Virus record (IMG/VR): IMGVR_UViG_3300025769_010106
Location: 44,480 to 108,479 of that record
DNA from: a virus
Length of the DNA stretch: 64,000 bases
Reading direction: 5' to 3' (one strand)
The position numbers were made by a program, and so were the translations under genes. Shown here piece by piece: positions 1 to 64,000 of the stretch. The notes beneath the pieces are model-generated. The model was not told the origin of the DNA and did not search any database. It saw only the letters and a program-made list of their open reading frames with translations. The stretch's first letter is position 1; the number at the start of each line of letters is the position of its first letter.

Positions 1-2
1 TC

Positions 3-326
3 GAAGAACCAGTTGAAGAGACCAATGAAGAAAACACTGTTCATGAAGTTAAGCCACAACAGCAGACCCTAAGCATTCAGGATCTTACGTTAATGGTTAA
101 TATTCTTGAAGTAGTGAGTAATCGAGGTGCCATTAAAACTAATGAGATGGAATTAGTAGGTAAATTATATAATAATTTAGTACTATTCCTTAAAGAAAAT
201 GGTGTGATTGCTAATCAAACTCAGGAAGATGCAGTAGCACATGATGCTGAAAAAGTAGAAAACGAAGAAGGTGATTCAGATACTGCTGAAAAAGTAGAAA
301 ACGAAGAAGGTGATTCAGATGCTTAA
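3..326 (+). CDS. Conserved phage protein of unknown function, 5'-truncated
   Basis: The reading frame is open from base 3, so this is the C-terminal 107 residues of a gene that begins before the window; the ATG at 93 is only an internal methionine. The visible part starts acidic, then has a folded-looking stretch with the pattern DLTLMVNILEVVSNRGA followed by ELVGKLYNN. I associate this pattern with a small conserved protein of marine T4-like phages that has no known function. The tail is very acidic and consists of an in-frame duplication of AEKVENEEGDSD. The next gene starts inside its last codons, which suggests translational coupling. Confidence is high that it is coding and low on any role. 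Confidence 0.75.
   Translation, partial: EEPVEETNEENTVHEVKPQQQTLSIQDLTLMVNILEVVSNRGAIKTNEMELVGKLYNNLVLFLKENGVIANQTQEDAVAHDAEKVENEEGDSDTAEKVENEEGDSDA
246..320 (+). repeat. In-frame tandem duplication, 36-bp unit, 39-bp period
   Basis: Bases 246-281 and 285-320 are identical 36-mers separated by one codon (ACT). Each encodes AEKVENEEGDSD, so the duplication lengthens the acidic tail of the upstream protein by 13 residues without changing frame. Perfect identity points to a recent slippage or duplication event. The second copy also contains the Shine-Dalgarno-like AAGG that serves the next gene. Confidence 0.9.
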
Positions 327-957
327 ACATGTAGGTAGACATGGTGAACAAAGAGTCGCTGTTGTCTTTAGAGAAGTACCCAACGAGGAACATATGTGCT
401 TGGTAATCTATCCAGGTCAGCTACAATCAGCATATCATAACGATCTTATGAAGTGTATTGAAAGTAACGCAGGACAAACTGCAAGCAATTTAGGCGAAGC
501 CATGCAACGTTATGTTGGTGCTGACGGCCGCAATCTACTAGTAGCCGCTCACCGCGAACGCTGGATGAAGAAGGTACGGTGTCAGGACGTTATTATGACA
601 CCAGTTCCTAATCAGCAGGGTGCACGCCTTGATGAGATCAACAAGATCATTAAGGAAGTGGAATCAGGCGCAGATGCTGCCAAGCGTATGGCAGAGATTG
701 ATGCACAGGCTGGTATGGCAGATCCTGCAAAGACTGTAAGCGATACAGCATATGCTGCAACTGCACCTGCAGGTGTACTAACTGATTCAGATATTGCCGC
801 AGACATGATGAAGCAGGCAGCACAAATGGAGTCACAGATTGCAGGACTACAGGCAGAAGTTGCACGTCTTACTGAAGAAGCAACTGCACTTGATCCAAGT
901 GTTGCTCCAGCACCTGCTCCTAAGAAGCGCGGTCGTCCTAAGAAGGCTGCTGCCTAA
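319..957 (+). CDS. Conserved marine T4-like phage protein with C-terminal AT-hook-like motif
   Basis: A 212-residue protein. The N-terminal half (MLKHVGRHGEQRVAVVFREV, then HMCLVIYPGQL, then a helical segment ending KKVRCQDVIMTPVPN) matches a protein family I recall from marine T4-like phages, with no established function. The middle is alanine-rich, residues about 165-190 have heptad-like coiled-coil character, and the C-terminus is a Pro/Ala linker ending KKRGRPKKAAA. The RGRP core flanked by lysines is the pattern of an AT-hook, which binds the minor groove of AT-rich DNA. I chose the ATG at 319, eight bases after AAGG, over the in-frame GTG at 310. It overlaps the previous gene by 8 bp and ends in TAATG with thyX. 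A DNA-binding role is inference. Confidence 0.8.
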   Translation: MLKHVGRHGEQRVAVVFREVPNEEHMCLVIYPGQLQSAYHNDLMKCIESNAGQTASNLGEAMQRYVGADGRNLLVAAHRERWMKKVRCQDVIMTPVPNQQGARLDEINKIIKEVESGADAAKRMAEIDAQAGMADPAKTVSDTAYAATAPAGVLTDSDIAADMMKQAAQMESQIAGLQAEVARLTEEATALDPSVAPAPAPKKRGRPKKAAA

Positions 958-1637
958 TGAAGGTAAGCCTGGTTAGTTTTAGCCAAGCCAGTCCAGAGTT
1001 TTTAACTGAACACGATCTTGCTGATGCAGATGTGCAGGACCTTATTGCGTTCTGTGCTAGAGTCAGCAACCCTAGTGGACAGTTAAACATGGAGACTAGT
1101 GCAAAGCTCATTAAATATCTGATCAAACACAAGCACTGGAGTCCCCTAGAAATGGTCAGTGCTTGTATGGAGATTGAAACTACTCGTGATATAGCAAGGC
1201 AGATCCTACGTCACAGGAGTTTCAGTTTCCAGGAGTTTAGCCAACGCTATGCTGATCCCACAAAGGATCTAGAGTTTGTTATTCGTGAAGCACGTTTGCA
1301 GGATACTACAAATCGTCAAAACAGTATCGAGAACGATAATCAGCAGCTGGCTGTTGACTGGGAAGAGTATCAGAGAGATGTAATTGAATATGCCAATAGA
1401 GCATATCAATTTGCTATTGAAAATGGTATTGCAAAAGAACAGGCTCGTGCTGTTCTCCCGGAAGGACTGACCGTTTCTCGGTTATACATGAACGGCACAC
1501 TACGTAGTTGGGTACACTATATTGAACTACGTGGTGATAATGGTACTCAAAAGGAACACATGGAGATTGCTCATGCTTGTGCTAAGGTTATTGCAGATGT
1601 GTTCCCACTTGCAGACGAAATGTTTGAATGGTCATAA
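957..1637 (+). CDS. thyX: FAD-dependent thymidylate synthase ThyX
   Basis: Makes dTMP from dUMP using methylenetetrahydrofolate with FAD and NADPH as hydride carriers. It therefore supplies thymidine nucleotides for phage DNA synthesis and replaces the ThyA-type enzyme of T4 itself. The family signature RHRxxxxxxxS is intact at residues 85-95 (RHRSFSFQEFS), followed by QRY. The C-terminal part carries RAVLPEGL and the conserved HYIELR segment. At 226 residues it has the usual phage ThyX length. Its start overlaps the previous stop by one base (TAATG), and the next gene overlaps its end by 10 bp. It complements the dCMP deaminase encoded at 6448-6912, which makes the dUMP substrate. This is a very secure call. 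Confidence 0.97.
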   Translation: MKVSLVSFSQASPEFLTEHDLADADVQDLIAFCARVSNPSGQLNMETSAKLIKYLIKHKHWSPLEMVSACMEIETTRDIARQILRHRSFSFQEFSQRYADPTKDLEFVIREARLQDTTNRQNSIENDNQQLAVDWEEYQRDVIEYANRAYQFAIENGIAKEQARAVLPEGLTVSRLYMNGTLRSWVHYIELRGDNGTQKEHMEIAHACAKVIADVFPLADEMFEWS

Positions 1638-1897
1638 AACATAACTGGGTACCTACACATTCATACCCACAGGGTTGCGGTTACTCGAAAGTATACGAAC
1701 ATCAGGTTACACTAGAGTGTGATGGCGTAAATTACCAGAGCATGCAATGGGCAGCAGAACATTGCAACCGTCGTTGGGGTTGGTACTTTACAGTGCTAAC
1801 TACTAACTATGAGAAACATGCAGTTATGACATTTGAAGACCCGGAAGAAATGATGCTTTGGGTATTGCGTTGGCAAGCAGAACATAGGAGAAAATAA
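1628..1897 (+). CDS. Small hypothetical protein
   Basis: An 89-residue protein rich in Trp, Tyr and His (for example MQWAAEHCNRRWGWYF) that looks soluble and compact. It starts within the last codons of thyX (10 bp overlap) and ends in TAATG with the next gene, so it sits inside the co-transcribed plus-strand block. The patterns DPEEMMLWVLRWQ near the C-terminus and CDGVNYQSMQWAAEHC suggest a folded domain, but I do not recognise a family. No signal peptide or membrane segment is visible. Confidence 0.7.
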   Translation: MVIKHNWVPTHSYPQGCGYSKVYEHQVTLECDGVNYQSMQWAAEHCNRRWGWYFTVLTTNYEKHAVMTFEDPEEMMLWVLRWQAEHRRK

Positions 1898-2181
1898 TGG
1901 GCGGCGATAAATCATTTGCTAATATTGAAAAGATATTAACCAAGTATGAAAATGAAACTAACAGGTTGGAATTGGTTATTCATGCTGCTCAACTTGCAAG
2001 ATCCAAAAAGATTTCAGGACGAGCTGCATTAAATGTTTTAGAAACAGAAACTATTAATTTAAAAGATTTAGACGAGCAACTGATGGATAAACTACAGAAA
2101 CAAATCCAGAAAGACAATAAAGAAAAAGAAAGCAAAAAGGTAGATTCAGATGATCCACCTACACAACCTAAACAGACTTAA
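1897..2181 (+). CDS. Small protein resembling RNA polymerase omega subunit (tentative)
   Basis: A 94-residue protein. Residues 21-50, with TNRLELVIHAAQLARSKK followed by ALNVLETE, resemble the core of bacterial omega (RpoZ), whose usual pattern is NR(F/Y)ELVxxAAxRAR, then a variable loop, then ALxEI. The Asn-Arg, the AA and the AR all coincide, and the order and spacing are plausible. The C-terminal 30 residues are highly charged and probably disordered. Omega stabilises the beta-prime subunit of RNA polymerase, so a phage version could influence host polymerase, but that is inference from one short motif. The gene overlaps its neighbours at both ends (1 bp upstream, 32 bp downstream). Confidence 0.35.
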   Translation: MGGDKSFANIEKILTKYENETNRLELVIHAAQLARSKKISGRAALNVLETETINLKDLDEQLMDKLQKQIQKDNKEKESKKVDSDDPPTQPKQT

Positions 2182-3142
2182 TAAAGAATTAAATACTGCT
2201 TTAATAAAAGCTAACGACCTGGTTCTAAAATCAGGTCGTGTCATGATGGGTGAATATACACTGGAGTTTGAAAGCAGAATAGCAAAAGTATCTGGAGCAA
2301 ACTACGCATGTGTAGTAGGAAGTGGAAGCGACGCTCTGTTGTATGCGTTAGTATCTAGTAACACTACAGGACTTGTTGGCATGCCTGCTCAAACTTTTAT
2401 TGCTACTAAAAATTCTATTTTAAGAGCTGGATGCATACCTTATTTGGTAGATGTAAAGAATAATGCTCTATTAAATTGGGATTTAATTCCAAACAGTGTT
2501 GATTGTGCTGTATGGGTTGGGTTATTTGGTAACTCTGAACCTCTACCTGATAACTTATTTGTAATAGAAGATGGAGCTCAACATTTTGGAGCAAGGCTTC
2601 AATCCAATATTGCAACATATAGTTTTGATCCTACAAAAAGTCTACCTAACTTTGGCAATGGCGGTGCAGTTGTTAGCAACGACAAACGTGTTATAGACAA
2701 TGTAAAACTTTTACGCAGACATCAAATAGTAAATGGACACACGGGCGGCAACAGCATAATGAGTGAACGTGAGTGTGCTGAAATGTGTGTTAAGTTAGAT
2801 TACTTTCCTCTTTGGCAAGAGCGTAGACAGGAGATTGCTAGAGATTATTACACACATTTAGGACATCTTGTAAATTGTGTCACTCAACTAGATGGACAGA
2901 TAAGCAAGTTTATTATTGAAACAACTATGCGGGCTGACCTACAAAAATACCTATCTCACAAACATATAGAGACCAAACGTGCCTATGAACATCCAATATA
3001 CGAATTTGACCAGGCATCCAAAAACTGTAAAAGATTTCTACAATTACCCTGTGATCCTTATATGACTGATGAAGAACTGTTAGCTGTTATAATGGCTGTC
3101 AAAGAATTCTTTGAGGAAAGCCCACTCGAAAGTTTGCTGTAG
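2150..3142 (+). CDS. DegT/DnrJ/EryC1/StrS-family PLP aminotransferase
   Basis: A 330-residue member of the fold-type I aminotransferases that transfer an amino group to nucleotide-linked keto-sugars. Visible family features are the cofactor-binding GSGSDAL (57-63), the pyridine-binding aspartate in VIEDGAQ (D141), and the Schiff-base lysine K163 in SFDPTKSLPNFGNGGAVV (a variant of the usual SFxxxKxLxxGxGG). It is shorter than the typical 370-400 residues, mainly in the C-terminal domain. The ATG at 2150 follows AAAAAGG by nine bases and overlaps the previous gene by 32 bp. Its last 63 bp overlap the convergent gene on the minus strand. With the cytidylyltransferase, glycosyltransferases and carbamoyltransferase nearby it suggests synthesis of an unusual sugar. 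The sugar cannot be named. Confidence 0.88.
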   Translation: MIHLHNLNRLNKELNTALIKANDLVLKSGRVMMGEYTLEFESRIAKVSGANYACVVGSGSDALLYALVSSNTTGLVGMPAQTFIATKNSILRAGCIPYLVDVKNNALLNWDLIPNSVDCAVWVGLFGNSEPLPDNLFVIEDGAQHFGARLQSNIATYSFDPTKSLPNFGNGGAVVSNDKRVIDNVKLLRRHQIVNGHTGGNSIMSERECAEMCVKLDYFPLWQERRQEIARDYYTHLGHLVNCVTQLDGQISKFIIETTMRADLQKYLSHKHIETKRAYEHPIYEFDQASKNCKRFLQLPCDPYMTDEELLAVIMAVKEFFEESPLESLL

Positions 3143-5389
3143 ATCATTTCCATCTTCAACATACTTGACAGCATCCTCAGCACCTCGTACACTCCACTTA
3201 CCATTCTCTCCATTACCAACTGTAGTCCATTGCTCTAGTCTATAACGACTTTCAATGTCTGACTGTTGAGTAAGTTTTACACATTCGCGGAAGGCTGTAC
3301 GCCAAGTTTCATATGGCGTGGTGTTAAAGTCTGCTGTACTTGCTATTACAGGAACAACTCCGTGTCTAGCACTTAGCGTAAAGTCTAGCCCCCATTCAGT
3401 AGCATCCAATACCATTTGTTTGTGGTACGCAATAATACCCATGTGTCCATACTCTAATCCATTAACAGGATTACGACTGTGGAATATCCAATGCTTGGGG
3501 CCTTGCAGCCAATCTGGTTGCCAGTTAAAATTAAAGTCAGGTTCTACAATACACTTAGCAAATACGTTAAAGAACCAGGGTGTCTCACTGATCTCTGCAC
3601 AGGCCTTATATGCTTCTGCTCTACCCGTTACACCATCTATGCGCTTGGCTCTAGGGCACATACACTTGAGTAGAAACCAGTTTTTATCGGCGTTTTTTTC
3701 ACCATTACTAAGATACACAACATCTAGTAGTTTTTCTTCTATATTATAGTCATTATGACGCAATATGTATGGGTAGTCATAGAATTGAGTAGAAAAATGC
3801 TGTTTACAGTCCCTAGGCACTAGTAGTACGCTACCGCTCTGTGTAAAGACGTGCAGATCGGGTTTTTTCCAAAAACTAGGAACATAGTCCAAAGATTTAG
3901 TGTCTGTATTCAATATCCAACTATATGACTGTGTAACTTCATGTAGTGCATTAACTGTGGGCCAGGGTCTATAAGGGACTGTAACATCCTCTACGTAGTT
4001 TATAGTATCAAACCACCCTAAAACTTTTAGGGTACTGTGTTGACTCTTAAAACGCTCCACAGGGACTAAAAATGTATCACCCTCACGCTGATTACAGCTA
4101 GGGAATACATGTAGCATATCCTTCTGCCAGGGTTCCGGTTCCCAGCCAAAATCAAAGTTAGTGTAATCACAAGTGCTACTCGTAACCCATATATACTCGC
4201 TATCTGTACGCTCGCATATTCTTCCCAGAGTTTCTAACCAGGTACTGAAAAATCTAGTTGTTTTATGATCTAGATCAGGTGTAAACTTATATCCATTACC
4301 AAAGTCTACATATACTATTTCTCTGTTGTCATCAAATAATTCTACCGTTTGATCTTCAACAAAGTTTAATTCTGGAAAGTCTTTAACATCCTCAAACCAA
4401 GGTACCAGTCGTAGGAATTCAAGTCTTGGTACTCTAAACACATTAGCCCATTTTTGAAACTTGCTGCCAAACACATGTATCATGTTGCTTTGCCAAGTTT
4501 CTGGATACCATCCAAAGTCAAAGTCTGTGTAGTCATAGTCACTGCTGACTATCCACACAAAATCACTATTACTATTTTCACAAGCCTTTTTAATAATACT
4601 GGCCCAGTTGCCTACACCTCTAATTTTACGAGCATTTGAATCTTGTGCTAATACTGTGTCAAAACTTTTTTTGTTGTTTTTATTAAATTGGTCTACAACA
4701 AAAATATCACTAGTGATCTTGCTTTTAACCTGTTGCACACTTTCATACTTGATTTCACTAGCACCAGGTGTGTGATATTCAGGACCGCCTTGTCTAGCCC
4801 ATTTACTACCAAACACATGAATGTAACTGTCGGACTTTCTTGGATGCCAACTAAAATCAAAATTATCCAAATCAGCGTTTGGTGGCACATGCCAATTGTT
4901 TAAATTTTCTAGTGCTGTTGATCGTTGCACACTTTCATATTTTATTTCACTAGCACCGGGTGTATGATATTCAGGACCTCCATCAGGTTGCCATTGTGTT
5001 CCAAAAACATGAATATAATTTTCATTTGGATCTGGATGCCAACTTAAATCAAATTTGTTGGTGTCAATGTTTGAAGGTATTTGCCAGTTGTCAACACATG
5101 GCAGTCTAGTTACACGTTGATCTTTCATGTAGTGTAAAGGACCAGGATTGTGTTTGGGTGTTAGATAAACTTGTCCGTCTTGTTGCCATTGACTGGGCCA
5201 TACATACACATGATCATGCTCCCAGTGCGGAGGCACCATGTCAAAGCGAAAATCTGTGTAGTCATTTTGACCCGATAAATACCAGCAGTATTCAGTACGA
5301 CTTTGCTGTTGTGCTGCTTCAATTGAATCTGCAGGCTGCTCGTGAGCAAATAGATTAGGCTTAGAACCTGTATAGAAAACATCAAACAT
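3080..5389 (-). CDS. Large repeat-built glycosyltransferase-like protein
   Basis: A 769-residue protein made of about six or seven divergent copies of one module. Each shows an aspartate/phenylalanine-rich turn such as DYTDFDFGWYPETW followed by an (I/L)HVF strand, then a GPEYHTPG- or VPR-type segment. Two copies near the N-terminus are almost identical. The last module (from DVVYLSNGEKNADKN to YETWRTAFRECVKL) aligns with the 308-residue GT-like protein encoded at 17543-18469, including the PRAKRIDGVTG block and the closing TAFREC. That paralogue keeps a DGD motif of the DxD type, whereas here the equivalent place reads NVFAKC. The copies are therefore probably partly non-catalytic and may bind sugars. 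It starts at a CATG shared with the divergent gene at 5388. The substrate is unknown. Confidence 0.7.
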   Translation of the reverse strand: MFDVFYTGSKPNLFAHEQPADSIEAAQQQSRTEYCWYLSGQNDYTDFRFDMVPPHWEHDHVYVWPSQWQQDGQVYLTPKHNPGPLHYMKDQRVTRLPCVDNWQIPSNIDTNKFDLSWHPDPNENYIHVFGTQWQPDGGPEYHTPGASEIKYESVQRSTALENLNNWHVPPNADLDNFDFSWHPRKSDSYIHVFGSKWARQGGPEYHTPGASEIKYESVQQVKSKITSDIFVVDQFNKNNKKSFDTVLAQDSNARKIRGVGNWASIIKKACENSNSDFVWIVSSDYDYTDFDFGWYPETWQSNMIHVFGSKFQKWANVFRVPRLEFLRLVPWFEDVKDFPELNFVEDQTVELFDDNREIVYVDFGNGYKFTPDLDHKTTRFFSTWLETLGRICERTDSEYIWVTSSTCDYTNFDFGWEPEPWQKDMLHVFPSCNQREGDTFLVPVERFKSQHSTLKVLGWFDTINYVEDVTVPYRPWPTVNALHEVTQSYSWILNTDTKSLDYVPSFWKKPDLHVFTQSGSVLLVPRDCKQHFSTQFYDYPYILRHNDYNIEEKLLDVVYLSNGEKNADKNWFLLKCMCPRAKRIDGVTGRAEAYKACAEISETPWFFNVFAKCIVEPDFNFNWQPDWLQGPKHWIFHSRNPVNGLEYGHMGIIAYHKQMVLDATEWGLDFTLSARHGVVPVIASTADFNTTPYETWRTAFRECVKLTQQSDIESRYRLEQWTTVGNGENGKWSVRGAEDAVKYVEDGNDLQQTFEWAFLKEFFDSHYNS
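4732..4978. repeat. Direct repeat pair inside the 769-residue gene, 192-bp period
   Basis: Bases 4732-4786 and 4924-4978 match at 51 of 55 positions by my count. They encode the two near-identical stretches with GGPEYHTPGASEIKYE, spaced 64 residues apart. Weaker similarity continues on both sides (both copies are followed by the codons for HVFG and SWHP), so the full 192-bp module is the duplicated unit. Confidence 0.85.
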
Positions 5390-6446
5390 GTATAATTTAG
5401 AAACCTTTTATCCTACTATCAGCACATGGTTTAGACGCAAATATGACCATTTGGAACCTGCTGTGGTATACCCTTATCCATATGGCAGTGAACATCCAGA
5501 AGATACTGTGTTTGACAGTGCTTATGAATTTCCTAAGACTGTGTTACTATTATACGATCAAGAACCTTTTTGGTCAAGTATTCGTTGGCTAGATCATTTT
5601 GCTGAAATGTTTGCTGATTGGGGCTCAACAGTAATACTTATTACCACACAAGAATGGGGCACTAATTTAGACTATTATGTTAAAAACTTTAATTGGAAAC
5701 ATGTTTGTTACCAGCACCACCTGTTAGCATGCAGAGATTGGTATAGGGGTTATAGAAATCATCCACAACTGGTTTCACCTCAACAACGAAAACTTTATAA
5801 TCATTTTGTATGTTATAATAGACTTTTTGCTGAAAATAGACCACATAGAGTTAATCTTCTTAAAGACCTATATGATGATAACATACTATGCAAAGTTGAT
5901 ATGAGTTTTCCTGCAACTGATCCTATTACAAATAGTTCTTATGCAGATATATCTGGTCGTAGTGATATACAGTTTATTCTACCATTAGACATAGACGATC
6001 CCAATCATAACAACAATAGTTTTACTTTAGATATACAATCTGCTAATGAAACTGCTATACATATTATTACTGAAACTATTTTCAATATTAAAGAAAATTA
6101 TCTAAGCGAAAAAAGTTATAAACCTATTGCCCTTAAACAACCATTTATAATATTTGGCGCTCCCTATAGCCTTAAGACTTTGCAGGATTTAGGATTTAAA
6201 ACTTTTGCTAATTTTTGGGATGAAAGTTATGATAACATTGAGGACCATGATCTAAGATACAGCAAGGCATATAAAATTGTTAAAGATATTGCTAGCATGT
6301 CATTAAATGATATTCAAAATATTCTAATACAGTCTACGGATATTCTTGAATATAATTATAACCATTTTTATGCACAGGAAACTTTGGATAATATAGTTAA
6401 TAATCTATTTTTAGATATTACTAAGGCCGCTAGTTACGTAAATTAA
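5388..6446 (+). CDS. Glycosyltransferase-like conserved marine phage protein
   Basis: A 352-residue soluble protein. The C-terminal third contains ITETIF, then LSEKSYKPIALKQPFIIFGA, then LGFKTFANFWDESYD. The shape TE.IF...(F/L)SEK.(F/Y)KPI....PF...G is one I associate with exostosin or GT10-like (GT-B fold) proteins common in marine phages and giant viruses, where it would bind a nucleotide sugar. The N-terminal half has LLLYDQEPF and a Trp/Tyr-rich segment. Its ATG shares the central bases of CATG (5387-5390) with the start codon of the minus-strand gene, so there is no intergenic promoter. It ends one base from the convergent dCMP deaminase gene. The enzymatic role is inferred. Confidence 0.6.
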   Translation: MYNLETFYPTISTWFRRKYDHLEPAVVYPYPYGSEHPEDTVFDSAYEFPKTVLLLYDQEPFWSSIRWLDHFAEMFADWGSTVILITTQEWGTNLDYYVKNFNWKHVCYQHHLLACRDWYRGYRNHPQLVSPQQRKLYNHFVCYNRLFAENRPHRVNLLKDLYDDNILCKVDMSFPATDPITNSSYADISGRSDIQFILPLDIDDPNHNNNSFTLDIQSANETAIHIITETIFNIKENYLSEKSYKPIALKQPFIIFGAPYSLKTLQDLGFKTFANFWDESYDNIEDHDLRYSKAYKIVKDIASMSLNDIQNILIQSTDILEYNYNHFYAQETLDNIVNNLFLDITKAASYVN

Positions 6447-6447
6447 A

Positions 6448-6912
6448 TCAAACATCTATTTGTTCCACTGGTATATTACATTCTTTTAAAAACTCTAGTC
6501 CATCGTTTAATCGGTAGGGATGAACATAGAATATTTCCTTAATACCTGCTTGATATAAGCCTTTAGAACATTCCATGCAGGGCTGATGTGTTATAAAGGC
6601 ACTAGCACCTTCGCCACTTTCAGTAGATCGGGCCAACTTCATAAGAGCATTCATTTCCGCGTGAAGTACTTCTGGTTTGGTCACTAACTCAACATGATCC
6701 GCAGTGCCATTGCCTGTCATAAATTGTGTCTCACATTCATTAGTCCAGCCGCTGGGCATGCCATTATAGCCAATGCTAATCACACGATTGTCTTTTACAA
6801 TCACACAGCCAACCTGTAGTCTAACCGCAGTACTACATTCGGCATATGCAAATGCAGCCTTCATGTGAGCTACTTTGTGTTTTTCCTTCACCAGCCTATG
6901 CCTCGTCGCCAT
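6448..6912 (-). CDS. dCMP deaminase
   Basis: A zinc-dependent deaminase that converts dCMP to dUMP, the substrate of ThyX encoded at 957-1637. The zinc site is intact: HAE at residues 84-86 (H84 ligand, E86 proton shuttle) and PCMEC at 111-115 (C112 and C115 ligands). LQVGCVIVKDNRVISIGYNG is the usual N-terminal core strand pair. At 154 residues it has normal phage length. Residues 9-18 (KEKHKVAHMK) are nearly the same as residues 2-11 of the membrane protein encoded just upstream in the operon, which is unusual. It is the last gene of the long minus-strand operon and is separated from its upstream neighbour by a 43-bp AT-rich gap. Confidence 0.95.
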   Translation of the reverse strand: MATRHRLVKEKHKVAHMKAAFAYAECSTAVRLQVGCVIVKDNRVISIGYNGMPSGWTNECETQFMTGNGTADHVELVTKPEVLHAEMNALMKLARSTESGEGASAFITHQPCMECSKGLYQAGIKEIFYVHPYRLNDGLEFLKECNIPVEQIDV

Positions 6913-6955
6913 CTCATTTTATATAGTTTTACTAAAAGTTTGAATAACATAATCT

Positions 6956-7315
6956 CTAAAATCCTAAATCCATTCTCCATGGATACATTGTATAGCCAAG
7001 AGGACGTAAGACGAACTCTTCAAACAGTACGATTAAAACAATACCAAATACCCATTGTACCCAACGTGGCCAAGTTGTTCGCCAACGTGTAAAGGGACGC
7101 AATATCCATGCTAATATATTGGTTACCTTACCCCAGAACCAATCACCTACACTAAAGGGAGGAACTTTCCACAGTACTACAGGAACTATTAACCACCATA
7201 TCCACTGTGGATAGTCGTCATTGGGCTCATCTATTACAATCATTAGAACCAGTAGTGCTAGTAGGTATGCACCAATCCATTTTTTCATATGTGCTAGTTT
7301 ATGTTTTTCTTTCAT
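6956..7315 (-). CDS. Small membrane protein, unknown function
   Basis: A 119-residue protein with three probable membrane segments: about residues 13-28 (WIGAYLLALLVLMIVI), 37-52 (WIWWLIVPVVLW) and 86-99 (WVFGIVLIVLF). Trp/Arg-rich linkers such as FTRWRTTWPRW separate them. The family is not recognised. The N-terminus MKEKHKLAHMKK copies that of the dCMP deaminase encoded downstream. It starts immediately after the stop of the MIP18-family gene (TAAATG) and so is translationally coupled. It acts in the host inner membrane if the segment calls are right. Confidence 0.7.
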   Translation of the reverse strand: MKEKHKLAHMKKWIGAYLLALLVLMIVIDEPNDDYPQWIWWLIVPVVLWKVPPFSVGDWFWGKVTNILAWILRPFTRWRTTWPRWVQWVFGIVLIVLFEEFVLRPLGYTMYPWRMDLGF

Positions 7316-7609
7316 TTAAAATATACCTATCATTAGTTTAGTATCTTCCGGTATAAGATCAGGTCCCCACTGTGGTTCCCATACAAGTTCACGTTCTACT
7401 TCTGTCACACCGTCAACATTTTTGCAGGCTTGGTATATGTCTTCGCATATTTGATCGGCAAATGGACACATAAAACTTGTTAAGCTATGCTTTACATGAA
7501 CTTTAGTTTTTTCTATTTCTATACTATATATCAAACCCAAATCGTAAACATTAACGCTTATCTCTGGATCATAGACAAGACGTAGTGCTTCTATTATCTT
7601 ATCTTTCAT
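7316..7609 (-). CDS. MIP18/DUF59-family (SufT/PaaD-like) iron-sulfur assembly protein
   Basis: A 97-residue single-domain protein. The N-terminal pattern IIEALRLVYDPEISVNVYDLGLIY contains the DPEI signature of the family. It is followed by the VHVKHSLTSFMCP strand with the conserved cysteine C48, then a helix and the closing VEVERELVWEPQWGPDL segment. Members such as SufT help insert Fe-S clusters into client proteins. Five radical SAM enzymes, each needing a 4Fe-4S cluster, are encoded upstream in the same operon, so a maturation role for those clients is a reasonable inference. Its start overlaps the carbamoyltransferase stop by 4 bp (ATGA). Confidence 0.88.
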   Translation of the reverse strand: MKDKIIEALRLVYDPEISVNVYDLGLIYSIEIEKTKVHVKHSLTSFMCPFADQICEDIYQACKNVDGVTEVERELVWEPQWGPDLIPEDTKLMIGIF

Positions 7610-9087
7610 GAGCAGACCTTCACACCATACTGCTTTTCAAAACGATCTGCGTCAGCACGATCATTTACCATGGGCTCGCCACGGATGTTTAGGCTAGTGT
7701 TTAATAGCATTGGGCAGTCTGTCATTACATACCACTTTTCAAGTAGGTCCCTTGCGCCAGTACGATCATCCTTGCCTACTGTTTGTACACGACTGGTGTT
7801 GTCATAATGTACTATTGCAGGGAATAGATCTGGACGCTTACATTTATAGGTAAACTGCATATAGGGACTCGTATCCAGTCTGGGCATATCAAAATAATCG
7901 TGTGCATGCTCCTCTAATATCATAGGAGCAAAAGGTCTGAACTTTTGTCTGCGTTTGATCTCGTTAACACGGTCTTTTATATCATCGCCGCGTGGGTCAG
8001 CAAGTAGACTGCGATTGCCCAGAGCACGTGGGCCAAACTCTGCACGACCACTTGCAACTCCTACAATACCTTCACGCTGTAGTTCGCCAATAATTTCTTC
8101 ACTGGGATATTCACCGGGAATGTTTGTTCCCAGATATGGCCCTTGCCAGTTTAAACGTTTGCCATATGCAAGAGCAGCAGCACCTAAACTACTACCACAG
8201 TCGCCAGGGTTTGGCATAACCCATAGTCTATTCCAGATATCACGAATCGCACTATTTGCAACACAGTTAAGAGCAACACCCCCCATGAACACGCAATCAT
8301 CAATATCAGTATTTGTAATACTTAATTGATGCATTGCCGTTCTGAGCATGCCTTCAGTGATCATTTGTGCAGCTCTGGCTATTTCTTCGATTGTATATTC
8401 ACTGGCGAAACTGTCTTCTACACCAACGTGAAAATTTCGTTTAAAAATCTGTTTATGTTCATTATCTAAACTACCAGTAACAACCTCGCGATATGCATTT
8501 GGAGATCCATACGCTGCCATACCCATGAGAATATATTCTTCTTCCATGGGTTTTAAACCACAACGCTTGGTCATTGCGCTGTAAAACAATCCTAAACTAT
8601 GAGGGTAGCGACGTGTATAAATCCTTTTATATTGTGCCCGACCTTGGTCATCGTATTCAGCACGATATGTTGACCAACAGTCCCATTCACCAATAGCATC
8701 TATTACTACCACAACAGCACGATCAAAGGGTGATGTTTGAAACCCTGCCGCAGCATGACTTAAATGATGTCCTGAGTATTTGTCTACTTTAAGTCCGTAT
8801 GGTTTTAATTGTTTAGTAGGACTAGGGTCACCAAACACTTTACGCCACTCACCACTATATAGTTGACGTGTTTTTTTCAGCCATGGACGTTCATACCAAG
8901 CAACTAAATCAGGCGTACCATAACCGAGTGCCTCAGCCATAATGCCTTCATTTAGTGTAGCATCATTTTTAACTTTACTATAGCGTTCGCTGTGACCTGC
9001 AAAAAGTATATTGCCTCTACTGTCCACGACACTGACACCAGCATCATGAAAGCCTGCACTCACGCCCATGTATGTTTTAAGTTTCAT
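7606..9087 (-). CDS. NodU/CmcH-type carbamoyltransferase
   Basis: Transfers a carbamoyl group from carbamoyl phosphate, through carbamoyl-AMP, to a hydroxyl of a sugar or similar acceptor. The N-terminal Kae1-like domain has the metal-binding HHLSHAAAG (H107, H108, H111) and the ATP-binding MGGVALNC (268-275). The C-terminal domain carries the hallmark GRAEFGPRALGNRS (347-360) and KRRQKFRPFAP. At 493 residues it is slightly shorter than the roughly 550-600 of NodU/TobZ. It lies between a 33-residue microprotein gene and the Fe-S protein gene, overlapping both by 4 bp. Relatives occur in marine T4-like phages. The acceptor is unknown; products of the surrounding glycosyltransferase genes are the obvious candidates. 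Confidence 0.95.
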   Translation of the reverse strand: MKLKTYMGVSAGFHDAGVSVVDSRGNILFAGHSERYSKVKNDATLNEGIMAEALGYGTPDLVAWYERPWLKKTRQLYSGEWRKVFGDPSPTKQLKPYGLKVDKYSGHHLSHAAAGFQTSPFDRAVVVVIDAIGEWDCWSTYRAEYDDQGRAQYKRIYTRRYPHSLGLFYSAMTKRCGLKPMEEEYILMGMAAYGSPNAYREVVTGSLDNEHKQIFKRNFHVGVEDSFASEYTIEEIARAAQMITEGMLRTAMHQLSITNTDIDDCVFMGGVALNCVANSAIRDIWNRLWVMPNPGDCGSSLGAAALAYGKRLNWQGPYLGTNIPGEYPSEEIIGELQREGIVGVASGRAEFGPRALGNRSLLADPRGDDIKDRVNEIKRRQKFRPFAPMILEEHAHDYFDMPRLDTSPYMQFTYKCKRPDLFPAIVHYDNTSRVQTVGKDDRTGARDLLEKWYVMTDCPMLLNTSLNIRGEPMVNDRADADRFEKQYGVKVCS

Positions 9088-9185
9088 TTGTAGATAAAAG
9101 GGTCCCTACGTCTCAACTCTTTTAGTCGCTTGCGATACTGTATCTCAAGTTTAATTCTGTTAATAAGGTTGCGAATCCAACGCAT
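9084..9185 (-). CDS. 33-residue basic microprotein
   Basis: A short gene in the gap between the carbamoyltransferase and a small membrane protein. It reads MRWIRNLINRIKLEIQYRKR, then LKELRRRDPFIYK, an amphipathic and strongly basic helix ending in DPFIYK. It has a good Shine-Dalgarno sequence (AGGAGA) and its stop overlaps the carbamoyltransferase start as ATGA, the same coupling used throughout the operon. I recall closely similar microproteins ending in RDPFIYK in marine T4-like phages, which supports it as real. The function is unknown; a membrane-surface or nucleic-acid-binding helix is possible. Confidence 0.75.
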   Translation of the reverse strand: MRWIRNLINRIKLEIQYRKRLKELRRRDPFIYK

Positions 9186-9197
9186 TATATTCTCCTG

Positions 9198-9422
9198 TTA
9201 TTGTCCGTACCAGTTATGTATTCCAAGGAACGCTGCGCCAAAGTAAAACATCTCCATTAGCATCCTAGGCATGTCACGATCTTTATAAGCAAAGTATGCC
9301 CATGCGGCGCAAGACACACTACTGAGTGCCCATCCCATCCATTGTATGCTGACTATGCCACTTGTTAAAATAAACAATGCTGTAACAGCACCCACAAACC
9401 CCAACCATCTTTGTATTCTCAT
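9198..9422 (-). CDS. Small three-helix membrane protein
   Basis: A 74-residue protein with three probable membrane segments at about residues 8-25, 28-46 and 54-70 (the last FYFGAAFLGIHNWYG). Size and the closing Leu-Gly-Ile-x-x-Trp pattern are reminiscent of small PnuC- or YgjV-like membrane proteins, but the similarity is too weak for a name. It overlaps the upstream gene by 4 bp (ATGA) and is followed 12 bp later by the 33-residue microprotein gene. Confidence 0.65.
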   Translation of the reverse strand: MRIQRWLGFVGAVTALFILTSGIVSIQWMGWALSSVSCAAWAYFAYKDRDMPRMLMEMFYFGAAFLGIHNWYGQ

Positions 9423-10492
9423 GGTATTAATCCTAGTGCTTGCATCTGCACATTTTCGTAGTCTTCATCGTCTACAGTATAATCAAAGTAGTAGGGAACG
9501 CCATCTACTTCAATACTATATATGTTTAGAAGAGGACTCATCATATCCCAAATCTGCACAGGATCGGTTGTTCCAAAACTACTTAGCATATCTACTTGGC
9601 CCAGTGGCAAATATCCTAAACTAAGTCTTGGATCTGTTATATCCTTGCCATTGTCAATCATCCATTGATGGAATTCATCTATATCTTCGTTATGCCATTT
9701 ATGATCACCACCATATACTACATCTTTAGCCCACTCTATATCGAATTCACCACTATAATATTTTAAATCTGTAATTGCTTCGCATACTGTGTCAGTTAAC
9801 ATCGGAGCATCTTCGTCTCTCCATACTTCAAAGTATGTTTTTCCTATCTGACACCAGTGCATGTACACGCCACCAAACACACGATCATATCCGTTAGTCA
9901 CAAAGCCTGCACGATATTCATCTTCTAAGTGTAGACGCGGAGCGTTAAGAAATGTAGTAATCTGGCTGGGCCTTACCCACTCAGGTGCTAGGGCATCTTT
10001 AACTAAACTTAGTATGTATGTTTCCATCTCATGGCATAGGTTGTTTAATTGTCTAATACTATATTTTACTTTAGGAGATGCATTGTAATAATAATTACTT
10101 AAATTTCCAACTGTACCTTGTAATATTTCAAAATGATTATGTAAACGATTTAAAATATTGTGTTTGACATAATGCTGATGTCGAGAAAATTTATATTCTT
10201 TGGGATCAAACCAAACACTATCAGGCGTAAAGTGTTCTTCTATTCTGTAATCCAAATCACTTTTATTAATACGTTTTATATGCTTATTAAGTTCACTAAC
10301 CATAGCATGTAAGCCACGTGTCTGTTTTGGAAACCCCATAAAGCAAAAGTTCTTTTCTAGGTGTAGTCCGCGCTCAAGAATCTCTAATAGAGCAGTTTTC
10401 CATGCACGACCCAAGGGAATATCATGGGGAGTTATTGTGTAGTCTAACTCAACACCAGTTTCATGAGGACTTTTAAGAACTATTCGTATCAA
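9419..10492 (-). CDS. Conserved marine phage protein of unknown function
   Basis: A 357-residue soluble protein. I recall the same protein from other marine T4-like phage genomes through stretches such as EKNFCFMGFPKQTR, RLHNHFEILQGTVGNLS, IRQLNNLCHEMET and the C-terminal YDRVFGGVYMHWCQIGKTYFE. No catalytic motif is evident, although His, Asp and Glu residues in conserved-looking blocks (HNHFE, WHNEDIDEFHQW) could bind metal. The start appears to be TTG at 10492, overlapping the upstream radical SAM gene by 20 bp; no ATG lies near. Its persistent position beside radical SAM genes suggests a linked role, which is inference. Confidence 0.75.
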   Translation of the reverse strand: MIRIVLKSPHETGVELDYTITPHDIPLGRAWKTALLEILERGLHLEKNFCFMGFPKQTRGLHAMVSELNKHIKRINKSDLDYRIEEHFTPDSVWFDPKEYKFSRHQHYVKHNILNRLHNHFEILQGTVGNLSNYYYNASPKVKYSIRQLNNLCHEMETYILSLVKDALAPEWVRPSQITTFLNAPRLHLEDEYRAGFVTNGYDRVFGGVYMHWCQIGKTYFEVWRDEDAPMLTDTVCEAITDLKYYSGEFDIEWAKDVVYGGDHKWHNEDIDEFHQWMIDNGKDITDPRLSLGYLPLGQVDMLSSFGTTDPVQIWDMMSPLLNIYSIEVDGVPYYFDYTVDDEDYENVQMQALGLIP

Positions 10493-11750
10493 TACTTTCC
10501 CACCATTTTGCTAACTCAGTGTCGCGTAATGTATCAACGAACGGCATCCCGGCTCTTGCCGTATCTAGGCGTTCCATACGTCGCTTGGCCCGGGCTCTAG
10601 CCTTAGCATAGTCTTCGGGATACTCTTCCTCAAACGTAGGCCGTTTAATTAAGTTCATTAATACATCACGCATTGGACCTGATGTGTCAGGTAACACATC
10701 TGTTATTATAGCATGTAATATGTCTCTGGGCAAGAATAAAGGACTCATGGCAATATCAGGTGTGAACGCAAATGTAACTTTAGCAAGTATGTCTACACCC
10801 AAATCTGCTGCTAGTTTTTGTATATTGCGTATCTCAAATAAGCCTGGCACGGTTAGTGTAAAGTCTATACGCATTTGCCTACGGTATTTGCTAACAGCAA
10901 TACCCTGCTTGAAGTTTTCCAGCCACTGATCATATTTGAGTCCAGTGCGTATGTATTCTCCTACAGCACCAGTGCCATCCAAACTAGCACAAATCTGCCA
11001 GTCTCTTATCTTCGGCAATATATCAGTATAAAGGTTACAGCCACCAAACTCAATACGACTAAGGTTGGTATTGTATCTAGCGTATATACGTGGACCATCT
11101 CCTAGTTCAATAATACGTTGCATATAACGCCAGTGCTGTTCATACATAAGAGGCTCGCCGCCTACCCAGTATATTTCTTCAACACGATGTTCTTCCACTG
11201 CACAAGCAAACTCCTGTTCAACAGTATCTTTTTGAAACTTTTCTATTGCTTGCTTTACAGGCGTTTCCATCCAGGGTTCTATTTTGCCATCCATACGTGC
11301 TTCTGCTTCCCAACTGCTACTAAGCATTGGGCCGCACATACGACATTTAAAGTTACAGAGGTTAGTAAAACGATAGTCCCAACTCACAGGCTGCATACTA
11401 GTATAGCCCGTGTCATCTGTTGTTCGTGCTATGTCATCATACTTGTGTTTGAATAAATGCCAGAAGTAATCACGATAAACATCTGTGTTTAGTAATTTCT
11501 TGTCGCAAACCTCACACTCAGGTGGCAGTTCACCTGCTAGCATTTGACGGCGCACTCTGCGTATATGTTCACCGTTCCACCACTCATCCAGTGTTTGTGG
11601 CAAATATTCATTAGTGCCGGCGGCGGTGTCTATATACTGACGAAAGTTCTGAGCAGGTTCTCTGCTGGCACAACATAGCCTACGCTCTGTCTGTGGTGAC
11701 AGATAGGTGTGCGTCCAGGGTGCCATGCACAAGGTATCAGGTTTATTCAT
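10473..11750 (-). CDS. Radical SAM enzyme with N-terminal SPASM/twitch-like cysteine cluster (1 of 7)
   Basis: A 425-residue protein. The radical SAM motif CNFKCRMC (C132, C136, C139) binds the 4Fe-4S cluster that cleaves S-adenosylmethionine, and GGEP (197-200) lines the SAM site. Ahead of the core is a cysteine cluster (C8 in CMAPW, C26-C27, C79, C82). It resembles the auxiliary cluster half-domain normally found C-terminally in SPASM/twitch enzymes, so an extra Fe-S cluster is likely. Such enzymes often modify peptides or sugars; the substrate here cannot be read from sequence. The gene overlaps the SGNH-like gene upstream by 8 bp. A later segment, ASLDGTGAVGEYIRTG, matches the same region in its paralogues. 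Confidence 0.92.
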   Translation of the reverse strand: MNKPDTLCMAPWTHTYLSPQTERRLCCASREPAQNFRQYIDTAAGTNEYLPQTLDEWWNGEHIRRVRRQMLAGELPPECEVCDKKLLNTDVYRDYFWHLFKHKYDDIARTTDDTGYTSMQPVSWDYRFTNLCNFKCRMCGPMLSSSWEAEARMDGKIEPWMETPVKQAIEKFQKDTVEQEFACAVEEHRVEEIYWVGGEPLMYEQHWRYMQRIIELGDGPRIYARYNTNLSRIEFGGCNLYTDILPKIRDWQICASLDGTGAVGEYIRTGLKYDQWLENFKQGIAVSKYRRQMRIDFTLTVPGLFEIRNIQKLAADLGVDILAKVTFAFTPDIAMSPLFLPRDILHAIITDVLPDTSGPMRDVLMNLIKRPTFEEEYPEDYAKARARAKRRMERLDTARAGMPFVDTLRDTELAKWWESIDTNSS

Positions 11751-12306
11751 CTGCTAATGGAAATTCAAATTTCCCATCTGCTGCTTTCCTAAACAAGTCC
11801 GATACCCACTGATGCCATTCTGGTGCATAATGATGTCCCAATTTACTGATTGGCCATCGGTCGGGATGGTCGATATAGGGTATCAGATCATAAAGAGTCA
11901 TATCAATCAAGCGACATTGATTCTGCTCACAAATTGATTTCAAATCTATTAGATTCCTAGAAAAGTTTTTCCTACACCAGTCATCGTCGTGTGTTTCCAT
12001 AAAATAGATTCGATTACTGCATGTAGGAAGACTCTGATAAAACTTTCCATCTTTTTGATATTCAAATCTACTCCAATCTGGCCAAAGACAGTAGACTATG
12101 TTTGGTTTATGTTCCGGTACGAGATCTTGTGCCAGACGAACAACCTGATCACCGCTGGCTGATCCAACCCCAAAATTCTTAGCCCCTAACAGATAAGGCC
12201 AGGTTTCGTTGTTTTCTACTCCAACACCCCAGGTATGGCTGCAACCAAATGCTATAGAATCCGAATTGGTGATTTTATTCCTAAATTTCAGTGGATTTTC
12301 ACTCAT
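11743..12306 (-). CDS. SGNH/GDSL-hydrolase-like protein
   Basis: A 187-residue protein. Block I reads IAFGCSHTWGVGVENNETWP with the candidate nucleophile S23 in place of the GDS serine. Block II is GVGSASGDQ (G48). The C-terminal GHHYAPEWHQW offers the histidines expected of block V. This layout is that of SGNH hydrolases, which deacylate sugars or cut esters, and similar small versions occur in marine phages. The ATG at 12306 forms ATGA with the upstream stop; the TTG at 12312 is less likely. It sits between radical SAM genes in the operon. Activity is inferred; the replaced Asp residue leaves some doubt. Confidence 0.75.
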   Translation of the reverse strand: MSENPLKFRNKITNSDSIAFGCSHTWGVGVENNETWPYLLGAKNFGVGSASGDQVVRLAQDLVPEHKPNIVYCLWPDWSRFEYQKDGKFYQSLPTCSNRIYFMETHDDDWCRKNFSRNLIDLKSICEQNQCRLIDMTLYDLIPYIDHPDRWPISKLGHHYAPEWHQWVSDLFRKAADGKFEFPLADE

Positions 12307-13532
12307 AGCCAAGACTTTCTGCCAGCTCCCATAGCTATAGCAATAGGCGTGTGTGTTTCTAGAAAACTTTCATTTCTGAATTCGTCTGCCTTTTTCATCA
12401 ACCTTACAAATTTTTCACCATCACCAGTTGGACCATTTTTTATAAATTGTATTATTTTTTTTATTTCGTCTCTGTGTTGAGGAGGGAAATGATCCTGAGT
12501 TAGCCTATTAATAACTAAGTCTTTTGCTGCTTTAGTCATCTCACCTATATTCATATGCCTAGGGTCATGTAGCATATTAAAGTGATCGTAATCAAAATTC
12601 TGTTTTGAAACCCAGTCACAAAGATCCTTTAAATAGTAAACGTTTTGAGCGTTTATTGTCATACAAATTTGTAGTTGAATATTATCATTCTGCTCTCTTA
12701 AAATTTTAAACTTTTTGATATTTTCCTGTACCTGCTCCCAATCAGCACCATATCGTTCAAGTTCAAATCGTTTACCTACGTTATCAATACTAAATGCTAT
12801 TTCCACATACTTAAATTGTTTCCAAAGATCTATATGCTGTTCAGGATAGTGTGTGCCATTTGTATTATAATGTATTTCTATATTTTTTGCCAGATCCAGA
12901 TCAACAGCCCGTTGTAGGAGATTGAAGTGTTCCTGAATCATAAATGGTTCTCCGCCAGTAAATTCAAAGTGACGAATATTTGGTAGTATAGTTTCCATAT
13001 GCTCCCAAAAAATGTCACTTTCCCTAGGCCATCTTCCTTGCTTTAACCACGTATGTGCAATATTAAATTTAGTATCTGCCTTCCATTCTTTTTTATGATA
13101 TTCAATTTCTTCTGCTGCCCATTTGCTACTACTCCAACTGCCGCATATGCGACATTTAAGGTTACATATGTTACCCAACTTTAAATCTAAAAACCAAATA
13201 TCTTCAGGTTGAATGTTACTGTAATCTATTTTTTCACGTTCGTGTTTAAAACGTATGTCTGTATTCATACGCTTACTGGTTCTTCCAGCATCCTCTTCGT
13301 CCCAACAACGTTGACATGTTTTAGGACGCTCACCTTTTAGAAATTGTTCACGTAAATCTTTCATATAGTCACTCTGAAAGATATCTTTTAGTGTATGTTC
13401 TTTAAGATCATATTTCTCGCCATTTGGCTGGAGAATTTCATCTATAGCCATACAGCATGGACGAGTTGTGCCGAGTGGTGTTGTTTCTAAACTTACCCAG
13501 GGCAACATACATAAGGTTTTAGGGTTTTGCAC
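12303..13532 (-). CDS. Radical SAM enzyme with N-terminal SPASM/twitch-like cysteine cluster (2 of 7)
   Basis: A 409-residue paralogue of the 425-residue enzyme. The radical SAM motif is CNLKCRIC (C123, C127, C130) and GGEP lies at 193-196. The N-terminal extra cluster uses C8 (CMLPW), C26-C27 (RPCC), and C73 and C76 (CQRC). NGTHYPEQ and FSIDNVGKRFELERYG mark later strands of the barrel. The gene begins with GTG at 13532, inside the end of the upstream radical SAM gene (14-bp overlap), and ends ATGA with the SGNH-like gene. The substrate is unknown. Confidence 0.92.
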   Translation of the reverse strand: MQNPKTLCMLPWVSLETTPLGTTRPCCMAIDEILQPNGEKYDLKEHTLKDIFQSDYMKDLREQFLKGERPKTCQRCWDEEDAGRTSKRMNTDIRFKHEREKIDYSNIQPEDIWFLDLKLGNICNLKCRICGSWSSSKWAAEEIEYHKKEWKADTKFNIAHTWLKQGRWPRESDIFWEHMETILPNIRHFEFTGGEPFMIQEHFNLLQRAVDLDLAKNIEIHYNTNGTHYPEQHIDLWKQFKYVEIAFSIDNVGKRFELERYGADWEQVQENIKKFKILREQNDNIQLQICMTINAQNVYYLKDLCDWVSKQNFDYDHFNMLHDPRHMNIGEMTKAAKDLVINRLTQDHFPPQHRDEIKKIIQFIKNGPTGDGEKFVRLMKKADEFRNESFLETHTPIAIAMGAGRKSWL

Positions 13533-14847
13533 GAGCCGGCTCCAGTTCAGGAAAAGTTTTCCAGAAGTCTTCTTTTCTGAAGTTATCTAATTTTGCTACT
13601 TCAAATTCAAATCTTTCCCAGTTTTTTTCATAATTATCCTTAGCATTTAAGAAACTTATTACACCTTCTAAACCAGTTGATGCCCTGTTAAGTGAATCTT
13701 GAGGTCTTAACCATTCAATATGCTTCCTATATGCAGGTTCAATAACTTCCTTCTTAAACCAAGTTGGGAATATATCTATTCTGTACCAATCAGGACTTTG
13801 ACATATATTAATATTTAAGTCTTTAGGTTGTATGAACCCACGCTCTACCCAATCACGATGAAAATCAAGCACATGTAATACATTTTGACTTGTAATAGTT
13901 GCACTAATATAGAAGTCTATATGTGGAACTTCTTCAATCATTCTCTGTCTGTTTTCTTCTGTTTTTTTCCACACGGCACCCTTGCGTATTAGTTCCCCTT
14001 GTTTGCCCATTCCGTCTAGACTTGCACCAATACTAACATTATTAAAGTGTTTCCAATACTCTATGACATGTTTGTCTTTATATCTAAGTTCACTAAAGTT
14101 AGTGTTATATAGTAAACGTACATTTGTCTTTCCATGCTCGATAAGTTTTTCAAGTAGATAATAATGCTCTTTCATTATAAGCGGTTCGCCGCCTGCAAAA
14201 TATACTTGTTCTAAGTATGGTATATGCTTTTCCATTTGAGCGATCATACCATCTTCATCACCAGTCGTATATTCAACTCTTGCCATATCTCTGCCAAGTA
14301 CATCTGGTTTGACACCATAGAGTCCTATATAATCCTCATACCAATTACTACTAAAAATAGGGCCACAACTTCTACATTTAAAATTACAGAGGTTACTAAA
14401 CCTAACATCCCAGTATCTTATTTTAAACTCATCATGGTTACCATCTTGACTTGTTTTATCAAGGTCCTTGATTAAATGACCATAGTTACGATTAGCATCA
14501 TTACGCATACTGAAGAAACCATTTTCTTCTTGTTCATAACATTTACCACATTCAACACAAGTATTTTCTTCCATCATGTTCTTGCGTAATCTTTTATAAC
14601 CTTCTTGATTCCAAACTTCCTCCATTGTATTCTTTCTTAGATCACCAACTGGATGCCAGTAATCAGCAAAACAACAGGGATATGCTCTGCCGTCCGGAAA
14701 CGCATGCATATGTACCCATGGAAGCATACAGAATCGTTTGCTCTCAATGAGTTTAAATTTTTCGTCTTCAGTTAATTTTTCTAATTCAATGAAGTGTGGT
14801 TTACGTTCATCATATTTGAAATTTTTGTAAAAGTCCTTGTTAGACAT
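13519..14847 (-). CDS. Radical SAM enzyme with N-terminal SPASM/twitch-like cysteine cluster (3 of 7)
   Basis: A 442-residue paralogue. It carries about 30 extra N-terminal residues before the first cysteine. The auxiliary cluster is C40 (CMLPW), C58-C59 (YPCC) and C97, C100 and C103; the catalytic cluster is CNFKCRSC (C154, C158, C161), with GGEP at 219-222 in YFAGGEPLIMKEHYY. The segment after the radical SAM cysteines (SCGPIFSSNW) is nearly the same as in the 425-residue enzyme, so these two are the closest pair. It overlaps the upstream gene by 8 bp. Confidence 0.92.
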   Translation of the reverse strand: MSNKDFYKNFKYDERKPHFIELEKLTEDEKFKLIESKRFCMLPWVHMHAFPDGRAYPCCFADYWHPVGDLRKNTMEEVWNQEGYKRLRKNMMEENTCVECGKCYEQEENGFFSMRNDANRNYGHLIKDLDKTSQDGNHDEFKIRYWDVRFSNLCNFKCRSCGPIFSSNWYEDYIGLYGVKPDVLGRDMARVEYTTGDEDGMIAQMEKHIPYLEQVYFAGGEPLIMKEHYYLLEKLIEHGKTNVRLLYNTNFSELRYKDKHVIEYWKHFNNVSIGASLDGMGKQGELIRKGAVWKKTEENRQRMIEEVPHIDFYISATITSQNVLHVLDFHRDWVERGFIQPKDLNINICQSPDWYRIDIFPTWFKKEVIEPAYRKHIEWLRPQDSLNRASTGLEGVISFLNAKDNYEKNWERFEFEVAKLDNFRKEDFWKTFPELEPARAKP

Positions 14848-16186
14848 TCTGATACCAATCCTTCAATTCTGGAAATACTGAGATTAAGTCCTTTTTTCTA
14901 CGCACGTCATACTGACTATAAAACTTTTTAAAGTCATTGTGTAGTTTAGGCATTTCAAATGCTTCACTGTGCGGTGTTTCTACTGTACGCAAATATGTTA
15001 CCAGTCGTTCCAACTGTCCTTGTTCAAACTGGTGCATGGGTGTACTACGGTTAAGAAACTTGGGTGCCCAGCGTTTGTATAGGTCTTCCAATTTATCAGC
15101 GTGACGATTGCGTATATCCAATGGAAGTACTAGTGCCGACTGGAAACTTGGAAAGCGTAATATATTTAAACTGAATACTGCAAAATTATTCCCTAACAGT
15201 CTTCTTGTTTGTAATATTTGCTCGATTAGGTCTGGTAGTGTCTCCAAGCACAGCGCATTAACTGTCATCATGCAATGTGTGCCAACGCCTGCCTCACTCA
15301 ATCTGCAAATATTTTCCCACCAATAGTCCCAATCTAATCCGTCACGTATATATTCTGCAGGCGCCCCTACTGCTTCACAACTGGTGTAAACATCCAAGCT
15401 AGGCAAGTAATTACGAGCATCAATTAGTCTGTCAATTAACTCACCCTTGCCTCCTAAGTTACTATTAATAGCAAGTTTGGTTTGGCTTTTGTCTGCGTTT
15501 GCTTTGAACCAATCTATTAAACGCCACAAGTCTGCGCTCATTGTTGGCTCACCGCCGGTAACTCGTAGTTCACGTAATGTTTTATGTAAGTCTGTATCCC
15601 ACCATTTAAAAAATGCTTCTACGTAAGGATTTCTATCCTCCACCCCATAAAGCTGGCTACTACTATGAACGTGAGTAAAGTGGTTACGGCCATCACTAAC
15701 AAGGCCCTTATAACTGCCATTTGTTTTTAGGTCCTTTACCCATGTGGTGCTAAAAGCAGGATTACAGTAACTACAAGCAAAATTGCAGGTACGATCAAAT
15801 GCAATTTCGAGTGTACGGAGATTGACGTCAATATCATGCGGGCTATTTCGTGCATCTTGTAATTCCTCATCAGTATATATCTTGCTCTTATATACACGGT
15901 CACTTATAAAATTAGGACCCATATCTTCAATTTTCCAACAATACTCACAGCCGGTTGGACGCTCTCCACACTGCATTTGTCGCCGCTGTTCTTTTTTCTC
16001 TGGTGTATTGTGTAACAATTTTGGATTAGTTTCAACAGCAACAGGATCTACTTTATGTGGTAATGGATGATGGCAACTAGTAGTCATGCCAGATCCTAAC
16101 CAGATAGTAGCATTATACCATTTAGCACCACAAAAGGTCGGACTAAGTTTGTCTAGAACTTCCTGTTTATAAATTAAGTCATCCAT
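14840..16186 (-). CDS. Radical SAM enzyme, second subfamily (4 of 7)
   Basis: A 448-residue protein. The catalytic motif is CNFACSYC (C134, C138, C141) with GGEP at 211-214 in RVTGGEPTM. The N-terminal extra cluster differs from the first subfamily: C19 in FCGAKW, then SCHHP (C38) where the others have CC, then C73, C80 and C83. Only its neighbour encoded at 16179-17546 shares this arrangement, together with NPYxEAFxxWW and the closing FPEL. The pair probably arose by tandem duplication and may work as a heterodimer or on successive steps. It overlaps its neighbours by 8 bp on both sides. Confidence 0.92.
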   Translation of the reverse strand: MDDLIYKQEVLDKLSPTFCGAKWYNATIWLGSGMTTSCHHPLPHKVDPVAVETNPKLLHNTPEKKEQRRQMQCGERPTGCEYCWKIEDMGPNFISDRVYKSKIYTDEELQDARNSPHDIDVNLRTLEIAFDRTCNFACSYCNPAFSTTWVKDLKTNGSYKGLVSDGRNHFTHVHSSSQLYGVEDRNPYVEAFFKWWDTDLHKTLRELRVTGGEPTMSADLWRLIDWFKANADKSQTKLAINSNLGGKGELIDRLIDARNYLPSLDVYTSCEAVGAPAEYIRDGLDWDYWWENICRLSEAGVGTHCMMTVNALCLETLPDLIEQILQTRRLLGNNFAVFSLNILRFPSFQSALVLPLDIRNRHADKLEDLYKRWAPKFLNRSTPMHQFEQGQLERLVTYLRTVETPHSEAFEMPKLHNDFKKFYSQYDVRRKKDLISVFPELKDWYQNV

Positions 16187-17546
16187 TTGCTATATACCTA
16201 CATTCATCCCAAAATTCTCTCATCTCAGGAAATGTTTGTTCAAAGTTTGTGCCGCGGCGACGATCATGCTCACTAAAAAATCTATAAAAGTCTGCTCTGC
16301 GCGTGTCCACATCACTTACATTATCCACACCCTGCATCCAGACTAGATCACGTCTCATCTTTAGTACTTCGTAGTCCTTAAATCCGTGCATCTCATCTAA
16401 ATTTGATTCCATAAATTTTATACAGTCTTTAAGATATAACTGATATGCCGGAGTTAATATCTGCATACTTTGCCATTCAGGAGTATACAGTAATGGAGTA
16501 TCAAACCAAATACGCTGATAACTTTTGGTATAAGTCTTGCGAAGGTATAAAATATATTCTAGCAGTCTTTTCAAACTAATAATATTAAGATTACTCATAG
16601 TAATTATTAGAGTTAAACTACTGCGATAGGGAATGTCGCGCACAAATCTTTCTATGCGTGACTTACAAAGTTCAAAGTCAAGTCCATGTCTAATATATTC
16701 AGCCTGTGCACCCCAGGTATCTAAGCTAACAAACTGCATGAAGTGTTCAATCTTTTCACCCTGTGTAAGCTGATGTATATAACCCATATAGTTTTCAAAA
16801 ATATAATCATCTGTACTAAAGTTACTAGTAGTGTTTAAATGCAAATCTTTTTTAGGATTATCAAGCACATAATCAAACACACGATAGGTATTTGGATCCA
16901 TGGTAGGTTCGCCACCAGTCATACGAAAATGTTTTAGGTCTTTGTATAGATCAGGCCACCAACGCCAGAATGCTTCACGGTATGGATTGGCATCTTTATT
17001 GGGGATTGGTTTGCGTTCACCAATAAAATGTGCAGGATCATTATGTGGTGTGCTAGTAGGATAAGAACCATACTGCTTGGCTTCGCGTTCCCAGGTACTA
17101 CTAAACTGTGGGCTACAATAACTGCACTTCAAATTGCAAGCGTGATTAAAGTTAACTTCTACATAACTTGGATTTACATCTGCTTGTGGATTTGCTACAA
17201 TATCAGCAAATGATTCCATAGCCCAGGGTTCACCACTGCGATAATGACGATCACTGATTGCGTTAGGTTGACTTTCAATATTCCAACAGTAGTTGCATTC
17301 AGTACACTTGACACCCTGTATCATTTCAGCACGGCGCTCTTTCTTATGTGCAGTATTATGCAGGGCACTTGGATTGTCTGCAAGCGGCTCAACAGGAATG
17401 CGATGCAGTGGGGGATGGTAGCAACTATTGGTATGTCCGGTTGTTAAGTGTAGACTAACCTGTTTCCATTTAGCCAGGCAGAAACTATCGCTCACAGTAG
17501 CGAGTTTATACTTTGCTATATTAGCATCAAAAAGGTAATCACTCAC
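16179..17546 (-). CDS. Radical SAM enzyme, second subfamily (5 of 7)
   Basis: A 455-residue paralogue of the 448-residue enzyme. The catalytic motif is CNLKCSYC (C137, C141, C144) and GGEP lies at 211-214 in RMTGGEPTM. The auxiliary cysteines are C23 (FCLAKW), C42 (SCYHP), and C81, C84 and C87. The matching spacing of GGEP to the radical SAM motif in both proteins supports tandem duplication. The start is GTG at 17546, overlapping the upstream stop as GTGA. The substrate is unknown; SLDTWGAQAEYIRHG corresponds to the substrate-side segment seen in the other members. Confidence 0.92.
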   Translation of the reverse strand: MSDYLFDANIAKYKLATVSDSFCLAKWKQVSLHLTTGHTNSCYHPPLHRIPVEPLADNPSALHNTAHKKERRAEMIQGVKCTECNYCWNIESQPNAISDRHYRSGEPWAMESFADIVANPQADVNPSYVEVNFNHACNLKCSYCSPQFSSTWEREAKQYGSYPTSTPHNDPAHFIGERKPIPNKDANPYREAFWRWWPDLYKDLKHFRMTGGEPTMDPNTYRVFDYVLDNPKKDLHLNTTSNFSTDDYIFENYMGYIHQLTQGEKIEHFMQFVSLDTWGAQAEYIRHGLDFELCKSRIERFVRDIPYRSSLTLIITMSNLNIISLKRLLEYILYLRKTYTKSYQRIWFDTPLLYTPEWQSMQILTPAYQLYLKDCIKFMESNLDEMHGFKDYEVLKMRRDLVWMQGVDNVSDVDTRRADFYRFFSEHDRRRGTNFEQTFPEMREFWDECRYIANG

Positions 17547-18469
17547 CAGCCTTCGGCCTTTCTAATAACTTCTATTTCTGTAGTCATAGGATCGTATGCA
17601 TGATAGGTTTGACTATAATAGTGCTTGAAGAATCTACTTTGTTCTGGTGTGTAATCAACGATTGGTAATTCAAGTTTACGTCTTAGTATAGCACCATATT
17701 CAGTAAAGTTTTCATCCCCAATATCCCATTCTTCTTCCCAAATTCTATCCAAACTAGCAAAGTCTCTAACTTCATGCCAGTCCCAATCAGTACACATTAG
17801 TTTATATGTACCGTACCTAGCACCATACATTGCCTCAAACCCATATTGTGCGTCAGCACCAACACTGTGCCAAACACAGAGCTTGTCAAAGTTTTTAGCA
17901 TGTACCTGTTGCTTAAATTCTTCTACAGTAGGCTTGCGTCCTTTGTTAAGGCACATCTTAACGCCTTCTCTAAAACCAGCACGGAACGCATGTCTAGCAC
18001 TACCATTAGGATATGTAGTACTATAAACATTGTTCATTGCAAGATACTTGTCGTCAAAGCAAAACTCTACTACAGTTTCATCTGTACCGTCAGTTGCTTC
18101 ATGTGTCTGCATATTATTAACAAACTCACGTGTCCAGCAACTAAGTCCACCGTTGCCATACATAAGCCCGTTTATATTATTGCGAGCTTTCCAACGAAAC
18201 ACGCAATCAGCATATTCCTCTTTTATATCTAATACAAGATTGAAAAACGATTCATCAGGTATGTTGTCACCGTCTATGAGAACAAAGCGTTCTGTTTCAC
18301 TTACTGCTGCCGCTGCTTTGTGTGCTGCATCACTTCCTTGCACACCATCCACACGTTTGGCCCAGGGAACCATATTTTGGATTTGAATCCAGAACTCTTC
18401 CTTTTTAGGTTCGTCAAATGAAAGATAGATGCAGTCTAGATCTGCAATATCAATTATTTGTCCAGCCAC
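17543..18469 (-). CDS. GT-A-like glycosyltransferase family protein
   Basis: A 308-residue protein with CIYLSFDEPKKEEFW at the N-terminus, then VPWAKRVDGVQG, then a helix and FVLIDGDNIPDES, whose DGD resembles the metal- and nucleotide-sugar-binding DxD of GT-A enzymes. NNINGLMYGNGGLSCW and RHAFRAGFREGVKM complete the pattern. I associate this domain with large marine phage proteins of unknown acceptor. The C-terminal module of the 769-residue protein encoded at 3080-5389 is a clear paralogue. The start is GTG at 18469, 8 bases after AAGG, overlapping the upstream gene by 16 bp. The role in glycan assembly is inferred. Confidence 0.72.
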   Translation of the reverse strand: MAGQIIDIADLDCIYLSFDEPKKEEFWIQIQNMVPWAKRVDGVQGSDAAHKAAAAVSETERFVLIDGDNIPDESFFNLVLDIKEEYADCVFRWKARNNINGLMYGNGGLSCWTREFVNNMQTHEATDGTDETVVEFCFDDKYLAMNNVYSTTYPNGSARHAFRAGFREGVKMCLNKGRKPTVEEFKQQVHAKNFDKLCVWHSVGADAQYGFEAMYGARYGTYKLMCTDWDWHEVRDFASLDRIWEEEWDIGDENFTEYGAILRRKLELPIVDYTPEQSRFFKHYYSQTYHAYDPMTTEIEVIRKAEGW

Positions 18470-18684
18470 TCGTGCAACCTTGCTACATCTTGGTCACTGT
18501 CTATACATACACGAATACCACGTGCATACACTGTGCGGTCTAGTTCATAGCTAGAACTAAATGACTGTTCACAAAACAATTTTAGCTCTGTGAATAGTTC
18601 TTGATTGTCTCTAAATTGAGCATCATAAATTATATCACCTGAATTTGCCACATGTGGTAGAGGAACATATACTTCATTCTGCAT
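18454..18684 (-). CDS. Small hypothetical protein
   Basis: A 76-residue acidic soluble protein with no recognised motif. It has a strong Shine-Dalgarno sequence (AAAGGAGA) located inside the end of the upstream gene, with which it overlaps by 11 bp, so it is very likely translated. Its two cysteines (FCEQSF and RVCIDS) are not spaced like a metal site. It lies between two glycosyltransferase-type genes. Confidence 0.65.
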   Translation of the reverse strand: MQNEVYVPLPHVANSGDIIYDAQFRDNQELFTELKLFCEQSFSSSYELDRTVYARGIRVCIDSDQDVARLHEWLDK

Positions 18685-18991
18685 TTTCTATCTCCTTTAT
18701 ACAAAAATATGGATTATTTTTTAATGTAATTGCTGGTGTGGCTTGCCAGTAAACATGGACGGCTGTATCTATATCAACGATTTTGCCATCCTGAACACGC
18801 TGTCTTATAGGATATACCAGTGTATCCTCTGATATAACGATATAGTCTTCAGTCCAGTGTTCAGCTTTATTTACATGACAATAGTTAATAATTTCACCAG
18901 TTTCTTTATTGTAGCGCAAACGAACCTCAAGTTCAACCTTAGTGCGATTGCCTAATAATTCAACTATTAATTTTTTTAACTCTGTACTCAT
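18674..18991 (-). CDS. Small hypothetical protein
   Basis: A 105-residue protein with a predicted alpha/beta composition: an N-terminal helix (STELKKLIVELLGNR), then alternating beta strands (KVELEVRLRYNKETGEI, DYIVISEDTLVYPI, VDIDTAVHVYW). No family is recognised. It overlaps the upstream GT-like gene by 32 bp and the downstream gene by 11 bp, in keeping with the operon. Confidence 0.6.
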   Translation of the reverse strand: MSTELKKLIVELLGNRTKVELEVRLRYNKETGEIINYCHVNKAEHWTEDYIVISEDTLVYPIRQRVQDGKIVDIDTAVHVYWQATPAITLKNNPYFCIKEIENAE

Positions 18992-19808
18992 ATCTATCTA
19001 TCAATTCTGGAGTGCAAAATGTTTTATCGTAATAGTGGAATGGATACTGTTGTGCATATCCGCCTACAATTAAATCAAAATCGTCTGTTAGTGTCCATGA
19101 TACAGCATCCTGCCAGCGCATACTATTCTTCCAGTTATTAATTGCCGGCTTCATATGTGTAAACGTCGGATAACTTAATTTATTTGAACAAGGTATTCCA
19201 AGATTTAACTGTGCTAGCGCATAAAGAACATCAGTGTCAGGTTTGTCATAGATACTATACTCAAGAACACTGTCACGCAACTCAGCCCAATGGTGTATCG
19301 CCTGCTCAATAGCTCTACAGAAGCCCACACTAGTCCTACTGTACCTAAAATATGAAAACCCATTATAAGCATCATCAAGCTGATTGGCATCAAAAAACTT
19401 CCTGTAGTAACGTGTTTGGGCAATATTACCCTGGTAATCTCTTACACTATTAGTATAGCACACATCATTTAATCTACAACCGTTCCACCAGTGATCCAAA
19501 CTGCGAGGAATAATCATGTCACTTTCTACTTTAAATGTTTCCTTAAAGGGTGTAACATTTATAATCCATGCTTCGTTGTAGAAAGGTTCTGTGCGTGGTA
19601 CTGTAATTATGTGATCAAATATCTTACGTTGCTGTTCTGTAATAGTTGCCTCAGATTCAGCATCAACTACTACGGCAAATCTGTTGTGCTTACAAGTTGC
19701 CTTTACGCTTAGAGCAAGTAAGTAGGCGAGGTCAACATAGTTTGTTGCCTTACTGTTCTGTGCAAATGTTAGCCAACCCTGTGGCTCATCCTTGGGTTGC
19801 ATACGCAT
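18960..19808 (-). CDS. GT-A-like putative glycosyltransferase
   Basis: A 282-residue protein. An N-terminal strand-helix region (YVDLAYLLALSVKATCKHNRF followed by AVVVDAES) is followed by ETFKVESDMIIPRSLDHWW, where ESDM takes the place of a DxD metal site. SYFRYSRTS and PDTDVLYALAQLNL occur later. The layout is like small GT8/GT-A proteins of marine phages. The neighbouring 261-residue protein looks like a distant paralogue with a clearer DVD. The start is the ATG at 19808, six bases after GGAG, overlapping the upstream gene by 23 bp. The altered metal motif leaves activity uncertain. Confidence 0.6.
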   Translation of the reverse strand: MRMQPKDEPQGWLTFAQNSKATNYVDLAYLLALSVKATCKHNRFAVVVDAESEATITEQQRKIFDHIITVPRTEPFYNEAWIINVTPFKETFKVESDMIIPRSLDHWWNGCRLNDVCYTNSVRDYQGNIAQTRYYRKFFDANQLDDAYNGFSYFRYSRTSVGFCRAIEQAIHHWAELRDSVLEYSIYDKPDTDVLYALAQLNLGIPCSNKLSYPTFTHMKPAINNWKNSMRWQDAVSWTLTDDFDLIVGGYAQQYPFHYYDKTFCTPELIDRYEYRVKKINS

Positions 19809-20571
19809 CTAGTGCTCCGTATATTTCTGGGTCCTGTAAACAGGCTTTGTTCATACAGTGTAAGTTTACGCCTTTGAGTTTAACAGCATTATACTTGTCA
19901 CCGTCTTGATAGCGTATGCGTAGTTCATCACCTTTAGCAGAATAGATAGTGTCCATTGTGCTTAAACTACCCAGTGGATGATTAAAGTAAGTACCACTAG
20001 CATAGCCATTCATAAGCTGATGTGCAATAGTTAGACTAAAGTCATTGCGATATTTGCCTGCTACAAATCCCCAAAACTTTGCGTAGTAACGCCAGTTGGT
20101 CTGTACGTTTTTCATCATTTCAAATATATTATGGGCTAGGTCGCACTTGCGAAAGTAAACGACCGTAGCCCATAACATTGGATGGCCGGCCCTGGTCATC
20201 CTTTGATCGTTACGGAAACTATTTGTGGAGGTAACATCCCATACACGATCATAACATAAAAACTCATTTGCACTACCAAAGTACTGTTTTAGATTATCAT
20301 TAAACGTAAGGTAGTCTACGTCTATTAAGAGTGTTTCATCATAAGGGCTTAAATCATATGCCAGTGTTCTATCACTGTTATACCATGGCACTGTAACAAC
20401 TTGACCATCATGCCAGCGGAACGCTCTAGTATTGCCTGGCTGTGCTTCACCTACATGTATGTGTGTTTCAATGTCTAAATGTTTTTCTACAAGTTTTGCC
20501 GCTAGGTTAGCAAAACCCGTATAGTCTATTGTTTCATGTGGTGTAGCAAGTAAGAGTGCGCCCTTACTCAT
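19786..20571 (-). CDS. GT-A-type putative glycosyltransferase
   Basis: A 261-residue protein. The start KGALLLATPHETIDYTGFAN fits the first nucleotide-binding strand, and ETLLIDVDYLTFNDNL contains a DVD matching the DxD motif used by GT-A enzymes for metal and nucleotide-sugar binding. FSLTIAHQLMNGY and GVNLHCMNKACL lie in the C-terminal half; LHCMNK may be the late His that completes the metal site. It overlaps the cytidylyltransferase gene by 8 bp. That neighbour could supply a CDP-activated precursor. Donor and acceptor are unknown. Confidence 0.68.
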   Translation of the reverse strand: MSKGALLLATPHETIDYTGFANLAAKLVEKHLDIETHIHVGEAQPGNTRAFRWHDGQVVTVPWYNSDRTLAYDLSPYDETLLIDVDYLTFNDNLKQYFGSANEFLCYDRVWDVTSTNSFRNDQRMTRAGHPMLWATVVYFRKCDLAHNIFEMMKNVQTNWRYYAKFWGFVAGKYRNDFSLTIAHQLMNGYASGTYFNHPLGSLSTMDTIYSAKGDELRIRYQDGDKYNAVKLKGVNLHCMNKACLQDPEIYGALDAYATQG

Positions 20572-20968
20572 TAATACGTTTCCTTAAATCACTTGTACTA
20601 AAACGATGCTCTCTTTTATTAAAATAAAATTCTATACCTCGTTTTGCACATATGGCTCTTCCAGTAAACTTTCCATCTCTATATTCTTCGCCAAGTATAC
20701 GAACATTAATATGATACATTGACAAAATATCTTCTAAATCCTGTTCAGTGCAGTAGGGAACAATTTCGTCTACGTATCTTACTCCCTTTAGTTGTGTATA
20801 ACGTTCAACCACAGTTTGAACTGGCTTGTTCTTTTCCGGTCTATCAATACTAGGATCAACCTGTAATCCGCATATTAGGTAATCGCATTGTTCTTTTGCT
20901 TCACGTAACATTTGCACATGGCCAGCATGTAAAAGATCAAACGCAGATGCTGTAAATCCTACTCTCAT
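20564..20968 (-). CDS. Cytidylyltransferase-family nucleotidyltransferase (TagD-like)
   Basis: A 134-residue, single-domain enzyme of the HxGH nucleotidyltransferase superfamily. GFTASAFDLLHAGHVQML carries the HAGH signature (H14, H17) for CTP or ATP binding. REHRFSTSDLRKRI near the C-terminus matches the R-x-x-x-(I/F)-S-T-(S/T) closing motif of glycerol-3-phosphate cytidylyltransferases. Size fits TagD (about 130 residues). It would activate glycerol phosphate or a sugar phosphate for the glycosyltransferases encoded downstream. It starts ATGA over the upstream stop. The exact substrate is not determinable. Confidence 0.88.
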   Translation of the reverse strand: MRVGFTASAFDLLHAGHVQMLREAKEQCDYLICGLQVDPSIDRPEKNKPVQTVVERYTQLKGVRYVDEIVPYCTEQDLEDILSMYHINVRILGEEYRDGKFTGRAICAKRGIEFYFNKREHRFSTSDLRKRINE

Positions 20969-21291
20969 AGTTGTTCTACACGTCTAACCTTTTTTAATTC
21001 AGCATGCTGATTGTGCCAATCGTTCATTACTTCGTACCAGCGTTGTCTACATTGTACTAACATGTCACAAGCATCTGTAATCTTTACTGGATTATCGTAG
21101 TCGTCTACGAGATATAGCAGTTCATCTGCTGGCCATGTTGCTAGTAGAGACATTAGTTCTACTGTAACTTTAAACTGTCCACCATCATATGTGATAGTGA
21201 GACGCTGTTCCTGTTGTTCTTTAAGAGCCAAGCGTTGACGATTGTGGTCAAGACGCTGGCGTGCGAATTGTTCGAATGTTTCTAAGGTCAT
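20965..21291 (-). CDS. Hypothetical protein, first gene of the minus-strand operon
   Basis: A 108-residue protein when started at the ATG at 21291 (MTLETFEQFARQRLDHNRQR). An upstream in-frame extension to 21327 would run through a promoter and is unlikely. Residues 1-30 are a charged helix, the middle is beta-like (RLTITYDGGQFKVTVELMS), and the C-terminal part is helical. The family is not recognised. The start codon lies only seven bases past a -10 element, so the message may be leaderless; no Shine-Dalgarno sequence precedes it. It overlaps the cytidylyltransferase gene by 4 bp. Confidence 0.6.
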   Translation of the reverse strand: MTLETFEQFARQRLDHNRQRLALKEQQEQRLTITYDGGQFKVTVELMSLLATWPADELLYLVDDYDNPVKITDACDMLVQCRQRWYEVMNDWHNQHAELKKVRRVEQL

Positions 21292-21298
21292 GTAAGAT

Positions 21299-21327
21299 AG
21301 TATAACAGGGCTATATAGCCCTGTCAA
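21299..21327 (-). promoter_or_regulatory. Sigma70-type promoter with a 20-bp palindromic operator in the spacer
   Basis: On the minus strand TTGACA (21327-21322) is followed after exactly 17 bases by TATACT (21304-21299), five of six matches to TATAAT. The spacer holds the perfect 20-bp palindrome ACAGGGCTATATAGCCCTGT (21305-21324), which enters the -35 box. This is an ideal place for a repressor operator. It points into the operon of about 20 minus-strand genes that runs to 6448. The predicted start of transcription is at about 21292, next to the ATG at 21291. The same palindrome could instead fold in the RNA of the preceding fibre gene, which ends at 21334. Confidence 0.7.
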
Positions 21328-21333
21328 TTACTA

Positions 21334-22281
21334 TTAAGATTCTGTGTTAACTGTTGTTGCCCAGCTGGGTGTGCCCCAGCTTGCACTAATATATGTTGTA
21401 GCTGATGCTTGGTAACTGAATGTTGTTGTCTTGCTACCATTTACTTGGTCAAGTACGTTATAAATGTTCTTGTTGTATGATGTTTGGTCCGCTGCATCAT
21501 CCTTCCAAGTGCTGGTTAGTGTCATTACAGTTGAACTACCTGCTGCGGCATTCAGTGAAGCTTGTAGCTGAATATAGTTAGCTGTGTAGGGTGAGGTATC
21601 TGCAAGTTGTTTAAACATTGTTGATGTGCCTGTGGTCAAGTCCCAGAAACCTGCGTTTGTTAGATTAGTTGATGGACTACCACTACCACCACTTTTACCA
21701 CTAGTGGTATTGTAGATGTAATATGTTCCGCACTTAGAGTTTGCTAAATCAACCCACTCGTTGTACTTGGCGTCGGCAGTACCACCAGAAATGTTCCAAC
21801 TTACATAAACGCGGCCGCCTGCGTTGAAGAAGTAACGCATAGCATTTGCACTCGCAAATGTAAGTGTATTGGTTTGTGTAATTGTGTTTGTAAATGTTCC
21901 GCTTACTACTGCGGTATCTGTAACTGCTGTGGCATAACCAGGTGCTGGAGTGACTACAGCAATCTGTGCTGCATCAAGTGTACCAATGTCAGCTGATAGT
22001 GTTGCGAGTGCACTAATTGTATCACCGGTAGTTGGGTTAGTTACTGTATCAATAGTAATGCTACCGTCCTGACCGTACTGATCACTAAGTAGACGTATTT
22101 TGTTTAACAGGTCTGCCCACTCCGCGGCCGCAACGTTATCGCCTGCGGACCTTGAGCTTGGTGACACAGCAGTTTGACCAAGTCCTCTATTTCCCGTTCC
22201 GGTACTCCATAAATTGTTTACACTTGCTACAAAACCGTTGTAGTGTGAAGCTTCAATTGTACCCCCAGTTGTATATGCCAT
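21334..22281 (-). CDS. Virion structural protein (fibre-associated, putative)
   Basis: A 315-residue Ser/Thr/Gly/Asn-rich protein with the N-terminal MAYTTGGTIEASHYNGF and a helix WADLLNKIRLLSDQYGQDG. The remainder is beta-rich with strands of the kind found in phage tail or fibre proteins. I recall homologues in marine T4-like phages annotated as virion structural proteins. It is the last of the minus-strand late genes and ends about 10 bp before the palindromic promoter. The precise location in the virion is unknown. Confidence 0.7.
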   Translation of the reverse strand: MAYTTGGTIEASHYNGFVASVNNLWSTGTGNRGLGQTAVSPSSRSAGDNVAAAEWADLLNKIRLLSDQYGQDGSITIDTVTNPTTGDTISALATLSADIGTLDAAQIAVVTPAPGYATAVTDTAVVSGTFTNTITQTNTLTFASANAMRYFFNAGGRVYVSWNISGGTADAKYNEWVDLANSKCGTYYIYNTTSGKSGGSGSPSTNLTNAGFWDLTTGTSTMFKQLADTSPYTANYIQLQASLNAAAGSSTVMTLTSTWKDDAADQTSYNKNIYNVLDQVNGSKTTTFSYQASATTYISASWGTPSWATTVNTES

Positions 22282-22296
22282 GTTTTGTTCTTCCTA

Positions 22297-23763
22297 TTAG
22301 TTAATTGTTACGAAGGCTTCAACTGTACCTTCACCTTCAGTAGTTTTGGATTCGATAGCACGGCCAATTACGTTAAAGCTGGTTGCTTCGCCTGGTTGTG
22401 CTGCTCTTGCAAGACCGTTGCCTGCACTAACAAGTCTCTCACCTTTATTTACCATTCCTAGTACTTTAACTGGTACACGACCGGTTACAGCAACTGGTAG
22501 GCCATCTGCTAGTCCAGCGTTCATTAGGTAAGCTGGCTTATCAGAGATAACACCAAATACCTGATCGCTTGCTTCTTCATTTACACGAGTAATTTCTTCT
22601 GCACCACCTAGTGCAACAACTGTGCCTGGCGCGTACTGTGCGTCTGCTGCGAAGTTTTCTGCAACGTCAGCGTATTGTGCCACTGTTGCTGTACCGTTGA
22701 ATGTTGTTGCATAAATTGTAGCAAATTTAGCACCTGATGAACCAAAGTCACGTGTATTATTTCCATCTGGTAATATAACACCTGTAATAGTATTACCACC
22801 GTCTCTAGCAAGAAGTGGTGATGATGCGTCACTTGTAAGGTTATCAACATACTGCTTTGTAGCAACACCTAGTAGAGTAGTTGGATCGCCAGCAACTACT
22901 AGTCTTGATGTTGCACCATCAACTGTAAGTGCGGTTGTAGTAACACCACCATCATTTACTTTGAAAATAATATCGCCGTCGCTGGTTACGTTTGAAACTG
23001 TAACATCGCTACCGCTAACGCCAACTGTAAAGTCACTGTCAACACCAACTACGATACCTGTATCGTTGAGGATGCTGAGAACGCCGCTTGTGCTATCACT
23101 GGCATCAGCACGTAGATAGTTAGCTGAAGCTACGCCGCCTAGTGCGTCTGCGTCTGTTGCGGTGCCGTGTAACTTAGCGCCACTAACTGTTGAACTTAAT
23201 TGGATACCAGGGCTAATTGTAGCAAATCCTGAAAGCGCAGATTGTGGAGTAAATTGTGCGTCTTTACTTACTGTTCCTACTACTGAATTAGCAACATAAA
23301 GTTTAACTACGACATGGTCTGTAGCACCGCTATCTGTAACGGTTTCAACAATAGCACCTGAGGTACCTGATCCACTAGTAAATGCAGGACCAACTGTAGT
23401 AAATGAACTACCGTTGTAAACTTTCAACTGTCCGTTGGTTGTATCCCACCAAAGATCACCAGTTACACTACCAGATGGTGTGCTAGCACTAGCTGTACTT
23501 GAACTTACTGTCTTAAATGCTGTACCAGTGTAAACCTTAAGAAGACTAGTGCTAGTATCCCACCACATTTGTCCTGCAAGCGGACTTGATGGTGCACTTG
23601 AGTTAGCAAAATTTTCAAGTAACTTAACTGCATTTTCGTTCAAAAACTCGCCGTAACCAGCGTAGTTTTTACCAATCAGGGTAAGATCAGTGGTCGTGTC
23701 AATAGTACCATCTGAAATGGTTGTAAGCACTGCTCCTGATGTTTTATTAATTGTATAAGCCAT
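22297..23763 (-). CDS. Tail-fibre-like structural protein with shared C-terminal domain
   Basis: A 488-residue protein. The N-terminal half holds two repeats of an AGQMWWDTSTSLLKVYTG / GDLWWDTTNGQLKVYNG type, a motif typical of phage fibre and structural proteins. The middle is beta-repeat sequence (TLTVD, ATKQYVDN). The C-terminal 120 residues (YADVAENFAADAQYAPGTVV, GVISDKPAYLMN, VAVTGRVPVKV) are paralogous to the end of the 1202-residue fibre protein encoded at 24482-28090. That domain resembles C-terminal domains of marine phage fibres, where a trimerisation or self-cleaving role has been proposed. A late promoter motif lies upstream at 23791-23798. Confidence 0.8.
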   Translation of the reverse strand: MAYTINKTSGAVLTTISDGTIDTTTDLTLIGKNYAGYGEFLNENAVKLLENFANSSAPSSPLAGQMWWDTSTSLLKVYTGTAFKTVSSSTASASTPSGSVTGDLWWDTTNGQLKVYNGSSFTTVGPAFTSGSGTSGAIVETVTDSGATDHVVVKLYVANSVVGTVSKDAQFTPQSALSGFATISPGIQLSSTVSGAKLHGTATDADALGGVASANYLRADASDSTSGVLSILNDTGIVVGVDSDFTVGVSGSDVTVSNVTSDGDIIFKVNDGGVTTTALTVDGATSRLVVAGDPTTLLGVATKQYVDNLTSDASSPLLARDGGNTITGVILPDGNNTRDFGSSGAKFATIYATTFNGTATVAQYADVAENFAADAQYAPGTVVALGGAEEITRVNEEASDQVFGVISDKPAYLMNAGLADGLPVAVTGRVPVKVLGMVNKGERLVSAGNGLARAAQPGEATSFNVIGRAIESKTTEGEGTVEAFVTIN

Positions 23764-23790
23764 TCTAAGTTCTCCACAACTTTATAAGAT

Positions 23791-23798
23791 TATTTATC
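23791..23798 (-). promoter_or_regulatory. Late promoter motif GATAAATA
   Basis: On the minus strand GATAAATA (7 of 8 to the T4 late consensus TATAAATA) lies 28 bp before the ATG of the 488-residue fibre gene, followed by GGAGAAC as ribosome binding site. It fits recognition by a gp55-type sigma factor, which is encoded at 51990. Confidence 0.5.
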
Positions 23799-23818
23799 TT
23801 AAACATAAAGTAATCATA

Positions 23819-24475
23819 TTATATACTGCTCAAATTTGTCAGTGTTTGTATCCTTATCGTATAGTCAATTTGGATAAGTCTATTAAGAGATTTCTGTACT
23901 GGATGGAATACAACATGTGTAAGAAGTTTTCCTGTATTCACAGTACCTATCCAACTCTTTAGTCCAAGCTCGTCAAACGTATAAATTTCGTTAAAGTTGC
24001 TAGTATTGTCAAAAGATTGTTGTCCACTTGGTTCACCATAGTCTAATAAACAACTTACAACAATATCTGTGTAAATGTTACCACTAATATGATTAATAAC
24101 TAGTCTATTTCTACCAATATCTGTATTTAAACTTGAGTTATTGTCTACAACTTTATAATATGTTTGGTTATATAAAGCTGCATTGGCACCACTTGAGTTT
24201 GCTGGCAAATAGGTAATAACACCTGTTGGGTCAACACTTGTGCCGCCATTGCCAAATGCCATTTCGTGAATGAAACCTGTGGTCTTATTACTCAAACTAA
24301 GTGCTAATGCTTCACTCATATTTTCATAGTGAATAGCATTGCGCTTGTTTACATAATCCTCACCAGATTCAGGATCGAAAATGCGAATGTGTCCTTCCAT
24401 ATGGACACCGCCCTTTTCCTTGAAGGGTGTTTGGGGCTCTTCTATTTTATTATCCATATCTTTCTCTTCACTCAT
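23819..24475 (-). CDS. Virion structural protein (tail-region, putative)
   Basis: A 218-residue protein. EGHIRIFDPESGEDYVNKRN, then AIHYENMSEALALSLSN, then IHEMAFGNGGTSVD and GVITYLPANSSGANAALYNQ are stretches I recall in a conserved structural protein of marine T4-like phages. It is mostly beta with a charged, flexible N-terminus. A second in-frame ATG seven codons in is an alternative start. It lies between two fibre genes and six bases after the stop of the larger one. Confidence 0.7.
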   Translation of the reverse strand: MSEEKDMDNKIEEPQTPFKEKGGVHMEGHIRIFDPESGEDYVNKRNAIHYENMSEALALSLSNKTTGFIHEMAFGNGGTSVDPTGVITYLPANSSGANAALYNQTYYKVVDNNSSLNTDIGRNRLVINHISGNIYTDIVVSCLLDYGEPSGQQSFDNTSNFNEIYTFDELGLKSWIGTVNTGKLLTHVVFHPVQKSLNRLIQIDYTIRIQTLTNLSSI

Positions 24476-24481
24476 AGTATA

Positions 24482-27400
24482 TTATACCTTTAGTACACAT
24501 TCAACAAGTTTTTCACCTGTGTCGTCATTTGTTTCAAGAGCAATACCAACACGCTCACCTTCTGCTGTCGCACTAGCAACACCGTCGTGATCCGCATAAA
24601 CCGCTTGACCCTTTACCACTGAACCTACTACTCTCACAGGAACACGACCTACCAGTGCGACAGCAACGCCGTTTTCTAAATCGCTATTCATTAGATAGGC
24701 TGGCGCAGTACTTATTACACCTACAGGTATGCTGTCTTGTCTACAATATGTTACTTCTGCACCACCACCCACTGTCATTACTGTACCAAATGGATATTCT
24801 GCATCTGGTAGATAACGTTCTGCCAAGTCAGCGTATTGTGCGCTTGATGCTACACCATCGAATGATGTTGCTGTTACTGTGCCAGTATTATCAATGCTCA
24901 TACGTACTGTGCCGCTAGCGTGTGTTGCACTGCCAGTAGCAAACTCATATCCTGTTACTGTGTCAAAACGGAACTCTTCAGATGTACTTGCGCCCTGACC
25001 CATAACTGTGAGGCCAGTACCATTACTTGCGATGAAATCTATCAGTGCCTTTTCTGTAGCAGTAGTTCCGCTTGCTTGAACGCCTATTGCAATCTTAGAA
25101 GCACTGTCTGGATTGACTTGTAATTTTCTACTTGGGTTGGCACTAGTAAGTGAACCGGATCCAACCATAACATTACCTGTGCCTTTGGTGCTCAAACCAA
25201 GACTTATATTTGTGTCACTACCTTCAACGCCAAACTGGACAACAGGATTAGCTGCGGTAACTGCGCCTCTAACAGCACCGTAGTTTACGGAGCTTGCCAG
25301 ACCATAAACCCTAAACGTCTCACCAGCCCCTGCTGCGCCGCCTAAATACACGTCACCGCCCACAACTCGAAGGGAATTGATGCCGTTTGAGGTGCCGATA
25401 ACCTCGCCAGACCCCTTGCTCTTTATCTGCGTGTTTACATTCGTGTCCGTGTCGCTTTCCGCCGACAACACCACGGCATTGCCTGTCTGCCCGCCGGTGG
25501 CCCGCAGCCAGTTCGCCGTAGTCCCGCCAATCGTATAGGCGTCAAATTGCTTCTGGCCGTTTGCAATTAGTTCGACATAAGTACCACCGCCACCATTACT
25601 TACAAGACTTAAATTACCGCTAGTGTCTGCTGTGGCGTAACCACGAACAGTTCCGCTATCAACCCACCTAAGTTGATTTGTTGAAGCAATACGAATATTA
25701 CCACCGACAACGTCTAATATATCTCCGGGATTTGTCGTCCCAATACCGACGTTGCCGCTGCTGGTGACTGCAAGATCGGGTGCACCAGACGCGGCTGCTC
25801 CACCCCACAGCCCTGCAACATAGTTTGTTCCGTCGCTATACCCACCGACAGCACCGAAATAAGACGCGCCGCTGTTAGACCTAAAGTCCATAGCAACGCC
25901 GCTACCAGCAACGCTAGGGTTCTGATTACCTGCGTCCAACAGGGCAATATTGTTGATTGTTCCGTTGGAGGTGTTTTCGTAAACATGCAGGTTTGTAGCG
26001 ACGCTGCTTGTCCCAATACCGACATTGCTGTTTAGTTCAATAGCACCACTGCCTGCTGTATCAAGTGTTAAATTCTGGTTTGTGTTTACTGTGCTTATTG
26101 CACTACCACGAATGTGTAAACTTGGACTATCTGTATCACCTATCTCTAGTGCTTCTGCTTGTAGTGTTGCAAGATTAAAGAAAGCATCACTAGTATCAAT
26201 ATTATTTGTTACTGGTTCAACATTATATGTTCTAAATAATTTGAACTTACCATCAGTTGCATCACGAATAAGACCTGCATGCTGCAAGTTTACGCCGTCG
26301 TAATAGTGTCCAATAAATCCAATATCTAGTAAATCACTAGAGTCATTGTTACGAGCAAGTTTGATCAAGCTATCTTCAACATCTAGATCTGTTGTATTAA
26401 CAGTAGTTGTTGTACCATTAACTGTTAGGTTTCCGCTTACAACTAAGTGATTCCCTACAGTTAAATCGTTAGTAACAATAGCTTGACTTGAAGTAAGTGT
26501 ATCAGTAACTGTTAGATCATTACTAATAGTTACATCATTTGGTAGTCCAATAGTAATTTTGTTTGCGGTTACCGCAGTCTCAATTTCATTTGCAGTACCT
26601 TCAAAGTCAATGGTATCGCCTGTTTCAACTGTATCGTTTGATCCACTGTCTGCTTGTAGTGTAAAGATTGTTGTGCCAGCCGATAAGGCATTATCAACAT
26701 AGTTCTTAGTTGCTGCGTCTTGTGCACTAACAGGATCTGTAACACCTTGTACTCTGTTAGTACCCATTTGTACGGTTTGACTGCCTGCAATAGTTAAGCC
26801 ATTAAGTGTACCAACACTTGTAATGTTTGTCTGTGCAGCGGTAGTGAGTGTACCTGCAACGTTAGTTGCTGTAACAGTATCTACAAATGCAGTTGACCAT
26901 TCATTGCCACTTGCACCTAAAGTGTAGGTACTATCAGCATTGGGTTCTAAGTTACCATCTATTTTCACTGAACCTGTACCGCCAGGTGCTAGGATCAAGT
27001 CTGCGTTTGTGCTTGTATTTTCAATAGTGTTTGCAGCACTGTTAATTTTAATGTTTCCAAACTCTGGTGAACTGGCAAGTGCAATGTTTACATCATCTGC
27101 GTTTTGTGTAAGAACTATATTACTATCGCCGGTAATACTTCTAAATCTAAGTTCGACGCCGGCTTTTTCTTTGAATAGGCCTACGCTATTTGCTACTGCT
27201 TGGTTAGCAGCACGGTTTGCTTCACCGCCTGCTGCGCCTGGCGCTTCTGCTGGTTGCCAGCCACTACCTGTCCAGGTTAGAACATAGTTTAAAACTGGAC
27301 CTCCGTTATAATCCACATCACTAACATCAGCTAATGATGCGACGGCAATGCGGGCATCCGCTCTAGCATTTGTGTAGTATAGGTTTGTTCCGCCTTCTGG

Positions 27401-28090
27401 TAGTACATCAGTGTCAACCTGACCCGCGCCTGTACCGAAGTCAATTAGTGTATCGTCAATTCCGTCCACTTTTAGTACTACTGCACCTGATGTAACTGTA
27501 AAGTGATCTGAACTAAAACTTGCAACACCTTTATTACTATCGCTGGCATCTTCTGCGCTTATGGTTAATGTGTCTCCACTCTGTGCAGTATCAATACCTT
27601 CGCCGCCTGTTACAGTTAGTGTATCACCTAGATCAATAGCAGTGCTTCCACTGTCGCCTGTGACTGTGATTGTGCTGTTTGTAATACTTGAATTAGGAAT
27701 ACTTGCAAGGGCAATAACGCCAGTACCAGCAGTGTAAGTAACGCCAGTTGCTGATGTAGCACTAATATGTGCACGTACTTCACTAGCACTTGGACCTACA
27801 TATGTAATAACACCGGTTGTGCTATTATAACTTAGACTACCATCACCGCCACTATCAGTAACACTAATGCTAGCTCTTGCACGAGCATCAGTGTAAAAAA
27901 GATTTGTTCCTTCAGTTACATTTGTTGTAGTTAATGTAAGAGCGTTTGAAGAATTAGGACTTACGCCATTAATAGTCTTAACATACGTTGTTTCAACTGT
28001 GTTAAGTCGCGTGTTTAGATCGGTAAAGTTACCGTCCATTTCAGTAAATGTCAATGGTGTAGATTTACTACTTCTAAGAGTGATTGCCAT
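24482..28090 (-). CDS. Large tail-fibre protein
   Basis: A 1202-residue protein built of short beta repeats. The N-terminal region has two NLFYTDARARA / NLYYTNARADA motifs that I know from marine phage fibre proteins. The middle carries VQGVTDPVSAQDAATKNYVD and repeated NVGIGT units (NVGIGTSS, NVGIGTTNP) common in marine fibre proteins. The C-terminal domain (SAQYADLAERYLPDAEYPFG, VGVISTAPAYLMN, VGRVPVRV) is shared with the 488-residue protein. Residues about 700-950 are encoded by a patchy, much more GC-rich segment (25.4-25.9 kb), a sign of recombination in the receptor-binding region. It is likely a host-recognition fibre. Confidence 0.85.
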   Translation of the reverse strand: MAITLRSSKSTPLTFTEMDGNFTDLNTRLNTVETTYVKTINGVSPNSSNALTLTTTNVTEGTNLFYTDARARASISVTDSGGDGSLSYNSTTGVITYVGPSASEVRAHISATSATGVTYTAGTGVIALASIPNSSITNSTITVTGDSGSTAIDLGDTLTVTGGEGIDTAQSGDTLTISAEDASDSNKGVASFSSDHFTVTSGAVVLKVDGIDDTLIDFGTGAGQVDTDVLPEGGTNLYYTNARADARIAVASLADVSDVDYNGGPVLNYVLTWTGSGWQPAEAPGAAGGEANRAANQAVANSVGLFKEKAGVELRFRSITGDSNIVLTQNADDVNIALASSPEFGNIKINSAANTIENTSTNADLILAPGGTGSVKIDGNLEPNADSTYTLGASGNEWSTAFVDTVTATNVAGTLTTAAQTNITSVGTLNGLTIAGSQTVQMGTNRVQGVTDPVSAQDAATKNYVDNALSAGTTIFTLQADSGSNDTVETGDTIDFEGTANEIETAVTANKITIGLPNDVTISNDLTVTDTLTSSQAIVTNDLTVGNHLVVSGNLTVNGTTTTVNTTDLDVEDSLIKLARNNDSSDLLDIGFIGHYYDGVNLQHAGLIRDATDGKFKLFRTYNVEPVTNNIDTSDAFFNLATLQAEALEIGDTDSPSLHIRGSAISTVNTNQNLTLDTAGSGAIELNSNVGIGTSSVATNLHVYENTSNGTINNIALLDAGNQNPSVAGSGVAMDFRSNSGASYFGAVGGYSDGTNYVAGLWGGAAASGAPDLAVTSSGNVGIGTTNPGDILDVVGGNIRIASTNQLRWVDSGTVRGYATADTSGNLSLVSNGGGGTYVELIANGQKQFDAYTIGGTTANWLRATGGQTGNAVVLSAESDTDTNVNTQIKSKGSGEVIGTSNGINSLRVVGGDVYLGGAAGAGETFRVYGLASSVNYGAVRGAVTAANPVVQFGVEGSDTNISLGLSTKGTGNVMVGSGSLTSANPSRKLQVNPDSASKIAIGVQASGTTATEKALIDFIASNGTGLTVMGQGASTSEEFRFDTVTGYEFATGSATHASGTVRMSIDNTGTVTATSFDGVASSAQYADLAERYLPDAEYPFGTVMTVGGGAEVTYCRQDSIPVGVISTAPAYLMNSDLENGVAVALVGRVPVRVVGSVVKGQAVYADHDGVASATAEGERVGIALETNDDTGEKLVECVLKV

Positions 28091-28110
28091 TTTTTACTAG
28101 TCCTCTGATA

Positions 28111-28118
28111 TATTTATA
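28111..28118 (-). promoter_or_regulatory. Late promoter motif TATAAATA
   Basis: A perfect match to the T4 late promoter consensus on the minus strand, 20 bp before the ATG of the large fibre gene (28090). AGAGGA follows as a ribosome binding site. It lies in the 35-bp gap after the giant gene. Confidence 0.65.
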
Positions 28119-28125
28119 CACTTTT

Positions 28126-31100
28126 TTATTCTCTGATTTCAACATAATCTTCTTCAACATAATCAGCAGCAACATATCGAGGACTATCTAGTTCACGTAA
28201 ATAATTACCAACTGTAGCTTCTTTATCCTTAAGGAAGTTTGCGTTAATTGTAGAAGAGGATTGCAAACCTAAACCATTTGCTGCTGTTGTAGATCCTTGA
28301 GTATACCAAACTTTAGTATGGGTACTAGTGTCTGGTAATTCCTGTGCAAGACTACCATCAATTACAGGAGTCATCTTTCTGTGAATTGGGAAAAATGAAG
28401 TTCCACTAGTTCCTCGTCTAAAATTCGTTATATAATTGTCTTCATAACTTATTTCCCAATAAGTGACTCGTTCTGCACCTATATATACAACGCCAGGTTG
28501 TTTGTCATTTACCCTTGCCAATGGCAACTTAGTTGCATCTTGTACATATATTTTAGTATCAGTTGGTAACAGATCCTTAGCAAGCTCTGTCCTGAAGTCC
28601 TTCGCAAGTCTTCTATATTCCCATTCACCTAACATATTATTCAAAATTCTGAAACCAACTGTTGGTTGAATAACATTTTCACTAAAGCTAGTAATTACTA
28701 TTATACTATTAGATGTTACACTCTGCCCAGATAGACTTACTTTATTATTACCAACAATTGTGTATTCACCAGCATGCAGTTTGACGCCATTGAGTGTTAC
28801 CCACAGGTAGTTAGTGTTAGTAATATTCCTATCCATAGTGTATTCAAAAGTGCTTAGTCCAGATATAGCTGTTCCATCAAATCCCGAACTATCAAATATT
28901 ACATCATCAAATCCTACTTCTGAACTAACAATTTCACTTCCTAGTCCTTCAAATACCTTGGTTTGAATTCTTAAAGGATTATGATTAGCAAAACTAGTAA
29001 CATATAACTTATCCCCGTTACTAAATGAAACAGTGTCATCCAAAGTGATTATATTACCATCAATTTGATAATCACCAGTTCGGACACTTACAATAACTGT
29101 ATCTCCAGTACTGGGCGGATTGAAAAACTCAATAGTTCTAACACTGCTGCCATCTGATGGATTGACAAAATAGTCTATATTTGGTGTTTTATTGGTAACA
29201 GGATTAAGAGTGCTTCTATCGTCAGGACTTATAACAGTTACTCTAATATCACCATCTGCAAGTGTTGGCAATTCTCCCGCTGTAGTAGGTATACTATAAA
29301 CTAAAGTACTACCATCAGCAACATAATGTTTTGCATTACTTGGACGTAATCTTAAATTACCAAGTTCTACTACTACATTACCCTCAAATGGCTGAGTGTA
29401 TTGTATTGTTTTTTCTAGATCATATGTTTTTGTTCCGGATACCAATGTAATTTCCTGAGTATAAACCTCAGTCCATGCCTGTCTGCTTTCATCCTGATCA
29501 TACATAAAGACATGTATATGATCACTATTAGCAGGTACATCAGTAAACTGTAAAAGAACTTTGTTATCACTGTCATTAACAGTGTAATCAATACCCTTAA
29601 CTAATCTTATACCATTTTTAAGTACAAGTTGTTGATCAGCATTGGCAATTGGTATACCGGAAACAAATCCTGCTGTGCTTCCGTCACCAATAAATGTCTC
29701 CTCGTGAGACATTTTTTCACCTGTAACACCAAATCCATAAATGTAAACTGCACTACCAGCAGCTGGAGTATTTTCTAGTGTTACTGTTCTATCAAAATAA
29801 TCAAGGGTAAGATTGCGTTGTGGTGTAGCACCTACCCAAACTCTAATAAAATCCACATCTTCTTTTGCTTGACTGCTGGCAAAACTAAATGTTTTTGTTG
29901 ATCCATCAGCAGAATAAACTTTACTAATAACCTCAAAGCTGCTGCCGTCATACTCGAAGTCATTACTAGGATCAGTATAAACTTCCATGTCAAGGGTATC
30001 AAAAATAATTCCTGGTATAACCTCTTCTGGAGCATGACTATTATAGACATCAACAAACTTGCCACCGTCAATGTTTATATCTTCTGGGCGAGTTCCCAGA
30101 GCTAAATCCGCAAAGGTTCCTCTTATTATAGTATCTAATGAGCTTGTCCCACTTAAAACTGCAAGTCCGTCAGTATCAATGTCAAAATCATCATAGCCTA
30201 TAGTATCAAAATTACCCTGATCAAACCCAGGCTCTAAATCAAACCCAGCACCAGTTACTCTATTTCCAGTATAATCAGTACCTAGCTGTAGAAGATTAAG
30301 ATCGTCACCTAGCATACCAGATGTTGGTGCATAATAAGCTGCTATCCTGTCCGCATTAGAGGCTAATAACTCATCGCTGTATACTTCAAGTACTGTCGTT
30401 CCATTGGAAATTTCAGTACTAAATGTTGACCCGCTAGTAAATCCACCAGTAACAATACACTTATAAACTTCCTGCTCACCGCTAGTATTATTTTTATATG
30501 AGATAATATCTTCATAAGCATATGTTGTATTGGCAGTCCAGTCTTTTACTATAGAACTATAGGTAATTCTATCAAACTTAATGGTGACATCAAACTCTCT
30601 TGATGTTATATTTTCCATGCGTGGGGCTATAATACAACCCGTTCCTGCACCAGTAATAGTGATGGTTGGAGTTCTAGTATACCCACTACCGTTTTCTAGT
30701 AGGATAACTTCAATAATTTTATCTGAATTTGTTCTTGCTCTCGCAGTTGCAGTAACACCGCCTGGAAGATCAGGTGCACTGATAGTTATAGAAGGATCAA
30801 TAATATATCCAGTGCCCTGATTAAGAATTACTAAACTACTAACTCTAAGACTATAATTGTCATTCCAAGGTTTATTAAGTCCTTGTTTTTGAAGTATCTC
30901 ATCTCCGGAGTAATCGCCACTTGGTTTTCTAAAATATTGAAGCTTCTCATCATAAAAAGCATGAACATCAAAGTCTGTTATGTCACCACCAAAGGTATCT
31001 GTTCCATTGAATTTTGTAATATATTCGCGAATCTTTGTCTTATAAGGTTTAACTTCGTTAATATATGATTCAATAAACTGACTATTATCGCTTTTATATG

Positions 31101-34100
31101 TAGGATACTGATTTAGATTTCTTAATTTATGGATAACTTTTAAGAAGCTAGTTTTGAAAATCCAATCTGTTATACCAGTGTCTTCACTGAGTACATATTC
31201 AATTAATCTAAAAAATAACTTGTTCAAATGTATACTTAGATCATCAACAAATATTTCATCCTTTATTGCTGTAAGAATACTTCTTATCTCAGTAAAAGGA
31301 ACATTATCATAATACTTAAAGTCAAATATATCATCGTCAAACCCAACATTCCTTGTAAAATCTGAGGTCGAGAATGTATACAAACTACTGTTTAATTCTA
31401 CTGTTCCGTTTTCAATAATAACTTCTTTCCAGGTATTAGATCTTGTATATTCAAAGAAGCTAAAGTTTCCGTCGTCATTAGTTAAAACTTTTGCTGTCTG
31501 ACCCACACTAGCATCCAAAGTAAGAAGTTCAGGTTCATTTTTCACTTGATAATGAGGAATTGTAGTTTGGTTATATCCTTCAGCATACCATGTTTTATAT
31601 GACCAATATCCACTTGTAGTAAAAGACTGCACCTTAGTAAGGAACCAGGTCTTGTCTGCCTTTAAGGTGTAAATTGTCCAATTATTATCTAATGATTCAT
31701 CTTTATCTACAAGAACGTTATATCCAGTAGACAGAGTGTTTACGTTTAAATAATCTCTTTCATCAATATTGTTGACCTTTTTATCCCATTCACCACTTTG
31801 TGAAGTAGGCTGGAGTTGACTTGAGAACAGACCAGTAAGTGGTGATTGTCTAACTATTGGTATCGTTTTAAAGACATCGTTACAATAATCAACAGCTATT
31901 TTAATAGCCATTCTCCTATTCTTTAGTAGTGTTTGTCTTGGTCTTATGAATATACCATACCTGTTAAACTCATTTAATGTAGGATCTGGAATAATGTTTC
32001 CTGTCGCGTCTGTTCCAGCCATACTGTCTACTAGCTTATTCCAAATTTTAGATGGAATTTTTTGTGCACTATCTCCCTCAGAAACAATATCAAATTCACT
32101 GTGAAGAATTCCTTCATTGGGAACAACATCATAGTTAATACTCAATACAGTATTGTCGCCACTAATATTTTCTTTTACATTTGTAAGAGAAAGTGCGCTC
32201 TGAGATAAGAAACTAACAAACTTAATTCCTTGACCTTTAGGGTCTGCAATAAGGTTAGCAACTGATTGTATACTAATGTTCCTAAAATCTGCTTCTGGAA
32301 CACTGAGTTTTCCTTTTACCCAGAAATAATATTTTGTTGTTGTACTATTAGTAGCCGTGTTATATTGTTGAGTTGAGCTATAATAGGTGTCATCTTCATG
32401 TTTTGGTGTTCCTTCATATCCCGCTGCAATATATTCACTGGGCAACACATCACTTTCTACCCATTCATATACGTCAATTGAGCTGCCAGGAAAGAATTGC
32501 CCCCAATGATTTGCCCTGTAATCTATATCGCCTTGTTCATATTCTATAATTGAACAGGTTTGCAGATCCCACCAAACTTTGCCAATATACTCATTATCCC
32601 ATGAACGCCCACTACTGTTGTCAGGACTTGTGGTATAGGCTGCTGGATCATATGGTGTCATATAGTTAATTTCAGCTTCAGCTTGTCCTACAAGTTTACC
32701 CTTATAAGGATCAATATAGTCAAGGAAATTTGTAACTATATCATTACTACGATCGTAAAGTATTGTACGATTTATTAGACCTATATCAACTTTCTCAACT
32801 TCATTTCTATAAAGCTGCCAGCCTTTCTTACGCAATGGATTAACAAATTCATAAACTGTGCCACTATTAACTGCTGAAGTATCATCTAATCTTGATCCAA
32901 CAAAAAGTTTAGAATCCATATATGCTACACTGTAACCAAATTGATCCAAATAACTTATGTCGTCACTTTGAAGTTGCTGTATAAACCCATATTTGAAAGG
33001 ATTAGTAATACTCGCAGTACCAGAGGGTAGTAGTTGTTCAAATGTATAAACTGCTCCACTCTGTGTCTTTCTATCAATAAACGTTGTACTGTCTGAATCA
33101 AAGGTTGTCAAGTATTTGCCGTAATTAACGCTAGTGGTGTCATTGTCTAAATCAAATCTTGTACGTGATAGCGTACTTGCTACATCACTAGTAATAACTA
33201 ATTCTTGCAGACTTAAATAACCATTATTTTCAAACTTGTTAAAGGCGATTGCGGTACCAAAGTTTTCATTTTCAAATCCGGCTGGATGATTGATTTTCTG
33301 CACTAGCCTAAATGGTGTTATTTTACTTGTCTTAAAACTAGACCCAACGCCTGGTCTAATTCTCATTAACCTATTAGTTGTATTATTCGCACTGCTTATG
33401 TAAGCATTACTGCCTACAAGAGATGTACTTATATTAACAATATTAGCATTAGCAATATCAGAAACCAATTTAGCTTGATCATTACTTGTAGATGACATTG
33501 TAACTTTAAAGTCATCTACATAAATTGTGTCCCCGCTGGTTACAGAAAATCCTGACTCTGTTGTTATGTTACCAAACTTCATTCCAGAATCAGCAAATAG
33601 GAATACACTTCCTGTGTTAGGATTAAGTTCATCTTCTCCAGGTGCGCCTATAGCTATAATAGATCCATAAGCATCTATTGCCACACTTCTTCCAAAATTT
33701 TCACTGTCTGATGGCGCCTGATCTGTTAAATTTTGATCTATCTTTTGTACTTCTTTGTATGTGCCTGTAAATATTCTTACCGTACTACCAGCGGTTGGTG
33801 TATATCTAAATGTAATGGTGTTGCTTGAAACACTATAATAGTTTATACTACTTCCATCACCATCATCAGGGTCTGTTATTGAGGTAAGTGTTTGTAAAAC
33901 TCCGTCAACTTCTACATAAAACTTACCTGGAAGATTGGTTTCTGTAGTGAACGATTTAGTAGTACCATTACAACTAAATGCTTCTACTGTCATATTAAAA
34001 ACATACGCTTCACCTGCGTCTTGATATACCGTACTTGCAGAGTTTGCAACTTCTGCATAAGGGGCGCCAACAACAAGTGTTCTACCACTGTTGTCAATAT

Positions 34101-37100
34101 CAATTGATTCTCCGAACCTATCTCCACTCATAGAATCACTACCAGTAATAGTTTCTATTAATTGATAATGAGTCTCCTGTCTAACAACAACTTTTAGACC
34201 GTTTGCTGGAATTGATGTAAAAGTAATATTATTACCGCTAAGTGTGTAATCTAAGTAGGGGAAATAAGTTTTACCCAAGGTGTCTTGTAAATATATACTG
34301 TTAACACTTAAAGGCGTAAAGTTTAATGTAAATGTGGCAGTAATCCCATCACCACTAATATTATCTATACTATTCTTATTTGTAGCAATATCATTTAAAG
34401 CATATACATACACTGTATTTGTACCAGGGGCACTAACAAACATATAACGATCATCTTTTGAAATTTTAATCTGTGTACCAAATTGTGCGCCTGAGGCTAT
34501 ACCATTAATTGATATTGCTTGCGTTTGAATATAAGATCCGGCTCCCTGATTTTTGAAAACAGTTACATAACCCTTTGAACTATTACTAGAAGGAGCACCA
34601 ACAGCACCGTATGATCCACCTAACCCTAAACCGGTACCAAAATCATCTACAAGTCCGCTCTTATCACTTAGTGTGATAATTCCAGTTTCAATGAAAGAAT
34701 TACTTTCATCAATAGCAAAAAATGTCGCAGAACCTGTTCCGTCATTGGGGGCGCCACTAGCAGCGGTTATACCTTGATTGCCTATAGCAATACTGTGGCC
34801 TAGATAAGCATTTCCTATCTTGCTATTAAGGGTTTTAAATGTTTGCTTGGCCCAGGGTTCATCTTTCTTATACACTGCCCATTTACTATTCGAATCATCA
34901 TCAATCCAAACAAGCTCATTTTTATTCCATCCAAAAGCTGGTGTGCTGGAAGTTATATCTGATAGGCTTGAAAATCTTGATCTTGTTAATTTAAACACAG
35001 GATCTCTTAGTTGCTGACGCTCTATTTCTATATCGGATTTAACAACAAAGCTATTTGGTGATGGTATACTGTCTATTTGATAAAAGCCTGAATATACATC
35101 TGTTGTTTTAATTAATACTTGTTGACTTAGTTTAAAGCCGTGATTTCCACTTGTTTTAAACGTAATAAATCCGTTAGTACTTGATACAGCACTAGTAATT
35201 TCAACAGTTGTTTCTGAAACTCTGTATACAGTCCAATCAGGAGAAACATTTTCATCTCCAGGACTTCTAGCTATCCAGATCTTTTTGCCTCTGCCTATCT
35301 TGTTGATTGATTGATTTAAATTTTTTAAATCTGTTGATGCCCACACTGTAAAGTCAATATCATCTAGTCTAGGATATCCAGCAGAAGTTAAATCACTATT
35401 TGGTGTATATGCAGACCGTACATTTAAAAACTTATTAGAATATTCGTTAGGAACAGTAAGTAAATCTTTTTTCAATAATGAAATATAGTCTTGATTAGTT
35501 TTCTGTGTGCTATCAGCTAATAGTTCAATAATGACTGGGTTATTCTCTTTCTTAGATTCTTTAACAATGAAAGATATAACCTGGTTACTGTCTATGCTTC
35601 CAAATTCACCAACTCTAAATCCCCATTCTTCATAGAAATTTATTTCCTGATCAACGTTAGTTAGATTAGCTTTAACTAATTTGTTTATACTTTCCTGAGT
35701 ACCCTTAGTTTTTAATAAACCTTGATAAAACTTTACTTGGCTTACATCGTCCAAGCCTAGATTTTCTAAATATCCTCTGCTCCTAAAACCAATTAAACCT
35801 TTAGCTGCTTTTGAAGTTCCAACCTCTAAATTCACCTTGTTAACATCAAAGAATTCGTTAAAACTCTCAGCCTTAGTAGCAATATTAGGAAGTAGACCAT
35901 TGGTCATGTACTCATTAACTACCCAATCGTTATAGTCAAAGACTGTCTTTCCGCCATGATTAACTTTTGCTGCATATACCTTGTCTCGGAAACTTACATA
36001 GTCACCTTTTTTATAGTCTTTATTTTGCTGCCATATTTCAAATTTATTGTCGTTAAAAATATAACCGGGTGCATGTAATGTACCATTCCATTGGCCAGCC
36101 TTGAATCCTACTAGTTTTACTCTATCCTGTCTATTTCCTAGCTCAGGTTGATATACTATGTCATTAAAAATAGTTTTGTTATCAAGAACAACATAATGTT
36201 CATATTGAATAGGACTTACATTTGCACTATACAACACATTTTGATCTGTATTTACAGTGATAGTAGTTTGATTATCTATTCGTGATACATTATAGTTTGA
36301 TTTACGTATGGATGCACTATTCTGATCCTTTAAAGTATTTGATTTAGAAAAGTCATCAGTCGTTGTAAATGGTCTTTCGATCTCCAAATAATCATAGGCA
36401 GGACTAATTGCTAATACACTACCAATAGGCCAATTTTGATCTGTCCAAAACAGGAATTCCCTTGCCCCAAGAATAAAATCTTGCGGTTCGCCTTTTTCTG
36501 TTACACTCTCAAATTTCATACCTTTGGCATTTAAATACCTTTGATAAGCATTTAAGAAATCAGCAACCTGTCCCTTGGATTTGAGTACTGTCCCGTAGGG
36601 AACATCTGCGTAAGCATCCATAAAATTCTTAAAAATTTTAATTGATTGATTACCAACAGTTACAGTTGTTGTATCAGTTCCACGTACACTTGGCACTATT
36701 CTAAAAAACGGATTTTCTATATCGTAACCTGTTATCTTATATCCACTATGTACAATCGAAATTTTTACGCCGGAGTAAATTACTCTTTCTAATGGATTAG
36801 ATTTATGCATTATAAGGTTATAGTTTTCGTCTGGCAAAAATATTGTTTTGTTACTGCTCGATGGCGTAGCCTGCTCGGATATAATTTTTAGATACTTTTT
36901 ATCACTAAATCCTGATAGTTGATACATTAGATTTAGTGTTAAGTTTCTAATTCTAGTTTGAGTATCAGCAATAGACAAACCACGATTTACTATGTAGTTG
37001 TAGATAAATTGGTTATATCCCTCTACTCGATTTACTTCAGTAGTATTTTCTTTTGCAACACCGTGTATATAGAAATCACCTAACTTTGGTCTATAGCTTT

Positions 37101-40100
37101 TGTCTGTTTTTATTATCTGAGAATACTCTGTCTGTTTGCTATAAAGTCCAGTATCAAACATCAAACTTAGATATTTTGCTGGCTTTTTGATAGCACTAAT
37201 TATTTGTATTGCAAATGGCCATTCACTTGACCTTCTCCAAGCAGTCTCCTGAGGACTATAATCACCAAAACGCCATGCATCATCGCTATTCGCAGAAGTT
37301 ACATCCTTGATTAAGAATTCGGTGGGAGAGCGTAAACGACCTTGATCATCGACTGGAATATAATCTAATAATTCAGGCTTTTTATAATTGTTATTAACAG
37401 TATAGGTATCAGTAACTGCGCTAGAATATACTTTTCCGTCTCTAATGTCTTCCCATAAAATATTATTACCGCGAGTATATGGTGCAACACCGTACCTATC
37501 GTCCCACCAACTTGGTTTTTGACTATGCCCTAACATTTCCCATGGAGTTAAATGTGGAGTATCAGTATCATAAAACCATTTGTATATTCCTCTCCAGAAA
37601 CCCGGAACTCTACGACCTTCTAATTTGGTTGTACCATTAGTGTGATTCCATGAAAATTGATTAGTCTCATTCCATGTAGTATTTTCAACTGTATCAACTC
37701 TATTTTTGATAGCCCATTTACCATACAAACTTCTTATTATTGAAAGTTCGCGACTTAGTGATACAGAGCTGTTGGGTCTCCAATAACCTGAAAGCACTGA
37801 GTCAAAATCAAATAAATCATTTCTAAACTGTGTCTTAATATTGTTATAAACACGCTTTTCAAATTCAAGTATAACGTCGTCTCTTATGTCTCCATAAGTT
37901 GCCCAAATACTTCCATCATGTCCTTGTAATACTTCTTTTGGCACACTGTAGGTATTATCAATATATTTACGAGGTGTATACTTTTTCCACAATCCTAATT
38001 TAGTAGGAGTTGGAGGCACGAAACTTCCATCTGTATTAGTGTATTCTCTAATTTCAAATTTATCATTAAGAAAAGTGACAAAACTATCATTTAAAATAAA
38101 CGCGGCATTAATAGTATCAAAGGTATAGTCTACACCTTCGAGCAGTTGTGTTTTAACATTATTTCTTATATGATAGATAATTACTGCTCTTTGACTTATG
38201 CTAGTTAAGTCAAATTGACTACCGAATTCATATACTCTTTCTTTGATATCTTCAACTGTTAAATTAACAGTAGAAAAAGTATTGCCCCAAGGTACCATAT
38301 CAGAATAATAGAAGGGGAAAGATACTGTTTTGTTATTGACCATAAACAAGAGAATATCATCAACACATTTCGTTATATTTCTATAGTCAAGATCTAACTT
38401 ATCTATATTCTCTATAAACCTATTCTTGAATCTAGTATATTCCTCCATACTATAAATTAGACTATCAATTATATTAGCTTCATCGCTAGTAATGAGATAT
38501 TGTCCTAATATAGCACCAGCACTGTGCTGTAAAATTTTTCCAGGATATACTCTGTAATTTAAATCTCTTATATTATTTGATCCTAAACTACTACCCTCAA
38601 ATTCTTTAATGTTGTTGGTTATTATAATTAAATGATTGCGAATTTGACCTAGTGATAGATTTTCAAAATCATCATTGTTAGCATTATTTTCTATATTTTT
38701 TGGTATCTCGAAGTACCCATTTTCAATTATTGTATCTGAAAATACACGTAATGTTACAACATCATTTTTAGTTAACGACTTTTTGAACACAACATAGTAT
38801 TTCTCATTCTGATTTAAAATACTGTATTGATTGTTTGATATAAAGTTACTGTTAACAAAAACCTGTAGGCTGCTTGTTACAGTGTCTTTAGGTTTCGCTC
38901 CAATTTCAAAGGTATAAAGTTCAGAGGCAACAGTATATGTTACTATTTGAAACTGCTTGCTATCTTCTAGTACCTGTGTCCAACCATTCAATAGACTTCT
39001 TTTATTTGTCTTTTTGTCTATGTAATGAACGTGGCCACTTCTTACAATAACTTTGGTTAACCCTGTATTTTTTACATATGTAAATGTATCTTTTATATAA
39101 TTGTTCTCAAAAACAATGTCACCAATGTTTTCAAAATTATTATAGGTTAAACCAAATTCTAAAACCTGATCAGTTGCTGCATTACTGTTTCGTTTGTAGC
39201 TAAAAAGTTTACAACCAGAAAAAGTTGAGCTTGGATAGACACTGGTATCTCCAAAACTTTTATGATTGCCGTCAAATACATCAAACAATGGTTCTTGATT
39301 AATCTTGGTTTTCTGTTGTGCTCTGAGCCACGTGCTGTTCTTATAATAAAAAACTACGCCTTGATTTTTAGCACCAAGTATACTTGTTACATTACTGTCA
39401 TTAGGCACAGTGCCTATTTGAACAAGGTTTATAATTTTTCTTGTATTAGCATTAGCATCTTCGTCAATAAAATCTACTCTAAAAATCTTGTTCTTTAAAT
39501 CTGGATCAGCCGTGAATATAACTGTCATCTGAGGCAATAGATCTATACTGTCACTAAAGTAACCGGTCTGACCATTTACATTTGACAGAGCATCTGTTTC
39601 AGTAACATCAACTACAGATACAGGATCAATACTATAAACGCCATAGTTAAAGAGGGACAAGTTTGGAGTGAATTCAATAATTGGCCGTTTAGCTCTTGCA
39701 GTATCATCCACAGCAGGCGTAAACTTATTATATTTGGCGGTTGCTTCAATAACCTGTCTATGAAACCATCTATTTCCTCTTGCCCAAGCATTGTTATCAA
39801 CACAACTCCTGTTGGCAACTATATAGTCTTGCAATACTGGACTGTTTGAACTACCATCATAGTTTGTTGAATCAAAGACTACACTATCATAAGGTTCTTC
39901 CAGGGTTTCTGTAAAAGGCTCTGGTGTAGTTAAACTTTTTGCTAGAGTCAAAGTAATTGAAGACCCAACTCCTTCAACATAATAAGTTTTGTTTTGATAA
40001 CTGGTTGGTGTAACGGTTGTGTCAAACTCTATTTTAAGGCCATTAGTAAAAATGACACCATTGGGACTTGTATAATTTTCTTTTCCTAGAACATCATTAA

Positions 40101-41460
40101 CGACGTCAATAATAGAACTTTTTCCATCATCAATAAGAACAATGCGACCAAATCGAGTTGAATCAACGCCATCCTGATAATAGAGTTCGTCTGCTAGTGA
40201 TGTTAAAGGAGGGATAAGTTCAAATTTATTACTTGTGTTTTTCCATAGCTGACGATTTCCGTAAGTTTTGCCTTGCTTGATTCTAACTTTTTGACCCTGC
40301 GGAACTGCTGTAGTTCTTGTAAGTGTAATAGTCTGTGTTCCGCCAATATCTTTTAATGCAATAGCATACACATCATATCTTTGACTAAGTGATATTCTGG
40401 TAGTCGCATCAAAAGTAGTTCCTGCTTGACTAAATGGATATCCGTCAAATGGTGATCCCGCGTCCCATAAAGTTTCATCTTCACTGTCATTTAAAAATAC
40501 AAGAGTCTTACCATTTATTTCAGTAAATGTATCTATACCACCATACGTATCAACGAATTTACTATAGACCTGGTTATGTATTTGACTATATGATAGAGTT
40601 GAACAAAAATCCACAGAAGCAGCAGTTGTCATTTCTGTAAAAAAGGATTGATCATCCTTCATTGGCACATTGAATGTGATTCTTCCAACGTCTTCACCAT
40701 TGTTACTTACACCGACAACATCTCGCGTGCTTACGTTTTGTTGTGCAGAACTTATACCTGTTAATCCTATCTCTGTTTGAATCCAGAAGGGGATACCTGG
40801 CTGACTTACATTAAATGTATAGGTGCCACCCCTAGCCAGATAGAGAGTTTCGTTGCTGGTTGCGGTAGTGTTATTAAATCTGTATACGGGTTGACCTGTA
40901 ACAACTTGACTCGTTTCTTCATCAAACGTAGTAGAATCATATCCTACTGTATCCCAGGGTATTTGTGAATAGGTTGTTCCTTCTCTATAAACAGTATAGT
41001 CCTCTGTCATATCTACAGTGTTGCCAAAAACATTAACTCTGTCAGGACCACCGGGTAACCAGAAGTATTCTCCGTAGTTGACTAATTTATCTAAATCTAC
41101 AAAGCCACTCCAGTTATAGTATTCCTGGCTGAATAGGTCATTGGGATTTTCTGTATTACCGTTGTAGTATCTAATATTATTCAAAAAGTCTATATAGGAA
41201 CTTGCACTTTCTACAGTACCTTCACTATTTCTATAGACTACGCCAGGCTCTAATTGATAGTTTGTTCTGTCAGTAGATATTTCACTAAGATATCCATCAC
41301 CTGCTGTATAGTTCTTAGCAAACTTTCTGCCAATAAAACCGTCAAATCTTGTGTCTCTGGGTTCGCTAATTAGCTGGTCTAGAGTAGCGTTTAAAAACTT
41401 ACGGTTACGTTCAGTTTTAAAAACTTCTGGTAAAAAAGTCTGACTTTTACGAGTTGCCAT
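28126..41460 (-). CDS. Giant virion protein (4444 residues) with FG-GAP beta-propeller repeats
   Basis: One open frame of 13.3 kb. It follows gp6 with a one-base overlap (TAATG), the place held by gp7 and gp8 in T4, so it is probably a baseplate or tail-tip protein. Residues about 2210-2860 contain seven FG-GAP-like blades (for example FGESIDIDNSGRTLVVGAP and FGRSVAIDAYGSIIAIGAP), as in integrin-type seven-bladed propellers, with insertions between blades. A second repeat type, GDGST...F...DYTV...P..G, recurs around residues 2350, 2500 and in the last 900 residues. The N-terminus (MATRKSQTFLPEVFKTERNR) and C-terminus (RRLAKDFRTELAKDLLP, VVYIGAERVTYWE) recall very large structural proteins of marine T4-like phages. 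No signal peptide is seen. The function is probably structural or adhesive. Confidence 0.82.
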   Translation of the reverse strand: MATRKSQTFLPEVFKTERNRKFLNATLDQLISEPRDTRFDGFIGRKFAKNYTAGDGYLSEISTDRTNYQLEPGVVYRNSEGTVESASSYIDFLNNIRYYNGNTENPNDLFSQEYYNWSGFVDLDKLVNYGEYFWLPGGPDRVNVFGNTVDMTEDYTVYREGTTYSQIPWDTVGYDSTTFDEETSQVVTGQPVYRFNNTTATSNETLYLARGGTYTFNVSQPGIPFWIQTEIGLTGISSAQQNVSTRDVVGVSNNGEDVGRITFNVPMKDDQSFFTEMTTAASVDFCSTLSYSQIHNQVYSKFVDTYGGIDTFTEINGKTLVFLNDSEDETLWDAGSPFDGYPFSQAGTTFDATTRISLSQRYDVYAIALKDIGGTQTITLTRTTAVPQGQKVRIKQGKTYGNRQLWKNTSNKFELIPPLTSLADELYYQDGVDSTRFGRIVLIDDGKSSIIDVVNDVLGKENYTSPNGVIFTNGLKIEFDTTVTPTSYQNKTYYVEGVGSSITLTLAKSLTTPEPFTETLEEPYDSVVFDSTNYDGSSNSPVLQDYIVANRSCVDNNAWARGNRWFHRQVIEATAKYNKFTPAVDDTARAKRPIIEFTPNLSLFNYGVYSIDPVSVVDVTETDALSNVNGQTGYFSDSIDLLPQMTVIFTADPDLKNKIFRVDFIDEDANANTRKIINLVQIGTVPNDSNVTSILGAKNQGVVFYYKNSTWLRAQQKTKINQEPLFDVFDGNHKSFGDTSVYPSSTFSGCKLFSYKRNSNAATDQVLEFGLTYNNFENIGDIVFENNYIKDTFTYVKNTGLTKVIVRSGHVHYIDKKTNKRSLLNGWTQVLEDSKQFQIVTYTVASELYTFEIGAKPKDTVTSSLQVFVNSNFISNNQYSILNQNEKYYVVFKKSLTKNDVVTLRVFSDTIIENGYFEIPKNIENNANNDDFENLSLGQIRNHLIIITNNIKEFEGSSLGSNNIRDLNYRVYPGKILQHSAGAILGQYLITSDEANIIDSLIYSMEEYTRFKNRFIENIDKLDLDYRNITKCVDDILLFMVNNKTVSFPFYYSDMVPWGNTFSTVNLTVEDIKERVYEFGSQFDLTSISQRAVIIYHIRNNVKTQLLEGVDYTFDTINAAFILNDSFVTFLNDKFEIREYTNTDGSFVPPTPTKLGLWKKYTPRKYIDNTYSVPKEVLQGHDGSIWATYGDIRDDVILEFEKRVYNNIKTQFRNDLFDFDSVLSGYWRPNSSVSLSRELSIIRSLYGKWAIKNRVDTVENTTWNETNQFSWNHTNGTTKLEGRRVPGFWRGIYKWFYDTDTPHLTPWEMLGHSQKPSWWDDRYGVAPYTRGNNILWEDIRDGKVYSSAVTDTYTVNNNYKKPELLDYIPVDDQGRLRSPTEFLIKDVTSANSDDAWRFGDYSPQETAWRRSSEWPFAIQIISAIKKPAKYLSLMFDTGLYSKQTEYSQIIKTDKSYRPKLGDFYIHGVAKENTTEVNRVEGYNQFIYNYIVNRGLSIADTQTRIRNLTLNLMYQLSGFSDKKYLKIISEQATPSSSNKTIFLPDENYNLIMHKSNPLERVIYSGVKISIVHSGYKITGYDIENPFFRIVPSVRGTDTTTVTVGNQSIKIFKNFMDAYADVPYGTVLKSKGQVADFLNAYQRYLNAKGMKFESVTEKGEPQDFILGAREFLFWTDQNWPIGSVLAISPAYDYLEIERPFTTTDDFSKSNTLKDQNSASIRKSNYNVSRIDNQTTITVNTDQNVLYSANVSPIQYEHYVVLDNKTIFNDIVYQPELGNRQDRVKLVGFKAGQWNGTLHAPGYIFNDNKFEIWQQNKDYKKGDYVSFRDKVYAAKVNHGGKTVFDYNDWVVNEYMTNGLLPNIATKAESFNEFFDVNKVNLEVGTSKAAKGLIGFRSRGYLENLGLDDVSQVKFYQGLLKTKGTQESINKLVKANLTNVDQEINFYEEWGFRVGEFGSIDSNQVISFIVKESKKENNPVIIELLADSTQKTNQDYISLLKKDLLTVPNEYSNKFLNVRSAYTPNSDLTSAGYPRLDDIDFTVWASTDLKNLNQSINKIGRGKKIWIARSPGDENVSPDWTVYRVSETTVEITSAVSSTNGFITFKTSGNHGFKLSQQVLIKTTDVYSGFYQIDSIPSPNSFVVKSDIEIERQQLRDPVFKLTRSRFSSLSDITSSTPAFGWNKNELVWIDDDSNSKWAVYKKDEPWAKQTFKTLNSKIGNAYLGHSIAIGNQGITAASGAPNDGTGSATFFAIDESNSFIETGIITLSDKSGLVDDFGTGLGLGGSYGAVGAPSSNSSKGYVTVFKNQGAGSYIQTQAISINGIASGAQFGTQIKISKDDRYMFVSAPGTNTVYVYALNDIATNKNSIDNISGDGITATFTLNFTPLSVNSIYLQDTLGKTYFPYLDYTLSGNNITFTSIPANGLKVVVRQETHYQLIETITGSDSMSGDRFGESIDIDNSGRTLVVGAPYAEVANSASTVYQDAGEAYVFNMTVEAFSCNGTTKSFTTETNLPGKFYVEVDGVLQTLTSITDPDDGDGSSINYYSVSSNTITFRYTPTAGSTVRIFTGTYKEVQKIDQNLTDQAPSDSENFGRSVAIDAYGSIIAIGAPGEDELNPNTGSVFLFADSGMKFGNITTESGFSVTSGDTIYVDDFKVTMSSTSNDQAKLVSDIANANIVNISTSLVGSNAYISSANNTTNRLMRIRPGVGSSFKTSKITPFRLVQKINHPAGFENENFGTAIAFNKFENNGYLSLQELVITSDVASTLSRTRFDLDNDTTSVNYGKYLTTFDSDSTTFIDRKTQSGAVYTFEQLLPSGTASITNPFKYGFIQQLQSDDISYLDQFGYSVAYMDSKLFVGSRLDDTSAVNSGTVYEFVNPLRKKGWQLYRNEVEKVDIGLINRTILYDRSNDIVTNFLDYIDPYKGKLVGQAEAEINYMTPYDPAAYTTSPDNSSGRSWDNEYIGKVWWDLQTCSIIEYEQGDIDYRANHWGQFFPGSSIDVYEWVESDVLPSEYIAAGYEGTPKHEDDTYYSSTQQYNTATNSTTTKYYFWVKGKLSVPEADFRNISIQSVANLIADPKGQGIKFVSFLSQSALSLTNVKENISGDNTVLSINYDVVPNEGILHSEFDIVSEGDSAQKIPSKIWNKLVDSMAGTDATGNIIPDPTLNEFNRYGIFIRPRQTLLKNRRMAIKIAVDYCNDVFKTIPIVRQSPLTGLFSSQLQPTSQSGEWDKKVNNIDERDYLNVNTLSTGYNVLVDKDESLDNNWTIYTLKADKTWFLTKVQSFTTSGYWSYKTWYAEGYNQTTIPHYQVKNEPELLTLDASVGQTAKVLTNDDGNFSFFEYTRSNTWKEVIIENGTVELNSSLYTFSTSDFTRNVGFDDDIFDFKYYDNVPFTEIRSILTAIKDEIFVDDLSIHLNKLFFRLIEYVLSEDTGITDWIFKTSFLKVIHKLRNLNQYPTYKSDNSQFIESYINEVKPYKTKIREYITKFNGTDTFGGDITDFDVHAFYDEKLQYFRKPSGDYSGDEILQKQGLNKPWNDNYSLRVSSLVILNQGTGYIIDPSITISAPDLPGGVTATARARTNSDKIIEVILLENGSGYTRTPTITITGAGTGCIIAPRMENITSREFDVTIKFDRITYSSIVKDWTANTTYAYEDIISYKNNTSGEQEVYKCIVTGGFTSGSTFSTEISNGTTVLEVYSDELLASNADRIAAYYAPTSGMLGDDLNLLQLGTDYTGNRVTGAGFDLEPGFDQGNFDTIGYDDFDIDTDGLAVLSGTSSLDTIIRGTFADLALGTRPEDINIDGGKFVDVYNSHAPEEVIPGIIFDTLDMEVYTDPSNDFEYDGSSFEVISKVYSADGSTKTFSFASSQAKEDVDFIRVWVGATPQRNLTLDYFDRTVTLENTPAAGSAVYIYGFGVTGEKMSHEETFIGDGSTAGFVSGIPIANADQQLVLKNGIRLVKGIDYTVNDSDNKVLLQFTDVPANSDHIHVFMYDQDESRQAWTEVYTQEITLVSGTKTYDLEKTIQYTQPFEGNVVVELGNLRLRPSNAKHYVADGSTLVYSIPTTAGELPTLADGDIRVTVISPDDRSTLNPVTNKTPNIDYFVNPSDGSSVRTIEFFNPPSTGDTVIVSVRTGDYQIDGNIITLDDTVSFSNGDKLYVTSFANHNPLRIQTKVFEGLGSEIVSSEVGFDDVIFDSSGFDGTAISGLSTFEYTMDRNITNTNYLWVTLNGVKLHAGEYTIVGNNKVSLSGQSVTSNSIIVITSFSENVIQPTVGFRILNNMLGEWEYRRLAKDFRTELAKDLLPTDTKIYVQDATKLPLARVNDKQPGVVYIGAERVTYWEISYEDNYITNFRRGTSGTSFFPIHRKMTPVIDGSLAQELPDTSTHTKVWYTQGSTTAANGLGLQSSSTINANFLKDKEATVGNYLRELDSPRYVAADYVEEDYVEIRE

Positions 41461-44400
41461 TAGTAATTATATCCAGTGTTAGTAATATTTGTATTGTTAG
41501 TCACTGTATTTACAGTTGTAGAAAGTGAGCTTTTTCCTGCACTTACGCTTTCAACACTAAGATTATCAGATGCGGTATTTACTACTGTTCCTGATGCAGT
41601 CAATTGACTAGCAGTAATAACAGAAATAATTTCTACATCATTAACTGTCGCACTGCTTATAAAGATCTCGTCTCTTGCACTTGTAATTTGAAGTAAACTA
41701 CCAAAGACGTTGGTTGTGTCTTTAGGTACTATAGTAATACTAAGAACATCTGGGGACAATTCTTGATGAAGATAAGCATCTAATTCACTGAAGTAAAAAG
41801 TGTCGCCAAAATCCCAATTTTCAAGAGCAAAATAATTATTAATTGCTCTGATTACATTTGCTTTAATTTCACTATCACTTTTTAAAGTAGCTTGATTTTT
41901 AATTACTTTAAATGTTGCTTGTAAACTAGCATCTGCTTTACTGCCAAACAATGGTCTAAAATTTATAGAGTGGAATATTAGAGCATCACTAACGCTTTTA
42001 TTGGATTCAAGATTGCCAAATGAATCTCTTAACTCTAGTGTTGAAGGTTTAGTAGGCTTTTCTACTCTGCCAGTGATATCTGTTACCCAATTTCTAAAAT
42101 CTGTGTTATATTGTCTTGTAAGAATATAAAGATCAATAATATTACTTGGACTTGGATCGATTCTTCTATTATTGGGCGCATTGTGACTATACTGGAATAA
42201 TAAATTATTTCTTCCAGTTTTCTTTATATAATCTGTTGTAATCTTTATATTTTTTGTACCGCCAGAAGCTTCATAAAGTATGTAAAATACTCCTGTACTT
42301 GAAGCATAAAATATTTGCCCTAGACTATAACTAGCAAGTATAGTTCTTATTTCACTTTCTGTGGTGTATGTTGTTTCTATAGTTGAATCAACTACTGGTT
42401 TGTATCTAGTAAACCCTGCCGAATCTAGGTATGTTGTATAAAAAACTACTTTTCTGGCACTGTTTGTATCAGGAGATACGATTGTTTCAAAAACCTCTGG
42501 ATCGTCAGGCACTCCATCACTATCACTGTCAGGAAAGGTTACTTTAATTTTTTCATTAAGAGTGAACCCATCTGATTCAATATATGCTTTATCTATTTGT
42601 AGGGGAATATCTAAACCTATAGGCAAACTGCTGTCAGGCTTGTTATTGACTTTTAAAACTTTAATAGTGTCCTTAACAGTTTTGCCTGATACGGGATCAA
42701 AAACTTTTAGATCGCTGTCAAAGTAAAAGCGAGTTTCCTTTACACTTTCAAATGTATAAGTGGTACTTCTATATTTTACAGTATAGGTTGCACCATCATT
42801 TGTGAATAATAGAAACCAACTGTTGTCTAATCCTAAATTACTTTGATCTCCAGTATTTGTAAGACTAAAAGTTGTACTTTGGTTTAGATTTAGGCTACTG
42901 ATAATTTCCCATGTTCCAGTTTCATAATCATATCGTAACCCAAAAGTTTTAAATGTAGCAATATTGTCTGCTATAGTTGACTTGTTTTGACTAGTTAGCG
43001 TGTTGTTCCACACAGGGTAAATTTTAGAAAGTATTGCCCCTGTTGGAATTATCTCGCTCATAGTCACTGGGCCTGTGCCATTTCTAAGATTACCCACGCC
43101 TTGATTTGTACCATCATCAACAACTTTAATAATACTTGCCCAAATATAATCTTTAGTATTCAAATCTCCACTTGAACCAGTTATGATAGTATTATTAATA
43201 TCAAAAACTTTACCAGCTGGAGCAACAAATTTAAGTAAACTATTTGTATTAGCATACTTCAAACTACTACTAGCAAAACTACCAATTGATGCTGGATTGC
43301 CAGCTGAATTTTTAAAATAGCCAGTTACAGTACCAAAACTCCTTGTAGTTTGTTGCCATGTACTGTTAAGACTGGCAGCATCCTTTTTAGTATAATTTTT
43401 TATGTAAAAATGAAAACTTTCATTATTTTGAATAATCGGTTCAATTCGTCGTGAAAGAACATTGAATATGTCACTTCTAGTAGTAAAATTAAAACTAAAA
43501 CTATTAACAGGCTCGTCAATAAACAGAATACCATCACTAGCAACAATATTTGTACTGCTGTATTTTCCAGTTGTATCACGCACATCTAGGTATCTGCTGA
43601 TACCACTTGATGTACGATTTACCGCTTTACTTTTTAAAATATCTGTATAGTTTGTAAATGGGAAGATCTGATAATCTTCAGCGTTAATCATACGATTTTG
43701 AGTATAGTATTGCTGTTGTGCCTTTAACTTTACATCATTTAAATTTTCTCTGGCACTTGCATTAGAAATTGTAGTTTGAAGTGCAAGATTTACTGTAAGG
43801 CTCTGTAGTGTATTTGTCTTGCTGACATAGGGAATATTGATCTCTATATCCTGCATATCACGTGGAGCGATTTTATAGGTTAACCCATTACCCACTCTAA
43901 AATAGGTTCTAAAATTACCCACTGGGGTAGTAGTGAAAACATCATCACCAAATACTATATTGATTCTATCATTAACAGCACTTTCTACAGCGAATAAAGT
44001 TTTTATTTCCTTACTCAAGCTATTATAAATTACGTTAGTACCATTTAGCGCAGGTACTTTTGTCCATCTTGTTGATTCATTACCCTGTGAATCTAATTCA
44101 TATAACCAAACATCATTATTGTCAATGCCATTTACGCTTAATTCTACTACACGGTTTGGCAACTTTTCATTAATTGAAAAATCTACAGTTTGCAGGCTTC
44201 CTTGTTTAAAATAAAAGAAGAAACCAGTGTTAATACTATTAAACCCTCTATCGTCACTTCTGTAAATTAAGTTTAATGTATCCCTTGGTCCTGGGGGGAC
44301 TTCATATAGATAGTTTGAACCACTATATGTTCCATTAACTACTTCAAAATCTATAGTTCTACCATTTACGTTAGTAGAGAATTCATAAGCAGCAATACTA

Positions 44401-44981
44401 CTGGGTATAGTTCTAATATTATATTCTTCAATTTTAATTCCACCTATAGATGTTCTTAATGATGGATTACTAAACTGCTGCGTACCAACCATGGCTGCAT
44501 TCATAATAGTTGTAAATTGTTCTAGGAAATCTGGATTTGTTGTATCGCCCCAAAAAATTTCAGTATCTTGAAGATTGTTACCATTGCTATCAAAAACTTC
44601 TTCACTCGTGCGTACACTAGTTACTTTTAGTAACCCTCGCCCAATTTGGCTACGCTTTACATTGTAATTAAGCATCCTGGCAAGACGTAAAATACTTGAA
44701 CGTCTTTGTGCAGTTTCTAGGAAATTTTCTCTTGCATTAAGATCAACACGGAAACTCATACTCTGAGTTAGAAATGCTATAATATCAATTAGAGCTATAT
44801 ATTCACTACTCTCAATGAAGTCATTGAAATCTTCTGGATAATAGGTTCTAATATAATCAATTATAGTTTTACGAACAGTCTGATAGTCGTAACTTTGAAA
44901 GTTAACTTCCCTAAATGCTTCGTAAATCTTTGTCCAATCTTCAGCAGCAAATAAGTTTGATTCTCTAGTGGTACTAGCCAT
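41460..44981 (-). CDS. gp6: Baseplate wedge protein gp6
   Basis: An 1173-residue protein, larger than the 660-residue T4 gp6 but as seen in marine relatives. The N-terminal YQTVRKTIIDYIRTYYPEDF, then FIESSEYIALIDIIAFLTQS and RENFLETAQRRSSILRLARM is the typical gp6/J-like helical region. Further on are AQQQYYTQNRMINAEDYQIF and the closing LDAYLHQELSPDVLSITIVP. The protein forms the wedge-connecting inner ring of the baseplate. A late promoter motif AATAAATA lies at 45007-45014. It is followed by the giant structural gene. This is a secure call on motif layout and position between gp25 and the distal baseplate gene. Confidence 0.92.
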   Translation of the reverse strand: MASTTRESNLFAAEDWTKIYEAFREVNFQSYDYQTVRKTIIDYIRTYYPEDFNDFIESSEYIALIDIIAFLTQSMSFRVDLNARENFLETAQRRSSILRLARMLNYNVKRSQIGRGLLKVTSVRTSEEVFDSNGNNLQDTEIFWGDTTNPDFLEQFTTIMNAAMVGTQQFSNPSLRTSIGGIKIEEYNIRTIPSSIAAYEFSTNVNGRTIDFEVVNGTYSGSNYLYEVPPGPRDTLNLIYRSDDRGFNSINTGFFFYFKQGSLQTVDFSINEKLPNRVVELSVNGIDNNDVWLYELDSQGNESTRWTKVPALNGTNVIYNSLSKEIKTLFAVESAVNDRINIVFGDDVFTTTPVGNFRTYFRVGNGLTYKIAPRDMQDIEINIPYVSKTNTLQSLTVNLALQTTISNASARENLNDVKLKAQQQYYTQNRMINAEDYQIFPFTNYTDILKSKAVNRTSSGISRYLDVRDTTGKYSSTNIVASDGILFIDEPVNSFSFNFTTRSDIFNVLSRRIEPIIQNNESFHFYIKNYTKKDAASLNSTWQQTTRSFGTVTGYFKNSAGNPASIGSFASSSLKYANTNSLLKFVAPAGKVFDINNTIITGSSGDLNTKDYIWASIIKVVDDGTNQGVGNLRNGTGPVTMSEIIPTGAILSKIYPVWNNTLTSQNKSTIADNIATFKTFGLRYDYETGTWEIISSLNLNQSTTFSLTNTGDQSNLGLDNSWFLLFTNDGATYTVKYRSTTYTFESVKETRFYFDSDLKVFDPVSGKTVKDTIKVLKVNNKPDSSLPIGLDIPLQIDKAYIESDGFTLNEKIKVTFPDSDSDGVPDDPEVFETIVSPDTNSARKVVFYTTYLDSAGFTRYKPVVDSTIETTYTTESEIRTILASYSLGQIFYASSTGVFYILYEASGGTKNIKITTDYIKKTGRNNLLFQYSHNAPNNRRIDPSPSNIIDLYILTRQYNTDFRNWVTDITGRVEKPTKPSTLELRDSFGNLESNKSVSDALIFHSINFRPLFGSKADASLQATFKVIKNQATLKSDSEIKANVIRAINNYFALENWDFGDTFYFSELDAYLHQELSPDVLSITIVPKDTTNVFGSLLQITSARDEIFISSATVNDVEIISVITASQLTASGTVVNTASDNLSVESVSAGKSSLSTTVNTVTNNTNITNTGYNY

Positions 44982-45006
44982 TAATTTATCTCACGTTGTT
45001 ATACTA

Positions 45007-45014
45007 TATTTATT
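45007..45014 (-). promoter_or_regulatory. Late promoter motif AATAAATA
   Basis: On the minus strand AATAAATA (7 of 8 to TATAAATA) lies 25 bp before the gp6 start at 44981, inside the AT-rich gap between gp25 and gp6. Confidence 0.5.
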
Positions 45015-45034
45015 TGTTATAGAATATACGTATA

Positions 45035-45400
45035 TTATAGGTTATTATCACGTAAGAATGTGATTAGTAATCGCTCACTAGCATCAGTAGCCACAAAAAC
45101 CAAGTCAACTTCTACTTGAATACCATTATCAAATTCAGATACTATTATATCTTGCGCAATTACCCTAGGATCGTAATCAATTGTGGTTTGCACTTCTTGA
45201 AGAATGGCATCTTTTGTTTCTTCAGTTAATGGATCCATTATATACTCGTATATACTTGATCCAAAGTCAGTGTTGAATAATTTTTCACCCTTACGTATAG
45301 CAAAATGGTTTAATATATCGCGCTTAATAAGATCTTCATCAGACAGGCTTACTGATTGGAAACTGTTATTTAAAGTAGTATAGCCACGGTATAAAGACAT
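45035..45400 (-). CDS. gp25: Baseplate wedge protein gp25
   Basis: A 121-residue protein with the gp25-like fold pattern: IRKGEKLFNTDFGSSIYEYI (residues 35-54), then PLTEETKDAILQEVQTTI and YDPRV (76-80) in place of the usual EPR. VEVDLVFVATDASERL forms the last strands. In T4, gp25 is a core wedge component that also contacts the sheath. Length is normal (T4: 132). It lies directly downstream of gp5 in the operon, as in many T4-like genomes. Confidence 0.92.
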   Translation of the reverse strand: MSLYRGYTTLNNSFQSVSLSDEDLIKRDILNHFAIRKGEKLFNTDFGSSIYEYIMDPLTEETKDAILQEVQTTIDYDPRVIAQDIIVSEFDNGIQVEVDLVFVATDASERLLITFLRDNNL

Positions 45401-45415
45401 AGTATGTTATTTACC

Positions 45416-47566
45416 CTATATGTATAAACCTTGCCTAGCAAAGTAATCAAAGTTCTCTCTGGATTGTTCATAAGCACTTGCTCCCTTTTGAGCATATGTG
45501 GATAGCTTTTTATACAAGTCTTGAGAAGATTCAATAACTGTTGTGCCTGGTATAGGCTTAGGTTCTAAAAATTCGCCAGCCCTTAATTTTTTTGCATAAT
45601 CAGATCCAGACGCATATGATGCTGTTAGCATAGCTGATACGACATTGGGTGCATCTGTAGCTTTTATACCGCCATTAGTAGCTAATTCTTGATATTTTTT
45701 TGCCAGATCTTTTTGGAATATGTCTTCTTGAAGAAAAGAGTTAGCAAAAAAGTCGTCTAGATCACCAACACCATTTTTTCCAGTCCAAATTCTAGGATCA
45801 GATAGTTGGCCATTAAAGACAGCTTCAGGTTTAATAAATCCTTGCTCTTTTAAAGTTTGTGTAGTAAGTCCAAACTTACCTATAGCCCTCGTTACACTAT
45901 CAACATGATTATATTTTCCATTGCTACCTACTAACTCTGAAATGCCAGCTGAAATAGATCTCATGTTATTTGCATCTAGAACACCCAGAGGATCTGGTAA
46001 AGACTGGTTCACTAAAACTGCTTCGTTAATTTTTTCACTGTTGGCACCCTCTAGGATACTATCTAAACCATCGTCGCTAACCACAGGAGGATTTTTGGGA
46101 AATGAAACTGTTTTATTAATATCTCCATTAAACACTGTAGGTTGTGTTGTTATTCCATGTTCTACGTAAGGCTCGTGTGTTGGCGCACGATCCACTGTTG
46201 TTTTTAATTCGTTATTGGCATTCCAAAAACCTTTACCATCAATCATAGTATCTTTTAGAGTTGCTAAAGGTATAGCTTTGCCTTTGGCTGCTCCTGCTGC
46301 ACTTCCTTGTAGAGCTATACAACCTGCTTTAACGTTAAGTGATGGTCCAGCTTTAAGATTCATTGTGCCTGAGGATTCAATATTTGCTGCTGAACCACTC
46401 TTAATGTCAATCCCCTTCGAGCCAAACATTCTTGCTGATCCTTTGCCAGAAAATACATCTATAAGAGTTCCTCCCTCTAAGTGTGTTGTGTTTTCACTTA
46501 CTAATTGAATAGTAGACTTAGCATGAAACTTAATATTTTGATCTGCATGGAAATTTATATTTTTACTACGAACATTAACGTTGGTTTCACTGTATAGGTC
46601 AAGTTGACCTTTCTTATCCATCTGAATCCATGATGTGCCGCTGGAATTACTAATGTAAATAAAATCTTCTGTATCATGCAGTAGTATTTGATGACCATGG
46701 CTTGTTCTTATACGTACCTGATTGTTGTTACCTTCAATATCACCATCATCCATGGTTAGTGAGTGGCCACGAGCTCTTCCGGATTTCCCAAGAAGTGTGT
46801 TAAGGTCATCTCCCACTAATTTAGTAGCCGGGTTATTTTTGAGACTACTTATAACAGGTGTTTTTGATATGTCTACACCGGTTTTAGATTTTCGCCTTCC
46901 CTTTGTTGTTATACCTACAAGTTCACTAGGAGTCTCACGCATGTAATTACTGGTCGTAAGACCTCGAAATTCGTCCTTATCTAATCCCTGTTTCTTTAAT
47001 GAACTAAAAGAGTCTAAATCTATTTTCCTTTTAGGTTTGAGCCAGTTAGTTAATTTACTAGTATCTTCTATACGATCATTTAGGTCGAGCGCAGGTGCAC
47101 GAGTATGTCTAGGGCCATCACTTCCTTCACTAACAAAATTACTAGTCATCCCAGATTCAGGTAATGTTTGCATCATATATGCATCAGGTGCACAGGCAAA
47201 CCAAAAACCTTCAGCATTTCTACCTTCTGGAAACACACAAAGGACTCGTGTTCCAATGTCCGGACACGGATAAACTATACCACCTACACTCTTTGTACCG
47301 TCCTGGGCTTCAGATCTACTGTAAAACGGGGTTGCATATCTAACCTGTCGCCATTGCGAGGTAGTTTCTTCAAGAGGTTTACCAGTTTGAGTACCAGTAT
47401 TTCCGTATTGGGGGATGAATACACTTAAAACGCCCATATGAGTTGGATGTGAATTTACCTTTACAATACCAATTACTATGCCTTTATCTTCATGTATTCC
47501 GCGGACGTCTTCAGTTTTGAAATCTTTATCGCCACCCTTTGCCCCTAAATTTGTATAATCAAACAT
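45416..47566 (-). CDS. gp5: Baseplate central spike protein gp5 (VgrG-like), no lysozyme domain
   Basis: A 716-residue protein. Residues about 30-130 form an OB-fold (GIVIGIVKVNSHPTHMGVLS, then YPCPDIGTRVLCVFPEGR). Residues about 270-420 form the beta-helical needle with short repeats (IKFHAKSTIQLVSENTTH, MNLKAGPSLNVKAG). The lysozyme domain that T4 gp5 has between these is absent, as in other marine relatives. The C-terminal 220 residues are a separate helical domain (VDSVTRAIGKFGLTTQTLKE) that may bind peptidoglycan or the hub; this is inference. It trimerises as the cell-puncturing spike. It lies between the hub gene and gp25. Confidence 0.9.
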   Translation of the reverse strand: MFDYTNLGAKGGDKDFKTEDVRGIHEDKGIVIGIVKVNSHPTHMGVLSVFIPQYGNTGTQTGKPLEETTSQWRQVRYATPFYSRSEAQDGTKSVGGIVYPCPDIGTRVLCVFPEGRNAEGFWFACAPDAYMMQTLPESGMTSNFVSEGSDGPRHTRAPALDLNDRIEDTSKLTNWLKPKRKIDLDSFSSLKKQGLDKDEFRGLTTSNYMRETPSELVGITTKGRRKSKTGVDISKTPVISSLKNNPATKLVGDDLNTLLGKSGRARGHSLTMDDGDIEGNNNQVRIRTSHGHQILLHDTEDFIYISNSSGTSWIQMDKKGQLDLYSETNVNVRSKNINFHADQNIKFHAKSTIQLVSENTTHLEGGTLIDVFSGKGSARMFGSKGIDIKSGSAANIESSGTMNLKAGPSLNVKAGCIALQGSAAGAAKGKAIPLATLKDTMIDGKGFWNANNELKTTVDRAPTHEPYVEHGITTQPTVFNGDINKTVSFPKNPPVVSDDGLDSILEGANSEKINEAVLVNQSLPDPLGVLDANNMRSISAGISELVGSNGKYNHVDSVTRAIGKFGLTTQTLKEQGFIKPEAVFNGQLSDPRIWTGKNGVGDLDDFFANSFLQEDIFQKDLAKKYQELATNGGIKATDAPNVVSAMLTASYASGSDYAKKLRAGEFLEPKPIPGTTVIESSQDLYKKLSTYAQKGASAYEQSRENFDYFARQGLYI

Positions 47567-47591
47567 TAGCCATATCCTATCCTTTGTTTTT

Positions 47592-50500
47592 TTAAAAGTC
47601 TGTTGGCAACAGATCTATGTTAAAAGGTAAGTTAGTTACTTTAGATCTGCCACCCAAATTAGTATTACTATCTAAATTAGTAATTGAACTGGGATCATCT
47701 TGCAACTGTTCACTTATCCTTCGCTGGTTGTCTAATTCTACTAGAGCAGGATCATCTTGCAAGGATTCACTTGTTGTAGGTACATTAGCACGTACTTTAG
47801 CACCCGCAGTTGATTTTACTTTAACAGGCGTAGCACCAAGACCATATCCTATCATGTTCGCTTCTTCTATATCTTTTTGTTCTTGAATAGCCCTTTGGTT
47901 ATCCAAATATTTGCCAGATTCTTTACTACGAACAACTGTATCTTTTACTGGCTGCATATGAGTTCTGAACCCTTCTAGTTTTTGAGAGAATATGCCTCCT
48001 GCAAAAGTAGTTTGTATTTCAACAATCTGATAAACTCCACTAAATTCACTCGTAGAATACTTACTATTGGTGTTTGGATTAGCTAGACCTGACAGATCAT
48101 CATAGTCAATTGGAGTTTTTAGATTAACCTGTATATAGGGAGGACTTAAATCATAATTTAATGTGTCGTCTGGCATGTAGGGAGTATTATACAGTTCCCT
48201 TCTTAGTTCTTTATCTTGCCAAAAACTATCCCCTGTAGGAATATATGCAGGATCTCCTACAACATCTAATTTTAACCCAATAAGATCAGTACCATCATGC
48301 ATTATTGTACTGAATAAATCTTTTGCACGTTTTTCTTCAACTGTTGTATCTGTTTTTAAGCTTTCACCTTCAGTACTTTTGGGTGTGGTCCTTATTTGAG
48401 GAGATGCAAAAGTGTCATGAGTTTTATTGTCTACAGGTACACCTGTTCCTAAAGTATGTGCCTGATAGTATGCCGTATCAAAATCTAATGCAAACCCTGT
48501 TACTTGTGTATTTTCACCAGTGAAAATATAATTGTAAATTTTATGAATACCCTGTCCCTTAGGTTTACTTGGAGGTGCCCATGGAAAATCACTGTAATAA
48601 ACGTCCGTGGGAACAATATCATATCTTATTTTAAAAGCATACCTGCCTGTTTTTTTATCCCAACCTATCACATCAATGATTTTGGGTTTAACTTTAAACC
48701 AAGAAATAGGCATATTTGTCTTACTAGTTTCATTTTTGTTATTTTCAATATCTTTTATTATATTTTTATTGATATAGTTGCTACTGACCACAATATGGGA
48801 TATAAGTTGAACCAAGTTTGTACCTCTGTTAATACGAAAAAGTTGTTTTGATTTGTCAATAGTTACAGAACCTTTTAACGCTTGTCCAAACTGTTTTGAT
48901 AAATTATCAATCTCAGTAGGCGTATTCTGCGGGTCAAACCTGTCAGGGACTATTTTTGCATTTAATATTTCTGGAGCAACTAAAAATGATATTTCATCAG
49001 CTAGCTCTATTTCGGCAGGAACCGTTGTAAAATTATTACGACTTGTTTTATTAGATTCACTATCGGGAACCTGCCTAGGTTTAGTCAAACTTTTATAGTA
49101 GTCGTTTATAGCATCTGCAATATTGGTACTTGATTTTCCCAATATAACTTGTGTTTCAGCCCTTAGAGCATCCTCCACATTAATTGCGTTACCACCACTT
49201 AAGGTCGCGGCGGCTATATTATTTTGAATATCCTGATCAGTATATTTTCTTTCGTTTGTAAATCCCTGTACACTTTTAGAAAAAATATCTCCAACATTAT
49301 TTGCTTGTATTTGAATATTGATTGGAATGGTTGAACGAATATTTTTAAACACATCCTGATGGTATGGTATACCCGCACATTTATAAGTAGCTCCTGATGC
49401 ATCAACACTAAATTTAATTTCCATTATTCTTATTGGAATGTATTTTGGTGCAATTAACTTATTAGACGGTTTACCATTATCATCATATCCCTTGAATGAT
49501 ATTTCCAAACAATAGGGAGTTTGTATGTAGTTTTGTTCTTCTTCCAAACTTTGTTTAGCTTGTTCTCTTAATCTATCTATTAAAGTCACACCACGTGGTT
49601 CAGTAATATCAAAAGTCACCTCAACTGTGTTTGTATTAGCGTTAAATTTACTAGGACTTGCGGCTGAATTAACTAATTTAAGGTTATCAATATAAAAATC
49701 TGTGTTAAATTCACTTGCCCTATCTGGATCTCCATCTACCCCACCACTTCTGCAAACTAAAAATTTTGGTATTTGAGAAAATGACTTTGGTGCACTCATA
49801 AGATTAACATATGTTTTGGGTGTTAGCATGTACAATGCAATGTTATAGGTATAACTAGCATAGTCGTCAAGTAAATTACGTTGAGGATCAATAGTTACAG
49901 ATCCAGGAGGCTTAACGAAGGCACGGTTATTAGATTCATCATTATTTGTGCTAGTTTTAGGAGTACCTACTTGAGAAGTCGTTGGCCGACCAAAACTATC
50001 TACACCTTCGTCATCAACTGGTATACCCTGATCATCATCTTTTGAATTTCCTCTTATTATTCTGTTTCCGTTAGTAATTTCTTCTTGTCTTGGGGGCACA
50101 CCTTGAGGGTCGTTTCCAAATCCAGAGTTATTGTTTGCACTATTTGGTTGTGGACCTGTACCAAATTCGCCTTGCTCAAGCAGCAGCTTTTCCTGTGCGG
50201 TTAACACCCCAGGTTGAGGATCAAAAGGGCCAGTATCCTCTTCATTATTGCCTATAGCTGTGTCTAATGGGTTAATAGTAGGTGCACCACCAAATTCACC
50301 TTGAGGGTCGTTTCCAAATTCAAAGTTATTGTTTGCAGTATTTTCCCCTGCTGCCACAGAAGATCCACCACTACTAATTGATGGCCAATCTGGCGATATA
50401 CCAAAAACTGCGTCACCACCCAACTCAATCGCAGGAAGTTGTGAAGCTACTGACTGTTTAACAGTTCTTATACTGCTAGCAAAAACTGGATGTGTTTCCT

Positions 50501-50786
50501 GTTGTATTGTTTGTACACGTGGATCTAAAATATCATTACTATTAACAAGAAAATATCCCTCAGGTAGGTTGGGGTCATCTTGTACTCTATCTTCTCCTAA
50601 AACGTTTTTAAGTTCCTGTTTTTGAGGCTGGTAAAGTTTTTGTACTTCTACCTTGGACCAATCTCTAGCAATAGTAAGCTGTCGATCAGCTTCAGCGGCG
50701 GCGAGGGCACGGCCCAGCGGCCCTTGAACTTCATTAGCTTCTAAAACTTTAAAAATACCTTGAGGGGTTATTATTGTTTTCGCCAT
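47592..50786 (-). CDS. Large baseplate hub protein (gp27-like role, putative)
   Basis: A 1064-residue protein. The N-terminal 300 residues are Asn/Gln/Gly/Pro-rich linker with repeated FGNDPQG blocks. The conserved part then starts with YASYTYNIALYMLTPKTYVN, CLEISFKGYDDNGKPSN and IPIRIMEIKFSVDASGATY. The C-terminus has GVYQIVEIQTTFAGGIFSQK, typical of hub proteins of the gp27/gpD type. Position between gp53 and gp5 supports a hub role. I recall a similarly large structural protein at this place in marine T4-like phages. It is preceded by AAGGG as ribosome binding site. Confidence 0.78.
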   Translation of the reverse strand: MAKTIITPQGIFKVLEANEVQGPLGRALAAAEADRQLTIARDWSKVEVQKLYQPQKQELKNVLGEDRVQDDPNLPEGYFLVNSNDILDPRVQTIQQETHPVFASSIRTVKQSVASQLPAIELGGDAVFGISPDWPSISSGGSSVAAGENTANNNFEFGNDPQGEFGGAPTINPLDTAIGNNEEDTGPFDPQPGVLTAQEKLLLEQGEFGTGPQPNSANNNSGFGNDPQGVPPRQEEITNGNRIIRGNSKDDDQGIPVDDEGVDSFGRPTTSQVGTPKTSTNNDESNNRAFVKPPGSVTIDPQRNLLDDYASYTYNIALYMLTPKTYVNLMSAPKSFSQIPKFLVCRSGGVDGDPDRASEFNTDFYIDNLKLVNSAASPSKFNANTNTVEVTFDITEPRGVTLIDRLREQAKQSLEEEQNYIQTPYCLEISFKGYDDNGKPSNKLIAPKYIPIRIMEIKFSVDASGATYKCAGIPYHQDVFKNIRSTIPINIQIQANNVGDIFSKSVQGFTNERKYTDQDIQNNIAAATLSGGNAINVEDALRAETQVILGKSSTNIADAINDYYKSLTKPRQVPDSESNKTSRNNFTTVPAEIELADEISFLVAPEILNAKIVPDRFDPQNTPTEIDNLSKQFGQALKGSVTIDKSKQLFRINRGTNLVQLISHIVVSSNYINKNIIKDIENNKNETSKTNMPISWFKVKPKIIDVIGWDKKTGRYAFKIRYDIVPTDVYYSDFPWAPPSKPKGQGIHKIYNYIFTGENTQVTGFALDFDTAYYQAHTLGTGVPVDNKTHDTFASPQIRTTPKSTEGESLKTDTTVEEKRAKDLFSTIMHDGTDLIGLKLDVVGDPAYIPTGDSFWQDKELRRELYNTPYMPDDTLNYDLSPPYIQVNLKTPIDYDDLSGLANPNTNSKYSTSEFSGVYQIVEIQTTFAGGIFSQKLEGFRTHMQPVKDTVVRSKESGKYLDNQRAIQEQKDIEEANMIGYGLGATPVKVKSTAGAKVRANVPTTSESLQDDPALVELDNQRRISEQLQDDPSSITNLDSNTNLGGRSKVTNLPFNIDLLPTDF
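50100..50337. repeat. 40-bp direct repeat in the hub protein linker
   Basis: Bases 50100-50139 and 50298-50337 match at 38 of 40 positions. They encode the FGNDPQG-containing blocks in the low-complexity linker of the hub protein. Repeats like this can change linker length by recombination. Confidence 0.8.
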
Positions 50787-50796
50787 GTTTTACCCT

Positions 50797-51102
50797 TCAT
50801 AGACCCAGGGCTCTTTGTATATTCTGTTGTTTAGGTATAAAAAATTTTGTTCCTTGTGTAAAGTCAAAAACTGGATCTTCAAAAACATTAGGATTTCGCG
50901 AAATGAATACCCACCATAAATTGGAATTTCCATACAAATCCGCTGCTAATAGATCTGGCCTAAACTCATATAGTTTATCTAATGTGTATATTACATCATC
51001 TTTTTCAGCGGGAATAGATCTATATTCAAGGATATCTAAATAGTCATTGTTAACAATGTCTGTGTTAAAATATTGGCTATCAGGTGTATATTGAGTAACC
51101 AT
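50797..51102 (-). CDS. gp53: Baseplate wedge protein gp53
   Basis: A 101-residue protein matching the gp53 family: YTLDKLYEFRPDLLAADLYG followed by NSNLWWVFISRNPNVFEDP and TQGTKFFIPKQ. The C-terminal strand resembles a LysM-like ending. gp53 clamps the wedge around the inner baseplate. It is shorter than T4 gp53 (196 residues), as in marine relatives. It starts with a one-base overlap after gp48 and precedes the hub gene by 10 bp. Confidence 0.9.
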   Translation of the reverse strand: MVTQYTPDSQYFNTDIVNNDYLDILEYRSIPAEKDDVIYTLDKLYEFRPDLLAADLYGNSNLWWVFISRNPNVFEDPVFDFTQGTKFFIPKQQNIQRALGL

Positions 51103-51920
51103 TATAAAGTTCCTCCTCTACCTTTAGAACTACCAATCAAATCACCTCTAGCATATTTTTCAAGACTAAATTCAGTTTGTTGTTTTCTTGAGTACACTGG
51201 TGATAGTGTTACGTTTACAGTCATTAATGTTGGGACATAGGATATGTCTTGAAGATTTTCATCAGGGTTCAATCCTGTTGCCATATAATCTACGCCACTT
51301 TCAAAATCCTGACTGAACTGAGAAACCACAACTGGCACGCTATTAAACATATAGGGTCCATAAGCACTAAAACGAAAAACAGGCGGCGGCGTGCCTTTAA
51401 GTTGGTCTTGGCCAAAAAACATTTTATTAGATGATCTTAAAAAATTTATTACCGCCAGTACATAACGTGCTTCTTCTGATGTATTTGCTGTGAATTGTCC
51501 TATAACAGTTATATCATTTGTAACACTGTTGTTATAGCTTTGTTGATTAAAATTGCTGTGTGTTGGATTTATTGGCGTATATATTGCACTATAACTTGAG
51601 TTTATAGTTGGAGTATAAGGCCACACTACACCACCTGAATCTGCCAAGGGTTTAAGTAATATATTATTTGGATCCTTATAAAGAATATTGCCACTACCCG
51701 GACTTAATGTTAACCTAGCACGGGGATCTAAAGAATTCGCAAACCGTGCATTCGTAGTCTGACCATTGGTTCTAGTTTGTTCAGATACACTAGCACCACC
51801 TGAATGCAATCCTGCTGTAGCTAGTCGCTGATCACGGGGGGTAAGGGCTCGTACAACTTTTTGTATGGTGCCACCTAATGTACTGCGAGGTGTAGTAGGC
51901 GGAGAATTAGGGGGTAGCAT
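51102..51920 (-). CDS. gp48: Baseplate tail-tube cap protein gp48/gp54-like
   Basis: A 272-residue protein when started at the ATG at 51920, six bases after AAGGAAG; the in-frame upstream ATG at 51971 lacks such a site. The conserved part is GPYMFNSVPVVVSQFSQDF, then YVPTLMTVNVTLSPVYSRKQ and EFSLEKYARGD, which fits the gp48/gp54 tube-cap family that starts tail tube polymerisation on the baseplate. Residues 10-80 are a flexible Pro/Ser/Thr/Arg-rich segment. A perfect late promoter lies at 51947-51954. Confidence 0.82.
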   Translation of the reverse strand: MLPPNSPPTTPRSTLGGTIQKVVRALTPRDQRLATAGLHSGGASVSEQTRTNGQTTNARFANSLDPRARLTLSPGSGNILYKDPNNILLKPLADSGGVVWPYTPTINSSYSAIYTPINPTHSNFNQQSYNNSVTNDITVIGQFTANTSEEARYVLAVINFLRSSNKMFFGQDQLKGTPPPVFRFSAYGPYMFNSVPVVVSQFSQDFESGVDYMATGLNPDENLQDISYVPTLMTVNVTLSPVYSRKQQTEFSLEKYARGDLIGSSKGRGGTL

Positions 51921-51936
51921 TTTTCTTCCTTTTATA

Positions 51937-51965
51937 TTGTTATAAGTATTTATAGGCTGTATAAT
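51937..51965 (+). promoter_or_regulatory. Sigma70-type promoter for gp55
   Basis: On the plus strand TTGTTA (51937-51942), a 17-base spacer and a perfect TATAAT (51960-51965) lead to gp55 with a 24-base leader that includes the strong ribosome site AAGGAAGG. It interleaves with the late promoter on the opposite strand. Confidence 0.5.
51947..51954 (-). promoter_or_regulatory. Late promoter motif TATAAATA
   Basis: A perfect T4 late promoter consensus on the minus strand, 26 bp before the gp48 start at 51920. It heads the late structural block gp48, gp53, hub, gp5, gp25. Confidence 0.65.
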
Positions 51966-51989
51966 GTACATAGTTTTTAAGGAAGGTAC

Positions 51990-52784
51990 ATGAAGACTAG
52001 GAAATATCTAAACAATAGAGACTTGTTAAAAGAAATACACATAAGCAAAAATAGCTATTGTAGTTTTACATCTGAAGAATATAATATATATGATATCATT
52101 CTCCCTAACATTGATAAGATTAATATTAAATCAGTAGCCCAGGCAAAACGCAATCATGCAGATAGGTTATCAAAGCAGGCCTATGAACAAGCTATTAATG
52201 AAGGCAAAAAAGTAAAACAAGCAGATTTTTTAATTAATTGGAAAAAAATAAAAAAAACAGATCTAATCTTTCGTATTATGACGTTTGATCATATACCACT
52301 ACAGCCAGGTCGCAAAAAGAAACCTAAGATTACTTCAGATCACCATACCCAAGTTAATTTCAAACCATTTCAACACTTTAAGTTTAATGATAATAATGAA
52401 CTTATTTGTGTTGGTAAGAGTCACTGGATAGGAGGAATGGAAAATGGCTATTTTAGTAAAGATCATGGACAACTAACAAATACTCTATCAATGATGTTTC
52501 TTAAATTGGTAGAACGTTATGCGACTCGCTATAATTGGCGCGGTTATACTTATAATGATGAAATGCAGGGCGCTGCTCTAGTACAACTATGCCAGGTAGG
52601 ATTACAGTTTAATGAATCGCTAAGTCAAAACCCATTTGCTTACTATACTGCCACCATTACTAATAGTTTTACACGAGTGCTAAATCTAGAAAAGAAAAGT
52701 CAAAATATTAGAGACGATATATTAGAACAAAACGGACTTACTCCAAGTTATACTAGGCAAGCACAATCAAGCTCAGAAAAATAA
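51990..52784 (+). CDS. gp55: Late-transcription sigma factor gp55
   Basis: A 264-residue protein. The N-terminus RKYLNNRDLLKEIHISKN matches the YxNNxxLL start of gp55. Residues about 172-250 (LVERYATRYNWRGYTYNDEM, VGLQFNESLSQNPFAYYT, NSFTRVLNLEKKSQNIRDDI) correspond to the sigma region 2-like part that reads the TATAAATA late promoter. It is longer than T4 gp55 (185 residues) because of about 70 extra residues in the middle, with a basic PGRKKKPK stretch. It programmes host RNA polymerase for the virion genes. It has a strong ribosome site (AAGGAAGG) and its own sigma70-type promoter, suited to middle expression. gp47 follows after 3 bp. Confidence 0.88.
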   Translation: MKTRKYLNNRDLLKEIHISKNSYCSFTSEEYNIYDIILPNIDKINIKSVAQAKRNHADRLSKQAYEQAINEGKKVKQADFLINWKKIKKTDLIFRIMTFDHIPLQPGRKKKPKITSDHHTQVNFKPFQHFKFNDNNELICVGKSHWIGGMENGYFSKDHGQLTNTLSMMFLKLVERYATRYNWRGYTYNDEMQGAALVQLCQVGLQFNESLSQNPFAYYTATITNSFTRVLNLEKKSQNIRDDILEQNGLTPSYTRQAQSSSEK

Positions 52785-52787
52785 AAT

Positions 52788-53801
52788 ATGTCAAATCTTT
52801 TTAAGCGGGCAATATTCTTTACAGACATTCACTTCGGTCTAAAGTCCAACAGTAAGACACACAACCAGGACTGTTTGAACTTTATTGACTTTGTTATTGA
52901 ACAAGGTAAAGCCAACAACTGCGAAACGTGTGTATTCTTAGGCGACTGGCATCATAACCGTGCCAGTCTAAACATCAGCACACTAAACTACAGTGTTCGT
53001 GCATTTGATAAGCTAAGTGAAAGTTTTGCACAGGTGGTATTCCTTCCTGGCAATCATGATGAGCACTATCGTGATACACGAGAAATGAACAGTGTAGTGT
53101 GGGCTAAGAAGTGGGACAATGTTCGGCTGTTTGATGACATCACAGAAGAAGGCGATGTCTGTGTTATGCCCTGGCTAGTTGGCAAAGAGTTTGCTAGGGT
53201 TCCTAAGATTGAAGCCAAGTATATGTTTGGTCATTTGGAACTGCCCAACTTCTACATGAACGCAATGGTGCGTATGCCAGACGTGGGTGAACTCAAGCGT
53301 GAAGATCTCAAGTGTGAGACAGTATTTACTGGGCACTTCCACAAGCGACAGAATCATAAGAATATCACATACATTGGTAATGCGTTTCCTCACAACTATG
53401 CTGATACTGGTGATGATGAGCGTGGCGTAATGATCCTGCCCTGGGGCGGAGAAGCAGAGTACGTTGCTTGGCCCGATGCTCCCAAGTACAGACGCTACAT
53501 GTTAAGTGATTTATTAGCAAACACAGACAATCTCCTAAAACCCAACATGTATTGTCGTGTTGAGCTTGACATTGATATTAGTTATGAAGAATCAAACTTT
53601 ATTAAGGAACAGTTTATCCCAGAGTTTGGTATACGTGAACTAAGCCTTATTCCTCGTGTGGGAGAAGAGGAACACGCACAGGAGTTTGAGGGCGAAGTTA
53701 ACTTTGAAAGTGTGGATAGTATTGTTACATCACACCTGACTCAGTTAGATAGTCCACAGTATGACAAAACTCTTATGTTAGACATTTACCAAAATCTATG
53801 A
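52788..53801 (+). CDS. gp47: Recombination endonuclease subunit gp47 (SbcD/Mre11-like)
   Basis: A 337-residue metallophosphoesterase nuclease with all expected blocks: FTDIHFG (D13, H15), GDWHHNR (52-58), LPGNHDEHY (86-94), FGHLELPN and TGHFHKRQ. With gp46 it forms the Mre11-Rad50-type complex that resects DNA ends for recombination-dependent replication and host DNA degradation. Length equals T4 gp47 (339). It is followed by an SDR-like gene with an ATGA overlap, so gp47 and gp46, usually adjacent, are separated here by about 1.6 kb of accessory genes. Confidence 0.96.
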   Translation: MSNLFKRAIFFTDIHFGLKSNSKTHNQDCLNFIDFVIEQGKANNCETCVFLGDWHHNRASLNISTLNYSVRAFDKLSESFAQVVFLPGNHDEHYRDTREMNSVVWAKKWDNVRLFDDITEEGDVCVMPWLVGKEFARVPKIEAKYMFGHLELPNFYMNAMVRMPDVGELKREDLKCETVFTGHFHKRQNHKNITYIGNAFPHNYADTGDDERGVMILPWGGEAEYVAWPDAPKYRRYMLSDLLANTDNLLKPNMYCRVELDIDISYEESNFIKEQFIPEFGIRELSLIPRVGEEEHAQEFEGEVNFESVDSIVTSHLTQLDSPQYDKTLMLDIYQNL

Positions 53802-54268
53802 TAGTGGGCATTACAGGCGCTAGCAGAGGGTTAGGCAAGGCTATTGCTGACTATTGTGCTAGCGCAGGAAACACAGTAAGAAGATGGGATAGTTCTACTG
53901 ACTTACGAATATGGAATAATAGACAGTATATTATTAAGCAATCAGCTGATGTAGATATATTTTTCAGCGTAGCCAAACCTGACTTTACACAAACAGAACT
54001 ACTATTTGAATGGTGGAGTGAATATCAGGACAAACTTTTTATAAGTATTGGTAGCAAAGTAGTAAACTACAACTTGTGGGGAGATGATATCCATATGAAA
54101 AGATATCATACTCAAAAAATAAGCCTTCAACATGCTACTAGACAAATCAAGAGTCCCCTGGCAATTATAATCAATCCAGGACACTTGTATAACGGTGACA
54201 ACTACAACTATGATGAACTTTTAGTGTGGTGTGATCAACACATTAAAGAATATGTAAATGGATCCTAA
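53798..54268 (+). CDS. Compact short-chain dehydrogenase/reductase-like protein
   Basis: A 156-residue protein. The Rossmann signature TGASRGLG (residues 6-13) and the active-site pair Y103-x3-K107 (YHTQK) are present, with S83 or S86 (SIGSK) as candidate catalytic serine. About 90 residues of the usual 240-250 are missing, including the NNAG strand and the C-terminal substrate loop. It is a minimal form; a binding role without catalysis is possible. Overlaps of 4 bp with gp47 and 11 bp with the following radical SAM gene suggest it acts with that enzyme. A second SDR/radical SAM pair lies after gp46. Confidence 0.7.
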   Translation: MIVGITGASRGLGKAIADYCASAGNTVRRWDSSTDLRIWNNRQYIIKQSADVDIFFSVAKPDFTQTELLFEWWSEYQDKLFISIGSKVVNYNLWGDDIHMKRYHTQKISLQHATRQIKSPLAIIINPGHLYNGDNYNYDELLVWCDQHIKEYVNGS

Positions 54269-55403
54269 GACTTACTTCTACAATAAAACCTTATGCCCGG
54301 CCGCATGGAATAATTTTTATATTGATCCTGCGGGTTCAGTGCGTACATGTTCAATTGGTAAAACAGAGCTAGGAAACATAAACACAAATACATTTGATGA
54401 AATACTTAAATCTAAAGAGTCAGTTAAGATTAGGCAGGCAATGATTGACGGCTACTTGCCTGATCAATGTATTGATTGTATTAACTTAGAAAAGAATAAT
54501 AAAAACGCATTTAGTGCTAGAATGCACTATAGAAAAACTATTACAGATACTAATAATCTATTAGATTACGACAAAGCTGAAGGTGAGTTCGCAATCACAG
54601 GTTTTGACATAAGACAAACCAATACTTGCCAGAATGCCTGCGTATATTGTGGTCCGCTACTGAGTAGCAAGTTCGCAAGTGAAATGGAAAAGTTTCCTAG
54701 AATCACGTCAGAAGAAAATCTAAAAAGTTTAAGTGAATTCATTATTAACAACCTTCTAAATCTAAAAGAGATATATTTTGCTGGTGGTGAACCACTTATT
54801 ATTAAATCCAACCTGAGAATACTGGAAGAATTATATAAATGTAACCCTAGCTGTAAAGTAAGAATAAATTCTAATATTATGGATATTGATAACAGTATCT
54901 ACGCACAAAGTTTAAAGTTCAAAAATCTACAATATACTATAAGCGTAGACAGTATAACAGACCAATATGAATATATTAGATGGCCAAGTAAGTGGCAACG
55001 GTTTCTAACTAACCTAGACCGTGTTATGTCTGATGTTCCAAGATACAACTTTAATATGGTGTTGAACATTCTCAATTGGGATAGCTTGCTTGATACTATA
55101 TCCTTGCTATTAGATAAAGGCATAAGTGAGAACGCTTTCATTATTACACACGCAACTATGCCTAGACAGTTAAACATTAACAATCTTAATAATGATCAAC
55201 TGGATCATTTTGTTCAAAAAACGAAAGCCTTTTTAAGTAATCTTGATACTGAACTATTTCTATATCACAGTCTTGTTGGTTGTGTAAACTTTGTTGACAA
55301 AAGGTTTCCAAAAGATATAGACAAAACGCGAAGCTATTTAAAACAAACAGATGCTAGGCGAAATTTGAACAGTCAAGCTCTTTTCCCTTACATTTATAAT
55401 TGA
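54258..55403 (+). CDS. Radical SAM enzyme with N-terminal auxiliary cysteines (6 of 7)
   Basis: A 381-residue protein. The catalytic motif is CQNACVYC (C124, C128, C131) with GGEP at 176-179 in YFAGGEPLII. The N-terminal region repeats the pattern of the operon enzymes in reduced form: C13 in LCPAAW, C31, and C71 and C74 (CIDC). Similarity to the 425- and 442-residue enzymes is clear (CGPLLSSKF beside CGPMLSSSW). It lies between gp47 and gp46 and is coupled to the compact SDR. Codon use is as AT-rich as its neighbours. The substrate is unknown. Confidence 0.9.
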   Translation: MDPKTYFYNKTLCPAAWNNFYIDPAGSVRTCSIGKTELGNINTNTFDEILKSKESVKIRQAMIDGYLPDQCIDCINLEKNNKNAFSARMHYRKTITDTNNLLDYDKAEGEFAITGFDIRQTNTCQNACVYCGPLLSSKFASEMEKFPRITSEENLKSLSEFIINNLLNLKEIYFAGGEPLIIKSNLRILEELYKCNPSCKVRINSNIMDIDNSIYAQSLKFKNLQYTISVDSITDQYEYIRWPSKWQRFLTNLDRVMSDVPRYNFNMVLNILNWDSLLDTISLLLDKGISENAFIITHATMPRQLNINNLNNDQLDHFVQKTKAFLSNLDTELFLYHSLVGCVNFVDKRFPKDIDKTRSYLKQTDARRNLNSQALFPYIYN

Positions 55404-55429
55404 CCCTAGGCTTCAAACCGTAGTATAAT
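55400..55429 (+). promoter_or_regulatory. Sigma70-type promoter for gp46
   Basis: TTGACC (55400-55405), an 18-base spacer and a perfect TATAAT (55424-55429). The gp46 ATG follows five bases later at 55435, so transcription would start at or next to the start codon and the message may be leaderless. No Shine-Dalgarno sequence is visible. Confidence 0.5.
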
Positions 55430-55434
55430 ATAAT

Positions 55435-57192
55435 ATGTTTCAGTTAAATACGTTAACCGTTAAGAATTTCATGTCGGTTGGAAATCAGACCCAGGCTGTC
55501 GATTTTAACAGACGTGATCTCACTCTTGTGCTTGGTGAAAACTTAGATCAAGGAGGTGATGATTCTGGCGCCAGAAATGGCACGGGTAAAACCACAATCA
55601 TCAATGCACTGAGTTATGCTCTCTACGGCCAAGCTCTTACTAATATCAAGCGTGACAACTTGATTAACAAGACCAACGGTAAGAACATGTTGGTCACTGT
55701 AGACTTCGAGCTAAACGGTACACGCTATCATATCGAACGTGGACGTAAACCCAATGTACTAAAACTACAAGTGGGTGATGCTGAGATTGAAGAGCAACAG
55801 GGCGATAGCAGAGAAACACAGTCTGCTATTGAAAAGATGTTGAACATGAGTCACGAAATGTTCAAACACCTTGTTGCTCTCAACACCTATACGCAACCGT
55901 TCCTAAGCCTAAGTGCTAGTGACCAGCGTGATATTATTGAACAGATGCTGGGCATTACCATGCTTAGTGAGAAGGCAGAAAAACTAAAGGAACTTGGCAA
56001 GCAGACTAAGGATATGATTACTGAAGAAGAATATCGTATCAAAGCAGTTGAGGATGCTAACAAACGTATCGAAGAGCAGATTGACAGTCTAAAGAAACGT
56101 CAGCGCCTTTGGCATGCTAAACGTGATGAAGACGTAAAAAAGTTGCAGTCAGGTATCGAAGATCTAGCACATATTGATATTGATAGTGAACTTGCTAATC
56201 ATAAACTGCTGGAAGATTTTTATGTACAAAAGAAAAGGCGAGAAGAAGCAGAGCGTTGGATTAGTAGCATTGATAGTGACAATGACAAGCAGAATAAACT
56301 TATTGGTAAACTAGATAAAGAAATTAGTTTACTTGAAGAACACAAGTGTCATGCTTGTGGGCAGGATATTCATGATACTACGCAGGAAGAAATTCTAGCC
56401 AGTAAGCAGGAACAGAAGCGGGAAGCTGCAATGCAGATACTTGCTAACGAAACTCAACGTGTTGAACATTTGGATGTATTGCGAGAGGGCGAGCTTGGTG
56501 TTGCTCCGCAGGTGTTTTACGATACCATCGACGATGCTTATAATCATCGTACCACAGTTGCAAGTTTGGAAAAGGAACTAGCCAAGCGTACAGAAGATGA
56601 AGACCCTTACAGTGAGCAGATTGAGGAAATGGAAAGTCAGGGTATTGAGCAGGTAAGTTGGGATACTATCAACGAACTTGCTAGACTCCGTGACCACCAG
56701 GACTTCCTACTAAAACTGCTAACCAACAAAGACAGTTTCATACGTAAACGCATTATAGACCAGAATCTACAGTTCCTTAATGCACGGTTAACCTACTACT
56801 TGGGACACATGGGTTTATCACATACTGTTCGTTTTATGAACGATCTAACAGTAGAAATACAGGAACTAGGCCGTGACTTGGACTTTGATAATCTCAGTAG
56901 AGGCGAACGAAATAGACTGATTTTAAGTTTGAGCTGGGCGTTCCGTGATGTATGGGAAAGTCTATATCATCCAATCAATCTATTATTCATTGACGAGGTT
57001 GTTGACAGTGGCATGGACGCTAGCGGTGTTGAAAATGCACTTGCAGCCCTAAAGAAGATGAGCAGAGATCGTAATAAGAGTGTATGGCTGGTTAGTCATA
57101 AAGATGAACTTGGCGGGCGTGTTAACAATATCCTTAAGGTTGTTAAGGAAAATGGATTCACTAGTTACGAGACGGATGTAGAAGTGGTATGA
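55435..57192 (+). CDS. gp46: Recombination endonuclease subunit gp46 (SbcC/Rad50-like)
   Basis: A 585-residue SMC-type ATPase. Walker A is GARNGTGKTT (K52). The coiled-coil arms flank the zinc hook CHAC (C305, C308). After the arms come the signature LSRGERNRLILSLSWAF and Walker B LLFIDEVVDSGMD, then the H-loop VSHKDE. Length matches T4 gp46 (560). It works with gp47 in end resection. The start at 55435 keeps the conserved first strand QLNTLTVKNFMSVG. An SDR gene follows with a 4-bp overlap. Confidence 0.96.
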   Translation: MFQLNTLTVKNFMSVGNQTQAVDFNRRDLTLVLGENLDQGGDDSGARNGTGKTTIINALSYALYGQALTNIKRDNLINKTNGKNMLVTVDFELNGTRYHIERGRKPNVLKLQVGDAEIEEQQGDSRETQSAIEKMLNMSHEMFKHLVALNTYTQPFLSLSASDQRDIIEQMLGITMLSEKAEKLKELGKQTKDMITEEEYRIKAVEDANKRIEEQIDSLKKRQRLWHAKRDEDVKKLQSGIEDLAHIDIDSELANHKLLEDFYVQKKRREEAERWISSIDSDNDKQNKLIGKLDKEISLLEEHKCHACGQDIHDTTQEEILASKQEQKREAAMQILANETQRVEHLDVLREGELGVAPQVFYDTIDDAYNHRTTVASLEKELAKRTEDEDPYSEQIEEMESQGIEQVSWDTINELARLRDHQDFLLKLLTNKDSFIRKRIIDQNLQFLNARLTYYLGHMGLSHTVRFMNDLTVEIQELGRDLDFDNLSRGERNRLILSLSWAFRDVWESLYHPINLLFIDEVVDSGMDASGVENALAALKKMSRDRNKSVWLVSHKDELGGRVNNILKVVKENGFTSYETDVEVV

Positions 57193-57785
57193 AAGCATTA
57201 ATAACAGGAACATCAAGTGGTGTTGGATCTAATATCCACAAATTTGTAGATTGGAATATTACAAATTTAACAAGAAAAACTGTAGACTTAGATTACCCCC
57301 AGAGCATCACAGAGGCACAGATCCCATATGCGGATATTGTTATTAATAATGCCGGGCATGATCTCGGTGGGAAAGTTCTTTTTGCAGATCATAAATTTGA
57401 TCATTGGCAACGCATTTTAAACACTAATTTAGTGAGTGCGATGCGCATTACACAATTGGCATTACAAAAAAATCCCAACCTAATAGTTGTTAATATCACA
57501 AGTACAAACAATGACAAGTATTGGGGTAACGATCTTGTGTATAGTTTGAGCAAAGTTGCGCTGGAACACTTTGGAAAAATGCTTAAAATAGATTACCCTG
57601 ATGTAGTAGTAAAAGAAGTAAGACTTGGACTTACCAAAACAGAATTTAATAATAACAGGTACAAAGAAAACCACAAGCCTGTTGATGACCTTTATTCAAT
57701 GCCTTGCTTAGACCCTGTTTTGGTTGCAAATAAAATTGTTGATTTTATAAACAGTCATGAAAATTTTATTAGGATACAACCATGA
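57189..57785 (+). CDS. Short-chain dehydrogenase/reductase
   Basis: A 198-residue NAD(P)-dependent oxidoreductase of the SDR superfamily. TGTSSGVG (6-13) binds the cofactor, NNAG (53-56) is intact, and the catalytic set is S105 (NITSTN), Y118 and K122 (YSLSK), with the post-catalytic VRLGLTKTEF replacing the usual PGxxxT. It is slightly short, losing part of the substrate loop. It is coupled by 4-bp overlaps to gp46 upstream and to a radical SAM gene downstream, mirroring the pair placed before gp46. It could oxidise or reduce a sugar or a radical SAM product; this is inference. Confidence 0.9.
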   Translation: MKALITGTSSGVGSNIHKFVDWNITNLTRKTVDLDYPQSITEAQIPYADIVINNAGHDLGGKVLFADHKFDHWQRILNTNLVSAMRITQLALQKNPNLIVVNITSTNNDKYWGNDLVYSLSKVALEHFGKMLKIDYPDVVVKEVRLGLTKTEFNNNRYKENHKPVDDLYSMPCLDPVLVANKIVDFINSHENFIRIQP

Positions 57786-58873
57786 AAAACATATATGGCT
57801 GGCAACTATACCACTGGCATATAGAACCTAGCAGCAAATGTAGTTTGCGCTGTCCTAGGTGTCCTCGAACAGAAATGCCAGATACCCCATGGCTCCATAA
57901 AGAAATTAGTGTGGAGCAATTTAAGCATGCATTTCCTAGCGATTTTATTGCAGAGCATGTTCAACGCTTTACAATGTGCGGAGACGTAGGAGATCCTATT
58001 TACTGCAAAGATTACTTGAAAATTATCGAGTATATCAAAGATATAAAGCCTACCTGTCATGTTTATACAATAACAAATGGAAGTTATAAAACAGAAGGCT
58101 GGTGGCAAGAGTTTGCTAGAATTAGCAATGAATATGATACTGTGAACTTTAGTGTAGATGGTTACGATCAAAAATCGAATGATTTGTACCGTATTAATAA
58201 CAATTTTGAAAGCATTATGCTTGGAATGCGCATCATGGGACACCAAAGCACAGCATTTGTAAATTGGGCTGCTATCTATTTTAGTTTTAATCAAAATAAC
58301 TTACATAAAATTGAAGACTTAGCTAGACAAAACGGATGCGATGCTATACAATGGACCAAGAGTACAAAATTTAATTTTAAGTACCCAGGCGCTTGGGGAG
58401 AAGTTGATACACTAGAACCAAGCAGTGAATATATAAGCAAAACAGATAGATATGAAAGGTATGTACAGCGTTTAACCAATCGTATTCAAAATATTGATCA
58501 ATACATGCGTACCAACTTACAGAAATATCTTAATGCTAAAACAACCGATACCTTAATTCCGCTATGCTTGGTGGGAAATAGAGGTATGTTTATAAATGCG
58601 GAAGGCACTGTTCATCCATGCAGTTGGACTAGTTTTCCTTATAATGAAATGAGTTTTGAAGATAAGACTATTAAATATGAAGATAGTTTTTTTCAAAAAT
58701 ACAGACACATATTGAATGTAAAAAATGATCTAACTATAGAACAAGTGTTAAATCACGAGCTGTGGGAGAAGTTTTTTTTCAGTATGAACACAGATACCTG
58801 GGTAGAATGTAGTCTAAAATGCAGATCAAGCATTGTAGATGAAAACTACGCTGTTGGGTATGAAACAAATTAA
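57782..58873 (+). CDS. Radical SAM/SPASM-like enzyme (7 of 7)
   Basis: A 363-residue protein with the standard order: radical SAM motif CSLRCPRC (C20, C24, C27) near the N-terminus and a C-terminal SPASM-like set of C262, C280 (EGTVHPCSW), C343 and C347 (CSLKC). It thus differs from the six others, whose extra cysteines precede the catalytic core. GGEP is replaced by CGDVGDP (66-72). NFSVDGYDQ matches the usual sixth-strand motif. It is coupled to the SDR upstream. Such enzymes commonly act on peptides or sugars; the substrate is unknown. Confidence 0.9.
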   Translation: MKNIYGWQLYHWHIEPSSKCSLRCPRCPRTEMPDTPWLHKEISVEQFKHAFPSDFIAEHVQRFTMCGDVGDPIYCKDYLKIIEYIKDIKPTCHVYTITNGSYKTEGWWQEFARISNEYDTVNFSVDGYDQKSNDLYRINNNFESIMLGMRIMGHQSTAFVNWAAIYFSFNQNNLHKIEDLARQNGCDAIQWTKSTKFNFKYPGAWGEVDTLEPSSEYISKTDRYERYVQRLTNRIQNIDQYMRTNLQKYLNAKTTDTLIPLCLVGNRGMFINAEGTVHPCSWTSFPYNEMSFEDKTIKYEDSFFQKYRHILNVKNDLTIEQVLNHELWEKFFFSMNTDTWVECSLKCRSSIVDENYAVGYETN

Positions 58874-58943
58874 TAAAATATACACGCGCTACAGAAATTT
58901 CACTTTATGCAAATCTGAAACGGGTTGATTATATATAATATAC

Positions 58944-59363
58944 ATGACATGGTTATACAACGGCAAACCAGTAGAAGATATACCAGAGGGAGTAGTAGGC
59001 TTTGTCTACTTGATCTCTAATACTCTGGACAATAGAAAATACATAGGCAAAAAACTAGCTCAATTTAAAAAGACCAGGCCCCCTCTCAAAGGCAGAAAAA
59101 ATAAACGACGTTCAACAGTAGAATCAGACTGGCGCGATTATTACGGCTCATCAGACAATTTAACGGCAGACATAGAACTACTAGGCAAAGAAAACTTCAA
59201 ACGTGAGATACTTTTCTATTGTTACAGCAAGGGAGAGTGTAGTTACATTGAAGCAAGAGAACAGTTCAGGCACCGTGTTTTAGAATCCGACGAATGGTAC
59301 AATGGACATATACGAGTTCGTGTACACAAGAGTCAGAAAATTATCACAGAATCAAACAAGTAG
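58944..59363 (+). CDS. GIY-YIG-type nuclease-like protein
   Basis: A 139-residue protein that starts MTWLYNGKPVEDIPEG, like a GIY-YIG-related protein conserved in T4-like phages. GFVYLISN (19-26) and KYIGKK (32-37) are the GIY and YIG strands. Basic KGRKNKRRSTVESDWRDYYG follows, and E103 in YIEAREQF is the likely metal-binding glutamate. It may be a stand-alone DNA nuclease rather than a homing enzyme, as there is no intron nearby. The gap before it (58874-58943) is AT-rich with TATAAT at 58934-58939, five bases before the ATG. Confidence 0.75.
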   Translation: MTWLYNGKPVEDIPEGVVGFVYLISNTLDNRKYIGKKLAQFKKTRPPLKGRKNKRRSTVESDWRDYYGSSDNLTADIELLGKENFKREILFYCYSKGECSYIEAREQFRHRVLESDEWYNGHIRVRVHKSQKIITESNK

Positions 59364-59377
59364 GAGAATACAATATC

Positions 59378-60136
59378 ATGGATCCATGGTATCTAAAAGT
59401 TTTTGATAATCAAGTTCCAAAAGATCTTATGGAAAGAACTTGGGAATATGTCTTAGATGAAGAATATCATGTTACTTTCTATGATCCTCCAGCAAGCAAA
59501 TGGTATCCTAGAACTAAGACCTATCTATCTCCAGATACCAATTACCCTTCTACTCATCGTTGCCCATTAGCATGGGACGACAAGAGTCTTGAAGAACGCA
59601 GCCCTCGGATTTTTGAACTCTGGCAACACATTAATAATAACGTATTAGATGGCAAGTTTGAAATTGAAGGCAAAGCTGAAGGAATGCCAAATTATATGAC
59701 TGGGATAAGTCCTCGTTATGGCGAAAAGGGTACGCCTGGTATTGGCTGGAATGTATACATTCATGGTATTGACAACTGGTTAAGGAAAAGACCAAAGGCA
59801 ATTCATAGAGATAATCATAAACCAGAAGAAGCAGGTTATTATACACTAGTTTACTTTAGTAATATTGTTTGGTATCCCAGTTATTTTGGTGAAACTATAT
59901 TCTGGGCAGATGCTCCCGACACTGGGGACCATACTGGATTTATAGATAAAGACCAGGATAGAGGATTTCCCATAGGGCCTGCATCTAATGTAGTTAGCCC
60001 ATTGCCTGGTAGATTTATGCTCTATGACAGTAGATATCTACACGGTACTAAACCAGTACATGTATCCAGTGAACATCAATTATATGGCATAGTTTTTAGG
60101 CTCCGTCACAAAGAAGAATGGCAAGTATCGGCTTAA
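59378..60136 (+). CDS. 2-oxoglutarate/Fe(II)-dependent oxygenase-like protein
   Basis: A 252-residue protein of the double-stranded beta-helix oxygenase type. The iron ligands are H143 and D145 (IHRDNH) and H222 (YLHGTKPV), with R241 or R243 (FRLRH) as candidate 2-oxoglutarate anchor; FGETIFW and LPGRFMLYDS form the strands between. Prolyl-hydroxylase-like phage proteins of this kind are common in marine T4-like phages. The ATG at 59378 follows AGGAGA; the upstream ATG at 59294 would overlap the nuclease gene by 70 bp. The substrate (protein, sugar or nucleic acid) is unknown. Nothing coding follows for 440 bp. Confidence 0.83.
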   Translation: MDPWYLKVFDNQVPKDLMERTWEYVLDEEYHVTFYDPPASKWYPRTKTYLSPDTNYPSTHRCPLAWDDKSLEERSPRIFELWQHINNNVLDGKFEIEGKAEGMPNYMTGISPRYGEKGTPGIGWNVYIHGIDNWLRKRPKAIHRDNHKPEEAGYYTLVYFSNIVWYPSYFGETIFWADAPDTGDHTGFIDKDQDRGFPIGPASNVVSPLPGRFMLYDSRYLHGTKPVHVSSEHQLYGIVFRLRHKEEWQVSA

Positions 60137-60149
60137 TTTAGGCTCAATA

Positions 60150-60416
60150 TAGCAACCTTGAATCAACGCCTTGAGGCAGTAGAAATACGGCTGGATCTGG
60201 CGAGTTGCGAGCAATACTCCTAAACACTGTATCAACTAGGAACGAGGATACAGAGATAGCGTATACTATCTGTCGACGTAGGTGGGAAAAGGTCAGAGTC
60301 CTTGGAGTGCTACAAATACCTACTTCCGGATGCTGGATAATGACGGGAAATGTCACCAGATTAGGCGGGACCATTACGTGGTTCCGTCTGACTGAAACTT
60401 CTGGGAAATATTAAAT
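60150..60416 (+). ncRNA. Candidate structured RNA in a 440-bp non-coding gap
   Basis: The gap 60137-60578 has no convincing gene. Its first 280 bp are about 47% GC by hand count in two lines, against about 30% around it. Plus-strand helices that can be drawn are: GAGT/ACTC (60202/60216), CTGTATC/GATACAG (60227-60233/60247-60253), AGATAG/CTATCT (60254/60266), GTAGGT/ACCTAC (60278/60318), TGAC/GTCA (60341/60352), and an 11-bp helix with two G-U pairs and a five-base loop (60363-60373/60379-60389) enclosed by CCAGA/TCTGG (60356/60400). The family is unknown; no tRNA, tmRNA or group I intron core is recognisable. Confidence 0.4.
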
Positions 60417-60430
60417 CATTAAAAATAAAG

Positions 60431-60480
60431 AAAAAAAACACGAACGAAAGTGAGTGTTTGGATGATCGTAGATCATCCGT
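60431..60480 (-). terminator. Possible intrinsic terminator for the gp26/gp51-like transcript
   Basis: On the minus strand the perfect 8-bp hairpin GGATGATC-TAC-GATCATCC (60478-60460) is followed by AAACAC/GTGTTT with a 12-base loop and then a run of T residues (60438-60431). The tandem hairpin with a T-tract suits termination of leftward transcripts from gp26 and the gp51-like gene. The last stem is weak, so confidence is low. On the plus strand the same hairpins lie just upstream of the promoter at 60486. Confidence 0.35.
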
Positions 60481-60485
60481 AACGA

Positions 60486-60513
60486 TTGACAAAACAAAAT
60501 AATAAGTTATAAT
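60486..60513 (+). promoter_or_regulatory. Consensus sigma70-type promoter
   Basis: TTGACA (60486-60491), a 16-base spacer and TATAAT (60508-60513), both boxes matching the consensus exactly. Transcription should start near 60520, giving a leader of about 58 bases before the ATG at 60579. It probably serves early expression of the small gene downstream. Confidence 0.7.
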
Positions 60514-60578
60514 GTAGTATTAATAAAGGTGTAAATACATCTACCCAAAACAAGACACTATTACGGAATGGGTAAGAG

Positions 60579-60821
60579 ATGGATAAAAGAACACGAAGTG
60601 ATCTAGAACATACATTTATCGAATTTGTAGACAAAGTTCAAGAATTAGGATTCAAATTTGATATAATGACAAAACTTGAACTTACATATGTAAAAGGTTC
60701 AGCTTTAGAATCGCCACATAATATAGCTAATAAAATTACTCTGAATCCTGATGATTTTATAAAAGAAGAACCTAAAGTACTAAAAGAAGAAGAGGGAAGT
60801 TCAGACTGGTCGAAACTCTAA
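60579..60821 (+). CDS. Small hypothetical protein under an early-type promoter
   Basis: An 80-residue acidic protein. The N-terminal half is helical (RSDLEHTFIEFVDKVQELGF), the middle holds KLELTYVKGSALESP, and the end is a Glu/Lys-rich disordered tail with KEEPKVLKEEEG. No family is recognised. It is the only gene between the candidate RNA and the gp51-like gene, and its stop abuts the convergent stop. Consensus promoter boxes upstream suggest early expression, unlike the late genes next to it. Confidence 0.65.
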   Translation: MDKRTRSDLEHTFIEFVDKVQELGFKFDIMTKLELTYVKGSALESPHNIANKITLNPDDFIKEEPKVLKEEEGSSDWSKL

Positions 60822-61010
60822 TTAGAAAAACGGCAATCCCGACTTTTTTGTGGTTTCCAGATTACTATCAATAAGATCTCTTATTATTCCTCTTTCCTGT
60901 GGGCTGAGGAAACTTGCTTCTTCATAGGTCAGACCACCCCGCATATACCAACACAGTGTAAATAATTCCCGCTTTAGACTCTTAACTTCTTTTTCCATGC
61001 TTTCTAGCAT
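60822..61010 (-). CDS. Baseplate hub assembly protein, gp51-like by position
   Basis: A 62-residue protein with ELFTLCWYMRGGLTYEEASF and LSPQERGIIRDLIDSNLETT, then the ending KKSGLPFF. I recall a protein with the same CWYMRGG...EA..LSP pattern in marine T4-like phages next to gp26. In T4 the gene after 26 is 51, a baseplate hub assembly catalyst, so the call rests on position and this pattern. It begins 26 bp after gp26. Confidence 0.65.
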   Translation of the reverse strand: MLESMEKEVKSLKRELFTLCWYMRGGLTYEEASFLSPQERGIIRDLIDSNLETTKKSGLPFF

Positions 61011-61036
61011 GGATACTATTTCGTCGCGGGATAAGT

Positions 61037-61921
61037 TTAAGAGTCTAAGTCGAAAAAATTTGCGTTATCAAACGTAAATGGAATTTCATAATTGTGTTGA
61101 CATTCAGGACATACCATAGGCATTGGTTTTGTTTTAATTTTCTCAGCTATAGCAGTAATTGAGTCCTGAATAAATTTAAATGTTTTCCTATCTGTATTCC
61201 TAATAAATTCATCAATAAATCCAGGATGAGTAACAACAGTTTCGTCATCCATGGTAATACTAGCAATACCATCTTTTAGCATACTTACAGTAAAGCCATT
61301 TAGTCTTTCAAATATTTCATTTACTTTTGCAATCTTTTCATCGTCTGATAAACTTTGGTCCTGCGTAACTCTTACAAGTCTTTCAGTATTAAAAGTTTCC
61401 ATATTTAATGTATTGATAGTTTTATAATTTTGTGGTTTAAAAGCAAAAGTTAGATTGTTATGTGTTTTTGTTTCTTGAAAAACAGTAAAATCTATTGGCC
61501 TGTCAATGAAAAGTTTTAAATCAGCGTCGTAGTTATTTTCAGCTTTACAGCTTGGACATGTAGAAAGGAATTCCATCTTTTCTCCATAACTGGCTATACG
61601 AATAGCTATTAAAATGACATCAAGATCAATATTAGGAATAGCCCAAGGATCCTTAATAGCAGGTATACAACTTTTGATAACGTCTACCACTCCCTGACCA
61701 TTAAGTAGTGCATCCGGATTATTAAAAAGCATCTCATCTTTTGCAGTCATAGGATATACTGGATACTCTCCAGTTAGTGTAGGATCCAACGCACCTTGAC
61801 TCCAGTAATGTCCCTGACTGGGTAATTTTAACTGAATAGCAGGAGATCTAAAGTGTTTCTGTAGTGGATTTGGTTCTATAGGTCCTGGTAAATTGCTTAG
61901 ATCATCGGATGATAAAGCCAT
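61037..61921 (-). CDS. gp26: Baseplate hub assembly protein gp26-like
   Basis: A 294-residue protein of the T4 baseplate (gp26) family. The N-terminal AIQLKLPSQGHYWSQGALDP followed by YPMTAKDEMLFNNPDALLNG is characteristic, as is IAIRIASYGEKMEF. Two CxxC knuckles (TCPSC near residue 136 and VCPEC near residue 274) could form a zinc ribbon. It is larger than T4 gp26 (208 residues). It helps assemble the baseplate hub and leaves no known role in the finished phage. Upstream is a divergent late promoter region shared with the tape measure gene. Confidence 0.85.
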   Translation of the reverse strand: MALSSDDLSNLPGPIEPNPLQKHFRSPAIQLKLPSQGHYWSQGALDPTLTGEYPVYPMTAKDEMLFNNPDALLNGQGVVDVIKSCIPAIKDPWAIPNIDLDVILIAIRIASYGEKMEFLSTCPSCKAENNYDADLKLFIDRPIDFTVFQETKTHNNLTFAFKPQNYKTINTLNMETFNTERLVRVTQDQSLSDDEKIAKVNEIFERLNGFTVSMLKDGIASITMDDETVVTHPGFIDEFIRNTDRKTFKFIQDSITAIAEKIKTKPMPMVCPECQHNYEIPFTFDNANFFDLDS

Positions 61922-61932
61922 AGATTTCTCCT

Positions 61933-61940
61933 AATAAATA
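61933..61940 (+). promoter_or_regulatory. Late promoter motif AATAAATA towards the tape measure gene
   Basis: Plus-strand AATAAATA (7 of 8 to TATAAATA) 58 bp before the tape measure ATG at 61999, inside the 77-bp divergent gap. Confidence 0.45.
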
Positions 61941-61961
61941 TAATGTGTAGATTTATAATAA

Positions 61962-61969
61962 TATTTATC
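61962..61969 (-). promoter_or_regulatory. Late promoter motif GATAAATA towards gp26
   Basis: Minus-strand GATAAATA 40 bp before the gp26 start at 61921; a second weaker TATAAATC follows at 61957-61950. With the plus-strand motif at 61933 it makes a bidirectional late promoter region. Confidence 0.45.
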
Positions 61970-61998
61970 TACGCATATTATAGGGTCTAGGCTTTTTT

Positions 61999-64000
61999 AT
62001 GGACGAATCACAACTACAAGATTTAATACAACAACTGGAATCATTCGTAGCTGGTGGTCCTGCGAGTGAAGCAACACTGTCAAAAATCGCAGAAAAAATG
62101 GGCGCACTTAAAAAACAAAACGATAACACTGGTGCAGCTTCCAAAGGTCTTCAACAAGTAGCACAGGGAGCAGAGGAACTAGATGGCAGTTTTGATTCTC
62201 TAGATCGTGCAGCTAATGATGTAGCCAAAGCATTTAAAAAAGCCAAATCTGATATGCTAGCCAGCGGAAAAACAATAGGCTCCGGATTTAAATCACTTGG
62301 AGGTGGTGTTGAAGGTGTGACTACGGCTATCAAGACTATGATATCTGGTGTATTTGCAGTCGGAGGAGCGATCGCTGGATTGATACCTTTTATAGGAGGA
62401 GGTTTATCAGGTGCAGTAAAAGCTGCTGGTGAAGCACTTGGGGCAGGTTTTTCCTTCTTATTAGGCGCAGCTACTAAAACTGCTGATGCCTTTAATGCTG
62501 TTGCTGATACTGGCGCAACATTTGGCGGAAGCATGTTGGGGATGAGAGAAGCAGCCCACGATGCAGGTCAGAGCTTTGAATCGTTTAGCAAAGGTTTTCT
62601 TGAGAACTCAGCAGGACTGACACGATTTGCTGGTAGTGCAACTGCGGGCGCTAAGGCACTTAGTGGAATACAAAAAGCGGTTAGCGGAAATACCGGATTA
62701 CAACGTAGTCTACAGCTAATGGGTGTTGCTCTGAAAGACCAGCCTGCATATTTAGGCGAGTATCTATCCATGCTCGCTGGTAGTGGTGTACAACTATCTA
62801 ACTTTAATGATAATTTTACTGAGTTGGCAAAACGTGCTGTAGATTATAGAAAAGAATTAATTATTGCTAGACAGTTGACCGGTGAGAGTAATGAAGAACA
62901 AAAAGCTAAAATGCGAGCTATTGCTAAAGATGCCCAGTTTCAGGCAAAACTAAGCACAATGGGTGCAGATGCGGCTGAAGGACTTACAAAACAGATGGCT
63001 GCGCTTCCTACTTATATGCAACCATTATTTAAAGACCTTGTTCTATTTGGCGACGCTACAAAAGATAGTGCTGGGTTGGCGATGACGATGCCAGGAGCAA
63101 TGGAAGCAATGCGAGAAGCTATAGCAAACCCAACTTCAGGTGCTGCAGGCATAAATGCGGCAATGGAAAGCAGAGCAGCACAAATTTCTCAGGATGTTCA
63201 GGATAGCGCACAAGCAATTATTGTGTCAGGACACACCAGCAGTGAAGCATTAAAACAATCTGCCGGTGCATTTGTAGAGGCCAGGAATTATGCACAAAGA
63301 CTATTAGGTATTGATAAAATCAGAGAGGATCTTGCAAACGCTAGTGAGGGTATAGCTGGTGACAAATTTACAGAAAGTGTATTGAAATTCCAAGGGGATG
63401 TAAGGGACTTGCAGGTTGCTCTTGAAACTATGGTTACCGAACTCATGAAAAGTCCCCTATTCACCACAGTTGTGGATACGGCTGGTAATATGATTGGGGA
63501 GTTTGCAAGCAAACTTCAAGATGCAATTAAATTCATGGAAACAGTACAAGATCCTAGAAAGATGCTTTCTGATGCAGCGAAAAAAATAGGTGAAGCTTTT
63601 GAGGCAGCACTAAGAAAAGTTCTACCAGACTGGATGGTCCGCGGTGAGTCTGACCCCTTGACACCAGAACAAATTGAAACACAAACAAAAAATTTGCAAG
63701 GACCTGTAGAGCAGCTCCAATCAAACATTGAAGAGGCACAAGCTCGTGTTGACGCCAACCCCAATCACAGAGGAAACCAGGATCATCTGGACAGACTAAC
63801 AAGGAAACAACAGACGAACTACGAAACCTATAAAAAGCTTTATGCACTTGCTGTTAAAAACAATAGTATGACCCAAGAGCAAGCTGACGCTGAGTTACAA
63901 AAGCTTTTTCCTACCCCGGTTACACCTAGGGCATTTGGTGGTCCTGTAAGTATGAATAGACCTTACCTTGTTGGTGAACAAGGTCCTGAAATATTTTCTC
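61999..64000 (+). CDS. Tail tape measure protein, 3'-truncated by the window edge
   Basis: The frame is open from the ATG at 61999 to the end of the window (667 codons, no stop). The N-terminus is charged and helical (MDESQLQDLIQQLESFVAGG). Glycine/alanine-rich hydrophobic stretches follow (for example GVFAVGGAIAGLIPFIGGGL), then long helical parts, and near the edge RAFGGPVSMNRPYLVGEQGP, the GGPV...YLVGE.GPE motif common to tape measure proteins. Such proteins set tail length and are injected ahead of the DNA. Divergent from gp26 with a 77-bp gap. Minus-strand open frames across it are shadows. Confidence 0.88.
   Translation, partial: MDESQLQDLIQQLESFVAGGPASEATLSKIAEKMGALKKQNDNTGAASKGLQQVAQGAEELDGSFDSLDRAANDVAKAFKKAKSDMLASGKTIGSGFKSLGGGVEGVTTAIKTMISGVFAVGGAIAGLIPFIGGGLSGAVKAAGEALGAGFSFLLGAATKTADAFNAVADTGATFGGSMLGMREAAHDAGQSFESFSKGFLENSAGLTRFAGSATAGAKALSGIQKAVSGNTGLQRSLQLMGVALKDQPAYLGEYLSMLAGSGVQLSNFNDNFTELAKRAVDYRKELIIARQLTGESNEEQKAKMRAIAKDAQFQAKLSTMGADAAEGLTKQMAALPTYMQPLFKDLVLFGDATKDSAGLAMTMPGAMEAMREAIANPTSGAAGINAAMESRAAQISQDVQDSAQAIIVSGHTSSEALKQSAGAFVEARNYAQRLLGIDKIREDLANASEGIAGDKFTESVLKFQGDVRDLQVALETMVTELMKSPLFTTVVDTAGNMIGEFASKLQDAIKFMETVQDPRKMLSDAAKKIGEAFEAALRKVLPDWMVRGESDPLTPEQIETQTKNLQGPVEQLQSNIEEAQARVDANPNHRGNQDHLDRLTRKQQTNYETYKKLYALAVKNNSMTQEQADAELQKLFPTPVTPRAFGGPVSMNRPYLVGEQGPEIFS

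Follow-up and report, generated by a model that had tools for sequence, protein, structure and literature searches.

Five radical SAM enzymes with an N-terminal twitch domain encoded behind phage tail-fibre genes: a putative tail decoration pathway

What could a phage modify with five radical SAM enzymes that are encoded in one run and carry additional cysteines ahead of their catalytic core? This question is raised by the window analyzed here, a stretch of 64,000 nucleotides from a virus, a large aquatic phage (IMGVR_UViG_3300025769_010106). A sequence-only reading had proposed that the genes form a set performing a multistep radical modification of a glycan, a peptide or the virion. The radical SAM genes and one interspersed ORF are:

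16179-17546, minus strand: P5, N-twitch radical SAM, FCLAKW...SCYHP class (NF033640, 306 bits)
14840-16186, minus strand: P4, N-twitch radical SAM, FCGAKW...SCHHP class (NF033640, 304 bits)
13519-14847, minus strand: P3, N-twitch radical SAM, CMLPW...CC class (NF033640, 391 bits; BtrN twitch alignment)
12303-13532, minus strand: P2, N-twitch radical SAM, CMLPW...CC class (NF033640, 360 bits)
11743-12312, minus strand: SGNH/GDSL-like ORF, 189 aa, between P2 and P1 (SGNH by motif only)
10473-11750, minus strand: P1, N-twitch radical SAM, CMAPW...CC class (NF033640, 294 bits)
54258-55403, plus strand: P6, divergent N-twitch radical SAM located apart from the array; overlaps an SDR-like gene (NF033640, 232 bits)
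57782-58873, plus strand: seventh radical SAM, overlapping the SDR gene 57189-57785 (Pfam Radical_SAM and SPASM)

All five genes of the array were recovered in tandem on the minus strand, but they are not strictly adjacent as had been stated, since the SGNH-like ORF lies between P2 and P1. The seventh gene, which has the ordinary order with a C-terminal SPASM domain, was missing from the earlier list.

Cysteine order and the second Fe-S domain

P1 to P6 all exceeded the curated cut-off of the N_Twi_rSAM model NF033640, a whole-protein score of 170 bits (232-391 bits). In P1, P2, P3 and P6, Pfam SPASM was detected at the N-terminus, followed by Radical_SAM, the SPASM score of P1 being slightly below the curated cut-off; PF04055 scored above its cut-off in P1 to P4 and P6 and below it in P5. 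Because the model was exceeded by all six proteins and SPASM precedes Radical_SAM, the reversed cysteine order is real and not due to chance. An alignment of the six proteins revealed invariant CxxxCxxC and GGEP motifs. For each of P1 to P5, the four twitch cysteines and CxxxCxxC were kept without exception in 60 of 60 relatives, the invariant ligands being C23, C42, C84 and C87 plus C137, C141 and C144 in P5, and C19, C38, C80 and C83 plus C134, C138 and C141 in P4. The N-terminal motif comprises four cysteines in P4, P5 and P6 and five in P1 to P3, which possess a CC doublet. Neither the seven-cysteine SPASM motif for two auxiliary clusters nor a canonical C-terminal auxiliary domain of the BtrN or MoaA type was found in P1 to P6, as all six have only these four or five motif cysteines, in an N-terminal domain. 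In addition, each paralogue contains a conserved cysteine of its own, e.g. C254 in P1 and C290 in P2.

Structures predicted by AlphaFold2 reached a mean pLDDT of 95.3 (P3) and 92.0 (P4). Foldseek matched them to anSME, SkfB, MoaA, viperin and SuiB, though with low TM-scores dominated by the shared radical SAM barrel, which is not substrate-specific. As Foldseek was indecisive with regard to a second cluster, given the permuted domain order and the low scores, a sequence profile was compared with BtrN instead. The N-terminal domain of P3 and its relatives aligned with the C-terminal twitch of BtrN (PDB 4m7t, E=6e-6) over about 70 residues including all four cluster cysteines. Judged by this alignment, the domain is a permuted BtrN-type twitch. 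BtrN, the 2-deoxy-scyllo-inosamine dehydrogenase, oxidises an aminocyclitol alcohol (PMC9012708); its twitch is C-terminal, whereas it precedes the core in the phage proteins, and the remaining similarity is low. Two [4Fe-4S] sites are thus predicted for each enzyme by ligand conservation and homology, one at CxxxCxxC and an auxiliary one in the N-terminal twitch. No close homologue with an established different role emerged.

The extra cysteines ahead of the core had therefore been recognized correctly in all six genes, but since NF033640 already defines this order, the claim that it is unusual had to be dropped. The model is defined by architecture, the library attaches no function to it, and no mention of its accession was found in the literature searched. 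It describes the same N-terminal twitch followed by the radical SAM core but not a fixed set of five paralogues. The novelty lies in the system of five genes in fixed order together with tail genes, and not in the architecture.

Neighbouring genes and linkage to tail fibres

The array lies in a longer run of genes on the minus strand. Their occurrence is given for 94 uncultured phage loci holding all of P1 to P5:

28111-28118, minus strand: T4-late-promoter-like TATAAATA, 20 nt before the ATG of the following gene
24482-28090, minus strand: second tail-fibre-like protein, sharing a C-terminal domain with F (phrog_19602 and phrog_22593)
22297-23763, minus strand: F, tail-fibre-like structural protein (phrog_19602 tail fiber, E=7e-11)
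21334-22281, minus strand: T, 315 aa, rich in Ser, Thr and Asn, adjoining the tail-fibre genes, candidate modification target (76 of 94 loci)
20965-21327, minus strand: S, small conserved protein between T and G3 (76 of 94 loci)
20564-20968, minus strand: cytidylyltransferase-like (CTP_transf_like, Pfam E=7e-14)
19786-20571, minus strand: G3, GT8/glycogenin-like glycosyltransferase
18960-19808, minus strand: G2, GT8/glycogenin-like glycosyltransferase
17543-18469, minus strand: G1, GT-A-like, FVLIDGDN motif, immediately before P5 (glycosyltransferase by motif only)
9419-10492, minus strand: Q, conserved 357-aa protein directly after P1 (76 of 94 loci)
7606-9087, minus strand: C, NodU/TobZ-type O-carbamoyltransferase (Pfam E=3e-50; 73 of 94 loci)
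7316-7609, minus strand: DUF59/FeS_assembly_P, PaaD/SufT-like Fe-S assembly protein (Pfam E=1e-17; 9 of 94 loci)

From F to position 9198 all genes have the same strand, and neighbours either overlap or are separated by no more than 16 nt; G3, G2 and G1 (the last a glycosyltransferase by motif only) lie between the tail-fibre and the radical SAM genes. A joint profile of G2 and G3 matched glycogenin (E=2e-6). For G1 and its relatives, no useful Pfam match and no match in a PDB profile search were obtained; the family is present in 93 of the 94 loci, mostly directly upstream of P5. Likewise, Pfam and the PDB profile search gave nothing useful for Q. The profile of C matched the structures of novobiocin carbamoyltransferase, GdmN and TobZ, which are sugar/antibiotic O-carbamoyltransferases. 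Two small ORFs in the run (18454-18684 and 18674-18991) have no precursor features.

Late promoters were assigned by consensus match only. In the window two such sites were observed against nine expected, and in both cases the ATG of a structural gene follows after 20-26 nt; some relatives have a similar site upstream of their first fibre gene. The linkage of the array to tail genes could partly reflect the shared synteny of one phage lineage.

Conservation in phages and bacteria

The order P5-P4-P3-P2-P1 on one strand was conserved in 87 of the 94 loci. Several phages have P3 and P2 fused into one ORF, in another locus a further N-twitch domain is fused to P1 (L038), and inserted cassettes occur between P5 and P4 and between P2 and P1. 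Baits other than radical SAM genes recovered the same block of tail-fibre genes, three glycosyltransferase-like genes, P5 to P1, Q and the O-carbamoyltransferase. With Q as bait, P1 was its neighbour in 78 of 80 loci, and with T, all 19 loci with enough DNA ran T-S-G3-G2-G1 and then reached P5. The set is common to hundreds of uncultured phages and to a lineage of predatory bacteria. By contrast, P4 and Q had no match among 50,697 cultured-phage records. The only cultured relatives of P3 were the Vibrio phages K566 and K567 (23% over most of its length), besides a partial match to an uncultured single-cell marine virus contig; the isolated Vibrio phages possess three divergent N-twitch members.

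The two subfamilies distinguished earlier, CMxPW...CC and FCxAKW...SCxHP, were borne out by the tree, in which P4 and P5 form one clade and P1, P2 and P3 three separate lineages; P6, with a CPAAW motif, belongs to neither. Each of P1 to P5 constitutes a clade with 97-100% support across phages and joins its own bacterial relatives. For this reason a recent tandem duplication, which was to have been dated by phylogeny, is ruled out, and the genes are five old orthologous lineages. One Bacteriovoracaceae chromosome (L181) contains relatives of all five, grouped. Fixed order, fusions, recovery with other baits and this chromosomal counterpart uphold the view that the genes are one unit. On the chromosome, however, no tail-fibre, Q or G1 gene lies beside the five lineages, and F and Q were undetected in five Bdellovibrionota genomes. 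The substrate therefore need not be a phage protein. In an Oligoflexia genome a G1 domain is joined in one protein to a relative of the seventh radical SAM protein, and in Bacteroidota a carbamoyltransferase adjoins an N-twitch gene. Bacterial N-twitch genes showed no single gene context in a Pfam tally of 145 neighbours, the weak outcome being three carbamoyltransferases, three GT2, five PhyH and four SDR proteins.

Possible targets of the set

Since the set is shared by hundreds of uncultured phages and a predatory lineage, it is probably a multi-step decoration pathway, most likely of the phage tail. We suggest that P5-P4-P3-P2-P1 are a dedicated set of five non-interchangeable enzymes, each with one SAM-cleaving and one auxiliary [4Fe-4S] cluster, that a jumbo T4-like phage has incorporated in its tail-fibre cluster and would express late, together with the tail. 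A neighbouring tail-fibre protein, T or F, might receive a glycan or comparable conjugate from G3, G2 and G1, either attached or assembled there. The five enzymes would tailor this conjugate one after another, through oxidation, epimerisation, deoxygenation or cross-linking, while Q may assist and C would add an O-carbamoyl group. A glycan or the virion as target, as envisaged before, agrees with a run in which GT8-like genes occur together with those for a carbamoyltransferase and tail fibres. In favour of the pathway we counted the enzyme family and its twitch domain, the fixed order, the fusions including that of radical SAM and G1, the searches with Q and T, the gene overlap, the late-promoter-like sites, the carbamoyltransferase, which also adjoins an N-twitch gene in Bacteroidota, the glycogenin-like G2 and G3 and the oxidation of an aminocyclitol by BtrN; against it, the chromosomal context in L181, the failure to detect F and Q in the five bacterial genomes, the assignment of G1 by motif only, the possible shared synteny and the consensus-only late promoters. 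On balance, a dedicated late radical pathway that tailors a conjugate, such as a sugar, on a protein of the tail fibre has close to an even chance of being correct. It is rather doubtful whether the set is also an assembly line shared by jumbo phages and predatory Bdellovibrionota that decorates fibre-type adhesins, i.e. the tail fibres of the phages and perhaps fibre-like proteins on the predator surface, with a previously unseen radical-derived group. If true, radical SAM chemistry would for the first time be seen to mature a component of the virion.

It is conceivable, though unlikely, that during infection the set alters a glycan on the host surface (LPS or O-antigen) so as to exclude superinfection or mask receptors, the glycosyltransferases and C being LPS-modifying. 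The Pelagimyophage host-recognition cluster, in which glycosyltransferases and exchangeable radical SAM cassettes likewise lie beside tail-fibre genes, has been interpreted, on account of its glycosyltransferase and LPS genes, as changing host LPS, the cassettes being mentioned only in passing (PMC7029224). Moreover, C is of a type acting on small-molecule sugars, and there are bacterial relatives without tail genes. However, an overlapping run behind tail-fibre genes with a late-promoter-like site would come late for superinfection exclusion, and no lipid carrier, flippase or membrane glycosyltransferase was seen in the conserved block. A similarly low probability is assigned to a modification of the tail-fibre polypeptide itself in the manner of RiPP maturases, yielding epimerised, cross-linked or hydroxylated residues that are then decorated by the glycosyltransferases and C. 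The fixed linkage to fibre genes would agree with this, as would the peptide-modifying SPASM enzymes anSME, SkfB and SuiB among the closest folds, and the paralogue-specific cysteines are possible H-atom donors. On the other hand, the barrel-dominated fold matches carry no substrate information, the sugar-type neighbours would find no explanation, the C-terminal half of T varies, and an N-terminal RRE domain would not fit in P1 and P2, which start directly with the twitch cysteines.

Quite improbable is an accumulation of independent auxiliary metabolic genes in a hypervariable host-recognition region, without any common pathway. Large relatives do possess 8-21 N-twitch genes scattered over the genome, cassettes have entered the array, and multi-radical-SAM marine T4-like phages were reported in 2017 (PMC5332604). 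Yet the same five lineages keep order and strand in nearly all loci, no cluster ligand was lost, adjacent genes are fused, and a bacterial chromosome groups the same lineages.

No description of the five-gene module was found in the literature searched. TARA_ERS488813_N000010 is likewise T4-like, an environmental virus with 12 radical SAM genes besides paaD (DUF59), grx and cas4; in the relevant passage of PMC5332604 these appear as a list of Fe-S genes, and neither an ordered module of five genes nor a link to the tail nor a twitch at the N-terminus is described. Glycosyltransferases of mycobacteriophages also decorate virion proteins, namely capsid and tail-tube subunits (Freeman et al. 2023, as cited in PMC12619734), and radical SAM enzymes are not mentioned in the relevant passage of that account. 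The same moraphage paper was discarded as a description of the phage's lineage, as "radical SAM" is absent from its text.

Some of the most demanding reactions in biology are catalysed by radical SAM enzymes. That a tail cluster keeps five different members of this superfamily, all fully conserved and in a constant order, implies chemistry that is costly and strongly selected where phage and host meet. Owing to the conserved boundaries from T to C, the Bdellovibrionota chromosome with five lineages and the isolated Vibrio phages, the substrate question is directly testable. Its resolution would assign a function to N_Twi_rSAM, a family that is widespread but for which the searched library names no role. 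As regards the SGNH-like ORF within the array, it has no Pfam match; its family occurs in 44 of the 94 loci, with homologues at varying places near the array.

Architecture of the radical SAM proteins

The five radical SAM genes P1 to P5 and the sixth, P6, were found where the sequence-only reading had placed them. As it had claimed, cysteines precede the core. All six proteins scored above the curated threshold for N_Twi_rSAM (NCBIfam NF033640), a family named for exactly the architecture seen, an N-terminal twitch domain followed by the radical SAM core. The five genes proved to be arranged in tandem, while the strict adjacency also proposed was disproved by a 189-aa ORF (11743-12312) between P2 and P1.

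Run of genes around the array, in order, and further radical SAM genes
22297-23763, minus strand, tail-fibre-like gene
21334-22281, minus, Ser/Thr/Asn-rich protein T
20965-21327, minus, small conserved protein S
minus, cytidylyltransferase
19786-20571, minus, glycogenin-like protein G3
18960-19808, minus, glycogenin-like protein G2
minus, two small ORFs
17543-18469, minus, GT-A-like protein G1 (by motif)
16179-17546, minus, P5
14840-16186, minus, P4
13519-14847, minus, P3
12303-13532, minus, P2
11743-12312, minus, SGNH-like gene (the 189-aa ORF)
10473-11750, minus, P1
9419-10492, minus, conserved 357-aa protein Q
minus, 74-aa ORF
7606-9087, minus, O-carbamoyltransferase C
7316-7609, DUF59/PaaD-like Fe-S assembly gene, overlapping that of C
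54258-55403, plus, P6
57782-58873, seventh radical SAM gene, ordinary order, SPASM C-terminal

Pfam placed SPASM at residues 8-103 in P1 (score slightly below cut-off), P2, P3 and P6, with Radical_SAM downstream. As each array paralogue has all seven cluster cysteines in 60 of 60 sequences, there is no degenerate copy among P1 to P5. A profile of P3 relatives matched BtrN (E=6e-6), a twitch enzyme of butirosin biosynthesis in which four cysteines hold an auxiliary [4Fe-4S] cluster (PMC9012708). In this profile, positions 11-81 (corresponding to roughly residues 36-108 in P3, C40, C58, C100 and C103 among them) match the C-terminal BtrN twitch, cysteine for cysteine, and the core CxxxCxxC aligns separately with the BtrN N-terminus. 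Thus, the P-proteins are relatives permuted in domain order, with the twitch first and the core after, whereas BtrN has the core first; this assignment was not found in the open-licence literature searched. P4 and P5 possess the same four cysteines (C-x18-C-x41-C-x2-C); their profile matched radical SAM cores only (e.g. MoaA). In P1 to P3, the second ligand is one cysteine of a CC doublet. AlphaFold2 gave confident models of P3 and P4 (mean pLDDT 95.3 and 92.0). A second Fe-S cluster is predicted from homology and conservation.

Four paralogues each have an extra cysteine, 97-100% conserved, that belongs to neither cluster motif and whose position differs from group to group (P1 C254, P2 C290, P4 C313, P5 C449), possibly an H-atom donor or substrate ligand. 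P3 orthologues of a phage subgroup (L020, L028, L126 and others) have an added N-terminal domain of ~150 aa with no Pfam match; P5 of L026, L116 and L162 has a different one of ~190 aa. SDR-type genes (53798-54268 and 57189-57785) overlap the starts of the radical SAM genes at 54258 and 57782, an arrangement resembling the AprD4/AprD3 radical SAM-reductase pair.

Order, linkage and phage context of the five lineages

P1 to P5 each form one clade across phages (support 97-100%) and are old, distinct, ordered lineages. After deduplication, 94 viral loci contained all five genes, the window included; 87 of these showed the order P5-P4-P3-P2-P1 on a single strand and five P5-P4-P3-P1-P2. Because these loci had been fetched with P3 and P4, two further searches used the non-radical-SAM baits Q and T. 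P1 adjoined Q in 78 of 80 loci, T-S occurred in every T-bait locus, and G3-G2-G1 then P5 in 19 of 19 with enough DNA, certain contigs being shared between searches so that locus counts are not independent events. Neighbours among the 94 loci were the families of G1 (93) and G2/G3 (87), T, S and Q (76 each) and the carbamoyltransferase (73).

P3 and P2 are fused into a single ORF of ~850 aa in L017, L030, L146 and L149, and P1 to another N-twitch domain in L038. A protein of 105-117 aa (L040:4877-5212 and relatives) lies immediately upstream of the array, near G1, in 57 of 94 loci; window ORF 18674-18991 is similar in size and place. The DUF59/PaaD-like gene is near the cassette in 9 of 94 relatives, and two others, L342 and L343, have it between G1 and P5. 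Two pelagiphage-like contigs (L345, L346) carry Q beside GT-like and fibre-like genes with no radical SAM genes in the flanks; Q is therefore separable from the set.

From the tail-fibre-like gene down to 9198, all genes share a strand, and neighbours either overlap or leave a gap of ≤16 nt. The motif TATAAATA, the T4 late promoter consensus, occurs twice in the 64 kb versus nine expected. Both copies lie on the minus strand and precede, by 20-26 nt, an ATG of a structural ORF, 24482-28090 in one case and 51102-51971 in the other (in the latter, an in-frame start within the listed ORF), and some relatives have it before the first fibre gene at a similar distance. Hence, judged from sequence, the module looks co-expressed with the tail fibres. 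Between the baseplate wedge and tail-fibre genes lies one 4444-aa ORF (28126-41460).

The source record is a linear fragment of 108,479 bases. It comes from a T4-like jumbo-type myophage, as indicated by 34% identity between the baseplate wedge proteins of this phage and Agrobacterium phage Atu_ph07 (490 kb). Large relatives (168-347 kb) carry 8-21 N-twitch genes each. Among annotated phage records, a P3 match was found only in Vibrio phages K566 and K567, which thus offer a laboratory entry point; K566 (L167) has three divergent N-twitch genes at 14977-19379 with a 311-aa gene between.

As many as 12 radical SAM genes, with paaD, can be present in T4-like marine viruses (PMC5332604), and pelagimyophage host-recognition clusters contain radical SAM cassettes (PMC7029224). 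These features and the N_Twi_rSAM architecture are already known. For the ordered five-lineage module and the fixed linkage T-S-G3-G2-G1-P5..P1-Q-C, no description was found in the open-licence literature searched; an earlier account of the module elsewhere is possible.

Possible target and bacterial counterparts

By profile match, G2/G3 are glycogenin-like and C is a TobZ/GdmN-type O-carbamoyltransferase; a cytidylyltransferase, SDRs and a DegT aminotransferase are also predicted around the set. These enzymes are predicted to act on sugars or small-molecule hydroxyls, and the most constant physical partners of the set are tail-fibre genes. A late pathway that would attach a glycan-like conjugate to a fibre protein and tailor it there by radical chemistry accounts for most of this evidence, and we give it slightly less than an even chance. 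A host glycan as the target is judged less likely, and a polypeptide target is given the same low chance.

The main difficulty for fibre decoration is a chromosomal five-lineage set without tail genes, a counterpart not found in the open-licence literature searched. One Bacteriovoracaceae contig, with the chromosomal genes rsfS, obg and lgt and an L27-like ORF, carries P4, P1, n, P3, P2, P5 and P4 types. In the tree, each copy stands beside its own phage lineage and in every case falls outside the clade formed by the phage sequences. By this pairing, lineage by lineage, the five types travel or persist as a set.

N-twitch genes also occur in Bacteroidota, Bdellovibrionota, Elusimicrobia, Acidobacteria and others. 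In an Oligoflexia genome, one lies near an ordinary-order radical SAM gene fused to a G1 domain, and in Bacteroidota (L200) a NodU-type carbamoyltransferase gene directly adjoins one. The N-twitch radical SAM protein of L196:9965-11911 has a C-terminal GT2-like extension by motif reading, for which Pfam returned no match. In a Bdellovibrionales genome, a 1611-aa ORF (L350:5116-9951) continues for ~1100 aa beyond its N-twitch radical SAM part, and Elusimicrobia bin-0981 (L193, L195, L198, L204) contains tandem arrays in which each N-twitch radical SAM protein, up to 1159 aa, is fused to long TPR-like repeats.
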